From: Alphaproteobacteria bacterium
GTDB taxonomy: Bacteria; Pseudomonadota; Alphaproteobacteria; UBA2966
Direction of reading: 5' to 3'
DNA: 64,000 nt
Assembly (NCBI GenBank): GCA_018650465.1
Contig: JABIFY010000020.1
Location: 124,001-188,000, forward strand
Positions 1-64,000 of this stretch are shown here, piece after piece (within the stretch, counting starts at the first letter, position 1; every line of letters begins with the position of its first letter). The notes beneath the pieces are model-generated. The model was not told the DNA's origin. It ran no database searches and saw only the letters and a program-made list of their open reading frames with translations. A program made the translations under genes and the position numbers.

Positions 1-1493
1 TCTGGATCATCCCGGCCAAACCCGGTGAGGAAAACAAGGTCAAACGCTTTGTTGATTTGCAAAATGACGTCACCGACGCCGATGTTCGCCTGGCCGCGCG
101 CGAAGGCTATCGATCTGTCGAGCATCTGAAACGCTATACCACCTTGGGCATGGGCACGGATCAGGGCAAGACATCCAACATCCCCGGCCTTGGCATTTTG
201 GCGGCTGAACTGGAGAAATCCTTACCGGACGTGGGCACCACCACTTTCCGCCCGCCCTATACGGCCATCACCATGGGGGCCATCGCTGGGCGTTACACCG
301 GCCAGATGCTGGAGCCTGTGCGGCGTTCGCCCATGCATCACTGGCATGAAAATCATGGTGCGGCCTTTGAAGATGTCGGTCAGTGGAAACGGCCCTGGTA
401 TTATCCGCAAGATGGTGAAGACATGCACGCTGCCGTGGCGCGAGAATGCCTGGCCGCCCGCAACGCCATTGGTATTCTGGATGCCACGACCCTTGGCAAG
501 ATCGACATTCAAGGGCCCGATGCCTCAGAATTCCTGAACAGGATTTACACCAACGCCTGGTCCAAGCTGGCCGTGGGGCGCTGTCGTTATGGTTTGATGC
601 TGAGCGAAGACGGCATGGTCATGGACGATGGTGTGACCTCGTGCATTTCTGACAACCGTTATTTGATGACAACCACGTCCGGCAATGCGGCCTCGGTCAT
701 GGGCTGGCTGGAAGAATGGTTGCAGACGGAATGGCCGGACCTGAAGGTCTGGTGCAACTCCATCTCTGAATATTGGGCGACGCTGACGATCAGTGGCCCC
801 TTTGCCCGTGATTTGCTGGCAGAACTGTGCAGCGATATTGATGTCTCGAACGACGGTCTGCCGTTCATGTCGTGGCGCGAAGGCACGGTGGCAGGTGCGC
901 CCGCCCGGGTTTTCCGCATCAGCTTCACCGGCGAAGTGAGCTTCGAGATTAATGTGCCAGCTTCCCACGGGTTGGGCCTCTGGCAAGCCTTGATGACCGC
1001 CGGTGAAAAATACGGCATCACACCTTACGGCACGGAAGCCATGCATGTGCTGCGGGCGGAGAAGGGCTACATCATTGTGGGCCAGGAAACCGATGGCACC
1101 ATGACGCCTTATGATCTGGATATGGACTGGATCGTGTCAAAGAAAAAACCGGACTTCATCGGCAAGCGCAGTCTTGGCCGTGCGGACTTCCTGCGTGATG
1201 ACCGCAAGCAACTGGTCGGCCTTTTCACAGAAGACCCATTGGAGGTTTTACCGGAGGGTGCGCAAATTGTTGACGACCCGAACGCCCCCATTCCCATGCC
1301 CATGATCGGGCACGTGACGTCCAGTTATCTGAGCGCAAATCTTGGTCGCTCCATTGCCCTTGCTGTGGTCAAGGGCGGCATTAATCGCAAGGGTGAAACC
1401 GTGCACTTGCCGTTGGAAAATGGCCGGACAGTGCGGGCGGAAATAACCGGCATGGTGTTTTATGATCCACAAGGAGAGCGCCTCAATGGCTGA
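1..1493 (+). CDS. soxA: Sarcosine oxidase alpha subunit, C-terminal part (5' truncated by window)
   Basis: About 496 residues of an open frame that enters from the left edge without a start codon. The visible part begins in the segment just before the stretch DVRLAAREGYRSVEHLKRYT and a GMGTDQGKTSN motif, both typical of SoxA just before its C-terminal aminomethyltransferase (GcvT-like, folate-binding) domain, which fills the remainder. SoxA is normally about 1000 residues, so roughly half is present. Heterotetrameric sarcosine oxidase oxidatively demethylates sarcosine to glycine in the cytoplasm and passes the carbon to tetrahydrofolate as 5,10-methylene-THF. The soxG start overlaps its last codons, matching the usual soxBDAG order; soxB and soxD should lie left of the window. 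Confidence 0.95.
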   Translation, partial: WIIPAKPGEENKVKRFVDLQNDVTDADVRLAAREGYRSVEHLKRYTTLGMGTDQGKTSNIPGLGILAAELEKSLPDVGTTTFRPPYTAITMGAIAGRYTGQMLEPVRRSPMHHWHENHGAAFEDVGQWKRPWYYPQDGEDMHAAVARECLAARNAIGILDATTLGKIDIQGPDASEFLNRIYTNAWSKLAVGRCRYGLMLSEDGMVMDDGVTSCISDNRYLMTTTSGNAASVMGWLEEWLQTEWPDLKVWCNSISEYWATLTISGPFARDLLAELCSDIDVSNDGLPFMSWREGTVAGAPARVFRISFTGEVSFEINVPASHGLGLWQALMTAGEKYGITPYGTEAMHVLRAEKGYIIVGQETDGTMTPYDLDMDWIVSKKKPDFIGKRSLGRADFLRDDRKQLVGLFTEDPLEVLPEGAQIVDDPNAPIPMPMIGHVTSSYLSANLGRSIALAVVKGGINRKGETVHLPLENGRTVRAEITGMVFYDPQGERLNG

Positions 1494-2094
1494 TAGCTAT
1501 CTTCGCCAAAGCGCTTTGGCTTCCCTTCATCTGATTGCCCGCGCCAACCAGGCAGATAGCAATGCCGGATTGAGCATGGGGGAGCGCGGGTTTCTCTGTC
1601 AGTGGGTGGTTCGCGGTGACGCCGGGAACGCTGTTTTTGCCTCAGCTGTGAAGGATGTAACGGGTTGTGATCTGCCGATTGAACCCAATACAGTTCAGGG
1701 GTCTGGCTACATTAATGTATTGTGGCTGGGGCCAGACGAGTGGCTGATCGTGGCACCGGACGGATCAGATGCTGGACCACGCCTGGACGAGGCTTGCAAG
1801 GACATTCATGCGGCTGTGACCGATGTCAGTGAAAGCCGGACGGTTATTGTGCTGGCCGGAGAACACGCCCGCGATGTCCTGGCCAAGGGTTGTGCCCTTG
1901 ATTTTCATGCCCGAAGTTTTGTGGTCGATCAGTGCGCCCAGTCCACCCTGGCCCATATGCATGTGATTGTGCATCAGCGATCAGACGCGCCCGAATTTGA
2001 TGTTTATGTGCATCGCAGTTTCGCCGAATCCCTGTGGCAGTGGTTGGAAGATGCTGCCGCGGAATATGGATTTGCCGTCTCCAATCCTGTCTGA
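1486..2094 (+). CDS. soxG: Sarcosine oxidase gamma subunit
   Basis: A 202-residue protein. I chose the ATG at 1486 (MADSYLRQ) because an AAGGAGA ribosome site lies at 1471-1477; this start overlaps the soxA stop by 8 nt. An upstream in-frame ATG at 1462 lies inside soxA and has no such site. The fold is the small GcvT-like gamma subunit, with a YINVLWLGPDEWLI segment and a DVSESRTVIVLAG segment characteristic of SoxG. It is a structural subunit of the alpha-beta-gamma-delta sarcosine oxidase complex and has no independent activity. It is translationally coupled to soxA and followed 15 nt later by creatinase, which produces the substrate of this complex. Confidence 0.93.
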   Translation: MADSYLRQSALASLHLIARANQADSNAGLSMGERGFLCQWVVRGDAGNAVFASAVKDVTGCDLPIEPNTVQGSGYINVLWLGPDEWLIVAPDGSDAGPRLDEACKDIHAAVTDVSESRTVIVLAGEHARDVLAKGCALDFHARSFVVDQCAQSTLAHMHVIVHQRSDAPEFDVYVHRSFAESLWQWLEDAAAEYGFAVSNPV

Positions 2095-2109
2095 AATAGA
2101 GAATCCACA

Positions 2110-3327
2110 ATGTCACAGATCGAAGATATGCCGCGCCTGATCGCAATTGAAAATGGTGAACGCCTGGCGGCGACATTTTCACAATCCGAAATAAATCGAC
2201 GATTGGGGGGCGTGCTGGATCATGCGCAAGAGAACCGCCTGGATGCGGTGTTGTTTACCTCATATCACAACGTTAATTACCACGCGGATTTTCTCTACTG
2301 TGCCTTTGGTCGCTCATTTGGTGTGCTGGTCACAGCGGACAACAGTACCCTGATTTCAGCCAATATCGATGGCGGTCAGCCCTGGCGGCGCAATCCTGAC
2401 AACGTGGTTTATACGGACTGGCAGCGTGATAACTTTATTGCCGCCGTGCAGAAACTGGCAGCTGGTGCCAAACGTCTCGGCATTGAATTCGACCATGTTA
2501 CCCTGGATATGCGATCAAAGCTGGAGGCCGCCTTTCCCGGTGTTGAACTGGTCGACGTAGCCCGGGCGGCCATGCAAAGGCGCATGGTTAAATCGGCGGA
2601 AGAAATAGTCGTAATCAAAAATGGCAGCCGCACAGCCGACATCGGCGGGGCGGCATGCGTCGAAGCCATAGCCGAAGGGGTGCCGGAATTCGAAGTTGCC
2701 AATCATGCGACCCAGGCCATGATCCGTGAAATTGCCGCCACCTATCCCGAAGGCGAGCTGCGCGACACCTGGACCTGGTTTCAGTCCGGCATCAATACGG
2801 ACGGGGCCCACAACCCGGTCACCTCCCGTAAATTACAGCGCGGCGATATTCTCAGCCTCAATTGTTTTCCCATGATCGCAGGCTATTACACAGCGCTGGA
2901 GCGTACCCTGTTTCTGGATCATGCCTCGGACCGGCATCTGGAATTGTGGAACGTCAATTGCGAGGTCCATCGTCGGGGCCTGGAATTGATCAAGCCCGGC
3001 GTGCGCTGTTGTGACATCGCCCTGGAACTCAACGAAATATACCGCAGCCACGACCTGCTGGACCGCCGCACCTTCGGCTATGGCCATTCCTTTGGTGTGC
3101 TGTCGCATTATTACGGTCGCGAAGCGGGACTTGAATTGCGCGAAGATATTGAAACGGTTTTGCAGCCAGGCATGGTGGTTTCCATGGAGCCCATGATCAT
3201 GATCCCGGAAGGCGAGGCTGGTGCCGGCGGCTATCGCGAACACGATATTCTGGTGTTGTCCGAAGACGGTGCCGACAACATCACCGGTTTTCCTTTTGGG
3301 CCTGAGAAAAATATTATTTCGGGGTAA
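2110..3327 (+). CDS. Creatinase (creatine amidinohydrolase)
   Basis: A 405-residue protein of the creatinase / M24 'pita-bread' family, close to the usual length of bacterial creatinases (about 403). It is recognisable from end to end by creatinase segments such as FTSYHNVNYHADFLYC, ISANIDGGQPWRR, DTWTWFQSGINTDGAHNP, LSNCFPM-type core residues and FGYGHSFGVLSHYYGREAG. His234 in the GAHNP motif corresponds to the catalytic histidine (His232 in the Pseudomonas enzyme). Creatinase hydrolyses creatine to sarcosine and urea without a metal, unlike related M24 aminopeptidases. Its position directly after soxAG makes a creatine-to-sarcosine-to-glycine route. A prolidase or DMSP lyase (DddP) assignment is much less likely given the near full-length creatinase motifs. 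Confidence 0.93.
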   Translation: MSQIEDMPRLIAIENGERLAATFSQSEINRRLGGVLDHAQENRLDAVLFTSYHNVNYHADFLYCAFGRSFGVLVTADNSTLISANIDGGQPWRRNPDNVVYTDWQRDNFIAAVQKLAAGAKRLGIEFDHVTLDMRSKLEAAFPGVELVDVARAAMQRRMVKSAEEIVVIKNGSRTADIGGAACVEAIAEGVPEFEVANHATQAMIREIAATYPEGELRDTWTWFQSGINTDGAHNPVTSRKLQRGDILSLNCFPMIAGYYTALERTLFLDHASDRHLELWNVNCEVHRRGLELIKPGVRCCDIALELNEIYRSHDLLDRRTFGYGHSFGVLSHYYGREAGLELREDIETVLQPGMVVSMEPMIMIPEGEAGAGGYREHDILVLSEDGADNITGFPFGPEKNIISG

Positions 3328-3348
3328 GCCTTAAACGCTTCAGATACT

Positions 3349-3363
3349 CCGGGCTTGACCCGG
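3349..3363. repeat. Short palindrome with CGGGCTTGAC core
   Basis: A perfect 5-bp inverted repeat, CCGGG-CTTGA-CCCGG, in the 69-nt gap between the convergent creatinase and MocR-regulator genes. The CGGGCTTGAC core recurs at 7105-7114. It may act as a weak bidirectional terminator or be a degenerate dispersed palindrome; there is no U-tract. Confidence 0.4.
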
Positions 3364-3396
3364 CGTCTCTGGTGAACCTGGATTGGACTAAGCATT

Positions 3397-4899
3397 TCAA
3401 ACAATCGCCTCCACCAGGCGCTTAACTTCCTTGTTGATTTCCTTTTCCGTCAAACCGGCATAGCCCAGGATCAAACCCTGTTTTATTCGGCGGCCTTTGA
3501 AATCTCCGGCGAAATAGGTGGACAAGGCAGGTACTGACAAACCGATGTCGCTGGCGCGCCTGGAAATGTCCTGGTCGGACAAGGTACAATCCGGATCAAT
3601 CTTTGCCACCAGATGCATGCCTGCGTCGTGAGAGGTCGCGGAAAATAAACCTTGTGCGGATTTGTCCAGGGCCTGGATCAACTGGTCCTGGCGTTGGGCA
3701 TAAAGCTTTCGTTGTTTGCGGATGTGAGACGCGAAATGGCCGTCTTCAAAAAATTGATGCAGGACCGGTTGCAGGGCCAGGGCCGGGTGGTCGTCGATGG
3801 AGGCGCGCAAATCCATGAAAGGGGCCAGCAGCTTTTCCGGTACAACCACATATCCCAATCTCAGTGAGGGGAACAAAACCTTGGAAAAGGTGCCCACATA
3901 AATCACCCGGCCTGCGTCGTCCAGACCTTGCAGGGCGGACAAGGGTTTGCCGCCATAACGAAACTCAGAGTCGTAATCATCTTCCAGTATCCAGGCATTG
4001 GCGTCATCTGCCCAGTCCAGCAACTCCAGCCGCCGGGCCAGGCTCATGGTCACACCAAGGGGAAACTGGTGGGAAGGCGTCACCGCCGCCAGCACGGCAT
4101 CTGGTGCAAGCTTGCGTCCAGCGTTGACGGAAATACCGTTTTGATCGACCGGCACATGCCGGATGGTTGCCCCCGCCGCGATCAGGGTCGCCCGCATACC
4201 GGCATAGCCCGGATTTTCGACCCAGACATCATCGCCCGGATCGATGATGGCACGGGCAATCAGGTCCAGGGCCTGTTGGGCACCGGACGTAATCATGATT
4301 TGATCTGCCGAACATCGCAGGCCCCGCACGGCCCCTAGATAGGCGGCGATAGATTGCCGTAAGGGCAGATAGCCGCCGAGATCACCTGAGTGTAACAACA
4401 GGCGCGGCGGATGCTGCCAAAAGCGGGCATTGATCCGGCCCCAAAGCTGAAAAGGAAAGTTGTCCAGATCGGGCAGGCCGGGACGAAAGGCACGGGCACC
4501 CGCCGCCGAATGTCGCCGACGATAATGTCCTTTTGTCAGCATTTTTGAGAGCTGTGATGTCTTTCCGGCAGGGGCACTGCTTCTTGACTGACTGGCTGTC
4601 CGGCCACGGGTGCTTAATAAATCATCTGGCAAGATGTTTGATACATGGGTCCCCGACCCTGGCTTTCCTTCTACGTAACCCTCAGCCAGTAAACGATCGA
4701 AAGCACCCAATATGGTGTTGCGAGAGAGGCCAAGTTCAGTGGCCAGGGTTCGGGTTGCAGGCAAACCAGTGCCAGGTGCCAGGCGTCCGGACAAGATGGC
4801 ATCGCGAATTTGATCATAGATCTGCATCTGCAGTGGCACCATCGTGCTGCGATCCAGCGCCAAAGACAGCAAAGGCGTGTTAGCGATGCGTGTGGTCAT
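3397..4899 (-). CDS. MocR/PdxR-type transcriptional regulator (GntR helix-turn-helix plus PLP aminotransferase-like domain)
   Basis: About 500 residues from the ATG at 4899 (an ATG at 4902 is equally possible; the frame stays open upstream to 4995 but that would run through the divergent promoter region). The N-terminal ~80 residues form a winged helix-turn-helix of the GntR type (PLQMQIYDQIRDAILSGRL, ELGLSRNTILGAFDRL). The rest is a class I aminotransferase-like domain with ITSGAQQALDLIARAI, a DDYDSEF motif and a PLP-lysine motif GTFSKVLFPSLRLGY. MocR proteins sense PLP-amine adducts and usually control a divergent neighbour, here the molybdopterin oxidoreductase at 5008. An inverted repeat sits between the two genes. 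The ligand cannot be told from sequence. Confidence 0.88.
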   Translation of the reverse strand: MTTRIANTPLLSLALDRSTMVPLQMQIYDQIRDAILSGRLAPGTGLPATRTLATELGLSRNTILGAFDRLLAEGYVEGKPGSGTHVSNILPDDLLSTRGRTASQSRSSAPAGKTSQLSKMLTKGHYRRRHSAAGARAFRPGLPDLDNFPFQLWGRINARFWQHPPRLLLHSGDLGGYLPLRQSIAAYLGAVRGLRCSADQIMITSGAQQALDLIARAIIDPGDDVWVENPGYAGMRATLIAAGATIRHVPVDQNGISVNAGRKLAPDAVLAAVTPSHQFPLGVTMSLARRLELLDWADDANAWILEDDYDSEFRYGGKPLSALQGLDDAGRVIYVGTFSKVLFPSLRLGYVVVPEKLLAPFMDLRASIDDHPALALQPVLHQFFEDGHFASHIRKQRKLYAQRQDQLIQALDKSAQGLFSATSHDAGMHLVAKIDPDCTLSDQDISRRASDIGLSVPALSTYFAGDFKGRRIKQGLILGYAGLTEKEINKEVKRLVEAIV

Positions 4900-4909
4900 C
4901 ATAAACAGC

Positions 4910-4966
4910 TTTAAATTGGTACCATCTAGTATATCATAATGGCTCTTTATCAAGAACCAATTTAAA
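4910..4966. promoter_or_regulatory. Candidate operator: 11-bp perfect inverted repeat in divergent promoter region
   Basis: TTTAAATTGGT at 4910-4920 is repeated as its exact reverse complement ACCAATTTAAA at 4956-4966, with 35 bp between. The left arm runs into TTGGTACCA, itself palindromic. The pair lies in the 108-bp interval between the MocR-type regulator and the molybdopterin oxidoreductase. Arms spaced about four helical turns apart, centre to centre, suit a MocR dimer. The regulatory role is inferred. Confidence 0.55.
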
Positions 4967-5007
4967 TCTAGGCTCAGACATCTTAATTTGCCCAAGGACC
5001 GTCTGAT

Positions 5008-7068
5008 ATGCCTGCTGAAAATACATCCCGCGAATTGCCCCGAGAATTACCAAGCGTTTGCCCCATGGATTGCCCCGATACTTGCTCCCTGTTGGTCACC
5101 GTTGAAAACGACCAGGTGGTCAAGGTGCGCGGCAGCCATACCAATCCTTTGACTAATGGGGTGATCTGCAACAAAATTTCTCGCGGTTATCCTGAATTTG
5201 TGCATGGCCCCAATCGTCTGACGGTGCCTTTGAAGCGGGTTGGCCCCAGGGGTGAAGGCAAGTTTGAGCAAATTTCCTGGGACGAAGCCCTGGATACAGT
5301 CGTCGAAAGAATCAGCGCCGTGATTGATGAACACGGGCCCCAAGCCGTCCTGCCGTTCAATTATGCCGGACCGCACGGCAAGATTTCGGCAGCTTCCATG
5401 GATGCCAGGCTGTTCAATAAAATGGGCGCTTCGCAACTGGATCGCGGCCCGCTTTGTGCGGGTGTGCGGGGGCTTGCTTATGCCAGTCTTTATGGCGGCA
5501 TGCCCGGTACGCCCATGGAACAGGCGCAGCATTCAAAACTGATCGTGATCTGGGGCAATAATGTCACCGTATCGAACCTGCATCTCAGTGGGCTGATCAA
5601 CAAGGCCAAAAAGAACGGCGCAAAACTGGTGGTCATTGATCCCAAGCGCATCAAGATTGCCGGGCAAGCGGACCTGCATTTGGCCTTGACGCCCGGCACG
5701 GACGTTGTGCTGGCCATGGCAGTGGCCGCTGAGCTGGAACGTCTTGGTGGGATCGAGAAAACTTTTGTGGACCAGTGGGTGCACGGCTTTGATGCCTACA
5801 TGGAGAAGGCCCGCGAAGTTTCCATTGAAGATGCGGCTGAAACTTGCGGCCTCAAGGCCGACGATATACGGGCCTTTGCCAAAATGTATTGTGATTTATC
5901 CCCGGCCATCATGTCGATTGCCAACGGTATGGAACGCAGTCGCAATGGCGGTGCATCGATCCGGGCGGCGGCCGTGCTGCCAGCCTTGGCCGGAAAATTT
6001 GGCGTGCCCGGTGGTGGTCTGATCATGAAAGCGGGCGGGGCCTTTCCCGATACAGCAGCAAAACTTCAGGGAAGCGATATGATCCCGGCAGGCACACGCA
6101 AGCTGAACATTATTGATGTGCCCGACCATATTCTGGATGACAGCCTGGCACCGCCCCTGAAGGCGCTGTTCATCTATAATCATAACCCCCTCGCCGTGCA
6201 CCCGGATCAAAACCGTATGATCCGGGCTTTGTCGCGGGAAGATGTTTTCATTGTTGGTTGCGACATCGCCATGACCGACAGCATGGCCTATGCCGATATA
6301 ATCCTGCCTGCATCATCGCATTTCGAATTCGACGATGTGTATGGGGCTTATGGCCAGCAATATCTGCAACGGGCGGAACCGGTGATTCCAAGGGTGGGCG
6401 AAAGCTTGCCCAACACGGAAATTTTTCGCCGTCTTGCGGCTCGCTTTGGTTATGACGAACCTATTTTCAGGGCGGATGACAAGCAATTGATGGATGATGC
6501 TCTGGACGGCAATGATGCTCGTCTGGAAGGCTTCAAGCCCAGCGAAATACCGCTCGACCAGTCGATCTATATGTTGAAGGACGGCGAGGAATTCTCACCT
6601 TTCCATAATGTTTTCCCGGATACGCAATCTGGCAAAATTGAACTTTTGTCGGAACGCCTTGGCGACAAATATGGCGAAGCCTTGCCAGCCTACAAGCCAT
6701 TGGCCTCTGACTTTCCCTTGTTCCTGATCAGTCCGTCATCGGACAAGCGCATTAACGCGACCTTTGGCGGCCTGTCCATGAGCGATGGATTACAGCCTCT
6801 GGAAATGCACCCCGACGACGCCGCGTCGCGCAATCTGGATAACGGCATGACTGTCCGGACGTGGAATGATCTGGGCGAAGTTCATTTGGCATTGGTGATT
6901 ACGGATGCTGTTCCGGCCGGCACGCTTTATTCACCAAAAGGAGCCTGGTTCCGGACCAGTGAAACCGGGCAAACGGTCTCGGCCCTTATCAGCGGGGCCA
7001 AAGCCGATATCGCGGAAGGGGCTTGCTATAATGATGCACGGGTGGAGGTTTCGGCGCTGAATCATTGA
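5008..7068 (+). CDS. Molybdopterin (bis-MGD) oxidoreductase of the DMSO reductase family, substrate unknown
   Basis: A 686-residue cytoplasmic-type protein; I see no Tat or Sec signal at its N-terminus. Four cysteines (Cys18, Cys22, Cys26 and Cys54, in CPMDCPDTC and GVICNK) form the classic N-terminal [4Fe-4S] site. The molybdopterin domains follow (VIWGNNVTVSNLH, VVIDPKRIKIAGQADLHLAL, ALFIYNHNPLAVHPDQ, DIILPASSHFEFDDVYGAYG), then the C-terminal molybdopterin-dinucleotide-binding domain (DGLQPLEMHPDDA). Cys150 in RGPLC is a candidate molybdenum ligand, by position only. It resembles the uncharacterised single-subunit branch related to formate dehydrogenase. It is divergent from the MocR regulator, so it is probably induced by an amino compound. 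Its place beside methylamine genes hints at C1 or amine metabolism, but no substrate can be assigned. Confidence 0.85.
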   Translation: MPAENTSRELPRELPSVCPMDCPDTCSLLVTVENDQVVKVRGSHTNPLTNGVICNKISRGYPEFVHGPNRLTVPLKRVGPRGEGKFEQISWDEALDTVVERISAVIDEHGPQAVLPFNYAGPHGKISAASMDARLFNKMGASQLDRGPLCAGVRGLAYASLYGGMPGTPMEQAQHSKLIVIWGNNVTVSNLHLSGLINKAKKNGAKLVVIDPKRIKIAGQADLHLALTPGTDVVLAMAVAAELERLGGIEKTFVDQWVHGFDAYMEKAREVSIEDAAETCGLKADDIRAFAKMYCDLSPAIMSIANGMERSRNGGASIRAAAVLPALAGKFGVPGGGLIMKAGGAFPDTAAKLQGSDMIPAGTRKLNIIDVPDHILDDSLAPPLKALFIYNHNPLAVHPDQNRMIRALSREDVFIVGCDIAMTDSMAYADIILPASSHFEFDDVYGAYGQQYLQRAEPVIPRVGESLPNTEIFRRLAARFGYDEPIFRADDKQLMDDALDGNDARLEGFKPSEIPLDQSIYMLKDGEEFSPFHNVFPDTQSGKIELLSERLGDKYGEALPAYKPLASDFPLFLISPSSDKRINATFGGLSMSDGLQPLEMHPDDAASRNLDNGMTVRTWNDLGEVHLALVITDAVPAGTLYSPKGAWFRTSETGQTVSALISGAKADIAEGACYNDARVEVSALNH

Positions 7069-7095
7069 GAATGGCATAAGGCAAATCCATCATGT

Positions 7096-7115
7096 CGTCA
7101 TGCGCGGGCTTGACG
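7096..7115. repeat. Second CGGGCTTGAC-containing imperfect hairpin
   Basis: CGTCA (7096-7100) and TGACG (7111-7115) can pair around a loop carrying GCGGGCT. It shares the CGGGCTTGAC string with the palindrome at 3349-3363 and also lies between two convergent genes (molybdopterin oxidoreductase and DUF1989 protein). The stem is weak, so its function is uncertain. Confidence 0.3.
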
Positions 7116-7126
7116 GAATAGGAAAA

Positions 7127-7984
7127 TCAACCCAGCCCGTGCGTACCCGAATAACCGCTGCCCGTCGCGGATTGCCAGTCCTTGATGACATTCTCTGAAG
7201 GTCGGAATATTTCCACTTTCAGCGGGTGGCATTGTGCCTCGTCGTCGGAATGGCTGGTGCTACAGTCGCCACCAGGGCAGGCGGACAAGGCGCCCAACAG
7301 ATCGATTTCTGCAAAAAATTCGATGAAATCACCGGGCCGCACCGGGCTGGCTTTCATGAAATACTGGTGCGTGTCTTTGCTGAAGCCCGTACACATAAAG
7401 ACATTCAGCACGTCATGCACATATGGTTCCGCCTCTGCCAGAGCCATGCCTTTAGCGGTGGCCAAAGCCCGGATCAGGTTCGAATGACAGCAATGATGAT
7501 AATCATCACCAGTTAAAAGGCGGTTCGTATAGGGATCGCAGCGGGTGCCAATGACATCATGCACACCGGCCCCGTCTTCGTCCCAGCCATACCAGTCCAG
7601 GGTGTCGTGGGAAATCGTCGCAAGGGACCGCAGGTGGGGCAGGTTGCTCCACATCCGGTCGCCGGTTGTCAGATGCGTGGCCTGAAGCTGTCGTGTTTTG
7701 CCACTGAAAAAACATTCCGACAAATCAGCCGCATTCCACAGATTAAGATCACCGACCTGAGGGGCATCAATACTTGTAATACGAAAGAAATGTCCGGCGG
7801 GCACTTCAAATGTTTGCGCGTCTCGGGGCGCGACAATGACTTCACTGGTTTTGGTAAGATCATTTCGCGCCCTTTCCAGAACCGACATATCCGGCGCGGG
7901 AACTTCGCCAGCAGAATAACAGACCACAGGTTGGGCCGCGCGGCGAAGGCCAGCGTCCTCTGGCGGGTTATGCTGCGGGCGCAT
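7127..7984 (-). CDS. DUF1989 (urea carboxylase-associated) family protein
   Basis: About 285 residues. A GTG at 7990 overlaps the ppa stop, and an ATG at 7984 lies 2 nt after it; I used the ATG. The DUF1989 core is visible in VPAGHFFRITSIDAPQVGDLNLWN and in a cysteine/histidine-rich block (numbering from the GTG: Cys151, the HHCCH cluster at 165-169, Cys200, Cys238 and Cys243) suited to metal binding. Known relatives include the CgdAB carboxyguanidine deiminase subunits and proteins encoded next to urea carboxylase. This one is longer than those and stands alone with inorganic pyrophosphatase rather than beside urea amidolyase. Creatinase releases urea 4 kb away, so a link to guanidino or urea nitrogen is attractive but unproven. 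Confidence 0.8.
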   Translation of the reverse strand: MRPQHNPPEDAGLRRAAQPVVCYSAGEVPAPDMSVLERARNDLTKTSEVIVAPRDAQTFEVPAGHFFRITSIDAPQVGDLNLWNAADLSECFFSGKTRQLQATHLTTGDRMWSNLPHLRSLATISHDTLDWYGWDEDGAGVHDVIGTRCDPYTNRLLTGDDYHHCCHSNLIRALATAKGMALAEAEPYVHDVLNVFMCTGFSKDTHQYFMKASPVRPGDFIEFFAEIDLLGALSACPGGDCSTSHSDDEAQCHPLKVEIFRPSENVIKDWQSATGSGYSGTHGLG

Positions 7985-7986
7985 GG

Positions 7987-8529
7987 TCACTTATTATTTT
8001 CAGCCGCCACCGCACGTTCAATCGACGCCCGGATTAATTCTGTGGATTCTTCGGCCTCTGCCCAGCGTTCAACCTTGCCCCATTTGCCGCGCTCCAGGTC
8101 TTTGTAGTGCGTAAAGAAATGGGCGATCTGTTCGATCAGGATTTCCGGCAGCTGACGATAGGATGTGGTGTTGGAATGAAAGGGGTGCAATTCATCCATG
8201 GGAACCGCGATAATCTTTTCATCCAGCCCCTTTTCGTCTTCCATCATCATGGCCCCGATCGGGCGCGAGCGCATGACAGCACCTGGAATAACCGGCACGG
8301 GTCCCACAACCAGAACATCGATAGGGTCGCCATCGTCAGACAAGGTGTGCGGGATGAACCCGTAATTGGCCGGATAATGCATGGACGTGTGCAGGAAGCG
8401 ATCCACAAACATGGCACCGGAGGCCTTGTCGAGTTCGTATTTCACAGGAACGCCACCCAGGGGCACTTCAATAATGACGTTAACGTCCCATGGCGGGTTT
8501 TCGCCGATGGAGATTTTGGTGATATCCAT
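7987..8529 (-). CDS. ppa: Inorganic pyrophosphatase (soluble family I)
   Basis: 180 residues, the normal size for a bacterial type I pyrophosphatase. Signature features are [18 protein letters not shown] near the N-terminus, the active-site segment [10 protein letters not shown] with its metal-binding aspartates, and [10 protein letters not shown] further on. It hydrolyses PPi to phosphate in the cytosol and so drives biosynthetic reactions, including the nucleotide transfers in corrinoid and folate chemistry. The ATG at 8529 has a GAGG ribosome site about 8 nt upstream. The downstream DUF1989 gene begins at its stop codon, implying co-transcription. Confidence 0.95.
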
Positions 8530-8693
8530 AGGGGCCTCAAACGGATTGGTTCAGACAAAAGATGACCATTCTTTAACGAGGTCAGCGGTGCGTTGCAAGT
8601 TCCCATGTGGCGGGACCTGTTGCCCGAGACCTGATCACGCTATGAATGGCATCAATATTTAACCAAATCCCCCGAAGTATCAGGAAGAGCCCC

Positions 8694-9461
8694 ATGTTTC
8701 AGCCAAATAATCTTAAAAAACGTGTTTCAGAAAACCAGCCTTCTCTGGGCATGTGGATCGCGCTGACCGAACCTGCCATTGCCGAGATCGCCGGGCATGC
8801 CGGGTATGATTTTGTTATCATCGATCTGGAACATGGTATGGCGGATATGAAAGATGCCGTGCAGATGATGCGGGTATTGGCGGCTTTTGATACGACGGCC
8901 ATGGTGCGTGTGCCGGGGCACGATCCGGATTTTCTCAAACGTATCCTGGATGCCGGTGCCCAGACCCTGATGGTGCCGATGGTGGAGACGCCAGATCAGG
9001 CGCGCGCGATTGTATCTGCCTGTCGCTATCCGCCACTAGGTCGGCGGGGGTATGCCGCACCTGGCGTGCGGGCATCAGGTTTTGGCAAAAGTGCAGACTA
9101 TGTGGAACGAGCAGCGGATGAGTTGTTTATTGCCCTGCAAATCGAATCGGTGCAGGGCGTGGAGAATGCCGCTGAAATTGCCGCAGTTGAGGGTGTCGAT
9201 ATGATCTTCATCGGGGCGGCAGACCTGTCCGGCGATATGGGTATGTTGGCGCAAACCTCGCGCCCGGAAGTCGTTGAACAAATCACAAAATGTGTGGCAT
9301 CGGTCAAATCTGTCGGCAAACCCCTGGGAACAATTCCCCGGTCAGATCGCAGCAATATAGAGCTGATCGAGGATGGATTTGTTGTCGTGACCGGCAGTGT
9401 TGATGTGGGCATGCTCAGGAACTCCGCAAACAGTGAAGTTGAGTTTTTCAAGCGCCGCTGA
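8694..9461 (+). CDS. HpcH/HpaI family class II aldolase (2-oxo-acid aldolase)
   Basis: 255 residues from the ATG at 8694, which is preceded by AGGAAGAG; an in-frame ATG at 8646 is unsupported. The family is clear from GMWIALTEPAIAEIAG, FVIIDLEHGMAD, a metal-site Glu in MVPMVETPDQA, the AC-YPPLGRRGY motif and IFIGAADLSGDMG. These TIM-barrel, divalent-metal enzymes reversibly cleave 4-hydroxy-2-oxo acids to pyruvate plus an aldehyde; macomate-synthase and garL/rhmA-type members exist. The exact substrate cannot be read from sequence. It stands alone between the divergent ppa operon and the GlxA-type regulator, so context gives no clear pathway. Confidence 0.85.
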   Translation: MFQPNNLKKRVSENQPSLGMWIALTEPAIAEIAGHAGYDFVIIDLEHGMADMKDAVQMMRVLAAFDTTAMVRVPGHDPDFLKRILDAGAQTLMVPMVETPDQARAIVSACRYPPLGRRGYAAPGVRASGFGKSADYVERAADELFIALQIESVQGVENAAEIAAVEGVDMIFIGAADLSGDMGMLAQTSRPEVVEQITKCVASVKSVGKPLGTIPRSDRSNIELIEDGFVVVTGSVDVGMLRNSANSEVEFFKRR

Positions 9462-9549
9462 TTTTCTGCTGATAGCGTGAAATTACCTCTATCTCCGGTG
9501 ATCAATTTCAGGCAATGTCCTTCGCATAATGGCCTGAAGGTACGGCATC

Positions 9550-10542
9550 ATGGTTTTCAACGCTCCAGCCAAATTTGAAAAAGGCGCCGGTCTCGACGCC
9601 GAACACCGCATCGCCTTTATTCTGGTGCCGGATTTTTCCATGATCGCCTTCTCATCGGCGGTAGAAACCCTGCGCCTGGCCAACCGGGCCAGTGCCCAGC
9701 CCTTTTATGGCTGGCGCTGTTACTCGCCGGACGGACAGTCGGTCAAAGCCTCCAACGGTATTGTCGTCGAAGTTGATGGCGGGATTGCTGATCTGGGTAG
9801 CGCACCCATGGTACTGGTCTGTGGCGGTGTTGAAGTTCAGCGATTTGCCGAGCGGCCCTTGCTCGACAAATTGCGGAGACTGGCTGCCCATGGTGCGACC
9901 TTGGGCGGTATTTGCACGGCACCCTATTTGTTGGCCAAGGCAGGCCTGCTGGATAATTATCGCTGCACGATCCACTGGGAGAACCTTTCTGGCTTTCAGG
10001 AAGAATTTCCTCATATCGACATAACCTCGGAATTATTTGAAATCGACCGCAACCGTGTCACTTGCGCCGGGGGGACGGCAGCACTTGATATGATGCTGAC
10101 GATCATTGCCGACCAGTGCGGTTACGGGGTTTCAACCCTGGTTGCCGATATGGTAATGCACCACCGCATTCGTGATGGCCACGAAGATCAACGAATGGAC
10201 TTGCGTGTGCGTTTGGGGATCAGCAATCCCAAATTATTGTCTGTGATTGAGATCATGGAAAATAATCTCGAAACACCGCTCAGTTGTGCTGACCTTGCGG
10301 TCGATGTTGGTCTTTCAACCCGGCAGCTCGAACGCCTGTTTCACAAATATCTCAAGCGCCCGCCGACGCGGTATTATTTGGGTTTGCGGCTGGAACGGGC
10401 GCGGTTCTTGTTATCTCAAACCAGCATGCCGGTGTTGACCGTTGCCCTGGCCTGTGGATTTGTTTCGGCTTCGCATTTTTCCAAATGTTACCGTGAACAT
10501 TTTGAGCGCACCCCCAGTGAAGAGCGCATGGCCCGGGTTTGA
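9550..10542 (+). CDS. GlxA-family AraC-type transcriptional regulator, GbdR/CdhR-like
   Basis: 330 residues. The N-terminal ~190 residues are a DJ-1/PfpI-like (class I glutamine amidotransferase-like) sensor domain (IAFILVPDFSMIAFSSAVETLR, GGICTAPYLLAKAG, CAGGTAALDMML). The C-terminal ~110 residues carry two AraC helix-turn-helix motifs (LAVDVGLSTRQLERLFHKYL and ALACGFVSASHFSKCYREHF). This architecture is that of GbdR, SouR and CdhR, which in Pseudomonas sense glycine betaine/dimethylglycine, sarcosine or carnitine and activate their catabolic genes. Its position between creatine/sarcosine genes and a betaine-demethylation module fits such a role well. The actual ligand is inferred from context. 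It converges on the RACo-type gene with a 7-nt gap. Confidence 0.88.
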   Translation: MVFNAPAKFEKGAGLDAEHRIAFILVPDFSMIAFSSAVETLRLANRASAQPFYGWRCYSPDGQSVKASNGIVVEVDGGIADLGSAPMVLVCGGVEVQRFAERPLLDKLRRLAAHGATLGGICTAPYLLAKAGLLDNYRCTIHWENLSGFQEEFPHIDITSELFEIDRNRVTCAGGTAALDMMLTIIADQCGYGVSTLVADMVMHHRIRDGHEDQRMDLRVRLGISNPKLLSVIEIMENNLETPLSCADLAVDVGLSTRQLERLFHKYLKRPPTRYYLGLRLERARFLLSQTSMPVLTVALACGFVSASHFSKCYREHFERTPSEERMARV

Positions 10543-10549
10543 TCGACCC

Positions 10550-12484
10550 CTAACGCCGCCGCCGTCGTTTTTTTGAAGCGGCGACTGGCGCTGGTAGGTC
10601 TACCAGCGTTCTCAAATGTGTGTAGGGGGCCGCCTTGTTGGGGAAGGCCATGGCGTCAACAAAATGATCCTGGAATTTCGCCTCGGTCGCAGTTTCAATT
10701 TTTTCGACCTTGCGCACAACATCTTCAATTTCCCGACGCGCGGCGCCATTGACCAGGGCAAGTCTGGCACCTGTGCCGGCGGCATTGCCTGCCGCGATAA
10801 TTGTCTCCAGGGGTCCGTCCGGCACCATGCCCAAAATCATGGCATACAGGGGATCAATGTGGGCCCCGAAAGCACCGGATAAAACCGTGCGTGACACGGT
10901 TTGCAATCCAGCGATATCCATCAGTAATCGCCAGCCCGCCGTCAGGGCTCCCTTGGCCAATTGAATGGCACGGATATCATCCTGGGTAACCTGAATTTTT
11001 GTCGCTCCGTCCCACAAGGTGTAACTAAAGGTTCGGTCACTGGCTTCGATCCGGGAAGTGCGGCTGGCCATCTCACCGTCGATAATACCATCCGCCGTCA
11101 CCAGGCGCGCCAGTACCATCTCACCGATGACTTCGATGATGCCCGACCCACACAGACCGGTGACTTGTGCATCAAAAGCCGGATCATCAGACCACAGATC
11201 ATTGCCGATGACCTTGACCTTTGGTTCCAGTGTTTCAGGGTCAATGCGCACCCGCTCGATGGCACCAGGGGCGGCGCGTTGCCCGGCACTGATCTGGGCT
11301 CCTTCGAAAGCAGGTCCTGTCGGCGATGAGGCCGCCAATAAACGGCTCTGGTCTCCCAAAACAATTTCGGCATTGGTGCCTATGTCGATAATCAAAACGG
11401 GCTCAGCGGACTTGTGTGGCTGCTCCGACAAAATAACAGCTGCCGTATCGGCCCCCACATGTCCAGCGATGCACGGTAAGACATATGCTTGCGCACCGGA
11501 ATTCAGGTTCAGGTCCAATGAGGTGGCGGGCAAATGCATGGCTTCGTCAATGGCAAGGGCAAAGGGGGCCGCCCCAAGAGGGGCCGGGTCCAGTCCCAGC
11601 AACAAATGATGCATAACCGGATTGCCAACCAGAACAATATTCAGAACTTCGTCACGCGTCACAGCCGTGTCTTCCAGAACAACACCGACAAGGCGATCCA
11701 GTTCACTCCGCACTGCATCTGTCATGGCGGCGGCACCATCTTCATTCATCATGGCGTAGGAAACCCGGCTCATGACGTCTTCGCCAAAGCGAATTTGCGG
11801 GTTCATGGCACCCGACGACGCGATAATGCTGCCGTCTGACAGATCGCAAAGATAAAGTGCCAAAGTTGTCGAGCCGATATCAACCGCCAGACCATAAGCC
11901 CGATCGTGAAGCCCTGGCCAAACCGCAATAACGTGGTTGTCCTGCACCGCAACAGTAATCTTGCGATCACCGGACAAAAGGGCTGATTGAAGGCTTTGTA
12001 AGGTAGAAAAAGCCCACCAGATGTCCGGAATTTGCCAGTCTTTGGCTAGTAAAAGACCGGCCCTGGCGGCCTCACTTGTGGCATCGCCCAGGTCGCTGAT
12101 CGGCAGCTCAAGATAACAAAGCCGGACCACCGGGCCGACGTTAATTGGTCGGGCATCCAGCGATTTACGTACGACCGGTCGATGAACCTGGCTCTCCACC
12201 GGCACATCAACAATGGTATCACCGTGGATGGTGGCAGCGCAGCCAAGGCGGCGGCCGGGCGTCAATCCCTTGCGTTTGGCATAGGCTCTCTCGGTCGCCG
12301 TCAGACCTGAAAGCTTGCTTGATTCTGAGGCGATCTGACAGCGCCCGCAAATGCCACGCCCGCCACAAATCGAATCCAGATCCACACCCAAATTACGGGC
12401 GGCCTGCAAGACGGTTGTTCCCGCCTTGAAGTTCCCCCGCCGACCGGACGGGGTGAAGACAACAATGTGATCTCGATCAGGCAC
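10550..12484 (-). CDS. RACo-type corrinoid activation protein (2Fe-2S ferredoxin plus ASKHA/DUF4445 ATPase)
   Basis: About 644 residues from a GTG at 12484, which overlaps the upstream methyltransferase stop by 8 nt and places HIVVFTPSGRRGNF exactly where the family begins. An ATG at 12583 would add 33 residues but overlap the upstream gene by 107 nt. Cys40, Cys46, Cys49 and Cys82 form a plant-type [2Fe-2S] site. The ASKHA nucleotide-binding core follows (GLAVDIGSTTLALYL, LIIDIGTNAEIVLG, SGAFGAHIDP). RACo proteins use ATP to drive reduction of inactive cob(II)alamin to cob(I)alamin on corrinoid proteins, which matters in oxygen-exposed cells. The C-terminus ends in KKRRRRR, an unusual basic tail. 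Last gene of the seven-gene corrinoid operon. Confidence 0.9.
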   Translation of the reverse strand: MPDRDHIVVFTPSGRRGNFKAGTTVLQAARNLGVDLDSICGGRGICGRCQIASESSKLSGLTATERAYAKRKGLTPGRRLGCAATIHGDTIVDVPVESQVHRPVVRKSLDARPINVGPVVRLCYLELPISDLGDATSEAARAGLLLAKDWQIPDIWWAFSTLQSLQSALLSGDRKITVAVQDNHVIAVWPGLHDRAYGLAVDIGSTTLALYLCDLSDGSIIASSGAMNPQIRFGEDVMSRVSYAMMNEDGAAAMTDAVRSELDRLVGVVLEDTAVTRDEVLNIVLVGNPVMHHLLLGLDPAPLGAAPFALAIDEAMHLPATSLDLNLNSGAQAYVLPCIAGHVGADTAAVILSEQPHKSAEPVLIIDIGTNAEIVLGDQSRLLAASSPTGPAFEGAQISAGQRAAPGAIERVRIDPETLEPKVKVIGNDLWSDDPAFDAQVTGLCGSGIIEVIGEMVLARLVTADGIIDGEMASRTSRIEASDRTFSYTLWDGATKIQVTQDDIRAIQLAKGALTAGWRLLMDIAGLQTVSRTVLSGAFGAHIDPLYAMILGMVPDGPLETIIAAGNAAGTGARLALVNGAARREIEDVVRKVEKIETATEAKFQDHFVDAMAFPNKAAPYTHLRTLVDLPAPVAASKKRRRRR

Positions 12485-13382
12485 GTCTGCGTCGACGTCC
12501 GCCCCCGCGACGACCGGCTCCCTCGGCACCTTCAGCCGCAGGTTCGCGGAAGCGGTTGATCCAGGTTCGGCAGTTTTCATCATGGCCCAACATGATATCG
12601 CCTCCCATGACGGCGCTCATCTCAGGTTCGTGCAAAGGGTTCATAATGGCGGACGTCATGCCGGCACCCATGGCCATGGCAAGAAAGGCGGCGTTCATGC
12701 CATGGCGATTGGGCAGACCGAAACTGATATTGGACGCGCCGCAAGTGGTGTTGACCTTTAATTCTTCACGCAATCGCTTGATGATATGCAAGGCTTGGCG
12801 ACCCGCACCTGGCAAGGCACCGGCGGGCATGACGAGGGGATCAACGACCACATCGGCAGGCGAAATGCCAAAATCCTGAGCCCGTTCTACGATCTTTTTG
12901 GCGACAGCAAAGCGTTCGTCCGGGTCTTCGGAAATACCGGTTTCATCGTTGGATATGGCGACAACGGCAGCTCCGTATTTTTTTACCAGCGGCAACACGG
13001 CTTCCAGAACTTCATCCTCACCCGTGACGGAGTTCACCAGGGCTTTGCCCTGATACACGGCAAGCCCGGCTTCTAGGGCGGCAACGATGGAAGAATCGAT
13101 GCTCAAGGGTAAATCGGTCAGAGACTGAACCAGCTGGATTGTTTCCGCCAGAATTTTGGGTTCATCCGCCAGGGGAATGCCTGCGTTGATGTCCAGCATG
13201 CGCGCACCTGCAGCGACCTGGGCCAGGGTGTCAGCCTCCACTCGGCTGTAATCGCCCGCCTTCATTTCGGCTGCCAGCAATTTTCGACCCGTGGGGTTGA
13301 TGCGCTCGCCAATGGAACAAAATGGTTGGTCAAAGCCGATGATGATTTCACGGCTGGCGCTGCTGAGAATGGTGTCTGTCAT
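12477..13382 (-). CDS. Methyltetrahydrofolate:corrinoid methyltransferase (pterin-binding / DHPS-like TIM barrel; MtgA/AcsE-like)
   Basis: 301 residues. The pterin-binding barrel is recognised by IIIGFDQPFCSIGERINPTGRK, DINAGIPLADEPK, PLSIDSS, LVNSVTGED, VVDPLVMPAG and NTTCGASNISFGLPNR, which match AcsE and MtgA-type methyltransferases and the folate half of MetH. It moves a methyl group between a corrinoid protein and tetrahydrofolate. In this operon the direction should be methyl-corrinoid to THF, giving methyl-THF for MetF. The final ~20 residues are Gly/Arg-rich (GRRGGGRRRRRA), beyond the folded core. It lies between MetF upstream and the RACo activator downstream; its partner corrinoid protein is encoded at 15945-16673. 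Confidence 0.9.
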   Translation of the reverse strand: MTDTILSSASREIIIGFDQPFCSIGERINPTGRKLLAAEMKAGDYSRVEADTLAQVAAGARMLDINAGIPLADEPKILAETIQLVQSLTDLPLSIDSSIVAALEAGLAVYQGKALVNSVTGEDEVLEAVLPLVKKYGAAVVAISNDETGISEDPDERFAVAKKIVERAQDFGISPADVVVDPLVMPAGALPGAGRQALHIIKRLREELKVNTTCGASNISFGLPNRHGMNAAFLAMAMGAGMTSAIMNPLHEPEMSAVMGGDIMLGHDENCRTWINRFREPAAEGAEGAGRRGGGRRRRRA

Positions 13383-13453
13383 ACTAAATATCCTGGTAAA
13401 CGTATAATCATGTTCTATTGCGGTAAAATCTTGAATTCTGTTCCGAAAGCGAC

Positions 13454-14524
13454 TTAGCCCTCTCCGGAAGCGGCAGCAACGGCGTTGGCAAGTTCCACAT
13501 TCTCACCAACTTCAGCTGTCATTTCTTCAGCGGCGGCAAGGGCAGCACCTGCCTCACGTTTCCAGGGGCGGCGATCTTTCAAAATGTTGGAGCGATGAAC
13601 AATATCGGCGACCTGTTCTTCTTGGCGGTAAGCCATCATGTGAACACCGGCAACGCCTTCAATTTCGCTGATCTGCTGGATCAGGTCGATGCAGATTTCG
13701 GCCCCTTCCTGGCGCTGGTTTTCAGCACCTTCCAGTCGCTCAATAATACTGTCTGGAATATGCACACCTGGTACATGTGAACGCATCCAGCGCGCAGCCT
13801 TGGCCGAAGCCAAAGGACCAACACCGATCAGGATAAAACACCTTTTATCCAGGCCCATATCTCGCACCCGCGCCATGTAATTTTCCAACATGGGCACATC
13901 AAAACAGTATTGTGATTGCACAAACTGGGCACCTGCTTCAATTTTTTTAGCCAGACGTTGAGGTCGAAAATTGTGCGGTGGGGCAAAGGGGTTAACGGCG
14001 GCGCCCAGAAACAGGCGTGGTGGTGAAGTGATCTTGCGGCCAGACAAAAACCGGGATTCATCCCGCATGGTCCGAACCATGTTCAAAAGCGACATGGAAT
14101 CCAGATCAAACACCGGTTTGGCTTCTGGCTGATCACCATTTTGTACGCCATCTCCAGACAGGCACAAGAGATTGCTCACACCCATGGCCGCGGCCCCCAG
14201 CACATTGCCCTGAATGGCGATGCGGTTGTGATCACGACAGGAAATCTGCATCACCGGCGCATAGCCCACATGGGTCAGCAACCCGCACACCCCGACGCTG
14301 GACATATGGCAATTGGCGCCACTGCCATCCGTGGCATTGATGCCATCAACCCAGCCATCAAATACGGCGGCGCGGTCGAATACTTCAGTGGGGTCTGCTG
14401 AATCCGGCGGGTTAAGTTCTGCTGTTACGGCAAATTCACCGCGCCGCAGAATTCGTTCCAGGCGGCCATTTGACGTATGGCCTGGCAAGGGCTGCAACAG
14501 GTTTTCGTGGTCAATATTCGTCAT
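13454..14524 (-). CDS. Methylenetetrahydrofolate reductase (MetF family)
   Basis: 356 residues. FAD/folate-binding MetF barrel motifs include FAVTAELNPPDSAD, GINATDGSGANCHMSS, QISCRDHNRIAIQG, LCLSGDGVQNGD, AGAQFVQSQYCFDVPML and GVGPLASAKAARWM. The chain is longer than E. coli MetF (about 296), with an alanine/glutamate-rich C-terminal extension. In this context it probably runs in the oxidative direction, converting methyl-THF from the corrinoid pathway to methylene-THF, as MetF/MetV pairs do in C1 metabolism. Its start overlaps the stop of the MetV-like gene by 4 nt, so the two are translationally coupled. The 71-nt gap downstream to the methyltransferase gene shows no obvious terminator. 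Confidence 0.9.
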   Translation of the reverse strand: MTNIDHENLLQPLPGHTSNGRLERILRRGEFAVTAELNPPDSADPTEVFDRAAVFDGWVDGINATDGSGANCHMSSVGVCGLLTHVGYAPVMQISCRDHNRIAIQGNVLGAAAMGVSNLLCLSGDGVQNGDQPEAKPVFDLDSMSLLNMVRTMRDESRFLSGRKITSPPRLFLGAAVNPFAPPHNFRPQRLAKKIEAGAQFVQSQYCFDVPMLENYMARVRDMGLDKRCFILIGVGPLASAKAARWMRSHVPGVHIPDSIIERLEGAENQRQEGAEICIDLIQQISEIEGVAGVHMMAYRQEEQVADIVHRSNILKDRRPWKREAGAALAAAEEMTAEVGENVELANAVAAASGEG

Positions 14525-15042
14525 TTCCTGTCCTGTGCTTCGGCCCTAAGTGCCGTTGCCCGCAGCCAGGAAGATGTACCGCGCAGGCTGTAATCAACAG
14601 CGGGCTGCAGGTGCAAGATATTTTCATTTTTTTTCATTTGCTGGCTGCCAGACCAGGCTTCGACCCAGACGCAAGGCATGTCTGCTTCGATCTCGCAATT
14701 GCCGTTGGGCCGCACGCCACCACATGGACCATTGCGAATGCTTTTGGGGCAATTCATGGGACAAGACATGCCGGTGTCGCCCAGGGCACATTGGCCACAC
14801 ATGCGGCAATCAAATAAAAATCGTTTGACGAGACCTTCGACAGCGACCATGGGTCGCTCTACTCGCTGATAACCTATCAATTTCCAAAAGGGGTGCAGGG
14901 CGAGGAATACATCCGCAAACGCGTCATAAATAATTTCCAGAAAACGCGCATGACGCACCGCCCACAACCTTATGGTAAAGGCGGATCGTGCGCGCCGAAC
15001 GTGGCCGGTGCCCGCTGGTTCGTATGCTGAGGTTCCGGTCAT
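14521..15042 (-). CDS. MetV-like methylenetetrahydrofolate reductase C-terminal (cysteine-rich) domain protein
   Basis: 173 residues. The core is a cysteine-rich block, CRMCGQC...CPMNCPKS...NGPCGG...GNCEI...PC, diagnostic of the MTHFR C-terminal family (PF12225) represented by MetV of acetogens. MetV pairs with MetF and is thought to bring Zn or Fe-S sites that couple MTHFR to electron carriers. It overlaps metF by 4 nt, and in this operon it always reads toward the folate genes, so a MetFV complex is likely. The N-terminal ~60 residues are less conserved and lack a clear signal peptide. The electron acceptor is unknown. Confidence 0.85.
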   Translation of the reverse strand: MTGTSAYEPAGTGHVRRARSAFTIRLWAVRHARFLEIIYDAFADVFLALHPFWKLIGYQRVERPMVAVEGLVKRFLFDCRMCGQCALGDTGMSCPMNCPKSIRNGPCGGVRPNGNCEIEADMPCVWVEAWSGSQQMKKNENILHLQPAVDYSLRGTSSWLRATALRAEAQDRK

Positions 15043-15043
15043 G

Positions 15044-15346
15044 TCAGGTCTCTCTGCGACCGTTGGATTTTACCAGAGATGCAAGAGCATCGTCGGTCCA
15101 GGATTGTTCTGTTTCAAGAACCAGTTTTTGTGCTGCTTCCTCAAGATCGCCCTTAAAGGCAACAGGTTCGCCGCGACGCCAGTCTTCCAGATATTCGTCT
15201 GTACCTGCCGCACCTGATCGCATGGCAGCCCGATCAATGGCTTCCTGAAAGCGGTCGGAGAGCATTTTTTTAGCTGATTTGCGACCGGCTTTGGCGATGA
15301 CCTGGGCCGGTATATCGCGCCAGTATACGACCGTCAGATTAGCCAT
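15044..15346 (-). CDS. PF13769-type 'virulence factor' small protein, function unknown
   Basis: 100 residues, beginning with LTVVYWRDIPAQVI and continuing with KAGRKSAKKMLSDRFQEAIDRAAM and DEYLEDWRR, a pattern I associate with the family labelled 'Virulence factor' (PF13769). That name is historical and says nothing about function. It is soluble, charged, mostly helical in appearance, and has no signal peptide or cysteines. It sits 1 nt after the MetV-like start region and 8 nt from the DUF1638 gene, inside the corrinoid/folate operon. The reasonable inference is an accessory role in corrinoid or folate methyl transfer. The family assignment is from memory of the motif and should be checked by profile search. 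Confidence 0.75.
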   Translation of the reverse strand: MANLTVVYWRDIPAQVIAKAGRKSAKKMLSDRFQEAIDRAAMRSGAAGTDEYLEDWRRGEPVAFKGDLEEAAQKLVLETEQSWTDDALASLVKSNGRRET

Positions 15347-15354
15347 GATCAGGT

Positions 15355-15936
15355 TTAGGCCGCCCGGACCATGAAGTCGGCAAGGTCACCGAGACCGGTC
15401 CGTCGTTTTTCATAAATCAAGCCCAGACGTTTTGCTGCGGCCTGTGCCTGTTGGTCCAGGTTGTCGTCGTCAGTTTGGGCGAGATACACAAGGCGATGAT
15501 AATTGCCAAAATAGTCGGCATGTAATTGCGGGAACCGGTCCAGTCCCAGGCCCTTGATAATCAAGGTCTCAAACTGACGCACCAAATAATCTGTCAGAAA
15601 AAAGCTGCCAGGCTCTTCCGCCATTAAGGCATCGAACTTGGCTTCGCCGGCATAAAAGGCATAACAATGCGCCCCGGGGATACGAGTTGCTTCAAATTCA
15701 GCCAGGACCTTATCGATCCCGCCCGACGTACCACAATCGCCATACATGACAAGAACGTCTTCATCGTCCCGGCGCTCTTCCTGGATTTTGTTGCGCAAAG
15801 CATCCGGGATTTGATCCGGATGATTGTGCAGTTTTGCGGGCAGGCAGGTGACGCGCAGTTGCTCCCAGCCATGGGCCGTAACCAGGCTGGTAATTTCACG
15901 GGCCAGCGCGCCACAGGCAACAACCAGGGTACCCAT
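15355..15936 (-). CDS. DUF1638 family protein, function unknown, in corrinoid operon
   Basis: 193 residues. DUF1638 is recognisable by an N-terminal VVACGALAREI motif, the LPAKLHNHPDQIPDAL segment and a glycine/cysteine motif MYGDCGTSGGID, followed by PGAHCYAFYAG. The conserved Cys, His and Asp residues in these blocks look like a metal- or cofactor-binding site. No biochemical function is established to my knowledge. Members often lie beside corrinoid methyltransferase genes, and here it is directly downstream (8 nt) of the corrinoid protein and upstream of the folate enzymes. A role in corrinoid loading, repair or methyl transfer is inferred from context only. Confidence 0.85.
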   Translation of the reverse strand: MGTLVVACGALAREITSLVTAHGWEQLRVTCLPAKLHNHPDQIPDALRNKIQEERRDDEDVLVMYGDCGTSGGIDKVLAEFEATRIPGAHCYAFYAGEAKFDALMAEEPGSFFLTDYLVRQFETLIIKGLGLDRFPQLHADYFGNYHRLVYLAQTDDDNLDQQAQAAAKRLGLIYEKRRTGLGDLADFMVRAA

Positions 15937-15944
15937 GATTTTGT

Positions 15945-16673
15945 TTAACCAGCCTGAGCCATGACTGCGGCAAGAGATCCTTGGCGTTTGGCCATGAAGG
16001 ATTTGGCAATTTCAACCGAAACAGCCGCATCCCGACAATAGGCATCAGCCCCGACAGCGTCGGCAAATTCTTCGTTCAAAGGTGCACCGCCAACCAGGAT
16101 AATATAGTCGTTACGAATACCTTTTTCTTTCAGGGTATCAATCACGACCTTCATATAAGGCATGGTTGTTGTCAGCAAGGCTGACATGCCGAGAATATCC
16201 GGCTGATGTTCTTCCAGGGCGCTGAGATAATCTTCAACCGGGTTGTTGATGCCAATATCAATAACTTCAAATCCGGCACCTTCCATCATCATGGCGACCA
16301 GGTTTTTGCCAATGTCGTGGATATCACCCTTGACGGTACCGATGACCATCTTGCCCATCTGCGGCGCACCGCTTTCGGCCAACAAGGGCTTCAGGATGGA
16401 CATACCGGCCTTCATGGCACGGGCGCACATCAATACTTCCGGCACAAACAGGATGCCATCGCGGAAATCAATGCCGACGATGCGCATGCCTTCGACCAGA
16501 GCTTCGGTCAGAACCTTGTAAGGCGCCCAACCGCGATCCAGCAATATCTGGGTGCCCTCAACAACCTCGTCTTCAAGGCCATCGTACAGGTCGTCATGCA
16601 TCTGTTTGACCAAATCCGCATTGTCGAGGGCAGAGAGGTCAATTTCGTCTTCAAACTCGTCTTCACCGGCCAT
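15945..16673 (-). CDS. Corrinoid (methylcobamide carrier) protein, MtgC/MttC-like
   Basis: 242 residues: a helical cap domain (about residues 15-95) followed by a Rossmann-type cobalamin-binding domain. The B12 signature D117-x-H119-x-x-G122 in TVKGDIHDIGKN supplies the lower axial histidine; LLTTTMPYMK and VGGAPLNEEFADAVGADAYCRDA complete the domain. Such proteins accept a methyl group from an MttB-family methyltransferase and hand it to a methyltransferase such as the one at 12477. The first 12 residues are unusually acidic (seven Asp/Glu). It is the first gene of the corrinoid operon, 125 nt downstream of the dimethylglycine dehydrogenase-like gene. Confidence 0.93.
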   Translation of the reverse strand: MAGEDEFEDEIDLSALDNADLVKQMHDDLYDGLEDEVVEGTQILLDRGWAPYKVLTEALVEGMRIVGIDFRDGILFVPEVLMCARAMKAGMSILKPLLAESGAPQMGKMVIGTVKGDIHDIGKNLVAMMMEGAGFEVIDIGINNPVEDYLSALEEHQPDILGMSALLTTTMPYMKVVIDTLKEKGIRNDYIILVGGAPLNEEFADAVGADAYCRDAAVSVEIAKSFMAKRQGSLAAVMAQAG

Positions 16674-16798
16674 GGTAAAGTCTCCACAAAAGAGGGCACG
16701 TTATTTCATCAAGCTAATTCAGACATAGCCACAGACTGTCTCAACCAGGACATAGATTCTCTGAAAGGCGACATGTGGGATCAAATCTCGAACAAATA

Positions 16799-19234
16799 TC
16801 AAGCCCGTATGCGTTCATTCGTTGGATCGAAGGGACTTTCCTCGATAACGGTGACGCGGTGGGTTGTGCCAAGAATATCCATTTCCAGCTCTGTATCCAG
16901 GTCAGTCAGGTCTGGTCGCACCATGGCGAGGGCGATTGATTTACCTAAACGCCAACCATAATTTCCACCCGTGGCACGGCCAACAACTTCACCGTTCAGG
17001 AAAATCGAATTGTTGCCAAGGGCGTCTGCATCGGTCACGTCGTGAACTTCAAGGGTAACAAAGGCATTGTTAAATCCCTTGTCGCGCCAGGCCAGTAAGG
17101 CGTCGCGCCCGACAAAATCACCCTTGTCAGGATGCACAAAGCGATCAAGGCCAGATTCCCAGGCGGCATATTCGATAGACATTTCCGTGCCCACCATGCG
17201 ATAGGATTTTTCGATGCGCAGGCTGTCCATGGCACGAATACCAAAAGGCTTCAGACCCAGGTCTTCGCCCGCGGCCATCAAGACATCAAAGATATGATTT
17301 TGATATTCTATGGGATGATGAAGCTCCCAGCCTTGCTCGCCGACAAAATTGACGCGTAGCGCCATGGTGGGGGCATGACCAACAACAACATCCTGACCTG
17401 TCAGCCAGGGGAACGCGGCATTGGAATAGTCAGCTTGTGAGACACGTTGCAGCAATTCCCGGCTGTTGGGACCAGCCAAAGCAAAGACGCCGAAACTGTT
17501 GGTCAGATTTTCAAATTGCACACTGCCGTCTGTCGGCAAAACCTTGCCCAACACATCATGGTCCAGGCGCTGCAAGGCACCGGCGGAAACCAGATAGTAT
17601 GAATTTTCAGCCTCGCGCATGATTGTAAATTCAGACATCACACCGCCCTTGTTGGTCAGGGCGTGACACAGGCCGATGCGGCCAAATTTCTTTGGCAGTT
17701 TGTTGGCAACAAGCTTATCCAGATAGGCTGTGGCGCCCGGTCCGGAAATGCGGCATTTGGCGAAAGCGGACATGTCCAGCAGACCAACATTTGTCGCCAC
17801 ATTGCGGCATTCAGCACCGACATGTTCAAACCAGTTTGAGCGCCGGAAGGACCAATGATCTTCTTGTGACACGCCTTCGGGCGCGAACCAGTTGGCCCGC
17901 TCCCAGCCAAATTTCTGACCGAACACGGCACCCAGGTCTTTGAGGCGCTCGTAACAGGGTGCTGTGCGCAGAGGCCTGCCCGCCGGTCGTTCCTCGTCGG
18001 GATAGTGGATGACAAAGACACTGGAATAAGCTTCTTCATTCTTGGCTTGCAGGTAGGCCTTGGAGGCATAATCGCCATAGCGACGTGGGTCCACACCCAT
18101 CATGTCGACGGTTGGTACGCCTTCGATGATCCATTCCGCCAGTTGCCAGCCGGCACCACCGGCAGCTGTGATGCCAAAGCTGTGGCCTTCATTTAGCCAG
18201 AAGTTTTTTACCCCCCAGGCCGGACCCACAATTGGATTTCCGTCAGGGGTGTACGCGATGGCACCATTGTAAACTTCCTTGACGCCAACCTCGCCAAAAA
18301 TTGGCACGCGGTTGATGGCGCTTTCAATGTGGGGCTCCAGGCGTTCGATATCTTCCTGAAACAATTCATATTCGCTGTCGGAGGATGGGCCATCCACGTA
18401 GCAGGCTGGTGCGCCCACTTCGTATGGTCCCAACAACAAGCCACCGGCTTCTTCACGCATATACCAGGAACCATCTGATTCCCTTAAGACACCCATTTCC
18501 GGCAGGCCTTGCTCGTGCCTCGCCTGAATGGCCGGATGGGGTTCTGTAACAATGAACTGGTGTTGAACGGGAATAACCGGGATATCCAGGCCGACCATTG
18601 CGCCGGTTTGCCGGGCAAAACTGCCGGTGGCAGAAACCACATGTTCGCATGTGATATCACCCTTGTCAGTGCGGACCAGCCATTCGTCGTTGGCTTGTTG
18701 CTCGATCCCCAACACAGTTGTGAAGCGGTTAATCTCGGCCCCCATATCGCGGGCCCCACGGGCCATGGACTGGGTCAAGTCGGCGGGCTGAATGTAGCCG
18801 TCATCTGGATGTACGATTCCGCCTACCAGGCCTTCGGGATTACACAGCGGCCATAATTTGCCAATTTCTTCCGGGGTCAGAAACTTCACGTCAACACCAA
18901 TGGTGCGTCCGGTGGAGGCATATTGGCGATATTCGTCCATGCGATCCTGGTTTGTCGCCAGGCGGATATTGCCAACCTGGCGCAAGCCCACATCCAGGCC
19001 GGTTTCAGCCTCCAGCGATTCATAAAAGGCTACTGAATATTTGTGCAGTTGGCCGACCGAATAGCTCATGTTGAAAAGCGGCAGCAAACCGGCAGCATGC
19101 CAGGTTGAGCCGGAAGTCAGCTCCTTGCGCTCGATCAGGACGCAGTCAGTCCAGCCCTTTTTGGCCAGATGATATAGCGTACTAACGCCAACCACGCCGC
19201 CCCCGATAACAACCACGCGTGCCTGTGACTTCAT
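16799..19234 (-). CDS. Dimethylglycine dehydrogenase-like FAD/folate oxidoreductase (DAO plus GcvT domains)
   Basis: 811 residues. The N-terminal ~400 residues are a D-amino-acid-oxidase-type FAD domain (VVVIGGGVVGVSTLYHL at 7-23). A histidine at 46 in SGSTWHAAGLLPL matches the site of covalent FAD attachment in dimethylglycine dehydrogenases. A linker follows, then a C-terminal GcvT-like folate domain (ANWFAPEGV onward, with GLLDMSAFAKCRISGP and GLKPFGIRAMDSLRIEKSYR). The family oxidatively demethylates dimethylglycine (or sarcosine) and forms methylene-THF. Its position, divergent from the MttB-family gene and upstream of the corrinoid operon, makes dimethylglycine to sarcosine the best call. 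Sarcosine dehydrogenase is the alternative, but sarcosine oxidase is already present. Confidence 0.88.
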   Translation of the reverse strand: MKSQARVVVIGGGVVGVSTLYHLAKKGWTDCVLIERKELTSGSTWHAAGLLPLFNMSYSVGQLHKYSVAFYESLEAETGLDVGLRQVGNIRLATNQDRMDEYRQYASTGRTIGVDVKFLTPEEIGKLWPLCNPEGLVGGIVHPDDGYIQPADLTQSMARGARDMGAEINRFTTVLGIEQQANDEWLVRTDKGDITCEHVVSATGSFARQTGAMVGLDIPVIPVQHQFIVTEPHPAIQARHEQGLPEMGVLRESDGSWYMREEAGGLLLGPYEVGAPACYVDGPSSDSEYELFQEDIERLEPHIESAINRVPIFGEVGVKEVYNGAIAYTPDGNPIVGPAWGVKNFWLNEGHSFGITAAGGAGWQLAEWIIEGVPTVDMMGVDPRRYGDYASKAYLQAKNEEAYSSVFVIHYPDEERPAGRPLRTAPCYERLKDLGAVFGQKFGWERANWFAPEGVSQEDHWSFRRSNWFEHVGAECRNVATNVGLLDMSAFAKCRISGPGATAYLDKLVANKLPKKFGRIGLCHALTNKGGVMSEFTIMREAENSYYLVSAGALQRLDHDVLGKVLPTDGSVQFENLTNSFGVFALAGPNSRELLQRVSQADYSNAAFPWLTGQDVVVGHAPTMALRVNFVGEQGWELHHPIEYQNHIFDVLMAAGEDLGLKPFGIRAMDSLRIEKSYRMVGTEMSIEYAAWESGLDRFVHPDKGDFVGRDALLAWRDKGFNNAFVTLEVHDVTDADALGNNSIFLNGEVVGRATGGNYGWRLGKSIALAMVRPDLTDLDTELEMDILGTTHRVTVIEESPFDPTNERIRA

Positions 19235-19439
19235 TTCTCAACCTCTTGGTTCGATCTTATATTTGCGTCATCTCAATTCTTCGCCATCAATGAAGGATGC
19301 AACATGATCTTTCTGTCCACATTGCGACCTTCAGGTGTCCGGAAAAGACGCCTTCAGAGCAATGAACGGCGCACCTGCGTTAGACCCTGTCCAAACTGAA
19401 CGACATGATCCTGCCAGAAAAACCACACGGAGATTACGA

Positions 19440-20978
19440 ATGTCGGAAAGACTTGCGCGCGGTGGCCGCCGGGGGCGTGAAGCCCGCAAGGCCCAGCGGG
19501 CTGCAGCACCTGTTGCGGTATCGCCCTATATCCAGCGTAACATTCCCTGCACGGAGATCCTTGGCGAAGAGGGACTGCAGATCATCGAGGCCAATGCCGA
19601 TACTATTCTGGCAGAAACCGGCATAGATTTTCGTGGCAGTCAGCGAGCGCTGGATCTGTGGAAAAAATCCGGAGCCGATATAGATGGCGAACGTGTGCGT
19701 ATCCCCAGAGGGTTGGCACGCAAGCTGTTGCAAACCGCCCCGCGCGAATTCACACAACATGCCCGCAACCCGGAACGCAATGTTGTCATTGGCGGTAATA
19801 ATACGGTCTTTGCGCCTGTTTATGGCGCGCCTTTTGTCACTGACATGGATCGTGGACGGCGCTATGGCACCATCGAAGACTTCCGCGATTTTGTGAAACT
19901 GGCTTATCTTGAACCCAACATTCATCATTCCGGTGGCACCGTGTGTGAACCCGTCGATCTGCCGGTAAACAAACGCCATTTTGACATGGTTTACAGCCAC
20001 ATGCGCTGGTCTGACAAAGCCTATATGGGCTCGGTGACCGCACCTGAACGGGCGGCGGATACTGTGAAAATGTCTGAAATTCTGTTCGGCAAGGACTTTG
20101 TCGATCAAAATTGTGTCGTGATAAACCTGATCAATTCGAACGCACCCCTGGTATTTGACGCCACCATGCTGGGTGCCGCTGAAGTTTACGCATCGGCCAA
20201 TCAGGCCAGCATTATTTCGCCTTTCATTCTGGCGGGTGCCATGAGCCCGGTTACTGCCGCAGGGACCTTGGCGCAGCTGCTGGCTGAAGCTCTGGCTGGT
20301 ATGGCCTATACCCAGTTGCTCCGACCTGGATCACCGGTGGTCTTTGGCACTTTTGTCAGTTCCATTTCCATGCAGTCGGGCGCGCCAACCTTTGGCACGC
20401 CGGAAGGCACGATGATCCTGACGGCAGCGGCGCAACTGGCCCGGCGGTTGGGTGTGCCTTTCCGTTCCGGTGGCTCACTTACGGCGTCAAAGGTTGCAGA
20501 CGCCCAGGCCGCCTACGAAAGCACCAACACAATATTGCCAACCTTGCAGGCCGGGGTGAATTTCACTTTGCATGCGGCGGGCTGGTTGGAAGGCGGGCTG
20601 TCGGCAGGGTTTGAAAAATTTATTTTGGATGCGGATCAGCTTGGTGGAATGGCGGTTCTGGCCAAAGGCATTGATTTGTCGGAAAACGGTCAGGCCATGG
20701 ATGCTATTCGCGAGACGGAACCAGGCTCTCACCATTTGGGTTCGGCCCACACCCAGGCCAACTTTGAAAGTGCTTTTTACCGCTATGAAACGGCAGACAA
20801 TAATTCTTATGAACAGTGGGATGCGGCGGGTCGGGAAGATGCCTGTACCCGGGCGAACCGCATCTATAAGGAAAAATTGGCGAGTTACGTTGCACCTGCC
20901 ATAGACCCTGCCATTGATGAAGCTTTGCAGACATACATCGCGGAGCGAAAATCGTCCGAGCCGGATTCAAATATTTAA
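19440..20978 (+). CDS. MttB-family (non-pyrrolysine) quaternary amine:corrinoid methyltransferase, probable glycine betaine methyltransferase (MtgB-like)
   Basis: 512 residues from the ATG at 19440, which has GGAG 8-11 nt upstream; in-frame codons back to 19335 lack support. It belongs to the trimethylamine methyltransferase superfamily (YIQRNIPCTEILGEEGLQIIEANADTILAETGIDF at the start of the barrel, then HSGGTVCEPVDLP and SGGSLTASKVADAQAAYES). There is no in-frame amber codon, so it is of the pyrrolysine-free type that includes MtgB (glycine betaine), MtpB (proline betaine) and MtcB (carnitine). These enzymes transfer a methyl to a corrinoid protein. Divergence from dimethylglycine dehydrogenase argues for glycine betaine. 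The N-terminus is Arg-rich (ARGGRRGREARKAQRA) ahead of the barrel. Confidence 0.87.
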   Translation: MSERLARGGRRGREARKAQRAAAPVAVSPYIQRNIPCTEILGEEGLQIIEANADTILAETGIDFRGSQRALDLWKKSGADIDGERVRIPRGLARKLLQTAPREFTQHARNPERNVVIGGNNTVFAPVYGAPFVTDMDRGRRYGTIEDFRDFVKLAYLEPNIHHSGGTVCEPVDLPVNKRHFDMVYSHMRWSDKAYMGSVTAPERAADTVKMSEILFGKDFVDQNCVVINLINSNAPLVFDATMLGAAEVYASANQASIISPFILAGAMSPVTAAGTLAQLLAEALAGMAYTQLLRPGSPVVFGTFVSSISMQSGAPTFGTPEGTMILTAAAQLARRLGVPFRSGGSLTASKVADAQAAYESTNTILPTLQAGVNFTLHAAGWLEGGLSAGFEKFILDADQLGGMAVLAKGIDLSENGQAMDAIRETEPGSHHLGSAHTQANFESAFYRYETADNNSYEQWDAAGREDACTRANRIYKEKLASYVAPAIDPAIDEALQTYIAERKSSEPDSNI

Positions 20979-20985
20979 ACGGCTC

Positions 20986-21014
20986 GAGCATTTCCGTTTA
21001 ATCGGAAATCGCTC
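20986..21014. terminator. Bidirectional hairpin between convergent genes
   Basis: GAGC-ATTTCCG (20986-20996) pairs with CGGAAAT-C-GCTC (21003-21014), an 11-bp stem with one bulged C and a six-base loop. It lies in the 47-nt gap between the convergent MttB-family gene and the 2OG-oxygenase gene. It lacks a strong U-tract. Confidence 0.55.
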
Positions 21015-21025
21015 TGGTCTGACTA

Positions 21026-22138
21026 TCAGGCCGACAACAGTCTGATCCGGCTCATCATGTCTACGCGGTCAATGTAATAGCCCTTCAGGTGCCGGTTACC
21101 TGTATTGGGGAAAAATTGTGCCCGACCATGCAGCACACGACGGTTGTCGAACGCAACCATTTCCCCTGCCCTCAGCTTGACGGAGGCCACATAGGCGGGG
21201 TCACGGGCCATTGCCATGAACGTGCGATAGGCATGGTAGTAGTCGGCCACAAGATGCGCGTCCATATCGAAGCCATCAGCCAAATGGGCATTCCAGGCGA
21301 TCATGGAAACGGCACCGGCTTCATCAAGAGTAATGACCGGGCGGTGACGGCGAATGTCTGTTTGCCCGTCGTGAAAACGAAAGGGAATGGATGTATTGGC
21401 CAGCAAATCAAATATTTCTGGCTGGTGAATACGCAAGTCATCGGCAATTTGAAAACCATCGCAATAAAGCGATTCACCGCCGTCCGCGTCATTTACGATG
21501 CAATGAAGGAATTGGTAGGCCGGTGGAACCTCCTGATTAGGCAGGTCTGTATGCAGGGGTAAATGACCAGACGTGTATGCCAGATTGTTTGGATCAGGTT
21601 TGCTGATCACATCAAAGACCGGGCCGAAATTTGAATTCCGCATGGGCCCGATCATTTCGCCGATTGCAAGTCCAGCCATTTCTGAGGCGTTCAAACCTTC
21701 AATGATTGTGATGCCCGAGTTTGTCAAATCTTTCAGAAAGGCCAGCATCGTTTGGGGGTCAGATGAAACCAGATTCGCGGTGTGACGAGGTAAATTCTTG
21801 AAAGTGGAAGCTTTCCACGTCTTCGGCTGAACGGCACTGCCATCAATGCGCTTCTTTCCTGGCTGACCGGACTGGAGCCACGCTGCCGGATAGGTACTGT
21901 CTGTATCAAGGTCTGGCCAACGAACAATCAGGTTGTTGTTGGTGTTATCTATTCGAAAATATTGTGGCGTGATTGACGCATCGACACTAAGTAAATCAAA
22001 GGTACGCTCCCGGGTCTCAGGGTGAAAAGCGCCGGGGTCGTTGTCGCGCAGCCACAGACACGGAAACAGCGTTTCCTCGTCATCTTCCCAATGCACGACG
22101 ATTGTCCGATCCTTTTGTGCAACGCTTTTGATCAACAT
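21026..22138 (-). CDS. Fe(II)/2-oxoglutarate oxygenase of the gamma-butyrobetaine dioxygenase type (TauD family), substrate uncertain
   Basis: 370 residues: an N-terminal ~90-residue DUF971/BBOX-like domain (FPCLWLRDNDPGAFH) followed by the TauD double-stranded beta-helix. The iron triad is visible as H-x-D in LPLHTDLPNQE and a distal His in RRVLHGRAQFF; the 2OG-binding Arg is probably in the C-terminal segment. This is one of three such paralogues in the window. The CxC zinc ligands of eukaryotic BBOX are absent. It ends an SDR-HAD-oxygenase operon divergent from betBA, rather than lying with the carnitine genes, so it probably hydroxylates another trimethylammonium compound. Gamma-butyrobetaine itself is possible. 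Confidence 0.8.
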   Translation of the reverse strand: MLIKSVAQKDRTIVVHWEDDEETLFPCLWLRDNDPGAFHPETRERTFDLLSVDASITPQYFRIDNTNNNLIVRWPDLDTDSTYPAAWLQSGQPGKKRIDGSAVQPKTWKASTFKNLPRHTANLVSSDPQTMLAFLKDLTNSGITIIEGLNASEMAGLAIGEMIGPMRNSNFGPVFDVISKPDPNNLAYTSGHLPLHTDLPNQEVPPAYQFLHCIVNDADGGESLYCDGFQIADDLRIHQPEIFDLLANTSIPFRFHDGQTDIRRHRPVITLDEAGAVSMIAWNAHLADGFDMDAHLVADYYHAYRTFMAMARDPAYVASVKLRAGEMVAFDNRRVLHGRAQFFPNTGNRHLKGYYIDRVDMMSRIRLLSA

Positions 22139-22149
22139 GGGCAGCCCTT

Positions 22150-22938
22150 CTATTGAGCCTCCATCGTACCGTTAAACTCTGTGTGCCCGTCAACCGGAAT
22201 TGCCTGACCCGAAACGCGTGCGCCAGCTGGCGAACACAGGAACAGGGCCATATTGGCAATGTCTTGGGCCGTAACAAATGTGCGCAAACTGACGCCTTTG
22301 GTATAAGTGGTGCGCACATCCTCAGGCGCGCTTCCCCGCTTGGTCGCTTCGGCAGCCATGACGGCGTCCATACGGGGCCCTTCCACCGAGCCCGGACAAA
22401 TAGCATTGACCCGAATACCCCAGGGACCCAGTTCCATGGCCATGGATTTGGTTAATCCGATCAAGCCCCATTTTGCAGCGGCATAAGGCGTGCGCATGGG
22501 ATAGCCAAACAATCCTGCGGTTGATGACATGTTGATAATCGCTCCGGCTTTTGCGGCTTTCATATGCGGGATAGCCTGTTGCGCGCAGAGGAATGATGCC
22601 TCCAGATTAACGGCAACACATTGACGCCAGGCAGCGGGGTCGATGTCTTCCATGACCGCAGTAGGGCCAGCAATGCCTGCACAGTTTACCAATGTGGTAA
22701 CGGGGCCAAGATTCTCGTGCGCCGTGGCAAACATCTTGCGAACGCCATCGGCGTCAGCCACGTCCGTGACGCTGGCCGACAAGTTATTGTCGGCAGGTAA
22801 TTTGTCTACGGCACTTGTGTCCAGGTCGGCCACATGAACACGCGCGCCGCTTTCCAGAAAAGCGTCAACAATGGCGCGCCCGATGCCTGAGGCACCAGCA
22901 GTTACAATTACGCGTTGCTCTTGATCTTCCATTGCCAA
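22150..22938 (-). CDS. Short-chain dehydrogenase/reductase (SDR)
   Basis: 262 residues, classical SDR. The cofactor loop is TAGASGIGRAI near residue 13, the D-L-D after beta-2 (HVADLDTS) suggests NAD rather than NADP, and the catalytic set is Ser in NMSSTAGLFG and Y-x3-K in YAAAKWGLIG. The C-terminus ends SGQAIPVDGHTEF, typical of the family. It oxidises or reduces a hydroxyl/keto group. Its place between a HAD phosphatase and a BBOX-like oxygenase suggests it oxidises the hydroxylated product of that oxygenase. The substrate cannot be assigned. Confidence 0.85.
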   Translation of the reverse strand: MAMEDQEQRVIVTAGASGIGRAIVDAFLESGARVHVADLDTSAVDKLPADNNLSASVTDVADADGVRKMFATAHENLGPVTTLVNCAGIAGPTAVMEDIDPAAWRQCVAVNLEASFLCAQQAIPHMKAAKAGAIINMSSTAGLFGYPMRTPYAAAKWGLIGLTKSMAMELGPWGIRVNAICPGSVEGPRMDAVMAAEATKRGSAPEDVRTTYTKGVSLRTFVTAQDIANMALFLCSPAGARVSGQAIPVDGHTEFNGTMEAQ

Positions 22939-22949
22939 ATTCCCAGTCC

Positions 22950-23684
22950 CTAATTCAGTTGATCAAGCAGATCTTCGATTTCTGTGGCGTCCTCGATAAC
23001 ATAATTTGCAACATCAGCAAGATCATCCCTGTTGGCAACACCTGAACAGACACCAACCGACAAGGCAGCCCCCGCACTGATCGACATGTGCAGATCGTGC
23101 AGATTATCACCAACGACAATAATCTGATCCGGTTGCAGGTTCGTATCGGCGCAATATTTTTGAACCATGCCGGGACCAGGTTTGCGACCGAAGCCTGAAT
23201 CATATCCTGCGTAAAACTGGATGTGCTCAGCTGCCGACAATTTATCCATGGAACGACGGGCAACCCACTCCGCATCCATGGTGGCGATACCCAGTTTCAG
23301 ATGACGGTCAGTCAGCCGTTTGAACAGGGTGGCAACATCAAAAAGCGGCACGGGATGATCGGCCGAATAGTCCTCCATGATCTGAACAAGGCGGTCGATG
23401 GCGGCCTTTTCCGAAGGCTGGCCTGCGGCTTTCAGCCAAATCATGGCAATATCATCTGATCCTTCAACCGCCAAGGCAGAATTTGGAACAGTACAGCCAC
23501 GATCAATGTCATAGCCCGATGCCACCAGGCATCTGTTCTTCACATTCGGGTCAGACAGCGGGCGGCATAGATCATCCAGGGCCGCGTGGTAGGCGGGCAT
23601 CCAGGTTTGGTCAAAATCGATCAGGGTGCCGTCTTTATCGAATAATATGCCGCGTATGGTCACTTTATCTCCAGCGATGATCAA
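22950..23684 (-). CDS. HAD-superfamily hydrolase (phosphoglycolate phosphatase-like)
   Basis: 244 residues. The nucleophile motif is [14 protein letters not shown] (D-x-D-G-T) near residue 17, followed by a helical cap; [15 protein letters not shown] (motif II region), [13 protein letters not shown] with its conserved lysine (motif III) and [13 protein letters not shown] (motif IV) complete the set. It should hydrolyse a small phosphate ester. It is the first gene of a three-gene operon with an SDR and a BBOX-like oxygenase, divergent from betB. Phosphocholine-like or hydroxylated phosphonate-derived substrates are conceivable, but nothing in the sequence decides this. Confidence 0.82.
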
Positions 23685-23791
23685 ATTTTGTGTCGTTGAT
23701 CCTAAAGGAAGTGACTGTTCAAAGACAGCTGATGTGTTGTATTCAATGGCAAGTATTTTTCTTTGGGCGACCTTTCAGAAACGAGATAATT

Positions 23792-25249
23792 TTGATTTCC
23801 AAACAACATACCTGGATCAACGGCAAATATTTTGATCCTGATTCAAACCACCGGTTTGACACTCTTAATCCTGCCACTGGCGAAGTTCTGTCAACGATCA
23901 ATGCAGCGGGTGAAGCCGACGTGGAAGCCGCAGTTGAAGCCGCCAGGGCCGGGTTTGCTATTTGGTCGGCTATGACCGGAACGGAACGTGGTCGCATTTT
24001 GAAGAAAGCTGCGGATTTGTTGAGAGACCAGGTCGAAGACCTGGCCCGGCTGGAAGTTCTGGATACGGGCAAGCCTCTGCAGGAAGCCCTGGATGTAGAC
24101 GTCTTTTCCGGGGCCGATGCTATTGAATATTTTGCCGGACTGGCGGCGGGACTACATGGTGAACATGTCGATCTGGGCAATGCTTTCTTTTACACTCGAC
24201 GTGAACCGTTGGGCGTATGTGCCGGTATTGGCGCCTGGAATTACCCCTTGCAGATCGCCTGCTGGAAATCTGCCCCTGCACTGGCATGTGGCAACGCCAT
24301 GATTTTCAAACCGTCGGAGATGACACCCCTGACAGCCCCGAAGCTGGCTGAAATTTACACTGAAGCCGGCTTGCCAGATGGTGTTTTTAATGTTGTTCAG
24401 GGAGAGCGCGACACCGGTGCCATGCTGGTGGCTCACCCAGGCATTGCCAAGGTTTCACTTACAGGTGAAGTCGGTACTGGCAAGAAAGTCATGGCGGCTG
24501 CGGCTGAAACGCTGAAGTATGTCACCATGGAACTGGGTGGCAAATCGCCGCTGATTATTTTTGCTGATGCCGATATGGAAAATGCGGTAAATGCTGCCAT
24601 GTTGGCGAACTTTTATACCCAGGGTGAGGTCTGTTCAAATGGCACAAGGGTATTTGTCGAACGCAGCATACATGAAGAATTTCTCACGCGCCTGGTCGAA
24701 AAGACTGTGAACCTGAAAATTGGTGACCCGCTGGATATGAAAACGCAGGTCGGCTCTCTGATTTCAGCTGATCACCTGGCCAAGGTTATGTCTTACATTG
24801 AAAAAGGTGAAGCTGGCGGGGCGACGTTGATGTGCGGTGGTGAACGCGTGATGTCTGGCGACCTGGGTAATGGTAATTTTGTTGAACCAACTGTTTTCTC
24901 GGGCTGCACCGATGATATGGAAATTGTCACAGATGAGATTTTTGGACCGGTAATGTCGGTGCTGGTTTTTGATGAGGAAGACGAAGTTGTTGCCCGCGCA
25001 AACGATACAGAATTCGGTCTTGCAGCAGGTGTGTTTACACGTGACCTTGCCCGCGCCCATCGGGTTATTGCCCGCCTGGAGGCTGGCACTTGCTGGATCA
25101 ACAACTATAACATCACACCGATTGAGATGCCCTTTGGCGGTTACAAACAATCTGGCATAGGCCGTGAGAACGGTCATGCCGCCATTGAGCACTACAGTCA
25201 GCTGAAGAGTGTTTATGTCGAACTTGGCGACGTAGATTCACCCTATTGA
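23792..25249 (+). CDS. betB: Betaine aldehyde dehydrogenase
   Basis: 485 residues if translation begins at the TTG at 23792, which puts [13 protein letters not shown] at the usual N-terminal position and gives the usual BetB length. Earlier in-frame starts exist (GTG 23690, ATG 23732) but would add a hydrophobic, non-conserved leader. The aldehyde dehydrogenase fold is clear: [43 protein letters not shown], the catalytic Glu in MELGGKSPL and the catalytic Cys in [11 protein letters not shown], with C-terminal [16 protein letters not shown]. It oxidises betaine aldehyde to glycine betaine with NAD(P)+. betA follows after 1 nt. Betaine made here would feed the MttB-family pathway. Confidence 0.92.
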
Positions 25250-25250
25250 T

Positions 25251-26906
25251 ATGACAGAACAGAGTTACGATTACATTATTGTTGGTGGTGGGTCTGCGGG
25301 TTGCACGTTGGCCAACCGGTTGTCGGCAGACCCCGATACAAAGGTCTTGTTGTTGGAGGCTGGGCCTAAGGATCGCACCTGGAAAATCCACATGCCCGCA
25401 GCCCTGACCTATAATCTGGCTGACGATAAATATAACTGGTATTACGAAACCGAAGCCCAGTCCGGTATGGATCAGCGGCGTATGTACTGGCCGCGCGGCA
25501 GGGTGCTGGGTGGATCATCGTCGTTAAATGCCATGGTCTATGTGCGGGGTCATGCGTTGGATTATGACGGCTGGGCGGCACAGGGCTTGCCCGGTTGGTC
25601 TTACGCTGATGTCTTGCCCTATTTTCGTAAAGCCGAAACCTGGCAGAACGGCGACAATGACTATCGGGGTGGTGATGGCCCTCTGAATGTCAGCCGCCAG
25701 TTGACGCCAAACCCGCTGTTTAATGCCTTTATCGATGCCGGACAGCAAGCCGGCTATCCCAAAACCCAGGACATGAACGGCTTTCAGCAAGAAGGTGTGG
25801 GCTGGATGGACATGACCATCCATAAAGGTCGGCGCTGGTCTGCGGCGACAGCCTATCTCAAGCCTGCTATGCATCGATCCAATCTGACCGTTGAAACGCG
25901 CGCCCTGGCCACAAAAATAGTTTTCGAAGGCACCAGGGCCGTTGCCATTGAATATGACCAGCGAGGTATTCCCCATCAGGTGCGCGCTGAACGCGAGATC
26001 ATTCTATGCGGTGGGGCGATCAACTCCCCACAATTGCTTATGTTATCGGGCCTGGGTCCTGCTGATCACCTTCAGGAGCACGATATCCCCGTGGTTGCGG
26101 ACCTGTCCGGCGTGGGTCAGAACCTGCAAGACCACCTGGAGCTTTATGTGCAATATGAATGCACAAAGCCGATTACACTATATTCCAGCACAAAACCCTG
26201 GAATCAGGTCATGATCGGGGCCGAATGGTTTATGTTTAATACCGGCCTGGGTGCTTCAGCCCATCTCGAGGCCGGGGGCTTTATCCGCAGTGAGCCAGGT
26301 ATTGAACACCCCAATCTGCAATACCACTTTTTGCCGTCCGTGGTCTGGGATCACGGTCGGATCATGCCCGATCGACATGCTTTTCAGGCTCATATCGGGC
26401 CCATGCGTCCGACCAGTGTGGGGGATTTACGCTTGCAGTCAGCTGATCCACGCCAGCATCCTTTGATTCAACCAAATTATCTGACAACAGAACAGGACCG
26501 CCGGGAAATGCGGGACGCCGTCAAATTGACGCGTGAAATATTTTCCCAAGCCGCCTTCGAGCCTTATCGCGGCAAGGAAATGGCGCCCGGTGAGGGCATC
26601 ACGACGAATGATCAGATTGATGCCTTTGTGCGTCAGAAATCTGACAGCGCCTATCACCCTTCCTGCACCTGCAAAATGGGGGTCGATGAAATGTCTGTCG
26701 TGGATGGCCAGACACGGGTGCATGGCATGGATAATCTGCGCATTGTTGATGCTTCCATCATGCCGAATATCGTTAGTGGAAACCTTAATGCGCCCACCAT
26801 CATGATGGCGGAAAAGGCTGCAGATATGATCCTTGGTAATCCCGCTCTTGCACAGGCTAAAGCTCCTGTTTTTGCAAGTAAAAACTGGCAGGTATCCCAA
26901 AGATAA
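25251..26906 (+). CDS. betA: Choline dehydrogenase (GMC oxidoreductase)
   Basis: 551 residues. The FAD motif IIVGGGSAGCTLANRLS is at residues 9-25; GMC signatures follow in YWPRGRVLGGSSSLNAMVYVRG and ILCGGAINSPQLLMLSG. The catalytic His lies in SAYHPSCTCKMG, and a second conserved Asn/His region is NIVSGNLNAPTIMMAEKAAD. BetA oxidises choline to betaine aldehyde and transfers electrons to the membrane quinone pool. It begins 1 nt after betB, an operon arrangement known in many alphaproteobacteria although betI is absent here. Choline could come from the glycerophosphodiesterase at 39851. A general GMC alcohol dehydrogenase is the alternative, but pairing with betB makes BetA most likely. Confidence 0.92.
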   Translation: MTEQSYDYIIVGGGSAGCTLANRLSADPDTKVLLLEAGPKDRTWKIHMPAALTYNLADDKYNWYYETEAQSGMDQRRMYWPRGRVLGGSSSLNAMVYVRGHALDYDGWAAQGLPGWSYADVLPYFRKAETWQNGDNDYRGGDGPLNVSRQLTPNPLFNAFIDAGQQAGYPKTQDMNGFQQEGVGWMDMTIHKGRRWSAATAYLKPAMHRSNLTVETRALATKIVFEGTRAVAIEYDQRGIPHQVRAEREIILCGGAINSPQLLMLSGLGPADHLQEHDIPVVADLSGVGQNLQDHLELYVQYECTKPITLYSSTKPWNQVMIGAEWFMFNTGLGASAHLEAGGFIRSEPGIEHPNLQYHFLPSVVWDHGRIMPDRHAFQAHIGPMRPTSVGDLRLQSADPRQHPLIQPNYLTTEQDRREMRDAVKLTREIFSQAAFEPYRGKEMAPGEGITTNDQIDAFVRQKSDSAYHPSCTCKMGVDEMSVVDGQTRVHGMDNLRIVDASIMPNIVSGNLNAPTIMMAEKAADMILGNPALAQAKAPVFASKNWQVSQR

Positions 26907-27089
26907 TTCATATTTATTTTGTCATTTTTGGACTCTACCGCAAAAATACTGTTAGACTTCCCGAACAATCAAAATTCAGGGTGTCTTGGTCTCGACAGGG
27001 TTGCGAAACAATCCGCGGATCAGGCAGCCATGGCTTAAGGTATCAGCCCGAAATGATGCCAAATATTCAAGATTGTCTGGGAGGACAAA

Positions 27090-28664
27090 ATGGGTTCAGA
27101 TAAAAAAGACGATAGTATACTTATGTCATCGGCTTCGCGTCGTGGCTTTTTGACAGGTGCGTCAGCGCTGGGTGTGGCTGCTGCTATGGCGCCGTCATCT
27201 GTGATGGCTGCATCACCTAAAAAGGGTGGTCACTTCCGCCTTGGCCTGGGGCATGGATCAACGACCGATTCACTCGATCCTGCGACATTTGAAAACCTGT
27301 ATATGCAGGTTGTTGGCGCGACCTTGCGTAACGGCCTGACCGAAGTTGATCAAAACGGCAATTTGGTACCTGAGCTTGCAGAAAGCTTTCATGCCTCCCC
27401 CGATGGCCGGGTCTGGTCCTTCAAGCTGCGCCAAGGCGTTAAATTCCACAATGGCAAAACCATGGATTCAGGTGACGTCATCGCCTCGATCAATCACCAC
27501 CGTGGCAAGGACAGCAAATCAGCTGCCAAAAAACTGTTGCAGCCGATTATTGAAATGAAGGCAGACGGCCCTAATGCACTGGTCATTACCTTGCAGGATG
27601 GCAATGCCGATTTCCCGTATATCATCAGTGATTATCATATTCCGATTATGCCGAAGATGGGCAATGGCGTGGACTGGAAATCAGGTGTTGGAACCGGCGC
27701 CATGGTGCTGCAGAAATATGAAGCCGGTGTGCGCACGACCATGAAGCGTAACCCGAATTACTTCAAAAAAGGCTTCGGCCATTTTGACAGCGCCGAGGTT
27801 ATTACCATTGCGGATGCAACAGCCCGCACCAATGCCCTGACCACCGGCGAAATTGATGCCATGGACAAGGTGGACCTGAAAACAGCCCATTTGCTCAAGC
27901 GTCGCAAGGGTTTGCGTCTTCTGGAAGCCAGTGGCAACCAGCACTATACCTTTACCATGCGCTGTGACACACCACCGTTTGACAATGTCCATGTACGTCA
28001 GGCTTTGAAGTATTCCATTGACCGCGAAGCCATCATGAAGACTGTTCTCAAAGGCCATGGCGCTATTGGCAACGACCATCCGATTTCAGCCTCCAGCCCG
28101 CAGCATGCCAGTTCTTTGCCGCAAAAATCTTATGACATCGATAAGGCAAAATTCCATTTGAAAAAGGCTGGCATGTCCAGCCTGAAAATCGATCTGTCGG
28201 CTGCTGATTCGGCCTTTGCCGGTTCTGTCGATGCCGCCATTCTGTTCAAAGAGCATGCCCGGCCTGCAGGCATTGATATCAATGTCATCCGCGAGCCAAA
28301 CGATGGCTATTGGTCAAAAGTATGGATGCAAAAGCCTTTCTGTGCAGTGTACTGGGGTGGTCGTCCAACGGCTGACTGGATGTTCTCAACGGCCTATGCC
28401 GCCGATGCGGCATGGAACGACAGCTTCTGGCAGCACCCACATTTCAATGAACTGTTGCTGAAAGCACGGGCTGAACTGGATACAGGCAAACGCAACGCCA
28501 TGTATGCCGAAATGCAGCAAATTGTCAGCGACGAAGGCGGTGTTTTGATCCCCATGTTCGCCAACTATGTCATGGCTATGAGTGACAAGGTGGAGCATGG
28601 CGATGTGGCTGCCAACTGGGCCATGGATGGCTTCAAGGCCATCGAGCGCTGGTGGTTTGGCTAA
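27090..28664 (+). CDS. ABC transporter substrate-binding protein, peptide/nickel (SBP_bac_5) family
   Basis: 524 residues with a twin-arginine-type leader (SRRGFLTGASALGVAAAMAPSSVMA), so it is exported to the periplasm, probably folded. The mature part shows the family-5 solute-binding fold: DSLDPATFENLYMQVV, AESFHASPDGRVWSFKLRQGVKFHNGK, DNVHVRQALKYSIDREAIMK and the C-terminal MYAEMQQIVSDEGGVLIPMF. GGGAGGA precedes the ATG at 27090. It heads a transporter operon with two permeases and a fused ATPase. Relatives bind oligopeptides, opines, nickel or quaternary amines; the betBA and carnitine neighbourhood suggests a trimethylammonium, creatine-like or peptide-linked substrate. Confidence 0.9.
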   Translation: MGSDKKDDSILMSSASRRGFLTGASALGVAAAMAPSSVMAASPKKGGHFRLGLGHGSTTDSLDPATFENLYMQVVGATLRNGLTEVDQNGNLVPELAESFHASPDGRVWSFKLRQGVKFHNGKTMDSGDVIASINHHRGKDSKSAAKKLLQPIIEMKADGPNALVITLQDGNADFPYIISDYHIPIMPKMGNGVDWKSGVGTGAMVLQKYEAGVRTTMKRNPNYFKKGFGHFDSAEVITIADATARTNALTTGEIDAMDKVDLKTAHLLKRRKGLRLLEASGNQHYTFTMRCDTPPFDNVHVRQALKYSIDREAIMKTVLKGHGAIGNDHPISASSPQHASSLPQKSYDIDKAKFHLKKAGMSSLKIDLSAADSAFAGSVDAAILFKEHARPAGIDINVIREPNDGYWSKVWMQKPFCAVYWGGRPTADWMFSTAYAADAAWNDSFWQHPHFNELLLKARAELDTGKRNAMYAEMQQIVSDEGGVLIPMFANYVMAMSDKVEHGDVAANWAMDGFKAIERWWFG

Positions 28665-28692
28665 GAACGGCTGACGGGCGGGTTCGCTCAAG

Positions 28693-29649
28693 ATGCCGCA
28701 ACTGGTGAAAATGGTGGTCCAGCGCTTGGCGCTGGGCCTCCTTACCCTTTTTGTCGTTTCGGTCATCATATTTCTCGGTGTTGAGTTACTGCCGGGAGAT
28801 TTGACGGAAGCGATACTGGGCCAATCGGCAACCCCGGAAACCGTTGCCGCTTTCCGGCGGGAACTTGGCCTCGACCTGCCACCCCATACGCGTTATCTGG
28901 AATGGCTTGGCAATATTTTGCAGGGCGACCTGGGCCGATCATTGGCCAATGGTCGTGAAATTTCCGAACTGATCAGCTGGCGGCTTTACAACACACTTTT
29001 CCTTGCAGCTATCGCGGCCGTAATTGCTGTGCCTCTTGCATTGGTGTTGGGCGTAATGGCGGCTTTGCACCGCAACAGTCTTTTTGATCGCGTCATCAAT
29101 ATCACAACCCTGACATCTATTTCTTTTCCTGAATTTTTTGTTGCTTACATTTTGATTTTGTTTCTTTCGGTGAATGCAGGCTGGTTCCCCAGCATTTCGA
29201 ACGTCGGCTCAGAGATGCCGTTCTGGGATCGCGTTTTCCGATGCATCTTGCCAGCCCTGACCCTGACTCTGGTTGTCGTGGCACACATGATGCGCATGAC
29301 CCGGGCAGCGATTATCAATCTGTTGGCCAGCCCCTATATTGAAATGGCCAATCTCAAAGGCCTGACCCGCACGCGGATCATTGTCCGCCATGCCCTGCCC
29401 AATGCTCTGGCACCAATCATCAATGTAATTGTGATCAACCTGGCATATCTGGTTGTTGGTGTGGTCGTGGTCGAGGTTGTGTTTGTCTATCCTGGCATGG
29501 GGCAATTACTGGTCGACAGTGTGTCCAAACGTGACATTCCTGTCGTGCAGTCCACCAGCATGTTTTTTGCGGGCGCCTTTGTCCTACTGAATTTGCTCGC
29601 CGATATGTTGGCCATTGTGACCAACCCGCGCCTGTTGCATCCAAAATGA
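28693..29649 (+). CDS. ABC transporter permease (DppB-like)
   Basis: 318 residues with about six membrane segments; the first is VQRLALGLLTLFVVSVIIFL near the N-terminus. The DppB/OppB features are the GVELLPGD motif after TM1, RRELGLDLPPHTRYLEWLGNILQGDLGRS, and the cytoplasmic EAA-like loop EMANLKGLTRTRIIVRHALPNAL that docks onto the ATPase. It forms half of the inner-membrane channel with the next gene, 7 nt downstream. It lies 28 nt after the substrate-binding protein in one operon. Confidence 0.93.
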   Translation: MPQLVKMVVQRLALGLLTLFVVSVIIFLGVELLPGDLTEAILGQSATPETVAAFRRELGLDLPPHTRYLEWLGNILQGDLGRSLANGREISELISWRLYNTLFLAAIAAVIAVPLALVLGVMAALHRNSLFDRVINITTLTSISFPEFFVAYILILFLSVNAGWFPSISNVGSEMPFWDRVFRCILPALTLTLVVVAHMMRMTRAAIINLLASPYIEMANLKGLTRTRIIVRHALPNALAPIINVIVINLAYLVVGVVVVEVVFVYPGMGQLLVDSVSKRDIPVVQSTSMFFAGAFVLLNLLADMLAIVTNPRLLHPK

Positions 29650-29656
29650 GGCCGTC

Positions 29657-30490
29657 ATGAAAACCGTCCTCAAACTATTTATGGAAGCCCCGTGGAGCGG
29701 CCGATTTGGATTGCTCGTCATCGCGATTTACATCATGCTGGCTGTTTTCGCACCTGTTCTGACACCCTTTGGTGAATCAGAAATCGTTGCAGATGCGTTT
29801 GAGCCCTGGGGCGGCGCATACCTTCTTGGCACAGATAATCTGGGCCGGGATATGTTCACACGCCTGATATATGGCGGGCGAAATACCATTGGCATCGCCT
29901 TTCTGACAACAATGCTTGCCTTCCTGGTCGGCGGCGTATTGGGATTTGTGGCGGCGGCGATGGGCGGCTGGATTGATCAGCTGCTGGGCCGCCTGGTTGA
30001 TGTCATGATGGCGATCCCGACCCTGATTTTTGCCCTGTTGATCCTGACCATTACGGGGACCTCCATTCCGGTTTTGATTGTTGTAATCGCCCTGTTGGAT
30101 TCCACCCGTGTTTTCCGCCTGGCGCGCGCCGTTGCCATGAATATTGTAGTGATGGACTATGTCGAAGCCGCTAGACTGCGCGGTGAAGGTCTGTGGTGGA
30201 TCATCTGGCGCGAGGTCCTGCCCAACGCCATGCCGCCCCTTGTTGCCGAGTTTGGCCTGCGGTTTTGCTTCGTCTTCTTGTTTATCAGCGCGCTCAGTTT
30301 CTTGGGGTTAGGCATTCAGCCACCGACAGCGGACTGGGGCAGTATGGTGCGTGATAATGCGACACTGATCACATACGGCGATGTGACGCCGTTGCTGCCC
30401 GCTGGTGCAATCGCGTTGCTGACTGTGGCTGTAAACTTTGTCGTCGATTTCTTCCTGCATAAAACAAGTGGACTGCGCGATGAACACTAA
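29657..30490 (+). CDS. ABC transporter permease (DppC-like)
   Basis: 277 residues with five to six membrane spans. DppC/OppC traits are the HLLGTDNLGRDMFTRLIYGGR-like stretch after TM1 (here YLLGTDNLGRDMFTRLIYG), the EAA loop YVEAARLRGEGLWWIIWREVLPN, and LSFLGLGIQPPTADWGSMV near the C-terminus. It pairs with the DppB-like permease. The ATPase gene starts 11 nt before its stop codon, indicating coupled translation. Confidence 0.93.
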   Translation: MKTVLKLFMEAPWSGRFGLLVIAIYIMLAVFAPVLTPFGESEIVADAFEPWGGAYLLGTDNLGRDMFTRLIYGGRNTIGIAFLTTMLAFLVGGVLGFVAAAMGGWIDQLLGRLVDVMMAIPTLIFALLILTITGTSIPVLIVVIALLDSTRVFRLARAVAMNIVVMDYVEAARLRGEGLWWIIWREVLPNAMPPLVAEFGLRFCFVFLFISALSFLGLGIQPPTADWGSMVRDNATLITYGDVTPLLPAGAIALLTVAVNFVVDFFLHKTSGLRDEH

Positions 30491-32111
30491 GGGCGACATC
30501 ATTCTATCCATGCGAGGCCTGCGCATTGAAGGCCAGGCTGATGAGCAATGGCAGGAAATCGTCCACGGGATTGATCTTGATTTGCACCGCGGTGAAGTCA
30601 TGGGCCTTATCGGTGAATCCGGGGCCGGCAAATCAACCATTGGCTTGGCCGCTATGGGTTATGCCAGGCCAGGCTGTCGGATTACGGCTGGCGAAATTAA
30701 TTTTGATGGTATTGATTTACGTACCTCCAGTGAAGATGAATTGCGCGACCTTCGCGGCGTGCGCATATCCTATGTGGCACAAAGTGCGGCAGCGTCTTTC
30801 AATCCGGCCCACCGCCTGATTGACCAGTTTTCGGAAACGCCTGTTCAGCATGGGGTGAAATCCAAGTTCGAAGCGGAAGAAGATGCCCGTGTATTGTTTC
30901 GGCGTCTGAAGTTGCCGTTCCCTGATACCATTGGTAATCGCTATCCCCATCAGGTCTCTGGCGGCCAGTTGCAGCGAGCCATGACCGCCATGGCCATGTC
31001 ATGCCGTCCCGACTTGATCATATTTGATGAACCGACCACGGCTCTGGATGTGACGACCCAGATTGAAGTGCTGGCGGCGATCAAGGATGTGGTCAAGGAA
31101 TTTAACACGGCGGCGATCTATGTCACTCATGACCTGGCCGTCGTGGCCCAGATGGCCGACCGGATTATGGTCTTGCGCCACGGCAACATGATTGAAGAAG
31201 GCAATGCGCGCGACATGCTGGCCAACCCGAAAGATCCTTACACACGGGATTTATTGGCCGTGCGCACTTTTGCCAAGGATGATCTTGATCTCATACCCCA
31301 TGAAACACCTTTGCTGAAGGTGGAGAATGTCACGGCAAGCTATACCGGCGGCGTCAAGGTCTTGCATGACGTCAGTATACAAATACCGCGTGGGCGCACG
31401 GTGGCGGTTGTAGGTGAAAGTGGCAGCGGTAAAAGTACTCTGGCGCGCGCCATCACGGGTCTGTTGCCCCCCGAATCCGGTCGGGTAATGTATGAAGGTG
31501 AGCCCCTGCCTGTGGCGCTGGAACAACGCGGACGCGAACAGTTACGCCGCATGCAAATGATCTATCAGATGCCGGATACGGCTCTGAACCCGCGCCAGCG
31601 CATCCGCGAAATTATTGGCCGCCCGCTCAGCTTCTATCTTGATCTGCACGGCGCAAAAAAAGAGGCCCGTATCCGCGAGTTGCTGGAAATGATCGAGATG
31701 AACCCGGATGAATATATTGATCGTCTGCCGGGGGAATTATCTGGCGGTCAAAAACAACGCATCTGCATTGCCCGCGCTTTGGCCGCTGAGCCTGACCTGA
31801 TCATCTGCGACGAAGTAACCTCGGCCCTTGATCAATTGGTGGCGGAAGAAATTCTCAAACTGCTGCAACGCCTGCAAGACGAAGTGAATGTTTCTTACCT
31901 GTTTATCACCCACGACCTGGCAACCGTGCGGGCCATTGCCGATGATATTGTGGTGATGTTGCAGGGTCGTGTGGTTGAACAAGGACCAAAAGATGAAGTC
32001 CTGACGCCGCCCCACCATGAATATACCGACCTGTTGCTTTCATCAGTGCCTGAAATGGATCCGGATTGGCTGGACCGTTTGCTGGCTGAACGACAGCTCG
32101 CAAAAACCTGA
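30480..32111 (+). CDS. ABC transporter ATPase with two nucleotide-binding domains (DppD-DppF fusion)
   Basis: 543 residues from the ATG at 30480 (MNTKGD), which overlaps the permease end by 11 nt; codons upstream to 30438 are only read-through of the other frame. Two complete ABC domains are present: Walker A GESGAGKSTIG with signature VSGGQLQRAM and Walker B LIIFDEPTTALD in the first half, and Walker A GESGSGKSTLA with signature LSGGQKQRIC and LIICDEVTSALD in the second. The arrangement is that of GsiA/YejF-type fused importer ATPases. One polypeptide therefore energises the two permeases. It closes the transporter genes; a MetE-like gene follows after 16 nt. Confidence 0.93.
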   Translation: MNTKGDIILSMRGLRIEGQADEQWQEIVHGIDLDLHRGEVMGLIGESGAGKSTIGLAAMGYARPGCRITAGEINFDGIDLRTSSEDELRDLRGVRISYVAQSAAASFNPAHRLIDQFSETPVQHGVKSKFEAEEDARVLFRRLKLPFPDTIGNRYPHQVSGGQLQRAMTAMAMSCRPDLIIFDEPTTALDVTTQIEVLAAIKDVVKEFNTAAIYVTHDLAVVAQMADRIMVLRHGNMIEEGNARDMLANPKDPYTRDLLAVRTFAKDDLDLIPHETPLLKVENVTASYTGGVKVLHDVSIQIPRGRTVAVVGESGSGKSTLARAITGLLPPESGRVMYEGEPLPVALEQRGREQLRRMQMIYQMPDTALNPRQRIREIIGRPLSFYLDLHGAKKEARIRELLEMIEMNPDEYIDRLPGELSGGQKQRICIARALAAEPDLIICDEVTSALDQLVAEEILKLLQRLQDEVNVSYLFITHDLATVRAIADDIVVMLQGRVVEQGPKDEVLTPPHHEYTDLLLSSVPEMDPDWLDRLLAERQLAKT

Positions 32112-32127
32112 ACAGTCGGTTAGACCC

Positions 32128-33186
32128 TTGGTTCAGACAACTTGCATTGGCGCCTGGCCCAAACCAGTTTCTCTCGGGGGCGGTGATTGGCAGGAAATTG
32201 AACCTGACGCTGCTGGCACCATTGACAGTGATGCACAGGGATTTTCCTATACCGCAGGCGAAGCCAGAAAATTTGATGAAGGTGTTCTGAACCAAGCCAC
32301 TGCTGAAGCCGTCAGAGACCAGGTTGCATGTGGCATTGATGTGCCAACTGATGGTGAGATGCGTCGGGAAAATTATATTCACTATCACTGCCGTCATTTA
32401 GACGGCATCGATTTTGACAATCTAACATCAAAGATACATCGAAACGGCGCTGCCATCGCCAACTTGCCGACGATAACAAGCGAAGTAAGACCCAAGGGCG
32501 ATCACTTTCTTGATCGAGATTTTGCAATTGCCCAGGCGGCAACCGACAGGCCTGTGAAAATCACGATACCAGGCCCCCTGACAATCATCGATACAACGGC
32601 CAACGAAGCTTACGAAAATGAGCGGGATCTGGCCATGGACCTGGCTGCCGCCCTTAATTTCGAAATCCGGACCTTGGTTGCGGCGGGCTGTCGGTATATC
32701 CAGGTGGACGAACCTGTTTTTGCGCGCCGGGTTGATGACGCATTGAACTTCGGTGTGGAAAGCCTGGCAAAATGTTTTGAAGGAGTGCCTTCAGGTGTCA
32801 CCCGTGTGATGCATATGTGTTGTGGTTATCCTGGCCACCTTGATGACGAGGATTACCCCAAGGCAGATGTCGACAGCTATTTCAAACTGGCGCGGGAGCT
32901 GGATGATTGCGGCGTTGACCAGGTTTCTCTGGAACACGCCCACCGGGCCAATGATCTGTCTTTACTTGAGTTTTTTCAAAAGTCTTCCGTGATATTGGGG
33001 GCCATTGATGTCGCCCGAAGCCGGATCGAGTCGGTTGACGAGGTCAGGATTTTGCTGAAAAGAGCTTTGATGCATATCGACGCAGATCGGCTGATCGCAG
33101 CCCCGGACTGTGGCCTGATCCTTCTGGATCGCGATACCGCCATGGCCAAATTGCGCAACATGTGCGCCGCGGCAAAAACGGTCTAA
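32128..33186 (+). CDS. Short MetE-like (cobalamin-independent methionine synthase C-terminal domain / core-MetE) methyltransferase
   Basis: 352 residues if it starts at the TTG at 32128, placing TTCIGAWPKP at the N-terminus as in relatives. It covers only the catalytic C-terminal barrel of MetE and lacks the N-terminal half. The zinc-ligand set is visible: His and Cys in MHMCCGYPGH, the Glu after VDQVSLEHA, and Cys in PDCGL near the C-terminus. IQVDEPVFA is the conserved Asp/Glu motif. Such core-MetE proteins methylate homocysteine or other thiols from donors other than polyglutamyl methyl-THF, some from methyl-corrinoids. Beside a corrinoid pathway it may route betaine-derived methyl groups to methionine. 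The start codon is uncertain; it overlaps the convergent carnitine dehydrogenase by 4 nt. Confidence 0.82.
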   Translation: MVQTTCIGAWPKPVSLGGGDWQEIEPDAAGTIDSDAQGFSYTAGEARKFDEGVLNQATAEAVRDQVACGIDVPTDGEMRRENYIHYHCRHLDGIDFDNLTSKIHRNGAAIANLPTITSEVRPKGDHFLDRDFAIAQAATDRPVKITIPGPLTIIDTTANEAYENERDLAMDLAAALNFEIRTLVAAGCRYIQVDEPVFARRVDDALNFGVESLAKCFEGVPSGVTRVMHMCCGYPGHLDDEDYPKADVDSYFKLARELDDCGVDQVSLEHAHRANDLSLLEFFQKSSVILGAIDVARSRIESVDEVRILLKRALMHIDADRLIAAPDCGLILLDRDTAMAKLRNMCAAAKTV

Positions 33187-34673
33187 CTCTTTGGCTTGAT
33201 GCCCATGCTGCGTCCGGCGTGATCGGGCTTGGCCAGGCTGGCTTGTGCTGTCATTATTTCATCAAGAATTTTCAGAACGGCGGGGTCAGCAGCGCAAGCC
33301 TTGCGAGACCGTCTGCCCACATGCAGCAGCATTTGTTCTCCTGAGGCCAACACTTCATCGTTGCGGCCATGATGAATGCGGTGGAACAGATGGATGCGTT
33401 TGTCGTCCATAGCCAATAATTGGGTCGTGGTGTAGATCGGCTCAAGACTGGCAACTTCCGCCAGATGCATGATGTGGGTCTCTACGGTAAAATAACTGCC
33501 CGTGGCTTCAAGATAATCCGAATCAATACCGATATGGCGGGTAAAGCCATCCGAGGCATCGCCAAAGACCTGCAGATAGCGGCTTTCGGTCATGTGGTTG
33601 TTGTAATCAACCCAGTCCGGCTGCACGACGGTTTCATACAGTCGCAGGGGCTTACTGTAGTCAGGGCTTCCTGATTCTGCCGGGTGGGCACGGGAATATA
33701 GATCGGCTTCAAACCGGGCCAGTTCGGCACCAGCCCCCACGTCATGTACCTTCAAGGCTTGCAAGGTCGAGACCAGGCAATCGTCACGCAGGCGCTCCAT
33801 GTCCCGGAAATCCCCGCCTTTGGCTTGCGCATCAGACTGATCTGCAATCTTGTCGAGCAAGGCTTCATCAAGGTCCGGCACATCCATCAGTTTGGTCCAG
33901 GGCCACTTAAGGGAAGGTCCAAACTGTTCCATGAAGTGACGCATGCCGCCCTCGCCACCGGCGATGCGATAGGTCATGAAAGTACCCATCTGGGCCCAGC
34001 GCAGACCCGCCCCCAAGCGCACGGCCTCGTCGATTTCCTCGACCGTGGCCACATCATCTTTGACCAGCCACAGAGCTTCTCGCCACAAGGCCTCCATCAA
34101 TCGATCCGCGATAAAGCCATCAATTTCCTTGCGCACGATCAGGGGGCGCATGCCAATGGAATTGTAAAAGCTTTGTGCCCGTTCGATGTCTGATGGATCG
34201 GTTTGACCACCGCCACAAATTTCCACCAGAGGTAACAGGTACACCGGATTAAAAGGATGGCCGATCATGAAGCGTGCAGGATGTTTCATATCGGTTTGCA
34301 ATTCGCTGGGCAGCAAACCAGAGGACGAAGAACAGATCAGCGCATCATTTGGCGCATGTGTTTCGATCTCGGCTAAAACTGATTTTTTAAGATCGATACG
34401 TTCTGGCACACTTTCCTGAATGAAACCTGCATCCCTGACAGCTTCGGCCAGGTTGGTCGTGAAAGTCAGCTTGCCCTTTGTTGGACGAGGGGCCAGCGTC
34501 AGTTTCGCCAAAGCCCTGTCCGCATTTTCGATAACTTCGTCCAGTTGGCGTTGGGCTTCAGGGTTGGGATCGAAGACATGCACATCAATACCGTTCCACA
34601 ATAGCCGTGCAGCCCAGCCCGCCCCGATGACACCGCTGCCAATGCAGGCTGCTTTCGATATCATCTCAGTCAT
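33183..34673 (-). CDS. L-carnitine dehydrogenase fused to a betainyl-CoA thioesterase domain
   Basis: 496 residues. The first ~310 are a 3-hydroxyacyl-CoA dehydrogenase-like domain (NAD loop CIGSGVIGAGWAARLL, FIQESVPERIDLK, SSSSGLLPSEL, IGHPFNPVYLLPLVEICGG). The C-terminal ~150 residues are a hotdog thioesterase (ETVVQPDWVDYNNHMTESRYL). This is the architecture of bacterial carnitine 3-dehydrogenases: carnitine is oxidised to 3-dehydrocarnitine and, after cleavage by the neighbouring BKACE enzyme, betainyl-CoA is hydrolysed to glycine betaine and CoA. Its start overlaps the BKACE stop by 4 nt, so the two activities are co-translated. A plain 3-hydroxybutyryl-CoA dehydrogenase is unlikely given the fusion and context. 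Confidence 0.92.
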   Translation of the reverse strand: MTEMISKAACIGSGVIGAGWAARLLWNGIDVHVFDPNPEAQRQLDEVIENADRALAKLTLAPRPTKGKLTFTTNLAEAVRDAGFIQESVPERIDLKKSVLAEIETHAPNDALICSSSSGLLPSELQTDMKHPARFMIGHPFNPVYLLPLVEICGGGQTDPSDIERAQSFYNSIGMRPLIVRKEIDGFIADRLMEALWREALWLVKDDVATVEEIDEAVRLGAGLRWAQMGTFMTYRIAGGEGGMRHFMEQFGPSLKWPWTKLMDVPDLDEALLDKIADQSDAQAKGGDFRDMERLRDDCLVSTLQALKVHDVGAGAELARFEADLYSRAHPAESGSPDYSKPLRLYETVVQPDWVDYNNHMTESRYLQVFGDASDGFTRHIGIDSDYLEATGSYFTVETHIMHLAEVASLEPIYTTTQLLAMDDKRIHLFHRIHHGRNDEVLASGEQMLLHVGRRSRKACAADPAVLKILDEIMTAQASLAKPDHAGRSMGIKPKS

Positions 34674-35563
34674 GCGTGTTTAGTCAGTTTGAGTTTCTTG
34701 CGTACATCTTCAGGGCCCATGATTTTTACGTTCATGGCCTCAAGGATGGTTCGGGCACGTTCCACCAACTGGCCATTGGTAGCTTTGACGCCACGGGAAA
34801 GATAGAGATTATCTTCCAGACCCACGCGCACATTCCCACCCGCCAGAACCGCCATGGAAACATAGGGCAGTTGATCGCGGCCAATGGAGAAGGCTGAGAA
34901 AATGCTGTCTTTTGGCAGGGAATGTACCAGTGACATCAGGGTCAAAGGATCGTTTGGCGCGCCATAGGGAATGCCCATGCAAAGTTGCAGCATGACCGGA
35001 CCATCGATTAGGCCCTCAGCAATCAATTCCTTTGCCAGCACCAAATGGCCGGTGTCAAAGATTTCCAGCTCCGCCCGCACACCCAGTTCCTGCACCCGTT
35101 TGGCCATGGCGCGCAGAGTGCCAGGCGTGTTAGCCATGATGTAATCGGCCTCGGCAAAATTCATGGTGCCAAAATCCAGGGTGCATATTTCCGGCAACAG
35201 TTCTGTGACGTGCAGCAGACGTTCTTCAGCCCCGGCCATATCTGTGCCGGCCTCGTTCAGGGGCAGGGGTGTTTCCGGACCACCCAGGGTCAAGTCACCG
35301 CCCATGCCTGCTGTCAGGTTCAGGATGACGTCGGTGTCCGAAGCCCGGATAAGGTCAACGGCTTGCTTGTACAAGGCCGGGTCGCGCAAAGGCAGGCCGG
35401 ATTCAGGATCACGCACATGAATGTGGGCAATGGCGGCACCCGCCTTGGCCGCTTCGATTGCAGCGTCGGCAATTTGCTGCGGTGTTACGGGCACATGTTC
35501 ACTAATGTGGGCTGATGTCCCGGAACCAGTTACGGCGCATGTGATAAAGACTTCCCAATTCAT
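34670..35563 (-). CDS. BKACE family 3-dehydrocarnitine cleavage enzyme (DUF849)
   Basis: 297 residues of the beta-keto acid cleavage family. Motifs include FITCAVTGSG, the zinc-site AHIHVRDPESG with two histidines, VILNLTAGMGGD, LDFGTMNF and MGIPYGAPND, and the C-terminal GGNVRVGLEDNLYLSRGVKATN. BKACE enzymes condense a beta-keto acid with acetyl-CoA; the dehydrocarnitine member yields betainyl-CoA plus acetoacetate. Placement between gamma-butyrobetaine dioxygenase and carnitine dehydrogenase, overlapping both by 4 nt, makes this specificity very likely. Other members act on 3-keto-5-aminohexanoate, but nothing here suggests that. Confidence 0.92.
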   Translation of the reverse strand: MNWEVFITCAVTGSGTSAHISEHVPVTPQQIADAAIEAAKAGAAIAHIHVRDPESGLPLRDPALYKQAVDLIRASDTDVILNLTAGMGGDLTLGGPETPLPLNEAGTDMAGAEERLLHVTELLPEICTLDFGTMNFAEADYIMANTPGTLRAMAKRVQELGVRAELEIFDTGHLVLAKELIAEGLIDGPVMLQLCMGIPYGAPNDPLTLMSLVHSLPKDSIFSAFSIGRDQLPYVSMAVLAGGNVRVGLEDNLYLSRGVKATNGQLVERARTILEAMNVKIMGPEDVRKKLKLTKHA

Positions 35564-36774
35564 TGGCCTGTATTCCCTGTTGATCGTTTGTTGGCGGCGG
35601 CCCGGCGGCCTCTAGCCAGGATGCGCAAGCGTGAGCGTAGCTCATCGCGTTCTGAATAGCAGCCCTGCAACCAGCGTTCGCCCGTGCCGCTCGAAAAGGC
35701 TTCGCGGCCATGCAAAATTCGACGATTGTCATAGGCAACCAGATCACCTGGTTTGTAATCAAATAACAGCCGATATTTTGGCTGTTTGATCTTCAGGATC
35801 AAATAACGATAGGCCTCATAGGCTGCCTCGACTTTATCAAAGGGTATAGCCAATGGTCCGCGCAGGAATGACGTCATCCGAAGTTCGGAAAGTTCACCAT
35901 TTTCATCAAGCACGAACAAGGGCGTCGTCCAGCGATAATCCGTATCTACAGCGCGATTGGTAAACACCCAGTCCCAGGTGCTGAGTATTTTAAAGACCTC
36001 AGGGTTTTCGGACCTGATGTCCCCGGCGACCTGGAAGCCGTCAACCATGGTCCCGGCCCCGCCCGTCGTGGAATTCTTCAGGCAATGCAAAAACTGCAAT
36101 CCAGGTTGATACTCCCGTGTCGCCAGATCAGTATGGCTGTTCAGGGCCATATCTGTGTAGGCATTGGAATCCGGATTTTCTTTGGTTTTGACATCGTACG
36201 TAAAGCCAAAGTTGGTCGGTCTGATGGGGCCAATGCGACGGACGACCTCGGCCACTTGACCATCAGTTGTCGCAACATTGCTCAACCGAGCCAGACCATA
36301 TTGTGCCAGGTTCTCCAGCCAGATCGCCAGTGCTTCATCATCCTCCAGAATACTCGTGCCGTCCGACGTTGGCGGTTCGGGCATATCTTCGGCTGTCCAG
36401 GTGGTTGCCGCCCGTAGTCCGTCATCTGACACAGGGGTGTTGGAATAATCATGTGCCCGCAACCAGCCGGGCAGATAAATGCTTCCGGGCCAATCAACGT
36501 TCCACTGAATTTCCAACCTGCCATCAGCAGCAACCGACGCTTGCTGTATCGCGATATTCTCCGGCAAGTCGTCGAAATCAATTTCGCGCTCACGCGTCAA
36601 AGGGTTGGTCTCGACTGATCCGGCATCGTTGTCAGCCAGCCAGCAAGCATGATAGCGGCTTTTGCGACCATCTGACCAGGTCAGGTTCAGGACAGATGAG
36701 GAAGCTTCGACCGCTGTGATTTCATGGTCACAAGGGTAGCTGTCAAAATCAGGCGTCAGATAGGAGAGTGTCAT
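35560..36774 (-). CDS. Gamma-butyrobetaine dioxygenase (BBOX-like)
   Basis: 404 residues: an N-terminal DUF971-like domain (YHACWLADNDAGSVETNP) and a C-terminal TauD fold with Fe ligands H-x-D in NSHTDLATREYQPGLQFLHC and the distal His in RRILHGREAFSS. It hydroxylates gamma-butyrobetaine to L-carnitine with Fe(II) and 2-oxoglutarate. The stop overlaps the BKACE start by 4 nt and carnitine dehydrogenase follows, forming a three-step route to glycine betaine, which makes this the best BBOX candidate of the three paralogues. The zinc-binding cysteines of animal BBOX are missing. The C-terminus ends in a basic stretch RGRRAAANKR. Confidence 0.88.
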   Translation of the reverse strand: MTLSYLTPDFDSYPCDHEITAVEASSSVLNLTWSDGRKSRYHACWLADNDAGSVETNPLTREREIDFDDLPENIAIQQASVAADGRLEIQWNVDWPGSIYLPGWLRAHDYSNTPVSDDGLRAATTWTAEDMPEPPTSDGTSILEDDEALAIWLENLAQYGLARLSNVATTDGQVAEVVRRIGPIRPTNFGFTYDVKTKENPDSNAYTDMALNSHTDLATREYQPGLQFLHCLKNSTTGGAGTMVDGFQVAGDIRSENPEVFKILSTWDWVFTNRAVDTDYRWTTPLFVLDENGELSELRMTSFLRGPLAIPFDKVEAAYEAYRYLILKIKQPKYRLLFDYKPGDLVAYDNRRILHGREAFSSGTGERWLQGCYSERDELRSRLRILARGRRAAANKRSTGNTGQ

Positions 36775-36806
36775 ATTTGTTCAACTTTTCGGGTCGGTTC
36801 AACTTT

Positions 36807-37388
36807 TCAGGTGCCGCAATGTTTGTCGACCAGTCGCTGCAACAAAGGAGCGTAATAGCCAAATTCCGGTGTAGATATACCCGCGACCTTGCCTTCATCA
36901 TCCCACAATCGGACCTGAACAATGGCGTCCAGACCTGCCTGTGTCCTGAACGCTGCAACTTCATTTTCCGTCATCGGCCCCCCTTGCAGGTTCAGGGTAT
37001 GGATTGAGGCCGCCGACAACCGGTCATGATAGGCCGGGTCAGTTGCGCAAAGATATCGTTTTGCGGCAACGTGATGGCGGACACAATCAACCACGGTTGC
37101 CGGGAAAAAGGCTTTCAGCACAGCTGCACCTGCGCTGTCGTGATAATTGTTGATCCCGCGATCCAGCGCATCTTCAGGAAATTCATTAGTGTAGTGCCCT
37201 ATATCGTGTAGCAAGGCGGCGGCAACGAGGGCATCGTCGGCTCCAGCCTGTTCTGCCAATTGGGCCCCTTGCAGCATATGTTCTGACATCGTGACCTCTT
37301 CGCCCAGATAAGAATCCGCACCGCGACGCGCAAAAATATCGGCGATGAACTCGACAATCGTGTCTGATGAAAGGCTTTGTTCGTTCAT
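36807..37388 (-). CDS. TmpB/PhnZ-like HD-domain mixed-valent diiron oxygenase
   Basis: 193 residues from the ATG at 37388, which overlaps the upstream oxygenase stop by 4 nt; codons to 37460 lie inside that gene. The N-terminus carries the Y-x-x-E motif YLGEEVT with the EHMLQGAQLAE helix, then the metal motif LLHDIGHY, and further ligands in NYHDSAGAAVL and CVRHHVAAKRYLC. These are hallmarks of PhnZ and TmpB, which cleave C-P bonds of 1-hydroxyphosphonates with O2 instead of hydrolysing phosphate. The coupled upstream gene is a BBOX-type oxygenase rather than the PhyH-type PhnY*, so the TmpA/TmpB pathway is the closest match. That pathway converts 2-(trimethylamino)ethylphosphonate to glycine betaine and phosphate. 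Confidence 0.87.
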   Translation of the reverse strand: MNEQSLSSDTIVEFIADIFARRGADSYLGEEVTMSEHMLQGAQLAEQAGADDALVAAALLHDIGHYTNEFPEDALDRGINNYHDSAGAAVLKAFFPATVVDCVRHHVAAKRYLCATDPAYHDRLSAASIHTLNLQGGPMTENEVAAFRTQAGLDAIVQVRLWDDEGKVAGISTPEFGYYAPLLQRLVDKHCGT

Positions 37389-38536
37389 TCTGCTGCCTGA
37401 GAAATTTGCTCTTCCCAAGACTTCAGCGTCGACAGCAAAGAATCCTTCTCGGCATAACATCCTTGTAACCAGCGAGACCCGGTGCCGGAAAAGCCGGTGC
37501 GGGCATGCAAGGTTCGGGTATTGTCAAAAACAATAAGGTCGCCCGGCGCCATTTTAAATGTAATGGCCAGTTCGGGGCGCTCGATGATTTGCGCGAAGTG
37601 GCGATAGGCTGCATACCAGGCTGTCATTTGGTCGTAGGGAATATCAATCGGCGCATCAGCAGACCGGCTATTGAAGCGGATACCTAAGATTTCGCCATCC
37701 GGGGCGAGTTCGATGATCGGGCGTCGGGCCTGTAGCTTGACACCGGCTTCACCGGCATACTCAAACCGCATGCAATAACGGCTTAGCAGATCAAAATTTT
37801 TCGGCGCCTCGGTTTGAAGTAATGTTGCGGCTTTGAACCCGTCAACGATTATGCTTTCGCCGCCATCGACAGTATTTTCCAGGCAAGCCAATAACTGCAA
37901 TGTCGGGACCGGATCACGATATGGGTTATCGGTATGGGCCTGCAGGCCAAGGTTCGTATACGCCAGATTAACTGGTTCAACTTCTGACCGGACTTCAAAC
38001 AAACGACCATAATTGGTTTCGCGGACATAACCGAACAGCTCAGCGGCGTCACAAACAGATCCTTCCTCGCAGGCCACACCTGTCATGACGGCAACGCCAT
38101 AGCGGCGGATTCCAGCCAGCCACTGGCAACGCGCATCCGTGTCCGTTTGGGCGAGAGAAAAATCAATTGTCGGAAGCGCCTTGCTCAGATTGTTGTCCCA
38201 TAGACATGCTGAAGGGCTAAGCCATCCATGTGGTTTTTCGACGCTGGAGTCATAGATATGATTTGCAAGCCAAGCTGACGAGAAGGTGACTGATTTTTCC
38301 TCAGGTAAAAACCGGACAGACAAATTGCCATCACCATCAATCCCGACCCTGTCAATAAAAGTCTCTTCTGGAATATCCAGAACAGTAATGAGCCGTTGTC
38401 CATTGCCAGGGGCGCGCGTTTCCGGATCCCGGGCATTATCGCGCAGCCAAATGGCATGAAAACGACCAGTTTCTCCGTTCGTCCAGTTCACGGAAACCGC
38501 TTTTCCATCATCAATGAGTTTTGATTGTGTCAGCAT
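37385..38536 (-). CDS. TmpA-like Fe(II)/2OG oxygenase (BBOX family), probable (trimethylamino)ethylphosphonate hydroxylase
   Basis: 383 residues, DUF971-like N-terminal domain (RFHAIWLRDNARDPETRAPG) followed by the TauD domain with H-x-D in LQAHTDNPYRDPVPTLQLL and distal His in TRTLHARTGFSG. The family is usually labelled gamma-butyrobetaine hydroxylase. Direct coupling (4-nt overlap) to a PhnZ/TmpB-like diiron oxygenase points instead to TmpA, which installs a 1-hydroxyl on 2-(trimethylamino)ethylphosphonate. The product would go to the next gene's enzyme and give glycine betaine. A true BBOX is separately present at 35560, making a second BBOX less needed. Substrate assignment is inference from neighbourhood. 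Confidence 0.85.
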   Translation of the reverse strand: MLTQSKLIDDGKAVSVNWTNGETGRFHAIWLRDNARDPETRAPGNGQRLITVLDIPEETFIDRVGIDGDGNLSVRFLPEEKSVTFSSAWLANHIYDSSVEKPHGWLSPSACLWDNNLSKALPTIDFSLAQTDTDARCQWLAGIRRYGVAVMTGVACEEGSVCDAAELFGYVRETNYGRLFEVRSEVEPVNLAYTNLGLQAHTDNPYRDPVPTLQLLACLENTVDGGESIIVDGFKAATLLQTEAPKNFDLLSRYCMRFEYAGEAGVKLQARRPIIELAPDGEILGIRFNSRSADAPIDIPYDQMTAWYAAYRHFAQIIERPELAITFKMAPGDLIVFDNTRTLHARTGFSGTGSRWLQGCYAEKDSLLSTLKSWEEQISQAAE

Positions 38537-38553
38537 TAAGCTACTCGATCCGT

Positions 38554-39684
38554 TCAGGGTGTAATGATTTGTCGCACAGCGTCGTTGTTTGCCATGCGGT
38601 CTAAAGCTGTATTGATGTCGTCCAATGGTAAATGATGACTGATTAATTGCTCAACCGGAAATTTTCCTGACTGATAGAGAGCAACATATTTGGGAATATG
38701 GACAGTTGGATTGCAGCTGCCAACATAACTGCCCTTTACTGTCTTGGCGCTGGTGACCAAACTGGCCACATCCAGCGAAAAGGGTGTTTCCGGATTGACC
38801 AAGCCGACGGAAACAACCGTCCCGCCACGATGCACCGCCCCATATGCCGTCTCAAAAGCTTCAACCGTGCCGGCCGTTTCAAAGGCAAAGTCTGTGCCCC
38901 CGTGGCTTAGATCGAGAACGGGGCCCAGGGCCGGGTCCGGGCCTTCCAGCACAACATCAGTGGCACCAATTTTTTTGGCAAACTCCAGCCGCTGTGGTTC
39001 CTTGTCAACAACAATGATTTGTTCTGCCCCGGCCAACCGGGCACCCAGCAAGGCGCTGCTGCCAACGCCGCCTGCCCCCACGATAGTGACCGAATCACCG
39101 GGGCGAACGTTGCCTGTATTCAGCACAGTCCCCGCCCCACACATCACGGCACAGCCAAACAGGGCACCCACGTCCAGTGGCAAATCCCGGGGCAAGGGAA
39201 CAATCGAATGTTCCGAAACCACGGCATATTCAGCAAAAGCAGACAGACCCATATGATGGTGAATATCGACATCTCCCTGACGTAGCCGTGTGCCACCTGC
39301 CAACAGGCCACCGCTTCGATTGGCTTGCAATCCGGGATCACATAGATGGGCCTGCCCGGATACACAGTCTGGACAGACACCACAGGCTGGTTGGAAAACC
39401 AGAACAACGTGATCGCCCGGCGTGACAGATGTAACGCCTGGACCGACTTCTTCGACAATGCCGCTGGCTTCATGTCCGGGAATGATCGGCAAGGGCCAGG
39501 CCCGCACACCGGTGACGACGGAGAGATCCGACCGACACAAACTGGCCGCCGCAATCCGGACCAAAATCTCACCTTTGTGGGGAGCCGAAACTGTGACTTC
39601 CTCGATGTGCAAGGGATGACTATTCGCATATGGTTGCGCCAGACCGGGTTGGCGCAATACAGCAGCGCGAAATTCCAAACTCAT
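38554..39684 (-). CDS. Zinc-dependent medium-chain alcohol dehydrogenase
   Basis: 376 residues. The catalytic zinc ligands are in SLCRSDL (Cys) and PGHEASG (His-Glu); the structural zinc site is four cysteines in CGVCPDCVSGQAHLC. The Rossmann NAD motif is TIVGAGGVGSSALLGARL. It resembles class III-type alcohol dehydrogenases. In the operon it lies between glycerophosphodiesterase and the TmpA-like gene, 17 nt upstream of the latter. Plausible substrates are choline, betaine aldehyde-type alcohols, or formaldehyde released by demethylation, but the sequence does not decide between them. FrmA-type glutathione dependence is not evident. Confidence 0.85.
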   Translation of the reverse strand: MSLEFRAAVLRQPGLAQPYANSHPLHIEEVTVSAPHKGEILVRIAAASLCRSDLSVVTGVRAWPLPIIPGHEASGIVEEVGPGVTSVTPGDHVVLVFQPACGVCPDCVSGQAHLCDPGLQANRSGGLLAGGTRLRQGDVDIHHHMGLSAFAEYAVVSEHSIVPLPRDLPLDVGALFGCAVMCGAGTVLNTGNVRPGDSVTIVGAGGVGSSALLGARLAGAEQIIVVDKEPQRLEFAKKIGATDVVLEGPDPALGPVLDLSHGGTDFAFETAGTVEAFETAYGAVHRGGTVVSVGLVNPETPFSLDVASLVTSAKTVKGSYVGSCNPTVHIPKYVALYQSGKFPVEQLISHHLPLDDINTALDRMANNDAVRQIITP

Positions 39685-39850
39685 CTCAGACCTCCGTGGC
39701 AGTACTTTGGTTGCACAATCATATCCACCCTGCCCCGGTATTGGAAAGTGGTATCTGCATCAAATACAAGCGTCATGTTGCCGCCTGAAATACAGCAACG
39801 GCAACGGAGTTGCCGCCAGGACTTGTGCTTGCCCTGGGTGGCATAAATTT

Positions 39851-40618
39851 CTACGCCCATATGCCGCGCGAAATAAAAACAGATTTCAGCAATTTTGCTT
39901 CATCGGAAATCAGGCCGTCGACACCCAGATCCAGAAGCCGGATCATTTCTGTTTCATCGTTGATGGTCCAGACATGAACCTTCAGCCCCAGCTTGTGTGC
40001 GGTCGAAACAAATAGATTGTCGATGATGGGCAAGCCCCAACGTGTCAGCGGGACCTGCACGCATTGCGCGGAAAATGTCTGTTGTTGGAAGGGAGCTGGA
40101 AAGGGCAGGCTGGTCATACGCAGACGAAAAACATCCATTGGACCCATGGACGTGCAAATATCGGGACCAAAAGATTCTCGGAAAACGTTCAAGCGCTCCC
40201 CGGAAAAAGAGCCGATACAAATACGCTCAATAAGCTTGCTGTCTCTGATTGTTTTTACCAGCGGCGCAACGACAGCATCTGATTTTGGATCCAGATTGAT
40301 CCGCAGATCCGGCCAATGGTCAAACAAATCTTCCAGCAAGGGAATGGGTTCTTGGCCATCAACACGGGCTTGTTTTATTTCTGACCAATCAAGGTCGGAT
40401 ATCAGTCCCTTATGGTGGGTGACGCGATCAAGGCGGTCGTCGTGAAAGGCAATCAAGACGCCGTCCCGTGTCACATGGACATCGGTTTCCAGATAGCGAA
40501 AACCAAGATCAACAGCGCTCTCAAATGCTGCCATGGTATTTTCCGGCTGGTCATTTGACGCACCACGATGTGCCAGGGCAATCGGACCTGTCGTGTCGAG
40601 ATAAGGTGGAACCGTCAT
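39851..40618 (-). CDS. Glycerophosphodiester phosphodiesterase
   Basis: 255 residues, a GDPD TIM barrel. The catalytic signature is complete: AHRGASNDQPENTMAAF, then RYLETDVHVTRDGVLIAFHDDRLDRVT (metal-binding Glu-x-Asp and catalytic His), and LRINLDPKSD in place of the usual E-x-K motif, a mild deviation. VHVWTINDETEMIRLLDLGVDGLISDE is the typical C-terminus. It is cytoplasmic (no signal) and UgpQ-like. It would release choline and glycerol-3-phosphate from glycerophosphocholine, which fits the choline and betaine genes around it. It heads the minus-strand run; the 166-nt gap to the alcohol dehydrogenase holds no gene I can support. Confidence 0.9.
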   Translation of the reverse strand: MTVPPYLDTTGPIALAHRGASNDQPENTMAAFESAVDLGFRYLETDVHVTRDGVLIAFHDDRLDRVTHHKGLISDLDWSEIKQARVDGQEPIPLLEDLFDHWPDLRINLDPKSDAVVAPLVKTIRDSKLIERICIGSFSGERLNVFRESFGPDICTSMGPMDVFRLRMTSLPFPAPFQQQTFSAQCVQVPLTRWGLPIIDNLFVSTAHKLGLKVHVWTINDETEMIRLLDLGVDGLISDEAKLLKSVFISRGIWA

Positions 40619-40770
40619 GGTGCTCCGGCGGATAAAGGGGCAAATGAAGTCTGTAACCCTGGCACAAATTTTCGTGGATGGCGATGCCGTAAATTGTTGC
40701 TGATGGTGGGACGAGAGCGCTTGTGCGTGTTAAATATTAGATAGTTTAAGCAGTTTCGGAGAACAACGAC

Positions 40771-41760
40771 GTGTCATCAGGTTCAGGCAGTATTTTTCAT
40801 GGCGGGGAACCGCCAGAAGACGAGACTGGAAGTCGTCCCTGGCTTGATTTGTCGACCGGAATTTCTCCGGTGGCCTATCCATTTTCAACACTGGCTACTG
40901 CAACCTGGCAAATCCTGCCACGCCAACGAGATGAACAACGCACACTTGACGCGGCAGGCCACTATTTCGGCAATTCCCATCCGGGGAATATTTGCATGGG
41001 GGCCGGATCACAAGCTTTACTACAGGCCATTCCTTGTTTGTTTCCGCCGGGCAAAGTCGCAGTTTTCAGTCCGACCTATGCAGAGCATGCCTGGCGATGG
41101 ACAGAGGTCGGTCATTCAGTCGTTGAAATATTTGATCTGGATAATGTAGAAGCCGATTGCCGCTATGTCGTGCTGGTTAACCCGAACAATCCAACAGGGG
41201 AAAGCCACGCACCCGACAGGTTGCTTGAATTGGCAACGATGCTGGCGGCCAGGGGTGGCTACCTTGTGGTCGACGAAGCTTTCTGCGATGTGATGCCTGA
41301 GATCAGTGTTGCGCGCCATGCAGGTCGACCGGGTTTGCTGGTTCTGCGATCATTTGGGAAGTTCTTTGGCCTGGCAGGCGCGCGAATCGGATTTTTGTTG
41401 GGGCCTTCTGAGTTTATCGCCGCAGTCCGAGAAAAATCCGGATTATGGCCGGTAAATGGACCGGCTCTGGCCATCGCGACAGAGGCTTATGAAGATGTCA
41501 GCTGGATCGAGAGCCACCGGAAAATGTTGACTGAACGGACTGCGCGGTTGCGCGAGTTACTTAAGGGCCACGGTCGGATCATCGGCAGCACGGACCTGTT
41601 TGTTTTGCTGGCAGCAAAGTCTGCACCGGCGTTACTGGCCAAACTGGCAGCACAGCAAATTCATGTCCGGCATTTTCCCGAGAATCCTGAGTGGCTACGG
41701 TTCGGCCTGCCTGACAAAGAAGAAGATTGGCTGCGGCTTCACTCGGGTCTGATCGGCTAA
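40771..41760 (+). CDS. cobD: Threonine-phosphate decarboxylase (aminopropanol-phosphate synthesis)
   Basis: 329 residues from a GTG at 40771 with CGGAGAA upstream. It is a PLP fold-type I enzyme: WLDLSTGISPVAYP, YVVLVNPNNPTGE, LVVDEAFCD, and the Schiff-base lysine in LRSFGKFFGLAGARIGF. CobD (called CobC in Pseudomonas denitrificans) decarboxylates L-threonine-O-3-phosphate to (R)-1-aminopropan-2-yl phosphate, the linker of the cobalamin nucleotide loop. Its product is used by CbiB (55050). First gene of the cobalamin region; its end overlaps the convergent phosphatase gene by 4 nt. Histidinol-phosphate aminotransferase is the family alternative but does not fit the context. Confidence 0.9.
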   Translation: MSSGSGSIFHGGEPPEDETGSRPWLDLSTGISPVAYPFSTLATATWQILPRQRDEQRTLDAAGHYFGNSHPGNICMGAGSQALLQAIPCLFPPGKVAVFSPTYAEHAWRWTEVGHSVVEIFDLDNVEADCRYVVLVNPNNPTGESHAPDRLLELATMLAARGGYLVVDEAFCDVMPEISVARHAGRPGLLVLRSFGKFFGLAGARIGFLLGPSEFIAAVREKSGLWPVNGPALAIATEAYEDVSWIESHRKMLTERTARLRELLKGHGRIIGSTDLFVLLAAKSAPALLAKLAAQQIHVRHFPENPEWLRFGLPDKEEDWLRLHSGLIG

Positions 41761-42404
41761 GTTATATACGACTTGCCAGGCGCTTCGTTCAGGCTCTGCA
41801 ATAACCAGCTGCCGTCCGTATCAACCGGTAAATTTGTCCAGCTTGTCCTGGTCAGGGAAAGCGGGTCGATTTGAAGTCTCAGTGCCTGATCCGGTGTTAA
41901 ATCCAGTGCTAAAGCTACAGCGGCCCGGATCACACCTGCGTGAGCAACAACAATGAAGTTTCCTTCTTCCCGATTTTGTTGTATCGCCGCCTGCACACGC
42001 TGCATCATGTCAAAAAAGCTTTCCCCATGGGGCGGTGCCGTGTGTCCTGGATCCTGCCAAAAGGCTTCGGCATTTCTAATTTCCGGCTCGTCATATGCGC
42101 GCCCGTCCCAGTCGCCAAAATCTTGCTCCCGCAAATCCGGAACCATTTCCAGCGCGGCATTGGCGAAGGCCGGAAAGTCCCGCAAGGCCTCGGCCGTTTG
42201 CTTGCAGCGATCAAGCGGTGAAACCAACCAGCTGGCATCAGACGGCAAGGAACGTGACAACTGTTTCAACACATCATGATCGGGCATTTGCGCATCAATA
42301 TTAGTTGAGCCAATCATTCTTCCCGCCGCATCAGTAGGCGCATGGCGCAGCCACCACCAGCTTGATCTGGATACCACGTTACGATCTGTATTTGCTTGCT
42401 TCAT
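41757..42404 (-). CDS. Histidine phosphatase family protein, probable alpha-ribazole phosphatase (CobC type)
   Basis: About 215 residues from the ATG at 42404 (MKQANTD); upstream in-frame codons reach 42488 but have no ribosome site. Phosphoglycerate-mutase-like motifs are WWWLRHAPTD (catalytic RH), LVSPLDRCKQTAEAL, LREQDFGDWDGRAY and the second His in VVAHAGVIRAAVALAL. The F-G-D-W-x-G-x-x-Y pattern is typical of alpha-ribazole-5'-phosphate phosphatases that dephosphorylate the lower-ligand precursor or the final cobalamin 5'-phosphate. Being flanked by cobD and the CbtAB transporter supports that role. It is divergent from cbtB across a 154-nt gap. Confidence 0.82.
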   Translation of the reverse strand: MKQANTDRNVVSRSSWWWLRHAPTDAAGRMIGSTNIDAQMPDHDVLKQLSRSLPSDASWLVSPLDRCKQTAEALRDFPAFANAALEMVPDLREQDFGDWDGRAYDEPEIRNAEAFWQDPGHTAPPHGESFFDMMQRVQAAIQQNREEGNFIVVAHAGVIRAAVALALDLTPDQALRLQIDPLSLTRTSWTNLPVDTDGSWLLQSLNEAPGKSYIT

Positions 42405-42558
42405 GGAGGATACTCTGCCGATTGATTGGCAATTTGCAACGAGTTTCCTATTGCAATTCCGCTTGATGCAGTTATTCTCCAAAAACAATGTTTTAGCGCT
42501 GACAAAGCGTAAAATATCCGGCGTTTATAACAGCGTGGAATTTCAGGAGGAAGAGCAT

Positions 42559-42744
42559 ATGGCTCAAGTCAAGGTCGCCCAACAAACAGCATCTACAAAT
42601 GTTAAATCTGCACAACTGCTTCAGGCAGGACTTGCGGCATTGCTGGGGATCGGGCTTTTCATGGGCGTTGCATTTTCTAATCCTGCGACTGTTCACAATG
42701 CTGCGCACGATTCACGTCATGGTGTTTCTGTCCCCTGCCACTAA
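42559..42744 (+). CDS. CbtB, small subunit of predicted cobalt transporter
   Basis: A 61-residue protein starting at the ATG at 42559 behind a strong AGGAGGA site (42546-42552); the longer open frame from 42403 has none. It has one membrane helix (LLQAGLAALLGIGLFMGVAFS) and a short tail with histidines ending HDSRHGVSVPCH, the metal-binding motif of CbtB. CbtAB is a predicted cobalt uptake system linked to B12 synthesis. I looked for a cobalamin riboswitch in the 154-nt upstream gap and did not find its conserved box. Confidence 0.88.
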   Translation: MAQVKVAQQTASTNVKSAQLLQAGLAALLGIGLFMGVAFSNPATVHNAAHDSRHGVSVPCH

Positions 42745-42788
42745 TTCCTAAGGGCGTTCACTGTTGACGCTCCGTCCAGAGGCTTTAC

Positions 42789-43547
42789 GTGGATTTCTTT
42801 AAATCTATTTTGATTGCAGCGCTGTTTGCGGGCATTGCTGCCGGCGTGGCTTTGACGGCGATGCAGACGCTGAAAGTCTATCCACTGATTTTTGCAGCGG
42901 AAGAGTTCGAAAATAGTGGCCCTGCCAAATCTGCGCACGATCACGACAAAGCAGCGGCCCCCACGACTTCAGCCACCGGTTCTGCCACTCCAGGCGCTGC
43001 CGAACATAGCCATGGTGGCGATGATGAATGGATGCCAGCAGAAGGTATAGAACGACTGTTCTTTTCACTTTTGTCTAATGTTCTGATCAGCGTTGGCTTT
43101 GGCCTGGTGCTGGCGGCACTGTTTTCAGTCCGCGATATCACCAGTTGGCGGCAGGGCATTGTCTGGGGAATTTGTGGCTTTATTGTCGTAAATCTGGCCC
43201 CTTCATTGGGCATGCCACCTGAATTACCGGGCATGCCTGCTGGTGATCTGGTGGCCCGCCAGACATGGTGGTGGTCGACAGCATTTTTGACCGCAAGTGG
43301 TCTTGCGTTGATTTTTCTTCTCAACGGACAAGTTTTTCGTGTTCTGGGTGTGGTCGCCATCGCCTTGCCGCACATCTATGGTGCGCCGCAACCGGTTAAT
43401 CACCACAGCGATGTGCCTGCAGCTTTTGCCGCAGAATTTGCTACAGCGACCCTGACGACCAATCTGGTATTCTGGGTTATCCTCGGCGCTCTTGCTGCAT
43501 TGGCTGTTGCCCGCCAGCAAAATTCTGACCAGGACTTCAGCGCCTGA
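42789..43547 (+). CDS. CbtA, membrane subunit of predicted cobalt transporter
   Basis: 252 residues from a GTG at 42789. About five to six membrane helices are visible: ILIAALFAGIAAGVALTAMQ, VLISVGFGLVLAALF, IVWGICGFIVVNLAPSLG, a fourth around STAFLTASGLALIFLL, then VLGVVAIALPHIYGAP and the last helix around LVFWVILGALAALAVA. A histidine-rich loop after the first helix (AHDHDKAAA...EHSHGGDDEW) is suited to binding Co2+. It follows cbtB by 44 nt and forms the predicted cobalt importer feeding CbiX or CobN. Function is predicted from genomic association in this family rather than biochemistry. Confidence 0.88.
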   Translation: MDFFKSILIAALFAGIAAGVALTAMQTLKVYPLIFAAEEFENSGPAKSAHDHDKAAAPTTSATGSATPGAAEHSHGGDDEWMPAEGIERLFFSLLSNVLISVGFGLVLAALFSVRDITSWRQGIVWGICGFIVVNLAPSLGMPPELPGMPAGDLVARQTWWWSTAFLTASGLALIFLLNGQVFRVLGVVAIALPHIYGAPQPVNHHSDVPAAFAAEFATATLTTNLVFWVILGALAALAVARQQNSDQDFSA

Positions 43548-43561
43548 ACAGGCGATTTTCT

Positions 43562-44575
43562 TTATTCAGATTTTTCTGTAACTCCGGCGTCGGCAAAACT
43601 GGCCATACCGCCATGGGTAGCCACGGCTGCGCGCAACAGCGGAATGGCTGTCGCTGCACCTGAGGCTTCGCCCAGGCGCATGCCTAAATCCAGCAAGGGT
43701 GACAGGCCCATTTTGTCGAGCAAGCGAATATGACCAGGCTCGGCTGAGACGTGGGCGGCTTGACAGTGGGCCAGAAAATCAGCGTTTGCTGCCTGCAAGG
43801 GTGCCAGGGCGGCAGTGGCAACATAGCCATCAATTAACAAGGGAATGCAGGCCAGCCTTGCGGCCAGGGCCGCACCGGCCATGGCGGCCAGCTCGCGCCC
43901 CCCCAGACAACGGGCAACTTCGATGGGATCATGCAAAATGTCGGTATGCCTGGCACAACCTTCCGCGACCACCTGGGTCTTGCGATCAAGACCAGCATCA
44001 TCAACACCGGTACCGCGACCGGTCCAGTCCGCAGCGTCACCACCATGAATGGCGTGGGCCAAGGCTGCGGCGACGGTTGTATTGCCTATACCCATTTCAC
44101 CGATGCAGACAAGGTCGCTATCCTTGTTGACCTGGGCCATGCCCTGGCGGAACGCATCCAGAAAGGCTTCTTCGCTGAGGGCGGGTGCCTGGGTAAAATC
44201 GGCAGTTGGAGTTTCCAGATCAAGATCCAGAACACTCAGTTCGGCACCGGCGGCCTTGCACAGCTGATTAATCGCAGCCCCACCGCCAGCAAAGTTTGTC
44301 ACCATCTGCACGGTAACTTCTGACGGAAAGGCTGATACTCCCCGTTCGACCACACCGTGGTTCCCGGCAAAGACCATGACCTGAACTTTATTCAGTTTGG
44401 GTACTTCCCGCTTTTGCCAGGAGGCCAGCCACATTGCCAGATCCTCCAGGCGACCCAAAGCCCCTTGCGGTTTGGTTAGCAGATCGTTGCGGGCCTGCGC
44501 TGCGGCAAGTGCTGCTGCATCAGGCGGAGGCAAGTCGGCCAGCAGGTCGCGAAGTTCATCCAGGGAATGTGGCAT
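43562..44575 (-). CDS. cobT: Nicotinate-nucleotide:dimethylbenzimidazole phosphoribosyltransferase
   Basis: 337 residues, the normal size. CobT (CobU in P. denitrificans naming) motifs are LTKPQGALGRLEDLAMWLA, VMVFAGNHGVVERGVSAFP, MVTNFAGGGAAINQL, IGEMGIGNTTVAAAL and GMRLGEASGAATAIPLLRAA. It activates dimethylbenzimidazole to alpha-ribazole phosphate for the lower ligand of cobalamin. Finding it implies that the organism makes, or imports, the benzimidazole base; bluB is not in this window. It is divergent from cobS and converges on cbtA with a 14-nt gap. Confidence 0.96.
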   Translation of the reverse strand: MPHSLDELRDLLADLPPPDAAALAAAQARNDLLTKPQGALGRLEDLAMWLASWQKREVPKLNKVQVMVFAGNHGVVERGVSAFPSEVTVQMVTNFAGGGAAINQLCKAAGAELSVLDLDLETPTADFTQAPALSEEAFLDAFRQGMAQVNKDSDLVCIGEMGIGNTTVAAALAHAIHGGDAADWTGRGTGVDDAGLDRKTQVVAEGCARHTDILHDPIEVARCLGGRELAAMAGAALAARLACIPLLIDGYVATAALAPLQAANADFLAHCQAAHVSAEPGHIRLLDKMGLSPLLDLGMRLGEASGAATAIPLLRAAVATHGGMASFADAGVTEKSE

Positions 44576-44690
44576 GGGGCCTCGGCTTTCAGGTCAGGAT
44601 TGTGATAGTTTCGTGGTGCGGTAGAAACACGTGAAGGCCGCAGAAAAGTTGGCGTGATCATCATGCCAGGCAAGGAACGGGTCAAGTAAG

Positions 44691-45446
44691 TTGCAGCGAT
44701 ATTGGCAAGAATTTTTGTTTGTTCTCGGGTTTTTTACCCGATTACCGATCCATCGTTTGACGGACGTCAATTCTGTCGAGTGGCGCGGGCGATTGGGAGA
44801 ATTATCCTGGGCAATCCCCGCCGTTGGTGCTGCCATCGGTTTGGCCGGGGCGTGTGTGTTTTTGGCGGCATCTGCCTTTGGTTTGACGGCTTGGTTATCA
44901 GCGACCCTGGCGGTCCTGGCACAAGTGGCGATCACGGGCGCCCTGCATGAAGATGGCTTAAGCGATGTGGCCGATGGTTTCGGTGGGGGTGCCACAAAGC
45001 AGCGCAAACTGGAAATCATGCGTGACAGCCGCATTGGCGCTTATGGCGTGGTCGCCATTGTGCTGGCCTTGATGTTGCGGGCAGGTGCCATCACCGACAT
45101 TCAAAATGTTGCGTTTGTGTTGATTGTATCAGGTGCCGTTTCCCGGGCCGGGATGGTCGCGGCCATGGCGGTCTTACCCAGCGCCCGTGATGATGGCCTG
45201 GGGGCCACGGCCGGAAAACCTGGTTCGGGGTTTTTCATCGCAATGGGCATCGCCGCCGGGCTTAGTCTAATATTACTGGGTGTAAACGCGACGCTGGTTG
45301 CTGCCCTGGTCGTTTTCCTGGTCTGGCTGGTTTTATGTAAAGTGGCGGAACGCCAGATCGGTGGCCAAACCGGTGATGTCCTTGGCGCTTGTCAACAGGT
45401 CTGCGAACTGGCCTTTTTGATCGCCATGGTCGGATATGGCATCTAG
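44691..45446 (+). CDS. cobS: Adenosylcobinamide-GDP ribazoletransferase (cobalamin synthase)
   Basis: 251 residues beginning at a TTG (44691) with AAGGAACGG about 10 nt upstream. It is a membrane protein with about six helices. The CobS (CobV) active-site motif is LHEDGLSDVADGFGGG followed by KLEIMRDSRIGAYG. It joins adenosylcobinamide-GDP with alpha-ribazole (phosphate) to complete cobalamin at the inner membrane. The C-terminal end overlaps the convergent cobB gene by 4 nt. Confidence 0.95.
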   Translation: MQRYWQEFLFVLGFFTRLPIHRLTDVNSVEWRGRLGELSWAIPAVGAAIGLAGACVFLAASAFGLTAWLSATLAVLAQVAITGALHEDGLSDVADGFGGGATKQRKLEIMRDSRIGAYGVVAIVLALMLRAGAITDIQNVAFVLIVSGAVSRAGMVAAMAVLPSARDDGLGATAGKPGSGFFIAMGIAAGLSLILLGVNATLVAALVVFLVWLVLCKVAERQIGGQTGDVLGACQQVCELAFLIAMVGYGI

Positions 45447-46750
45447 GGCACAATATCGATGAGGTGAATGAAGCTGCCCATAGTGCGACCGGATACCAGG
45501 CCAACTTCTTCCACTTGTTCACTATTGGCATCCTGCACCTTGAACAGTTTGTCGCCTGCTTCCGTCAGGATGCTGGCATAGTGAAATTCATGACCGCGAA
45601 ACTTGGCTGCCATATTTCCTGGACCTGATGCTGTAAGTTGCGTTGCCTGGCGATACCCCAGATGCAATTTGCGTTTGGCAAAGGACGTTTCCAGTTTCAA
45701 CAAACCCGCCATGGCATGACGCGTGCTATCGGCATCAACAACGCCTTCACCCAGAACCATATAACCCCCACATTCCCCCAATATAGAAGCGTCCCTGGCG
45801 GCGGCATCTTGCAGGCCTTCCAGAAAAACATTGTTCGAGGACAAGGCAGAGGCGTGCAGTTCCGGATAGCCGCCAGGTAAATAGATGGCATCGGCGTGTT
45901 CGTCCGGGGCCTCATTGGCCAAAGGTGAAAAGAAACTGATTTCTGCGCCAGCATATTGCCAGTCGTCGATTATGTGCGGATAACAAAACCCGAAAGCAAT
46001 ATCTCGCGCGACCGCGATGCGTTGGCCTAATGGTTGAATGCTGGGGCTTGATGATTTTGCGGACGCCTCAGGGGACGTTGCAATCTCTTGCAAACCCGCC
46101 AAATCAAGGTCGCGTTCAAGGACCTCCGCCGCATGGTTCAAAAGTTGATCAAGGTCCTCGGCTTCACTGGCCTGCACCAGTCCCAAATGACGTTCGCGCA
46201 AGGCCAATGCCGGGTCACTGGCGAGAACACCGAAGACACGAACATCGGATTTTTCGCAGGCATCCAGTAGCAACTTCTTGTGACGCGGGCTGCCCACCTG
46301 CGTAAAAATCACACCGGCGATATCAACATCGGCCCGGTGGTTGGAAAAACCCTCTGCCAGGGCCGCAACAGACGCCCCTTGGCCTTTGGCATTAATCACC
46401 AGAACAACGGGCAAACCATAGGTCGCTGCAAGATCAGCGGTTGAGCCTTCCCCACTGACAGCGCCGTCAAACAGGCCCATGACGCCTTCGATCAAAAAAC
46501 GTTCGCCGGTTTGTCTTGCCAACAGCTCATCAAGACGGGCCGGTGACATGGCCCAGGGATCAAGGTTTAGACAAGGTTTACCCGCCGCCGCCTGCAAAAA
46601 TCCCGGATCGATATAATCCGGGCCAACCTTGAAGGGTGTGACATCGGTGCCGTTCCGGCTTAACAGACGCAAAAGGGCTGCGGCAACCAGGGTCTTGCCT
46701 GAATTGGAAGACGGTGCTGCCAGCACCCATCCGGAACGTTTGTTGTGCAT
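45443..46750 (-). CDS. cobB: Cobyrinate / hydrogenobyrinate a,c-diamide synthase
   Basis: 435 residues with two domains. The N-terminal ATP-binding domain has a modified P-loop SSNSGKTLVAAALLRLL and FKVGPDYIDPGFLQAA; the C-terminal class I glutamine amidotransferase has the nucleophile Cys in GECGGYMVLGEG and a late conserved His in FRGHEFHY. It amidates side chains a and c of the corrin ring with glutamine and ATP. Whether the substrate is cobyrinate (cobalt already in) or hydrogenobyrinate depends on the timing of cobalt insertion, which is ambiguous in this genome (CbiX and CobN both present). Divergent from cbiD. Confidence 0.95.
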   Translation of the reverse strand: MHNKRSGWVLAAPSSNSGKTLVAAALLRLLSRNGTDVTPFKVGPDYIDPGFLQAAAGKPCLNLDPWAMSPARLDELLARQTGERFLIEGVMGLFDGAVSGEGSTADLAATYGLPVVLVINAKGQGASVAALAEGFSNHRADVDIAGVIFTQVGSPRHKKLLLDACEKSDVRVFGVLASDPALALRERHLGLVQASEAEDLDQLLNHAAEVLERDLDLAGLQEIATSPEASAKSSSPSIQPLGQRIAVARDIAFGFCYPHIIDDWQYAGAEISFFSPLANEAPDEHADAIYLPGGYPELHASALSSNNVFLEGLQDAAARDASILGECGGYMVLGEGVVDADSTRHAMAGLLKLETSFAKRKLHLGYRQATQLTASGPGNMAAKFRGHEFHYASILTEAGDKLFKVQDANSEQVEEVGLVSGRTMGSFIHLIDIVP

Positions 46751-46881
46751 CGATGTGGTCTCCCGGGACCCTCAAAAAAATACCAGCCTTCGCCTGTGAT
46801 GTTTGGCGCTGAACTTTGGTATCATACCTGAACCATGCATATTGCAGTGGGGTAAAGCGTTCAAGAGGCGATCATCATAGC

Positions 46882-47967
46882 ATGACCGAAGACGTGGCAG
46901 AAAAAGCGGAATTGCGGCGTGGCTGGACCACGGGCGCTTGTGCGACCGCCGCCGCCAAGGCTGCTTTTTCGGCGTTGCTGTCTGGTGACTTCCCTGATCC
47001 AGTTGAGATCAACCTGCCGCGTGGTGGCACAACTACCTTTGCGCTTACCCACAGGAACCTCGGATCAGATTCTGCTGAGGCCGCAGTTGAAAAGGATGCC
47101 GGCGATGACCCGGACGTGACGCATGGCGCCTTAATATATGCCCGCGTAGCGTTACGAAAACCAGACGGCAAGGGCGTGCTGTTTTTCGCTGGTGACGGCG
47201 TCGGCACTGTAACCAAACCTGGTTTACCCATCGACGTCGGTGAAGCCGCGATTAATCCAGTGCCGCGACAAATGATTGCCGTCGAACTTGGCGACCTGGC
47301 AAAAGAGGCCGGGACTAATGTTGATGTCGATGTGAAAATTTCTGTGCCGGGCGGAGCAAAAATTGCCGAACGCACAATGAACGGGCGTCTGGGTATTCTT
47401 GGCGGCATTTCCATTCTTGGCACGACAGGCATCGTTGTACCTTATTCCTGTGCAGCCTGGATTGCCTCCATCCATCAAGGCATCGATGTAGCCCGTGCCG
47501 AAGGCACAAAACATATTGGTGCCGCCACCGGCAGCCGATCAGAAGATGCCTTGAAAGAAATATTCGGCTTTGAAGACGGTGCCTTGATCGACATGGGTGA
47601 TTTTGCCGGCGGTATGTTGAAATACCTGCGCCTGCATCCAGTGGAAAGGCTGTCGCTGGGCGGTGGCTTTGGTAAAATTTCCAAACTGGCCAATGGTCAT
47701 GCTGACCTGCATTCAAAACGCTCAAGCATCGATTTTGGTTGGCTGGAAAATTTATGTTCTGAGGCACCGGAAGTCGCCGAGGTTGCCCGCACAGCGAACA
47801 CCTCCATCGAGGTCCTTATAGCTGCCCAAAGCCATGGCTTTCCGTTGGGCAACAAGATTGCGAATCTGGCGCGCGCAAGTGCCCTGGATATGTGTGATAA
47901 CGCCGTTGCCCTGGAAGTGCTGGTGTTTGACCGGCAGGGCAATCTGGTGGGGCGTGCCGATGGTTAA
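46882..47967 (+). CDS. cbiD: Cobalt-precorrin-5B C1-methyltransferase
   Basis: 361 residues from the ATG at 46882; earlier in-frame codons to 46816 lack support. CbiD is recognised by RRGWTTGACATAAAKAAF at the N-terminus, VGEAAINPVPRQMI and the C-terminal PLGNKIANLARASALDM. It methylates C1 of the ring after CbiG opens the lactone, a step of the 'anaerobic', early-cobalt pathway. The aerobic equivalent is CobF, which is absent here. Its end overlaps the cobK start by 8 nt, so the two are coupled. Confidence 0.95.
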   Translation: MTEDVAEKAELRRGWTTGACATAAAKAAFSALLSGDFPDPVEINLPRGGTTTFALTHRNLGSDSAEAAVEKDAGDDPDVTHGALIYARVALRKPDGKGVLFFAGDGVGTVTKPGLPIDVGEAAINPVPRQMIAVELGDLAKEAGTNVDVDVKISVPGGAKIAERTMNGRLGILGGISILGTTGIVVPYSCAAWIASIHQGIDVARAEGTKHIGAATGSRSEDALKEIFGFEDGALIDMGDFAGGMLKYLRLHPVERLSLGGGFGKISKLANGHADLHSKRSSIDFGWLENLCSEAPEVAEVARTANTSIEVLIAAQSHGFPLGNKIANLARASALDMCDNAVALEVLVFDRQGNLVGRADG

Positions 47968-48709
47968 TCTTAAAATCCTCATCCTTGGCGGCACGTCGCT
48001 GGCGAAAAAGTGTGTCGCCGAAATCCAGTCACCTGATATTGATATTGTCTATTCACTCGCAGGACGCACAACACCCAGGTCTCTGCCGGACGCAGAAATT
48101 CGCATTGGCGGATTTGGTGGCTTTAAGGCAATGAAGGAATACCTGGTTGCAGAAAAAATTGCAGCGGTTATCGACGCAACTCACGCCTTTGCAGAAGAGA
48201 TCACAAGGAATGCCCAACAGGCTTGCCATGATGCACACCTGCCCTTGTTGCGCCTGGAAGAGCCAGCCTGGCAGGAAACAGAGAAAGACAACTGGATACA
48301 TGTCGGCAATATTTTTGCGGCAAAAGAAGCCGTCATCGGGGTCTCTGGCAAGGTATTGGTCACGACGGGACGGCAGGCAATTGAAGAATATGCCCAGGAT
48401 GAACGCTGTCATTGGTTGATCAGGATCGTGCCAACGGATGATGACTTGCCTGTATTAAAAAGGGGCCAATATATTCACGATCATGGACCCTTTAATGTGT
48501 CCGACGAACGAAAACTGATACAAGATCTGGGCATCGAGGCCATCATATCGAAGAATGCAGGCAGTGCGGCGACATACGCCAAAATCGAAGCGGCACAGGC
48601 GCTGAAAATCCCGGTGATCATGATCGACCGTCCTGCACCTTCTGGCATTGAGACAGTTTCAAGACCTGTTGAGGTTACTACCTGGCTGAAAGCTATCCTC
48701 GATCAGTGA
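47960..48709 (+). CDS. cobK: Precorrin-6A (cobalt-precorrin-6A) reductase
   Basis: 249 residues from the ATG at 47960 ([18 protein letters not shown]), overlapping the cbiD stop by 8 nt; the longer frame from 47834 lies inside cbiD. CobK/CbiJ features are the N-terminal nucleotide-binding [48 protein letters not shown], and the [17 protein letters not shown] block. It reduces the macrocycle C18-C19 double bond with NADPH. It converges on cobM with a 7-nt overlap. Confidence 0.94.
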
Positions 48710-49461
48710 CCGTGTCGCAAAACGTGTTTGTGGTCAGGGGCGTATAAACGACTGTCAGTGAAGTCGTTAACGTCCAGTACACGACCGACCAACACCAGGG
48801 CAGTGCGTGTCAGTTTGGCGGCCCGCACTTTGTCTCGAATATCGGTCAGATTGCCACGAATAATAACTTCGTCGGGCCAACTGGCGCGGAAGATAACGGC
48901 AACCGGGCAATCCTCGCCATAATGCGGGATAAGATCGGTGCAGACCTTTTTCAGGTTTCGCACGGATAAATGCACGGCCAGTGTGGCTCCACTGCGACCC
49001 AGGTTTTCCAGTTCTTCACCTGCGGGCATGGCCGAACTTTTCATGGCGGTGCGAGTTAGAACCACGGTCTGGCTGACATCGGGCAAAGTCAGTTCAAGAC
49101 CCAAGGCGGCGGCACAAGCCGCAAAGGCAGGCACACCAGGAGTGATGGTGTATTCAATGCCCAGGGTCTTCAAGCGGCGAATTTGTTCGCCAATGGCACC
49201 GTACAGGGATGGATCACCTGAATGTACACGGGCCACGTCCTGGCCTTGTTTGTGAGCAGTCTCGATTTCCGCCATGATCTCATCCAGGTTCAGCGGGGCG
49301 GTGTCGATGACACGGGCATCGGACGGGGCAAAGGCGACGATTTCTTCCGGCACCAGTGACCCGGCATACAAGCAGACAGGACAGGCCGCAATCAGGTCGC
49401 GCCCGCGCAAGGTAATAAGGTCGGGGGCACCTGGGCCTGCACCAATGAAATGAACCGTCAT
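48703..49461 (-). CDS. cobM: Precorrin-4 C11-methyltransferase
   Basis: 252 residues, tetrapyrrole (SAM-dependent) methylase fold. N-terminal [59 protein letters not shown] and a late [12 protein letters not shown] are characteristic of CobM/CbiF. It methylates C11 of precorrin-4 or its cobalt form. It overlaps the cbiG-cobJ fusion gene by 4 nt, last of the cobH-L-I-J-M run on the minus strand. Confidence 0.95.
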
Positions 49462-51272
49462 GCCTGTATTTCCTTTGGCTTTGGATTGTGTTTGGCGGCA
49501 TAGCCGCGTGGTGTATAGACCGACCAGGTGCCATCGCCTCTGGTCCGGGCCCGAGTTTCGCTGGAACCCACCATGACCAGCGTCAACATATCGACATCGT
49601 CAACTTGCAGGTCTTTCAGGGGCAGAATTCTGATCGTTTCCGTCGGGCGACCCAGGTTCCGGGCCAAGACGACGGGCGTATTTTCCGGGCGGTAGCGCAG
49701 CAGAATATCCCGCGAAATGGCTAGCAGGTCACGCCGGGTTTTACTCACCGGATTATAAAAAGATATTACAAAATCACCTGAGGCTGCAGCCTCAACCCTT
49801 TGCAAAATAACTTCGCGCGGGGTCAGCAAATCAGATAGAGAGATGGTGCAAAAATCATGGCCAAGGGGTGCACCAACTTTTAAGGCAGCAGCTTGCATGG
49901 CCGAAATGCCCGGCAACAGTTCGATGGAAATGCGATCCCATTCCACGGGCCTGCCATCGCGATCCAGTAATTCATGAGCCAGGGCTGCCATGGCATACAC
50001 TCCGGCATCACCGGATGATACCAAGGCTACATTGTGACCTTGGGCTGCCAGTTCAATGGCGGCCCGTACCCGGTCTTCTTCTTCGCCAAGGCCGTAGACA
50101 TGACAGTCTTTGTCGACGATGACGTCGGCGATCAGGTCGAGGTACAATTTGTAACCAACGATCTTGTCAGCTTGGCGCAAGGCATTGGTGGCAGCCCCCG
50201 TGCGCCAGTCCGCCCGGCCTGGCCCGATGCCAACAACGGCAAGATGACCGCGTGCGGTGCCAAGGGTGCTGGCGTCGATGATGGCGTCGCTTTTGCCGAT
50301 GGCACAGGTTGCCCGCTGACCCTTGCATTTTTCCACGACCAGGTTGTCGGCAGCCGTCAAGGCGGATGCTTCGGCGACGCCTGCCACACCAACCTCGGCT
50401 TTGACGATGTCGGAAGGATTGGCCAGGCGGTCCTCCTGGGCCTGCAAACTGGCCAGATCGAAAAACCGTGCCGGGATGCCAAAATGTTGTGCGGCCTCAT
50501 GCAAGGCAGCTTCGTCTGTTTTCAGGTCAATGGAAAATAATCCGGCAACTGTTGAAGGCGACAGATTGTTGTCAGCCAGGGTTTCCGTGATTAATTGAAT
50601 TACTTCTTCCGCATCGGTCCCGCGTTCACAACCAACGCCCAGCGCCAGCGTTTGGCGGTAATAAACAAGATGGCTGGCATCGCCCGTGGTGGGATTGTCC
50701 ACAATGGATATCTTCAGTGTGCCGTCAGCTTTGATGGGCAAATTGCCAGAACTGATCCAGTCTGCCTCACCTGTCATCTGGATTTGTGCACCGTCACGCA
50801 AGGCGATAACAAAGGCCTTCAGATGTTCGGGATTGCCCAGGCTCCAGCCCGCAGGTGGTTCATCCAGGGCGACGTTAAACAAAATATCGGATGCGGTGGT
50901 GATGGCGGCGGGCGTGTTGAAAATGTCACCAATAGCACGGGCCAGATCATTGCCGCCATGATGACCGCCCAGCAAAGGCACAACGGCCGAGCCATCTTCG
51001 GCCACGGCCAGCACGGGTGCGTCGCTGTATTTGTCACCCAAAACTGATCCCAAATGACGGATCACGATGCCGGCAGCGCAAAAGGCGACCAAAGAATTGC
51101 CGGAAGCAAACAAGTCTTGCAAAGTTGCACGCACATCGCCAAAAGGTGTGACGTCATCAGCCTGGATGTTTTTGGCAAAACCATGAATGACGCCACCCAG
51201 TTTGGCTTGCAGACGGCGGGCATTAGCCAGACCCGTTTCACTCAACACCAAATAATTCACTTCGCTACTCAC
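49458..51272 (-). CDS. CbiG-CobJ fusion: cobalt-precorrin-5A hydrolase domain plus precorrin-3B C17-methyltransferase
   Basis: 604 residues. Roughly the first 335 are CbiG-like: CbiG_N core ([32 protein letters not shown]), a linker, and the CobE-like C-terminal module ([34 protein letters not shown]). From about residue 345 a tetrapyrrole methylase follows ([54 protein letters not shown]), matching CobJ/CbiH. CobJ/CbiH contracts the ring by C17 methylation and CbiG opens the resulting lactone, so consecutive steps are joined. A CbiG domain implies the lactone-type (anaerobic) chemistry. Confidence 0.92.
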
Positions 51273-51970
51273 AGGCCTACACTCCCCTTACGCACAAGTA
51301 TCATGGCGAAATAGGGCACATCTTTTGGATCAACATCGCTCAGGCGTTGGATTTTCTGGTCGGTCATGGTGGCGTGCTCAACATATTGCGCGTGTTCCAA
51401 AAGCCCGAGTTCCTCCAGGATGGCGTAAACCTTGGGTGTGTGGCGACCCAGTTTGATGATGGCGGCGGCATCGGCCCGTGAAAGTCTGGCCCGCAAGTCT
51501 TCTTCCGGCATGGGGGCCGGCAGCACGCTCAAGGCTTCGTTGCGGGCAACCAGCGGTGTGGCGCTGACGGCGGCGCAGGCCATCAAAGATGAAATACCGG
51601 GGATGACTTCGACTTTGAAGTTTTCTGCCAGGCGGTTAAACAGATACATGAAACTGCCGTAGAAAAACGGATCGCCTTCACACAACACCGCGACATCCTG
51701 GCCGCTTGATAGCAGGCCGGATATCTCAACTGCGGCTTCATCATAGGCGCTGCGGTCGGGAAAGCGTTTCGGATCCAGGGGCATGCGGATAATGATTTCG
51801 CGGCAGCCATCGGGGATATGTTGATCCGCGATCTGACGGGCCATGCTGTCGCCGACCTCAGGGGCTGGATAAGCGATCACCGGCACGGACTGCAAAATTT
51901 TCAGGGCTTTCAGGGTAATCAGATCGGGATCACCCGGACCGACGCCCACGCCATATAGAATACCACTCAT
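51269..51970 (-). CDS. cobI: Precorrin-2 C20-methyltransferase
   Basis: 233 residues, tetrapyrrole methylase. LYGVGVGPGDPDLITLKALKIL at the N-terminus, VAVLCEGDPFFYGSFMYL (the F-Y-G-S variant typical of CobI/CbiL) and VIPGISSLMACAAVSATPL are diagnostic. It adds a methyl at C20 of precorrin-2. Its start overlaps the cobL stop by 4 nt and its end overlaps the CbiG-CobJ gene by 4 nt, a tightly coupled run. Confidence 0.95.
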   Translation of the reverse strand: MSGILYGVGVGPGDPDLITLKALKILQSVPVIAYPAPEVGDSMARQIADQHIPDGCREIIIRMPLDPKRFPDRSAYDEAAVEISGLLSSGQDVAVLCEGDPFFYGSFMYLFNRLAENFKVEVIPGISSLMACAAVSATPLVARNEALSVLPAPMPEEDLRARLSRADAAAIIKLGRHTPKVYAILEELGLLEHAQYVEHATMTDQKIQRLSDVDPKDVPYFAMILVRKGSVGL

Positions 51971-53172
51971 GTTTTTGTCACCCGGTACTGAATGACGGGA
52001 CGCATGGCGCGCCAGGCGTGTAAGTCGCCTATGTGATCCAGGTGCGAGATGGCAACCTGGGTCATTGTGCCACCATAGCGGCGCATCATATCAAACAACC
52101 GGGTCTCTCCTTCAATACTGACTGAATTGGCCACAAGCCGGCCGCCGGGCTTTAACACTCGCCAACAGGTTTGCAGAACTTTTGCATTGCCGACGCCGCC
52201 GCCGATAAAAATAACAGTAGGTTTCTCAAGATCCATCAGGGTCTGGGGCGCACGGCCCTGGATAATTTTCAAATGCTCTACGCCAAGATTTTGCGCATTG
52301 GCTTTGATGTTCTTGATTCGCTTGGCGTTGTGCTCAATGGCGATGGCTTTGGCTGTGCGCTCAGCGCGCAGGAATTCAATGGCGACGGACCCGGCCCCGG
52401 CACCGACGTCCCATAAAATGTCGTTTGGTGCAGGACTGAGCGCCGCCAGTGTCACAGCGCGAACCTCTTGTTTGGTCAACTGGCCATCATGTTGGTAAAG
52501 ATCATCCGGCAAGCCTGCCAGCTTCGCACGACGCGGCTCAGACGGGTCAGCTACGCAAGATATGGCGATGGTGTTCAGGTCTTTGCTCTTCCGCTTCCAG
52601 GTTTTGGCGATGCCTTCATGACGTTTTTCTTTTGGCCCGCCCATATGCTCGAATACCGTAATCTGGCTTTCGCCGTAACCGGCTTCCGTCAGCATCTTGC
52701 TCACCTGATTGGCCGTATGCCCGTCATTCGCCAGGGCCAGCAGTCGGGTATTGGGGCGCAAATGCCGGTTTAGATTTGACAGGGGCCGTCCATGCAAGGT
52801 CAGGGTATTCACGTCTGCCAATGACCAGCCGAGACGCGCAGCAGCTAAAGAGAATGCAGACTGATGCGGATAGACGGCACATTGCTCAGGACCAAATTTC
52901 TTGATCAGGGTGACGCCCACACCAAAGGTCATGGGGTCGCCGGTGGCCAGCACGCAGGTTCTCTTTCCCTTTAACCTCTTGATTTTAGACAGTGTTTTGC
53001 CAAGAGGGCTGTCCCACAATACTTGTGGGCGTTTGTCCTTGCCCAACATGGCGAGATGGCGCTTGCCACCGATAATTACCTCGGACGTATCAAAGGCCGA
53101 TCGTGCCGAGGCACTGAGGCCTGCGAGGCCATCTTCACCAACACCAACAATAAAAAGCCAGGGCGTCGTCAT
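51967..53172 (-). CDS. cobL: Precorrin-6Y C5,15-methyltransferase (decarboxylating), CbiE-CbiT fusion
   Basis: 401 residues from the ATG at 53172, which overlaps the cobH stop by 4 nt. The N-terminal half is a CbiE-type tetrapyrrole methylase (LFIVGVGEDGLAGLSASA, CVLATGDPMTFGVGVTLI); the C-terminal half is a CbiT-type class I methyltransferase with the SAM loop DILWDVGAGAGSVAIEFL and KPTVIFIGGG. CobL methylates C5 and C15 and decarboxylates the acetate at C12. The fusion is standard for CobL in alphaproteobacteria. Confidence 0.95.
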   Translation of the reverse strand: MTTPWLFIVGVGEDGLAGLSASARSAFDTSEVIIGGKRHLAMLGKDKRPQVLWDSPLGKTLSKIKRLKGKRTCVLATGDPMTFGVGVTLIKKFGPEQCAVYPHQSAFSLAAARLGWSLADVNTLTLHGRPLSNLNRHLRPNTRLLALANDGHTANQVSKMLTEAGYGESQITVFEHMGGPKEKRHEGIAKTWKRKSKDLNTIAISCVADPSEPRRAKLAGLPDDLYQHDGQLTKQEVRAVTLAALSPAPNDILWDVGAGAGSVAIEFLRAERTAKAIAIEHNAKRIKNIKANAQNLGVEHLKIIQGRAPQTLMDLEKPTVIFIGGGVGNAKVLQTCWRVLKPGGRLVANSVSIEGETRLFDMMRRYGGTMTQVAISHLDHIGDLHAWRAMRPVIQYRVTKT

Positions 53173-53810
53173 GTGGCACCTTTGCATAAGGCGTTGACGG
53201 CAGCTGAGGCAATGGCACTGCCGCCACGGCGTCCGCGCAAGGTCAGCCAGGGGATATCCATATCAGCATCAATCAGGGCCTCCTTGGATTCCGCAGCACC
53301 CACAAAGCCAACCGGAAAGCCCAGAATGACAGCAGGCTTATCAGCCCCGTCGGCCAACATCTCCAGCAAGCGAAACAGAGCCGTCGGGGCATTGCCGATA
53401 CAAACCACGGCACCCGCCAGATGGTCGCGCCAATTTTCCACGGCCACAGCGGACCGCGTGTCGTTGCGGGATTTTGCCAGATCAGAGACCCCGTCATCAT
53501 TCAAGGTACAGATGATTTTGTTGCTGGCGGGCAAAGCACGATCAATAATGCCGTGACGCACCATCATGGTATCCACCAAGATCGCCGCGCCATTTTGTAA
53601 GGCATCGCGACCCGCCCCAACCACGTTACCGCCCCAAGCCATATCCGTCGGAATATCCGTCATGCCACAAGCATGGATCAGGCGCACCGCCACATCATGC
53701 AGGTCTTCCGGCAAACCGGAAAAATCTGCTTCAGCCCGGACCGTGGCGAAGGATTTGTCGTAAATCGCCTGAGGGTCCGTGATGTAATCGTATGCGCCGG
53801 GGGCAATCAT
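53169..53810 (-). CDS. cobH: Precorrin-8X methylmutase
   Basis: 213 residues. CobH/CbiC signatures: the catalytic His in VRLIHACGMTD, AILVDTMMVRHGI, CIGNAPTALFRLLE, ILGFPVGFVGAAESKEAL and TLRGRRGGSAIASAAVNAL. It shifts the C11 methyl to C12, forming the corrin ring (hydrogenobyrinate or cobyrinate). It lies 6 nt downstream of the CbiX-like gene and heads the coupled cobH-cobL-cobI-cbiG/J-cobM set. Confidence 0.95.
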   Translation of the reverse strand: MIAPGAYDYITDPQAIYDKSFATVRAEADFSGLPEDLHDVAVRLIHACGMTDIPTDMAWGGNVVGAGRDALQNGAAILVDTMMVRHGIIDRALPASNKIICTLNDDGVSDLAKSRNDTRSAVAVENWRDHLAGAVVCIGNAPTALFRLLEMLADGADKPAVILGFPVGFVGAAESKEALIDADMDIPWLTLRGRRGGSAIASAAVNALCKGAT

Positions 53811-53816
53811 TAAACT

Positions 53817-54932
53817 TTATTTCTTTAGCATGCTTTTGGGTCCCAGCGGGTGATCGGCGTGGGGGTAGGGGTGATGATGGTGATCGTCGCCGTCTGCATG
53901 ATCATGGCCGTGACTGCCTTCGGCACCTTCATCCTCAACATGCTCATGGCTGTGACTGTGGTCATCACCGTGATCATCCTTGTGATCATGGGTATGATGC
54001 ACATGGGCGGTTGGGTCAAAGTCCTCGTCTGAAATCTTGCCAGTGCCGATGCCTTCTACATGATGGTGATGGCTTTCCTGCTTCAAGCCTACTTCGGCCT
54101 CAAAGCCCAGGACCTGCTCACGATATTTACACATCTGGCAGTTCATGTTGTTGGCGCCGTCGATGGCTTCCTGGACCCGGTCAGCAAAAGCATCCAGCAC
54201 CAGGGGGTGGTCATTCAGATAAGGTGCCTTAATGAATTCAATGTCGGGATGGCGGGTCGCGACCTCATCTACATAGTGATAGATGCGGCGCACCAGGATG
54301 CCGGTAAACAAGAAGTAGGGAAAAACAATGACGCGCTTGTAATCAAGCTTGGCCACATGTTCCAGCGCCGGTTCCACCAGCGGGAACGTCACACCGGAAT
54401 AAGCCACCTGGGCCCAGCCAAACCCCAGACCTTCCCACAGAAAACGACAAACCTTTGCGATGTTTGAATTGGCGTCAGGGTCACTGGCCCCGCGCCCGAC
54501 AACGACCAACAGGGTTTCGGCGGCGCTGACATCATCGCCCGCTGCATCCATGGCTTCTTTAACACGATCGCCCGCAGCGCGGATCAACTTCATGTCCATA
54601 CCCAGATCGCGGCCATAGGTGATTTCAAGGTCGGGGTTTTGCGCACCAAAGGTGTTCAGTACGGACGGTAAATCGTTTTTGACGTGACCGGCGGCAAACA
54701 GCATGCCCGGCACCGCGATAATGCGCTCGTTGCCCCGGTCGCGCAGGGCTTCCATGCGGTCGCGAATGATCGGTGTGGCAAATTCAAGGAAGCCACTGTC
54801 CACATCATATTGCGGCAGACGATCCCGGATCCCGTTGGCGACGCTCTGGAATTCCGTCACCGCATCCTCATCGCGGCTGCCGTGACCGCAAACCATAATG
54901 CCTATTTTTTTGTCCGTCTCACCCATCGTCAT
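53817..54932 (-). CDS. cbiX: CbiX-type sirohydrochlorin cobaltochelatase with long His-rich C-terminal tail
   Basis: About 371 residues; starts at 54932 (ATG), 54926 (ATG) and 54956 (GTG) are all possible. The chelatase repeats are visible as IMVCGHGSRDEDAVTEF with the metal-binding His, and a second half with VVGRGASDPDANSNI. After the chelatase fold an M-x-C-x-x-C motif (MNCQMC) is present, as in long CbiX of Bacillus, where it holds an Fe-S cluster. The last ~80 residues are crowded with His, Asp and Glu (HHHHVEG, HVHHTHDHKDDHGDDHSHSH and more), probably a Co/Ni-binding tail. CbiX inserts cobalt at the sirohydrochlorin stage. Its coexistence with CobN is notable. Confidence 0.88.
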   Translation of the reverse strand: MTMGETDKKIGIMVCGHGSRDEDAVTEFQSVANGIRDRLPQYDVDSGFLEFATPIIRDRMEALRDRGNERIIAVPGMLFAAGHVKNDLPSVLNTFGAQNPDLEITYGRDLGMDMKLIRAAGDRVKEAMDAAGDDVSAAETLLVVVGRGASDPDANSNIAKVCRFLWEGLGFGWAQVAYSGVTFPLVEPALEHVAKLDYKRVIVFPYFLFTGILVRRIYHYVDEVATRHPDIEFIKAPYLNDHPLVLDAFADRVQEAIDGANNMNCQMCKYREQVLGFEAEVGLKQESHHHHVEGIGTGKISDEDFDPTAHVHHTHDHKDDHGDDHSHSHEHVEDEGAEGSHGHDHADGDDHHHHPYPHADHPLGPKSMLKK

Positions 54933-55049
54933 TTCCAATGCTTCAATGGTGTCCACCCGACACCTTTTAAATCTGCTCTTGCGTATGGCTCAGGAATGCG
55001 GCAAAGCTGCAAACCGCGCAGCGTCAAGCGGCATAACACAGTGGTGTGC

Positions 55050-56045
55050 ATGTTAGAACCTGTTTTTCATATTTTGGCCCCGGATGGCTGGATTATTACC
55101 GTTCAGGCCGTGTTGCTGGCTTATGTTCTGGACTGGATCATCGGTGATCCCAAATGGCTTTATGCCCGAATAAGCCATCCTGTTGTTCTGATCGGGGGCC
55201 TGATATCGGCGCTGGAAGCCCGCTTGCGGGATGCCGGACATAGTCCCGATCGACAAATCATAGCTGGCCTCGTCCTTGTGGCGATCACCATTGGCATTTG
55301 TTTTGCCCTGAGTGCCACGGCTGTCTGGCTGATGGCGGGCAAAAGCCTTGGTTGGATCGTTATCGGCTTTGTTGGATTTCTGTTTATTGCTGCCAGGGAT
55401 TTGCAAGACCACGTCGCCGCTGTCGCCAAAGGCCTTGGGCAAAGCCTTGTTGAAGGCCGACACGCTGTCAGTCAGATCGTCGGGCGAGACCCGGCCCAAC
55501 TGGATGAAGCCGGTGTTTCTCGTGCGGCGCTTGAATCGTTGGCCGAGAATTTCTCTGACGGTGTGGTCGCACCCTTGTTCTGGTTTTTGCTGGCCGGGCT
55601 GCCAGGCCTTGTCTGTTACAAGGCGATCAACACCATGGATAGCATGATCGGTCATCGAAATGACCGCTATCTTTATTTTGGCCGCGTTGCCGCCCGTCTT
55701 GATGATGCGGTGAACTGGCCTGCGTCGCGCATTACCGGAATGCTGATATGTCTGGCGGCTGTGTTCGTGAAAGGGGCGAGTGCCTTCAACGCCTGGCGTT
55801 CTATCCGTCGCGATGCAGGCAAACATACCTCGCCCAATGCAGGTTGGCCTGAGGCCGCCCTGGCCGGTGCCCTGGGCCTCGCTTTGGCGGGACCGCGAAC
55901 TTACGGCAGCGAAATTATTGCAGGTGCCTGGATGGGGGGTGGTCGTAACGATGCCACGGCACATGATATCTCGCGTGGCATTGGCGTGTATCGCGCCGCC
56001 TGCCTTTTGATCGGTGTTGGCCTGGCCGCCATATTGCTGGTTTGA
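55050..56045 (+). CDS. cbiB: Adenosylcobinamide-phosphate synthase
   Basis: 331 residues from the ATG at 55050; the frame is open upstream to 54684 but that part overlaps cbiX on the other strand. It is a membrane protein with about five helices (QAVLLAYVLDWIIGDPKWLY, IIAGLVLVAITIGICFALSATA). CbiB/CobD motifs are HPVVLIGGLISALE, SLAENFSDGVVAPLFWFLLAGLPG, YKAINTMDSMIGHR and YGRVAARLDD-like YFGRVAARLDDAVNW. It attaches aminopropanol phosphate (from CobD) to adenosylcobyric acid. It converges on cobQ with a 1-nt gap. Confidence 0.94.
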   Translation: MLEPVFHILAPDGWIITVQAVLLAYVLDWIIGDPKWLYARISHPVVLIGGLISALEARLRDAGHSPDRQIIAGLVLVAITIGICFALSATAVWLMAGKSLGWIVIGFVGFLFIAARDLQDHVAAVAKGLGQSLVEGRHAVSQIVGRDPAQLDEAGVSRAALESLAENFSDGVVAPLFWFLLAGLPGLVCYKAINTMDSMIGHRNDRYLYFGRVAARLDDAVNWPASRITGMLICLAAVFVKGASAFNAWRSIRRDAGKHTSPNAGWPEAALAGALGLALAGPRTYGSEIIAGAWMGGGRNDATAHDISRGIGVYRAACLLIGVGLAAILLV

Positions 56046-56046
56046 T

Positions 56047-57510
56047 TTAGGCGCCATCAGCAATCTCCAACATGCGATCAAGATCGAGATGTGTTTCCAG
56101 ATGGGCTGCCAGATCATCCAGCGTTTTGTCGACCAGGGCATCATAACTGACACCGCTATCGACCCGTGATCGCAAACTATCCAGATAAGCATGTCGAAAA
56201 TCATCGGACCGCATCAGGCCGTGTAGATAACAACCTTCAACCTTGCCATCGATGCTGCGGGCACCATCCAGGTTGTCTTCAATAGTGAGAAACGGTCGCG
56301 CACAGTCCGGGCCGGCTGTTTCTCCCAAATGAATCTCATACCCGCGTAAGGCCGTCCCGCTGGCTACATGCGTTGCCTCGATTTCACCCAGGTTTTTTTC
56401 CGGCGTGAGGTCAGTTGTGATATCCAACAGGCCGAGGCCTACGGCTTCTTTTTTCTTGCCTTCAATACCCTGTGGGTCTGTCACAGATTTGCCCAGCATC
56501 TGATAGCCGCCGCAAATCCCCAGCACCCGACCGCCGCGTCGGTGGTGGGCCAATATATCAATGTCCCAGCCCTGATCACGCAGGAAGGCCAGGTCGGCAA
56601 TAGTTGCTTTACTGCCGGGGATCAGGATCAAATCGACGTCACCAGGTATGGCGGTGCCCGGACTGATCATCAAAACCTCGACATCGGGCTCTGTCTTCAA
56701 GGGATCAAGATCATCAAAATTGGCAATGCGGGATAATTTGGGCACGGCAATACGGATCGCGCCGTTGCCTTCTTTCGATTTTTTGTCGAGGGCCACGGCG
56801 TCTTCTGCGGGCAGGTGCGCTGCCTTGTTGAACCAGGGTGCGATACCCAGGTTTGACCAACCCGTGCGCTGGCTGATTTCTGTGAGGCCGCCATCGAACA
56901 AACTGACATCGCCGCGAAACTTGTTGATTACATAGCCTTTCACGCGGGACTGTGCGTCTGCGCTGATAACCGCATGGGTGCCGACGACCGACGCAATGAC
57001 ACCACCACGATCAATATCCGCAATTAAAATTACCGGCACATTGGCGGCAGCGGCAAAACCCATGTTGGCGATGTCTTTGCCGGGCAAATTAATCTCGGCC
57101 GGGCTACCTGCACCTTCGATCAACACCAGGTCCGCACCACCTGCATTCAGCTGGTAACTCTCCAGAACCTCGTCCAGTAGCCCGGCTTTCAGGTGCTGGT
57201 ATTCACGGGCACTGGCGGCACCGCGCACCTTGCCGCGCACAATCACTTGCGCCCCAATATCTGTTTGCGGTTTCAACAACACCGGGTTCATGTGCACGGT
57301 GGCGGGGGTGCGAGCAGCCAGGGCCTGAAGGTGTTGGGCTCGCCCGATCTCGCCGCCATCCGATGTGACGGCCGCATTGTTGGACATGTTCTGTGGTTTG
57401 AAGGGCTTGACCTTCAGGCCGCGATTGGCAAAAGCGCGCGACAGACCCGCAACCATGAGCGACTTGCCCACGTCCGATCCTGTCCCTTGAAACATCAACG
57501 CTTTCACCAT
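56047..57510 (-). CDS. cobQ: Cobyric acid synthase
   Basis: 487 residues. N-terminal dethiobiotin-synthetase-like ATP domain (MFQGTGSDVGKSLMVAGLSRAF, KPFKPQNMSNNA, LVLIEGAGSPAEINL) and C-terminal glutamine amidotransferase with nucleophile Cys in GICGGYQMLG and a late GCYLHGL His. It amidates side chains b, d, e and g of adenosylcobyrinate a,c-diamide. It lies 9 nt downstream of cobO in the riboswitch-led minus-strand run. Confidence 0.96.
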   Translation of the reverse strand: MVKALMFQGTGSDVGKSLMVAGLSRAFANRGLKVKPFKPQNMSNNAAVTSDGGEIGRAQHLQALAARTPATVHMNPVLLKPQTDIGAQVIVRGKVRGAASAREYQHLKAGLLDEVLESYQLNAGGADLVLIEGAGSPAEINLPGKDIANMGFAAAANVPVILIADIDRGGVIASVVGTHAVISADAQSRVKGYVINKFRGDVSLFDGGLTEISQRTGWSNLGIAPWFNKAAHLPAEDAVALDKKSKEGNGAIRIAVPKLSRIANFDDLDPLKTEPDVEVLMISPGTAIPGDVDLILIPGSKATIADLAFLRDQGWDIDILAHHRRGGRVLGICGGYQMLGKSVTDPQGIEGKKKEAVGLGLLDITTDLTPEKNLGEIEATHVASGTALRGYEIHLGETAGPDCARPFLTIEDNLDGARSIDGKVEGCYLHGLMRSDDFRHAYLDSLRSRVDSGVSYDALVDKTLDDLAAHLETHLDLDRMLEIADGA

Positions 57511-57519
57511 GAGGGCACC

Positions 57520-58158
57520 CTAGAATTCAATTCCTTTTTGGGCTTTTACGCCGGACCGGAACGGATGTTTGATCTGGGTCATTTCGGTCACCAGATCGGC
57601 AACATCAATCAGTTCTTCCTTGGCGTTGCGGCCGGTCACAATGATGTGCAAGTCTTCCGGTTTATTCGTCAGAGTTTCGATAATGTCATCCAGCGGTAGA
57701 TTTTCGTAACGCAAAACGATGTTCAACTCGTCCATCAAAATGACATTAAAAGCAGGATCAGGGCCGCGTGAGGCTTCGATCATTTCCTTGCATTTGGCCC
57801 AGGCTTTTTCAGCCGCGGCAATATCGCGACCGCGATCTTGCGTGTCCCAGCTAAAGCCTTCGCCCATGGCGTGGATTTCGATTTGATCGGGGAAATGTTC
57901 CAGGATGGTGCGTTCGCCCGTTTCCCATTTGCCTTTGACAAACTGCACAACGCCAACGCGCATGCCGTTGCCCATGGCGCGGACAACCAGGCCAAAGGCC
58001 GCTGTCGATTTGCCCTTACCCTTGCCGGTATGGACGATCAGCAAACCTTTTTCGATAGTCTTGGTGGCGAGTATTTTTTCACGTGCCCGTTTTTTGTTGG
58101 CGGCCTTTTCATTGGCGCGGGCAAAATCGTCTTCTCCTGAATTGTCCTGGTCGCTCAT
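57520..58158 (-). CDS. cobO: Cob(I)yrinic acid a,c-diamide adenosyltransferase
   Basis: 212 residues, CobA/BtuR/CobO type. The P-loop is LIVHTGKGKGKSTAAFGLVVR near residue 38; VGVVQFVKGKWETGER, FNVILMDELNIVLRY and LHIIVTGRNAKEELIDVADLVTEM follow. It adenosylates the cobalt of corrinoids using ATP, giving the adenosyl form used downstream. The N-terminal ~30 residues are charged and poorly conserved. It overlaps cobN by 4 nt. Confidence 0.96.
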   Translation of the reverse strand: MSDQDNSGEDDFARANEKAANKKRAREKILATKTIEKGLLIVHTGKGKGKSTAAFGLVVRAMGNGMRVGVVQFVKGKWETGERTILEHFPDQIEIHAMGEGFSWDTQDRGRDIAAAEKAWAKCKEMIEASRGPDPAFNVILMDELNIVLRYENLPLDDIIETLTNKPEDLHIIVTGRNAKEELIDVADLVTEMTQIKHPFRSGVKAQKGIEF

Positions 58159-61100
58159 GCTGTTTCTTCCTTTGATGTCTGATTATTAATAAGGCCGCGC
58201 AGCTCACTTGCAGCTGAATTTGATCTGGCTTGCCACATGCCCCGGTCCATGGCTTCCTGTAAGCGTTCTGCCATTTCCTTCAGAGCCGAAGGATTGTTTT
58301 CGCGCAAAAACTCCAGAACCTTGGGGTCATGCAAATAGGCATCATAGACCGCATCAAAATGATGATCTGATACCACTTGCGCCGTGGCCGCAAAGGCAAA
58401 CAGATAATCGACGGTTGCGGCCATTTCGAAGGCACCCTTATAGCCATGCCGCATCACCCCGGCGATCCATTTCGGGTTAACGACGCGGGCCCGGACCACG
58501 CGCCCGATCTCGTCTTCCAGGGTACGGATCTTGGGGGCGAAGGGGCGGCTGTGGTCGTTATGGTATATGGCGGGTTGTTCACCGGAATAATGGCGCACGG
58601 CTGCCGTCATGCCGCCTTCGAATTGATAATAATCATCTGAGTCCAATATGTCGTGTTCACGGTTGTCCTGGTTTTGCACGATGGCTTGGGTGGTCGATAA
58701 CAAAGACTGGAACTGGCCATGGGCCGGTTTGCCACCTTGTTTGCCGCCATAGGCATAGCCGCCCCAGGCAAGGTAAGCGCGGGCAAAATCGCTTTCATCT
58801 TCCCAACCTTTTTCATCGATCAAGGCTTGCAGTCCGGCCCCATAAGCGCCCGGCATGGAGCCAAAAACACGCGCCGCCGCCAGGTGTTCAGCTTCTTCTT
58901 TTGATGTCCCGGATTGTCGCAGTCGTTCAGCATCTTTTCGCACTCGGGCTGCCAGCGGGTTATCCTTGTCACTTTCATCCAGTTTTGCGACGGCACGGGC
59001 AGCACTGTCAAACAAATCAATTTGGGTGGGAAACGCATCGCGGAAAAACCCGGATATGCGCAATGTAATATCCACCCGCGGGCGGTCCAGCATATCCAGC
59101 GGCAAAATATCGAACCCTGTCACCCGACGGGAGGCTGGCTCCCATTTTGGTTGCACGCCCATCAAGGCCATGGCCTGGGCGATGTCATCACCACCTGTGC
59201 GCATGTTGGCCGTGCCCCAGGCGCTGACGGCCATGTGTTTCGGCCAGGCACCGTGACTCTGGCGGTATTCGTCCAATAGAAGATTGGCCGACTTCCAGCC
59301 CAGCTGCCAGGCGGCAGGGGTGGGAATAGTGCGGCTGTCGACGGAATAAAAATTACGACCCGTCGGGAGAACATCCAGGCGTCCCCGTGTTGGTGCGCCG
59401 GAGGGACCTGGCTCGATAAACTTGCCGTCCAGGCCATCCAGCAAAGCCGTGATTTCTGCGCCACCACAGGCATCTACGGCAGGGGCAATTTCTTCGTCGA
59501 TTGCGATCAGAACAGCCTGGGTTTGCAGCCACTCAGGTGCGGCTTTATTGCCTTCGACCAAGCCGGCGGCCAGTTCTTCCAGGCGTTCTACGGTGTCACC
59601 GTTGCTGCGCCAGGAAACATCTGGCAGTACGTTATGCAAGGCTTCCGGTTTGGCTCCCAACCATTTATCGCCTAATTGGCAATCCAGCGGATCAAAGCCG
59701 TCCACCATCAAACCAAAATCATTCGCCAAGGCCCGGATCAGGGAATTGTTTTGTGGCTGATCAGCCTCCTCGCCATGGCCCGGCGTTCTGGGCAGGCGCG
59801 CCAAGGCAACCAGCAAATCACGTCGCAAACGGCCAGATGGTGTTTCGCCCAGAATATGCAAACCATCCCTGATCTGCATTTCCTTCAGGTCACACAGGTA
59901 GTTGTCCAGCTTGGCCAGGGCCACATCTTCAGCATCTGCGCTTTCAATGCCCACATCTTTGTCCAGACCGATGTCACGGGTCAGATCAAGAATTTGTTGC
60001 TGTAACAGTTTAAGTCGACGCGGGTCAACACCGGCGGCTTCATAATATTCGTCGACCAGCAATTCCAGTTCCGCCAACGGCCCGTAACTTTCAGCTCGCG
60101 TCAGCGGAGGTGTCAAATGGTCAACGATAACGGCCTGGGCCCGGCGTTTGGCCTGCGTGCCTTCGCCGGGGTCATTGACGATAAAGGGATAGAGATGCGG
60201 CAGGGGACCAAAGACCGCTTCCGGGAAACAAGTGTCGGACAAGGCGATGGATTTGCCCGGCAACCATTCCAGATTGCCATGCTTGCCCATATGAATGACA
60301 GCCTGGGCATCAAACGTTGTGCGCAGCCAGGCATAGAAAGCCAGATACCCATGTGGCGGCACCAGGTCTGGATCATGATAGGTCGATTTGGGGTCGATAT
60401 TATATCCACGAGCAGGTTGCAGGCCGACAATGACATTGCCCTGTTCAAAAGCTGACAAGACGAAGTTTTGATCGACAACAAAAGCATCATCGGACGGCGG
60501 TCCCCAACGGTCGACGACCTGGTCCTGCAATGATTTTGGCAATGTATCAAAGAATGTTTTGTAATCCGCCACAGGAAATTTGATGCCGCCCTCGCGGCTT
60601 GCCCGGTCGCTCAGGTCATTGGTGGGACCAGCGGCCAGCTTGTGGATCAGGGCATCACCATTGTCAGGTAAATCACCAACGCTGTAACCGGCATCGGCCA
60701 AGGCTGATAAAAAAGTTAAGGCACTGGCGGGGGAATCAAGACCCACTCCATTCCCTAAGCGACCATCCTTGTTGGGGTAATTGGCAAAGATCAGGGCCAG
60801 ACGGCGGTCGGCCGCATCCGTTCCCGCCAGGCGCAGCCAGTTGGCGGCCAGATCACAGACAAACTCAATGCGATCCGGCACCGATTTATAGGCAATAACC
60901 GGAAGCTGGGTTTGTTCATCAAAGAGGGCTTCAGCCTTGAAGGAAATCGCGCGGGTAATGATGCGCCCATCCACTTCTGGCAGGGCCACATTCATGGCGA
61001 TGTCACGGGCACTCAAGCCATTCAGGTTTTCGCGCCAGTCCTCTTCATTGCCACCGGCAAAGATGACCTGAAAAACCGGTACATCAGGACGCTCCAGCGG

Positions 61101-61943
61101 TGAATCTGATCGTTCTGCATTGGGTTTGGAAACGGCAAAACCAGTAGCATTAATAATGGCACCTGGAAGTGCTTCGGCGAACAAGGCGTTCACTGTATCG
61201 GCAGAAACAGGTTCTTTCAGGCTGGCAACAAAAACCGGTAAGGGATTAATCCCACGCTTTTGCAGGCCAATTATCAGATCGTCGACAGGATCAAGATTAC
61301 CGGCCTGGAACAAGGCGCGATAGAAAGTGATCGCTACGATGGGCGCGTCTTGCAACCAGTGCTTTTGAACATCCGCAAGACCAATGGCACCTTCTTGCGG
61401 CCAATAAATTCCAGCCCGCAACAAAGGGGCGGGTTCCCGCCAGGCTGTGTCATGGCCCAACTGGTCCGCGGCATAGGCCAGCAGGTTGTCAGCATTATCC
61501 GGCCCACCTTGCACAAAATATTGCCACAGGCGGTGGCAGATATCCGCGGGCAAGGTCGACAGGCCGGTAAGTTCTACATCTGGCTGATCATCGCCGGGCA
61601 AAATGGCCAGGGCGATATCCTTCGCCCGGCAGCTTTCTACGATCTGTTCGACGCCATAAGGCCAATAATTCGCGCCGCCTAGAAGCCTCAAAACCACAAA
61701 TCGGGCTTTGCATATTATGTCATCCACATACAAGTCGACCGACATGTTGTGTGTCAGGTTCATAAAATTGGCCAACCGCAGACTAGGTGCCGCACCACCC
61801 GATTGTCGGGCTTGTGCTGCTGACAACATCAGTAAATCTGTGTCGGCAGCGGACAGCACAACAATGTCACCCGGGCTTTGGCCCAGATCGACGGCCTCTG
61901 CACCATCAGAAATACCGCCAGGTTTGGCTGCGAGAAGATGCAC
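58155..61943 (-). CDS. cobN: Cobaltochelatase large subunit
   Basis: 1262 residues, the expected size. The CobN/magnesium-chelatase H family features include LANFMNLTHNMSVDLYVDD, LIFANYPNKDGRLGNGVGLDSPASA, DAQAVIHMGKHGNLEWLPGKS, FIVNDPGEGTQAKRRAQAVIVDHLTPPL and a C-terminal GYKGAFEMAATVDYLFAFAATA. CobN forms an ATP-dependent complex with CobS and CobT-type AAA+ subunits to insert Co2+ into hydrogenobyrinate a,c-diamide (late insertion). Those AAA+ partners are not in this window. It lies 9 nt downstream of cobW and overlaps cobO by 4 nt. Confidence 0.96.
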   Translation of the reverse strand: MHLLAAKPGGISDGAEAVDLGQSPGDIVVLSAADTDLLMLSAAQARQSGGAAPSLRLANFMNLTHNMSVDLYVDDIICKARFVVLRLLGGANYWPYGVEQIVESCRAKDIALAILPGDDQPDVELTGLSTLPADICHRLWQYFVQGGPDNADNLLAYAADQLGHDTAWREPAPLLRAGIYWPQEGAIGLADVQKHWLQDAPIVAITFYRALFQAGNLDPVDDLIIGLQKRGINPLPVFVASLKEPVSADTVNALFAEALPGAIINATGFAVSKPNAERSDSPLERPDVPVFQVIFAGGNEEDWRENLNGLSARDIAMNVALPEVDGRIITRAISFKAEALFDEQTQLPVIAYKSVPDRIEFVCDLAANWLRLAGTDAADRRLALIFANYPNKDGRLGNGVGLDSPASALTFLSALADAGYSVGDLPDNGDALIHKLAAGPTNDLSDRASREGGIKFPVADYKTFFDTLPKSLQDQVVDRWGPPSDDAFVVDQNFVLSAFEQGNVIVGLQPARGYNIDPKSTYHDPDLVPPHGYLAFYAWLRTTFDAQAVIHMGKHGNLEWLPGKSIALSDTCFPEAVFGPLPHLYPFIVNDPGEGTQAKRRAQAVIVDHLTPPLTRAESYGPLAELELLVDEYYEAAGVDPRRLKLLQQQILDLTRDIGLDKDVGIESADAEDVALAKLDNYLCDLKEMQIRDGLHILGETPSGRLRRDLLVALARLPRTPGHGEEADQPQNNSLIRALANDFGLMVDGFDPLDCQLGDKWLGAKPEALHNVLPDVSWRSNGDTVERLEELAAGLVEGNKAAPEWLQTQAVLIAIDEEIAPAVDACGGAEITALLDGLDGKFIEPGPSGAPTRGRLDVLPTGRNFYSVDSRTIPTPAAWQLGWKSANLLLDEYRQSHGAWPKHMAVSAWGTANMRTGGDDIAQAMALMGVQPKWEPASRRVTGFDILPLDMLDRPRVDITLRISGFFRDAFPTQIDLFDSAARAVAKLDESDKDNPLAARVRKDAERLRQSGTSKEEAEHLAAARVFGSMPGAYGAGLQALIDEKGWEDESDFARAYLAWGGYAYGGKQGGKPAHGQFQSLLSTTQAIVQNQDNREHDILDSDDYYQFEGGMTAAVRHYSGEQPAIYHNDHSRPFAPKIRTLEDEIGRVVRARVVNPKWIAGVMRHGYKGAFEMAATVDYLFAFAATAQVVSDHHFDAVYDAYLHDPKVLEFLRENNPSALKEMAERLQEAMDRGMWQARSNSAASELRGLINNQTSKEETA

Positions 61944-61952
61944 AGGATTGCC

Positions 61953-62987
61953 TTAGTTCAGAATCAATTCGCGAATGGCCGCTTCGTCCAGGCCATGCAA
62001 GCCGATAACCACCAGCTGGCTTTTGCGATCCTCGTCCGCGGCCCAGTCGCGATCATAATAGTGCTGGAAACGATCACCCACACCCTGGACCAGCAACCGC
62101 ATGTCTTTACCTTCAACGTCAATGAAGCCTTTCATGCGCAGCACATCATGTTCGGTCAGCACGCCACGCAATTTTTCCACAAAAATTTCCGGGCTGGTGA
62201 CAGTATCAAAGGAAACAACGAAGCTTTCGAAATCGTCATGCTCGTGATCATCTTCTTCATCGTGGTGCGAATGCCTGTTCTCCAGGTCGTCCTCAACGGC
62301 AGCTTCCAGGCCCAGCAAGGTTGTGGCATCGATGGCTCCGTGTTGCGTCGTAATGACTTTCACGGATTTGCCCAAGCTGTCTTTCAAATCCTGGGTGATC
62401 TGTGGCACATCTTCAGCAGCCAGCAAATCAGATTTGTTCATGACCACCAGATCCGCGCAGGCCAACTGGTCTTCAAACAGTTCGGCCAGGGGGCTGTCAT
62501 GATCCAGGTCGTCGTCGGCCTGGCGTTGGGCCTCAATTGCTTCCGGGTTTTCTGCAAATAGACCATCCGCAAAAGCAGGACCATCAACAACTGTGACGAC
62601 ACCATCGACTGTGATGCGGGTGCGTATGGCAGGCCAGTTAAAGGCCTTGAGCAGGGGTTTTGGTAATGCCAGACCGGAGGTTTCGATAATGATGTGGTCG
62701 ATACCGTCCGGGCGATCCAGCAGGGCTTCCATGGTGGGCACAAAATCATCGGCCACCGTGCAGCAGATGCAACCGTTGGCCAGTTCAACAATATCTTCTT
62801 CCGAACAGTTCTCTGCACCACAGGCCTTAAGGATATTGCCGTCCACGCCGACATCGCCAAATTCGTTGATGATCAGCGCCAGGCGTTTGCCGTTTGCGGT
62901 TTCCAGTAAATGCCGGATCATGGACGTTTTTCCAGCCCCCAGAAAACCGGTGATGACGGTAGCGGGAATGCGTTGCAGGTTGGTCAT
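61953..62987 (-). CDS. cobW: CobW-type cobalt GTPase metallochaperone
   Basis: 344 residues of the COG0523 G3E GTPase family. Walker A is GFLGAGKTSMIRHLL near residue 14, the metal motif is the C-x-C-C in ANGCICCTVADDF, Walker B and guanine specificity appear in HIIIETSGLALP and VMNKSDLL. A His/Asp/Glu-rich stretch (HSHHDEEDDHEHDDFES) lies before the CobW C-terminal domain. It supplies Co2+ for B12 synthesis, most likely to CobN next door. It overlaps cobU by 4 nt. Confidence 0.95.
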   Translation of the reverse strand: MTNLQRIPATVITGFLGAGKTSMIRHLLETANGKRLALIINEFGDVGVDGNILKACGAENCSEEDIVELANGCICCTVADDFVPTMEALLDRPDGIDHIIIETSGLALPKPLLKAFNWPAIRTRITVDGVVTVVDGPAFADGLFAENPEAIEAQRQADDDLDHDSPLAELFEDQLACADLVVMNKSDLLAAEDVPQITQDLKDSLGKSVKVITTQHGAIDATTLLGLEAAVEDDLENRHSHHDEEDDHEHDDFESFVVSFDTVTSPEIFVEKLRGVLTEHDVLRMKGFIDVEGKDMRLLVQGVGDRFQHYYDRDWAADEDRKSQLVVIGLHGLDEAAIRELILN

Positions 62988-63553
62988 TTGTTTAAATACT
63001 CATTATTTAAAGGTGCAGGATTGCGGCCCTTGAGGACAAGGGGCAGGCCGGCGGCGACGAACAGGACGTTATCCGCCACTTCGGCAATGCGTTGGTTCAT
63101 GATACCGGCATGATCGCGAAAGCGGCGGGCCAAGGCGTTGTCGGGCACAATACCCAAACCCGTTTCATTGGAAACCAGCACCACGGCTGTGCGGCTTTCC
63201 TTGAGGTAATCCGCCAAAGCCTTGATTTCAAATTCGATATCTCGTTCCGCCAACAAAATGTTCGTCAGCCACAGGGTCAGGCAGTCGACCAATATGGGCG
63301 TGCCCGACTTTGAAAGCACGGTCAGGCCAGTGACTAATTCAAAGGGAATTTCTTCAGTTTGCCAGTTCGGGCCGCGGCGGTCCTGATGTTCGGTCACACG
63401 TGTGGCCATCTCGTCATCACGCACCTCTGCCGTGGCGACATAGATCGCAGCCTGGTTCTCATGTGCGATGATCGCTTCGGCCAGTCGGCTTTTCCCGGAA
63501 CGGGCGCCGCCTGTTATCAAAGTGACCTCGCCTGGACGCATTAGTTTTGCCAT
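62984..63553 (-). CDS. cobU: Adenosylcobinamide kinase / adenosylcobinamide-phosphate guanylyltransferase
   Basis: 189 residues, bifunctional CobU (CobP). P-loop LITGGARSGKSRLAEAII near the N-terminus, VATAEVRDDEMATRVTEHQDRR, ILVDCLTLWLTNIL and VVLVSNETGLGIVPDNALARRFRD. It phosphorylates adenosylcobinamide and then forms adenosylcobinamide-GDP for CobS. It is the first gene behind the cobalamin riboswitch and is followed by cobW, cobN, cobO and cobQ in overlapping order. Confidence 0.96.
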   Translation of the reverse strand: MAKLMRPGEVTLITGGARSGKSRLAEAIIAHENQAAIYVATAEVRDDEMATRVTEHQDRRGPNWQTEEIPFELVTGLTVLSKSGTPILVDCLTLWLTNILLAERDIEFEIKALADYLKESRTAVVLVSNETGLGIVPDNALARRFRDHAGIMNQRIAEVADNVLFVAAGLPLVLKGRNPAPLNNEYLNK

Positions 63554-63604
63554 GTCCTGGCGTCTTCCCTCCGAAGAACGGTTAATTACCGGCCGTGCGC
63601 ATTT

Positions 63605-63765
63605 TCTGGCTTTGGATCAGTGCCTTTGATGAACCAGGCACGTCGCCATTTACAGTTGCGGGGGCAGCGCCGGACTGAAGCCTTCCTGAACAGGAAAACT
63701 TGACACCGGTTTCCGCGCGACAGCGGCGGCGACCATAGCATGGCTTTGGGCTGTGCGGCAATTGG
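63605..63765 (-). promoter_or_regulatory. Cobalamin riboswitch upstream of cobU
   Basis: On the minus strand the highly conserved B12 box GCGCTGCCCCCGCAACTGTA occupies 63670-63651. Upstream lies GGAAACCGGTG (about 63714-63704), matching the conserved GGGAA...GGTG element, and downstream lies AAAGGCACTG. The outer limits are approximate. It sits 50-200 nt before the cobU start, so AdoCbl binding should repress the cobU-cobW-cobN-cobO-cobQ transcript. Confidence 0.9.
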
Positions 63766-63809
63766 TTGGGCGAAGACTCATGATTACCCGGTTTGGCGTA
63801 TAATAAGGC

Positions 63810-64000
63810 CTAGGGAACAATCAGAGGTTCGCCATCACCTAGCTCACGGCGAACGGTGCCACAGATTTCACCATGGGTGACATTGGCCATGGCTGCGTTT
63901 ACGACACGGTCGTAGACATTTTCATCTTCGCTGTTGCAGGCGCGGGCGAGATCATCAATCGCCTTTTGCACAGCGCCCTGATCACGATCCTGCTTCCAGG
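63810..64000 (-). CDS. C-terminal fragment of a probable adenosylcobalamin-dependent acyl-CoA mutase
   Basis: The last ~63 codons of a minus-strand gene that enters from the right edge and stops at TAG 63812-63810. The reading frame gives W-K-Q-D-R-D, then [34 protein letters not shown] and [16 protein letters not shown]. The pattern resembles the C-terminus of methylmalonyl-CoA mutase catalytic subunits (A-x-A-x-V-T-x-G-E-I/W... followed by R-x-x-F/L-G). The short length makes this tentative. A B12-using mutase beside B12 genes would be sensible. Confidence 0.55.

Follow-up and report, generated by a model that had tools for sequence, protein, structure and literature searches.

In the window (the whole 64,000-nucleotide stretch analysed), two adjacent genes quite probably encode a TmpA/TmpB oxidative phosphonate pathway, placed inside a quaternary-amine catabolic operon (Table 1). 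By curated family cut-offs, the pair itself is assigned to a known kind. The analysis adds two things: the pair sits in a carnitine operon, a placement specific to this genus, and TmpA has a subtype recognisable by residue 287 together with an alcohol dehydrogenase (ADH) gene. This subtype is a new but modest variation on the known TmpA. To our knowledge, there are few ways to use an N-methylated phosphonate, and TmpA/TmpB is one of them.

Both proteins reach their NCBIfam equivalog cut-offs. TmpA scores 528.2 bits with NF049936 (cut-off 400), and TmpB scores 313.9 bits with NF049941 (cut-off 300). The HD protein stays under the cut-offs of the PhnZ1 model NF052439 (141.7 bits, cut-off 300) and of TIGR03276 (199.8 bits, cut-off 214.6). 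Also in favour of the pathway, PhnJ is absent from the genome and no PhnX in it reaches the cut-off. Against it stand the replacement of Asn287 by serine in TmpA, a score over the gamma-butyrobetaine dioxygenase cut-off (which is not discriminating), and a search of the genome that found no PhnCDE-type phosphonate importer. The sole strong PhnD-like protein (PF12974) in the genome (L212, 325-1131, minus strand, contig C10 of G000) has no transporter neighbours.

Table 1. Features of the window around the tmpA-tmpB pair
Feature	Position	Strand	Description
ADH	38554..39684	-	Zinc alcohol dehydrogenase; opens the operon, with 17 nt between it and tmpA; PF08240/PF00107
tmpA	37385..38536	-	383 aa; 2OG/Fe(II) oxygenase, predicted 2-(trimethylamino)ethylphosphonate 1-hydroxylase; matches NF049936 and PDB 6npb
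Ser290 codon (AGC) of tmpA	37667..37669	-	Aligns (124 distinct tmpA) with Asn287 of Leisingera TmpA, a phosphonate contact
tmpB	36807..37388	-	HD-domain mixed-valent diiron oxygenase, predicted (R)-1-hydroxy-2-trimethylaminoethylphosphonate oxygenase; matches NF049941 and PDB 6npa
BBOX2	35560..36774	-	BBOX-family paralogue, predicted betaine hydroxylase; TIGR02409 325 (<414.75), NF049936 296 (<400)
BKACE	34670..35563	-	Beta-keto acid cleavage enzyme; PF05853 E=1.6e-95; shares the operon with carnitine dehydrogenase
Carnitine dehydrogenase	33183..34673	-	L-carnitine 3-dehydrogenase fused to thioesterase-like domain; NF005716 730 bits (cut-off 592), PF13279
Opp/Dpp-type ABC importer	27090..32111	+	SBP5, OppB, OppC, fused OppDF; convergent with the operon
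betA	25251-26906		
betB	23690-25249		
BBOX3	21026-22138	-	Third BBOX-family oxygenase; TIGR02409 302, below cut-off
MttB-family gene	19335-20978		Open frame, no in-frame stop
Dimethylglycine/sarcosine-dehydrogenase-like protein	16799-19234		
Corrinoid protein	15945-16673		
MTHFR	13454-14524		
Pterin-binding methyltransferase	12477-13382		
RACo-type activator	10550-12583		

The tmpA gene adjoins tmpB on its upstream side. The original prediction placed the two genes correctly, with a 4-nt overlap: the tmpB start (ATG, 37388-37386) and the tmpA stop (TGA, 37387-37385) share an ATGA, so the overlap is exactly 4 nt. A mechanical listing of open reading frames puts the TmpB start at 37460. The relatives instead fit the ATG at 37388-37386, shortly downstream of which the alignments to TmpB and PhnZ set in.

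The pair belongs to a run of six minus-strand genes, in the order ADH, tmpA, tmpB, BBOX2, BKACE and carnitine dehydrogenase, with gaps of 17, -4, 32, -4 and -4 nt. These tight gaps make a single transcript likely. A betaine/carnitine operon had been proposed, and BKACE and the L-carnitine 3-dehydrogenase do follow tmpB on the same strand. The proposal did not mention BBOX2 between tmpB and the carnitine genes, ADH before tmpA, or BBOX3. The BKACE enzyme probably acts on 3-dehydrocarnitine, and the thioesterase-like domain of the dehydrogenase fusion is likely a betainyl-CoA thioesterase.

Just upstream of ADH lies a gene for a glycerophosphodiester phosphodiesterase (39851-40618, minus strand), which is not detected at that place in the genus-mate (L003). 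It could supply choline from glycerophosphocholine. The gap between the two genes has a promoter-like and a terminator-like match; these are consensus matches only, about as frequent as in shuffled sequence. This gap (39685-39850) contains no Pho box (CTGTCAT-N4-CTGTCAT, up to three mismatches). The whole window has ten Pho-box-like matches, against a shuffled mean of 5.1, and none of them precedes the ADH-tmpAB operon.

In the proposed pathway, TmpA (Fe(II)/2OG) would add a hydroxyl group to 2-(trimethylamino)ethylphosphonate (TMAEP) at C1, with R configuration. In TmpB, substrate binding would displace the gate tyrosine, and the Fe(II)/Fe(III) diiron centre would break the C-P bond of this product by oxidation, releasing glycine betaine and phosphate. 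Carnitine dehydrogenase and BKACE, probably made from the same transcript, would convert carnitine to glycine betaine, and BetA/BetB, encoded a few kb away, would do the same with choline. The phosphonate, carnitine and choline routes would meet at glycine betaine, which would then be demethylated by the products of the neighbouring corrinoid and dimethylglycine-dehydrogenase-type genes. The claim that the pair supplies betaine as well as phosphate is plausible on this arrangement, considering the tight operon with carnitine-to-betaine genes, the choline-to-betaine genes nearby and the lack of a Pho-box-like site before the operon. The place of tmpAB in a carnitine/choline-to-betaine cluster would link phosphonate use with the supply of carbon, nitrogen and methyl groups, and not with phosphate alone.

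The region 10550-20978 looks like a corrinoid-dependent betaine demethylation cluster; the same organism has O2-dependent oxygenases. It also holds DUF5981 (with MTHFR) and DUF1638 genes. Cobalamin biosynthesis-type genes (CobD-type aminotransferase, CbtA cobalt transporter and others) adjoin the betaine cluster at 40771-48709, fitting corrinoid-dependent demethylation. The genome has three clear BBOX-family genes, all inside the window. Upstream of BBOX3, on the same strand, lie an SDR gene (22150-22938) and a HAD hydrolase gene (22950-23684).

By association, the Opp-type importer is a candidate for the uptake of quaternary amines or phosphonates. Its relatives (44-80% identity) occur near tmpAB in Pelagibius (L011), Marinobacter (L053), L134, L141 and L142, some of them truncated by the end of the stretch. 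After the transporter comes a stand-alone MetE C-terminal-type protein (PF01717; 32017-33186, plus strand). The listed start, which overlaps OppDF, probably lies upstream of the true one. A 60% identical copy lies after tmpB in L141 (at about 7.9 kb), and none was found in L003.

In Leisingera TmpA, the residues that contact the phosphonate are N187, N287 and R288 (PMC9296572). The window TmpA has N, S and R at these positions (N190, S290 and R291 in its own numbering), and it retains the H/D/H iron ligands and the aromatic cage. Human BBOX1 uses two asparagines (PMC9296572) and has N, N and A. BBOX3, with N, A and H, is unlike TmpA and BBOX1. BBOX2 keeps aromatic residues at the cage positions and has S, S and F at the acid/phosphonate contacts; TMAEP and plain gamma-butyrobetaine are both improbable as its substrate. 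For the window TmpA, we favour a phosphonate substrate, since Arg288 and the partnership with tmpB point to it, and the serine is a departure. With one of the three contacts changed, TMAEP is only a predicted substrate.

We compared the residue at position 287 with the gene content upstream, considering tmpA genes directly upstream of tmpB. They come from 80 loci of a genome-collection scan and about 70 whole-genome stretches (127 rows, 124 distinct; the window, with ADH and serine, was excluded). ADH was called present when its gene lay on the same strand no more than 3 kb upstream, and absent when none was seen in at least 2.2 kb of readable upstream sequence. With ADH, the residue is serine or alanine in 20 of 20 rows (19 of 19 distinct). 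Without ADH, it is asparagine in 97 of 100 rows (95 of 98 distinct), and the other rows have two serines and one histidine. Seven further rows were too near a contig edge to be called. Asparagine is missing at 287 in 24 of the 124 distinct tmpA. A naive Fisher test on rows gives 6e-20, a value that ignores kinship and is not usable as a probability.

On the TmpA tree, the ADH state appears in two places, one being the window genus, which neighbours Kiloniella and Pelagibius, and the other a single Rhodobacteraceae clade. A single-clade constraint, with column 287 removed, costs 33.9 log units and is not rejected (AU p 0.096). So, two origins are not proven statistically, and two independent pairs cannot reach significance. 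When columns were scanned for changes in both ADH clades, 287 was the one clear column; position 152 differs too, less cleanly.

The ADH of the genus-mate (L003) has the same place and is 88% identical to that of the window, which falls under every NCBIfam cut-off shown. The two ADH types (window genus and Rhodobacteraceae) are only about 33% identical. The window ADH scores 183-215 bits against the Rhodobacteraceae tmp-linked ADHs and 230 bits against horse liver ADH. This makes separate recruitment of the two types probable, and we rejected shared ADH ancestry as the cause of the link with 287. The Rhodobacteraceae loci are arranged as (MFS)-ADH-tmpA (S/A287)-tmpB-enolase-superfamily gene (L126, 5483-11401; also L013, L022, L023, L026 and L138). 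The enolase-superfamily gene follows tmpB in most of their ADH loci, and an MFS gene precedes ADH in many. The enolase-superfamily protein is galactonate-dehydratase-like, under equivalog cut-offs.

It is conceivable, although we consider it rather improbable, that two functional types of TmpA exist. In this genus and in many Rhodobacteraceae, perhaps twice independently, ADH would have been gained upstream and Asn287 replaced by serine or alanine. Together with ADH, such a TmpA would then act on some quaternary-amine phosphonate that is not plain TMAEP, or TMAEP itself would be processed differently before TmpB. That the ADH-linked TmpA with Ser/Ala287 is a subtype with altered substrate or outcome is, as a rival to the plain pathway, unlikely. 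Its substrate might be another quaternary phosphonate (longer, hydroxylated or esterified), or its outcome a partial N-demethylation to formaldehyde, with ADH acting on an alcohol or aldehyde derived from substrate or product. The near-complete agreement between ADH and position 287, the scan that singles out this column in both clades, and the enolase-superfamily and MFS genes of the Rhodobacteraceae loci favour such a subtype. Nevertheless, it appears in two lineages only, for which a single origin is not rejected, and Arg288 and Asn187 are retained. L139 has N287S without ADH, and L252, also without ADH, sits inside the ADH clade. Moreover, the TmpB of L126, an ADH-type locus, groups with Leisingera TmpB (support 94). 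TmpB seems therefore interchangeable, and its substrate may be unchanged. If true, another substrate for this subtype would point to an unrecognised natural phosphonate.

A second alternative is that TmpA is the gamma-butyrobetaine hydroxylase of the operon's carnitine branch, with TmpB acting on some other hydroxyphosphonate. We consider it very unlikely. The window TmpA does pass TIGR02409 (gamma-butyrobetaine dioxygenase; 436.8 bits, cut-off 414.75), no second gene in the genome is over this cut-off, Asn287 is lost, and carnitine dehydrogenase shares the operon. However, the TIGR02409 score is 91 bits under that of the TmpA model. Six other tmpB-linked TmpAs without ADH, Kiloniella and Mesorhizobium included, pass TIGR02409 as well (423-535 bits), so this match does not discriminate gamma-butyrobetaine use, and a hydroxylase assignment based on it was rejected. 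Three Rhodobacteraceae tmpB-linked TmpAs fall short of the cut-off (375-394 bits). The window TmpA also groups with TmpB-linked TmpAs, it retains Arg288 where human BBOX1 has alanine, and it is BBOX2 that directly adjoins the carnitine genes. Among solved structures, the best match is TmpA 6npb (E=2e-132, 445 bits), with 182 bits for human BBOX1 and 113 bits for DfmD. The BBOX-type 2OG oxygenase of the original prediction is thus TmpA-like, by its higher TmpA score and its phosphonate-contacting arginine.

For the HD protein, the best solved structure is TmpB 6npa (E=3e-67, 229 bits), followed by PhnZ with about 109 bits (phmmer against PDB). The predicted Y-x-x-E (here YLGE), HD and KRYL motifs are all found. 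The diiron ligands (H...HD...H...H...D) and the YxxE gate are intact when aligned with Leisingera TmpB and PhnZ; the ligand motif and the gating function of YxxE are taken from PMC8177086. The equivalents of K108, S126 and R158 are retained. At PhnZ positions 24, 27, 34, 58, 59, 62, 80, 104, 108, 126, 141, 158 and 161, all three proteins (PhnZ, Leisingera TmpB and that of the window) carry the same residue, and position 129 is threonine in PhnZ and the window and serine in Leisingera TmpB. On the TmpB tree, the protein groups among tmpA-linked TmpBs, as foreseen for a PhnZ/TmpB-like oxygenase. This tree is weakly resolved around a single PhnZ outgroup, so the distinction between TmpB and PhnZ is carried by the family cut-offs. 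A PhnZ (aminoethylphosphonate) assignment is out on scores. Pfam alone gives only 'HD domain', yet an ordinary HD phosphohydrolase can be dismissed as virtually impossible, considering the gate and six-residue diiron set, the TmpB equivalog cut-off reached, and phmmer matches in PDB (E<=0.001) to TmpB and PhnZ entries only.

The tmpA-tmpB pair is widespread in Alphaproteobacteria. Adjacent tmpA and tmpB recur in Kiloniella, Sneathiella, Mesorhizobium and Rhodobacteraceae, and also in Marinobacter. In a set of 41 genomes, from close and more distant relatives, no member of the order apart from this genome and its one genus-mate has a TmpB over cut-off. The count is 14 of 385 genomes in the class sample and 51 of 395 in the family of G036 (Rhodobacteraceae, judged by kin). 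Of all the loci read, only the window and L003/L137 (both from one contig of the single genus-mate) show the carnitine linkage. Because it is limited to one genus (two genomes), it bears on this lineage and not on TmpAB generally. In L142 (about 0-8.7 kb), tmpA-tmpB is followed by a second BBOX-family gene (32% identical to the window TmpA), another BBOX paralogue beside tmpB, and then by an Opp-type transporter.

The closest known system is the TmpA/TmpB of Leisingera caerulea (PDB 6npb/6npa; Rajakovich 2019, as described in PMC10574752 and PMC8177086). The window shares with it the tmpA-tmpB pair, both protein families, the TmpB active site, and the Asn187, Arg288 and aromatic cage of TmpA. 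It differs by the serine in place of Asn287 and by its setting: the operon also holds ADH, a BBOX paralogue and carnitine genes. The PhnY/PhnZ system of the 2-aminoethylphosphonate pathway also has an HD diiron oxygenase with the YxxE gate and the same metal ligands. However, the window protein is closer to TmpB by score (229 against about 109 bits), and its partner is a BBOX-type TmpA. Human BBOX1 shares the 2OG oxygenase family, the GBBH-like N-terminal domain and the quaternary-ammonium cage, but it has alanine in place of the phosphonate-contacting arginine. Finally, DfmD of dehydrofosmidomycin biosynthesis is, like TmpA, a BBOX-family enzyme with TMAEP as its substrate (PMC9296572). Nevertheless, it is distant from the window TmpA (113 bits, against 445 to TmpA) and biosynthetic, catalysing desaturation and rearrangement.
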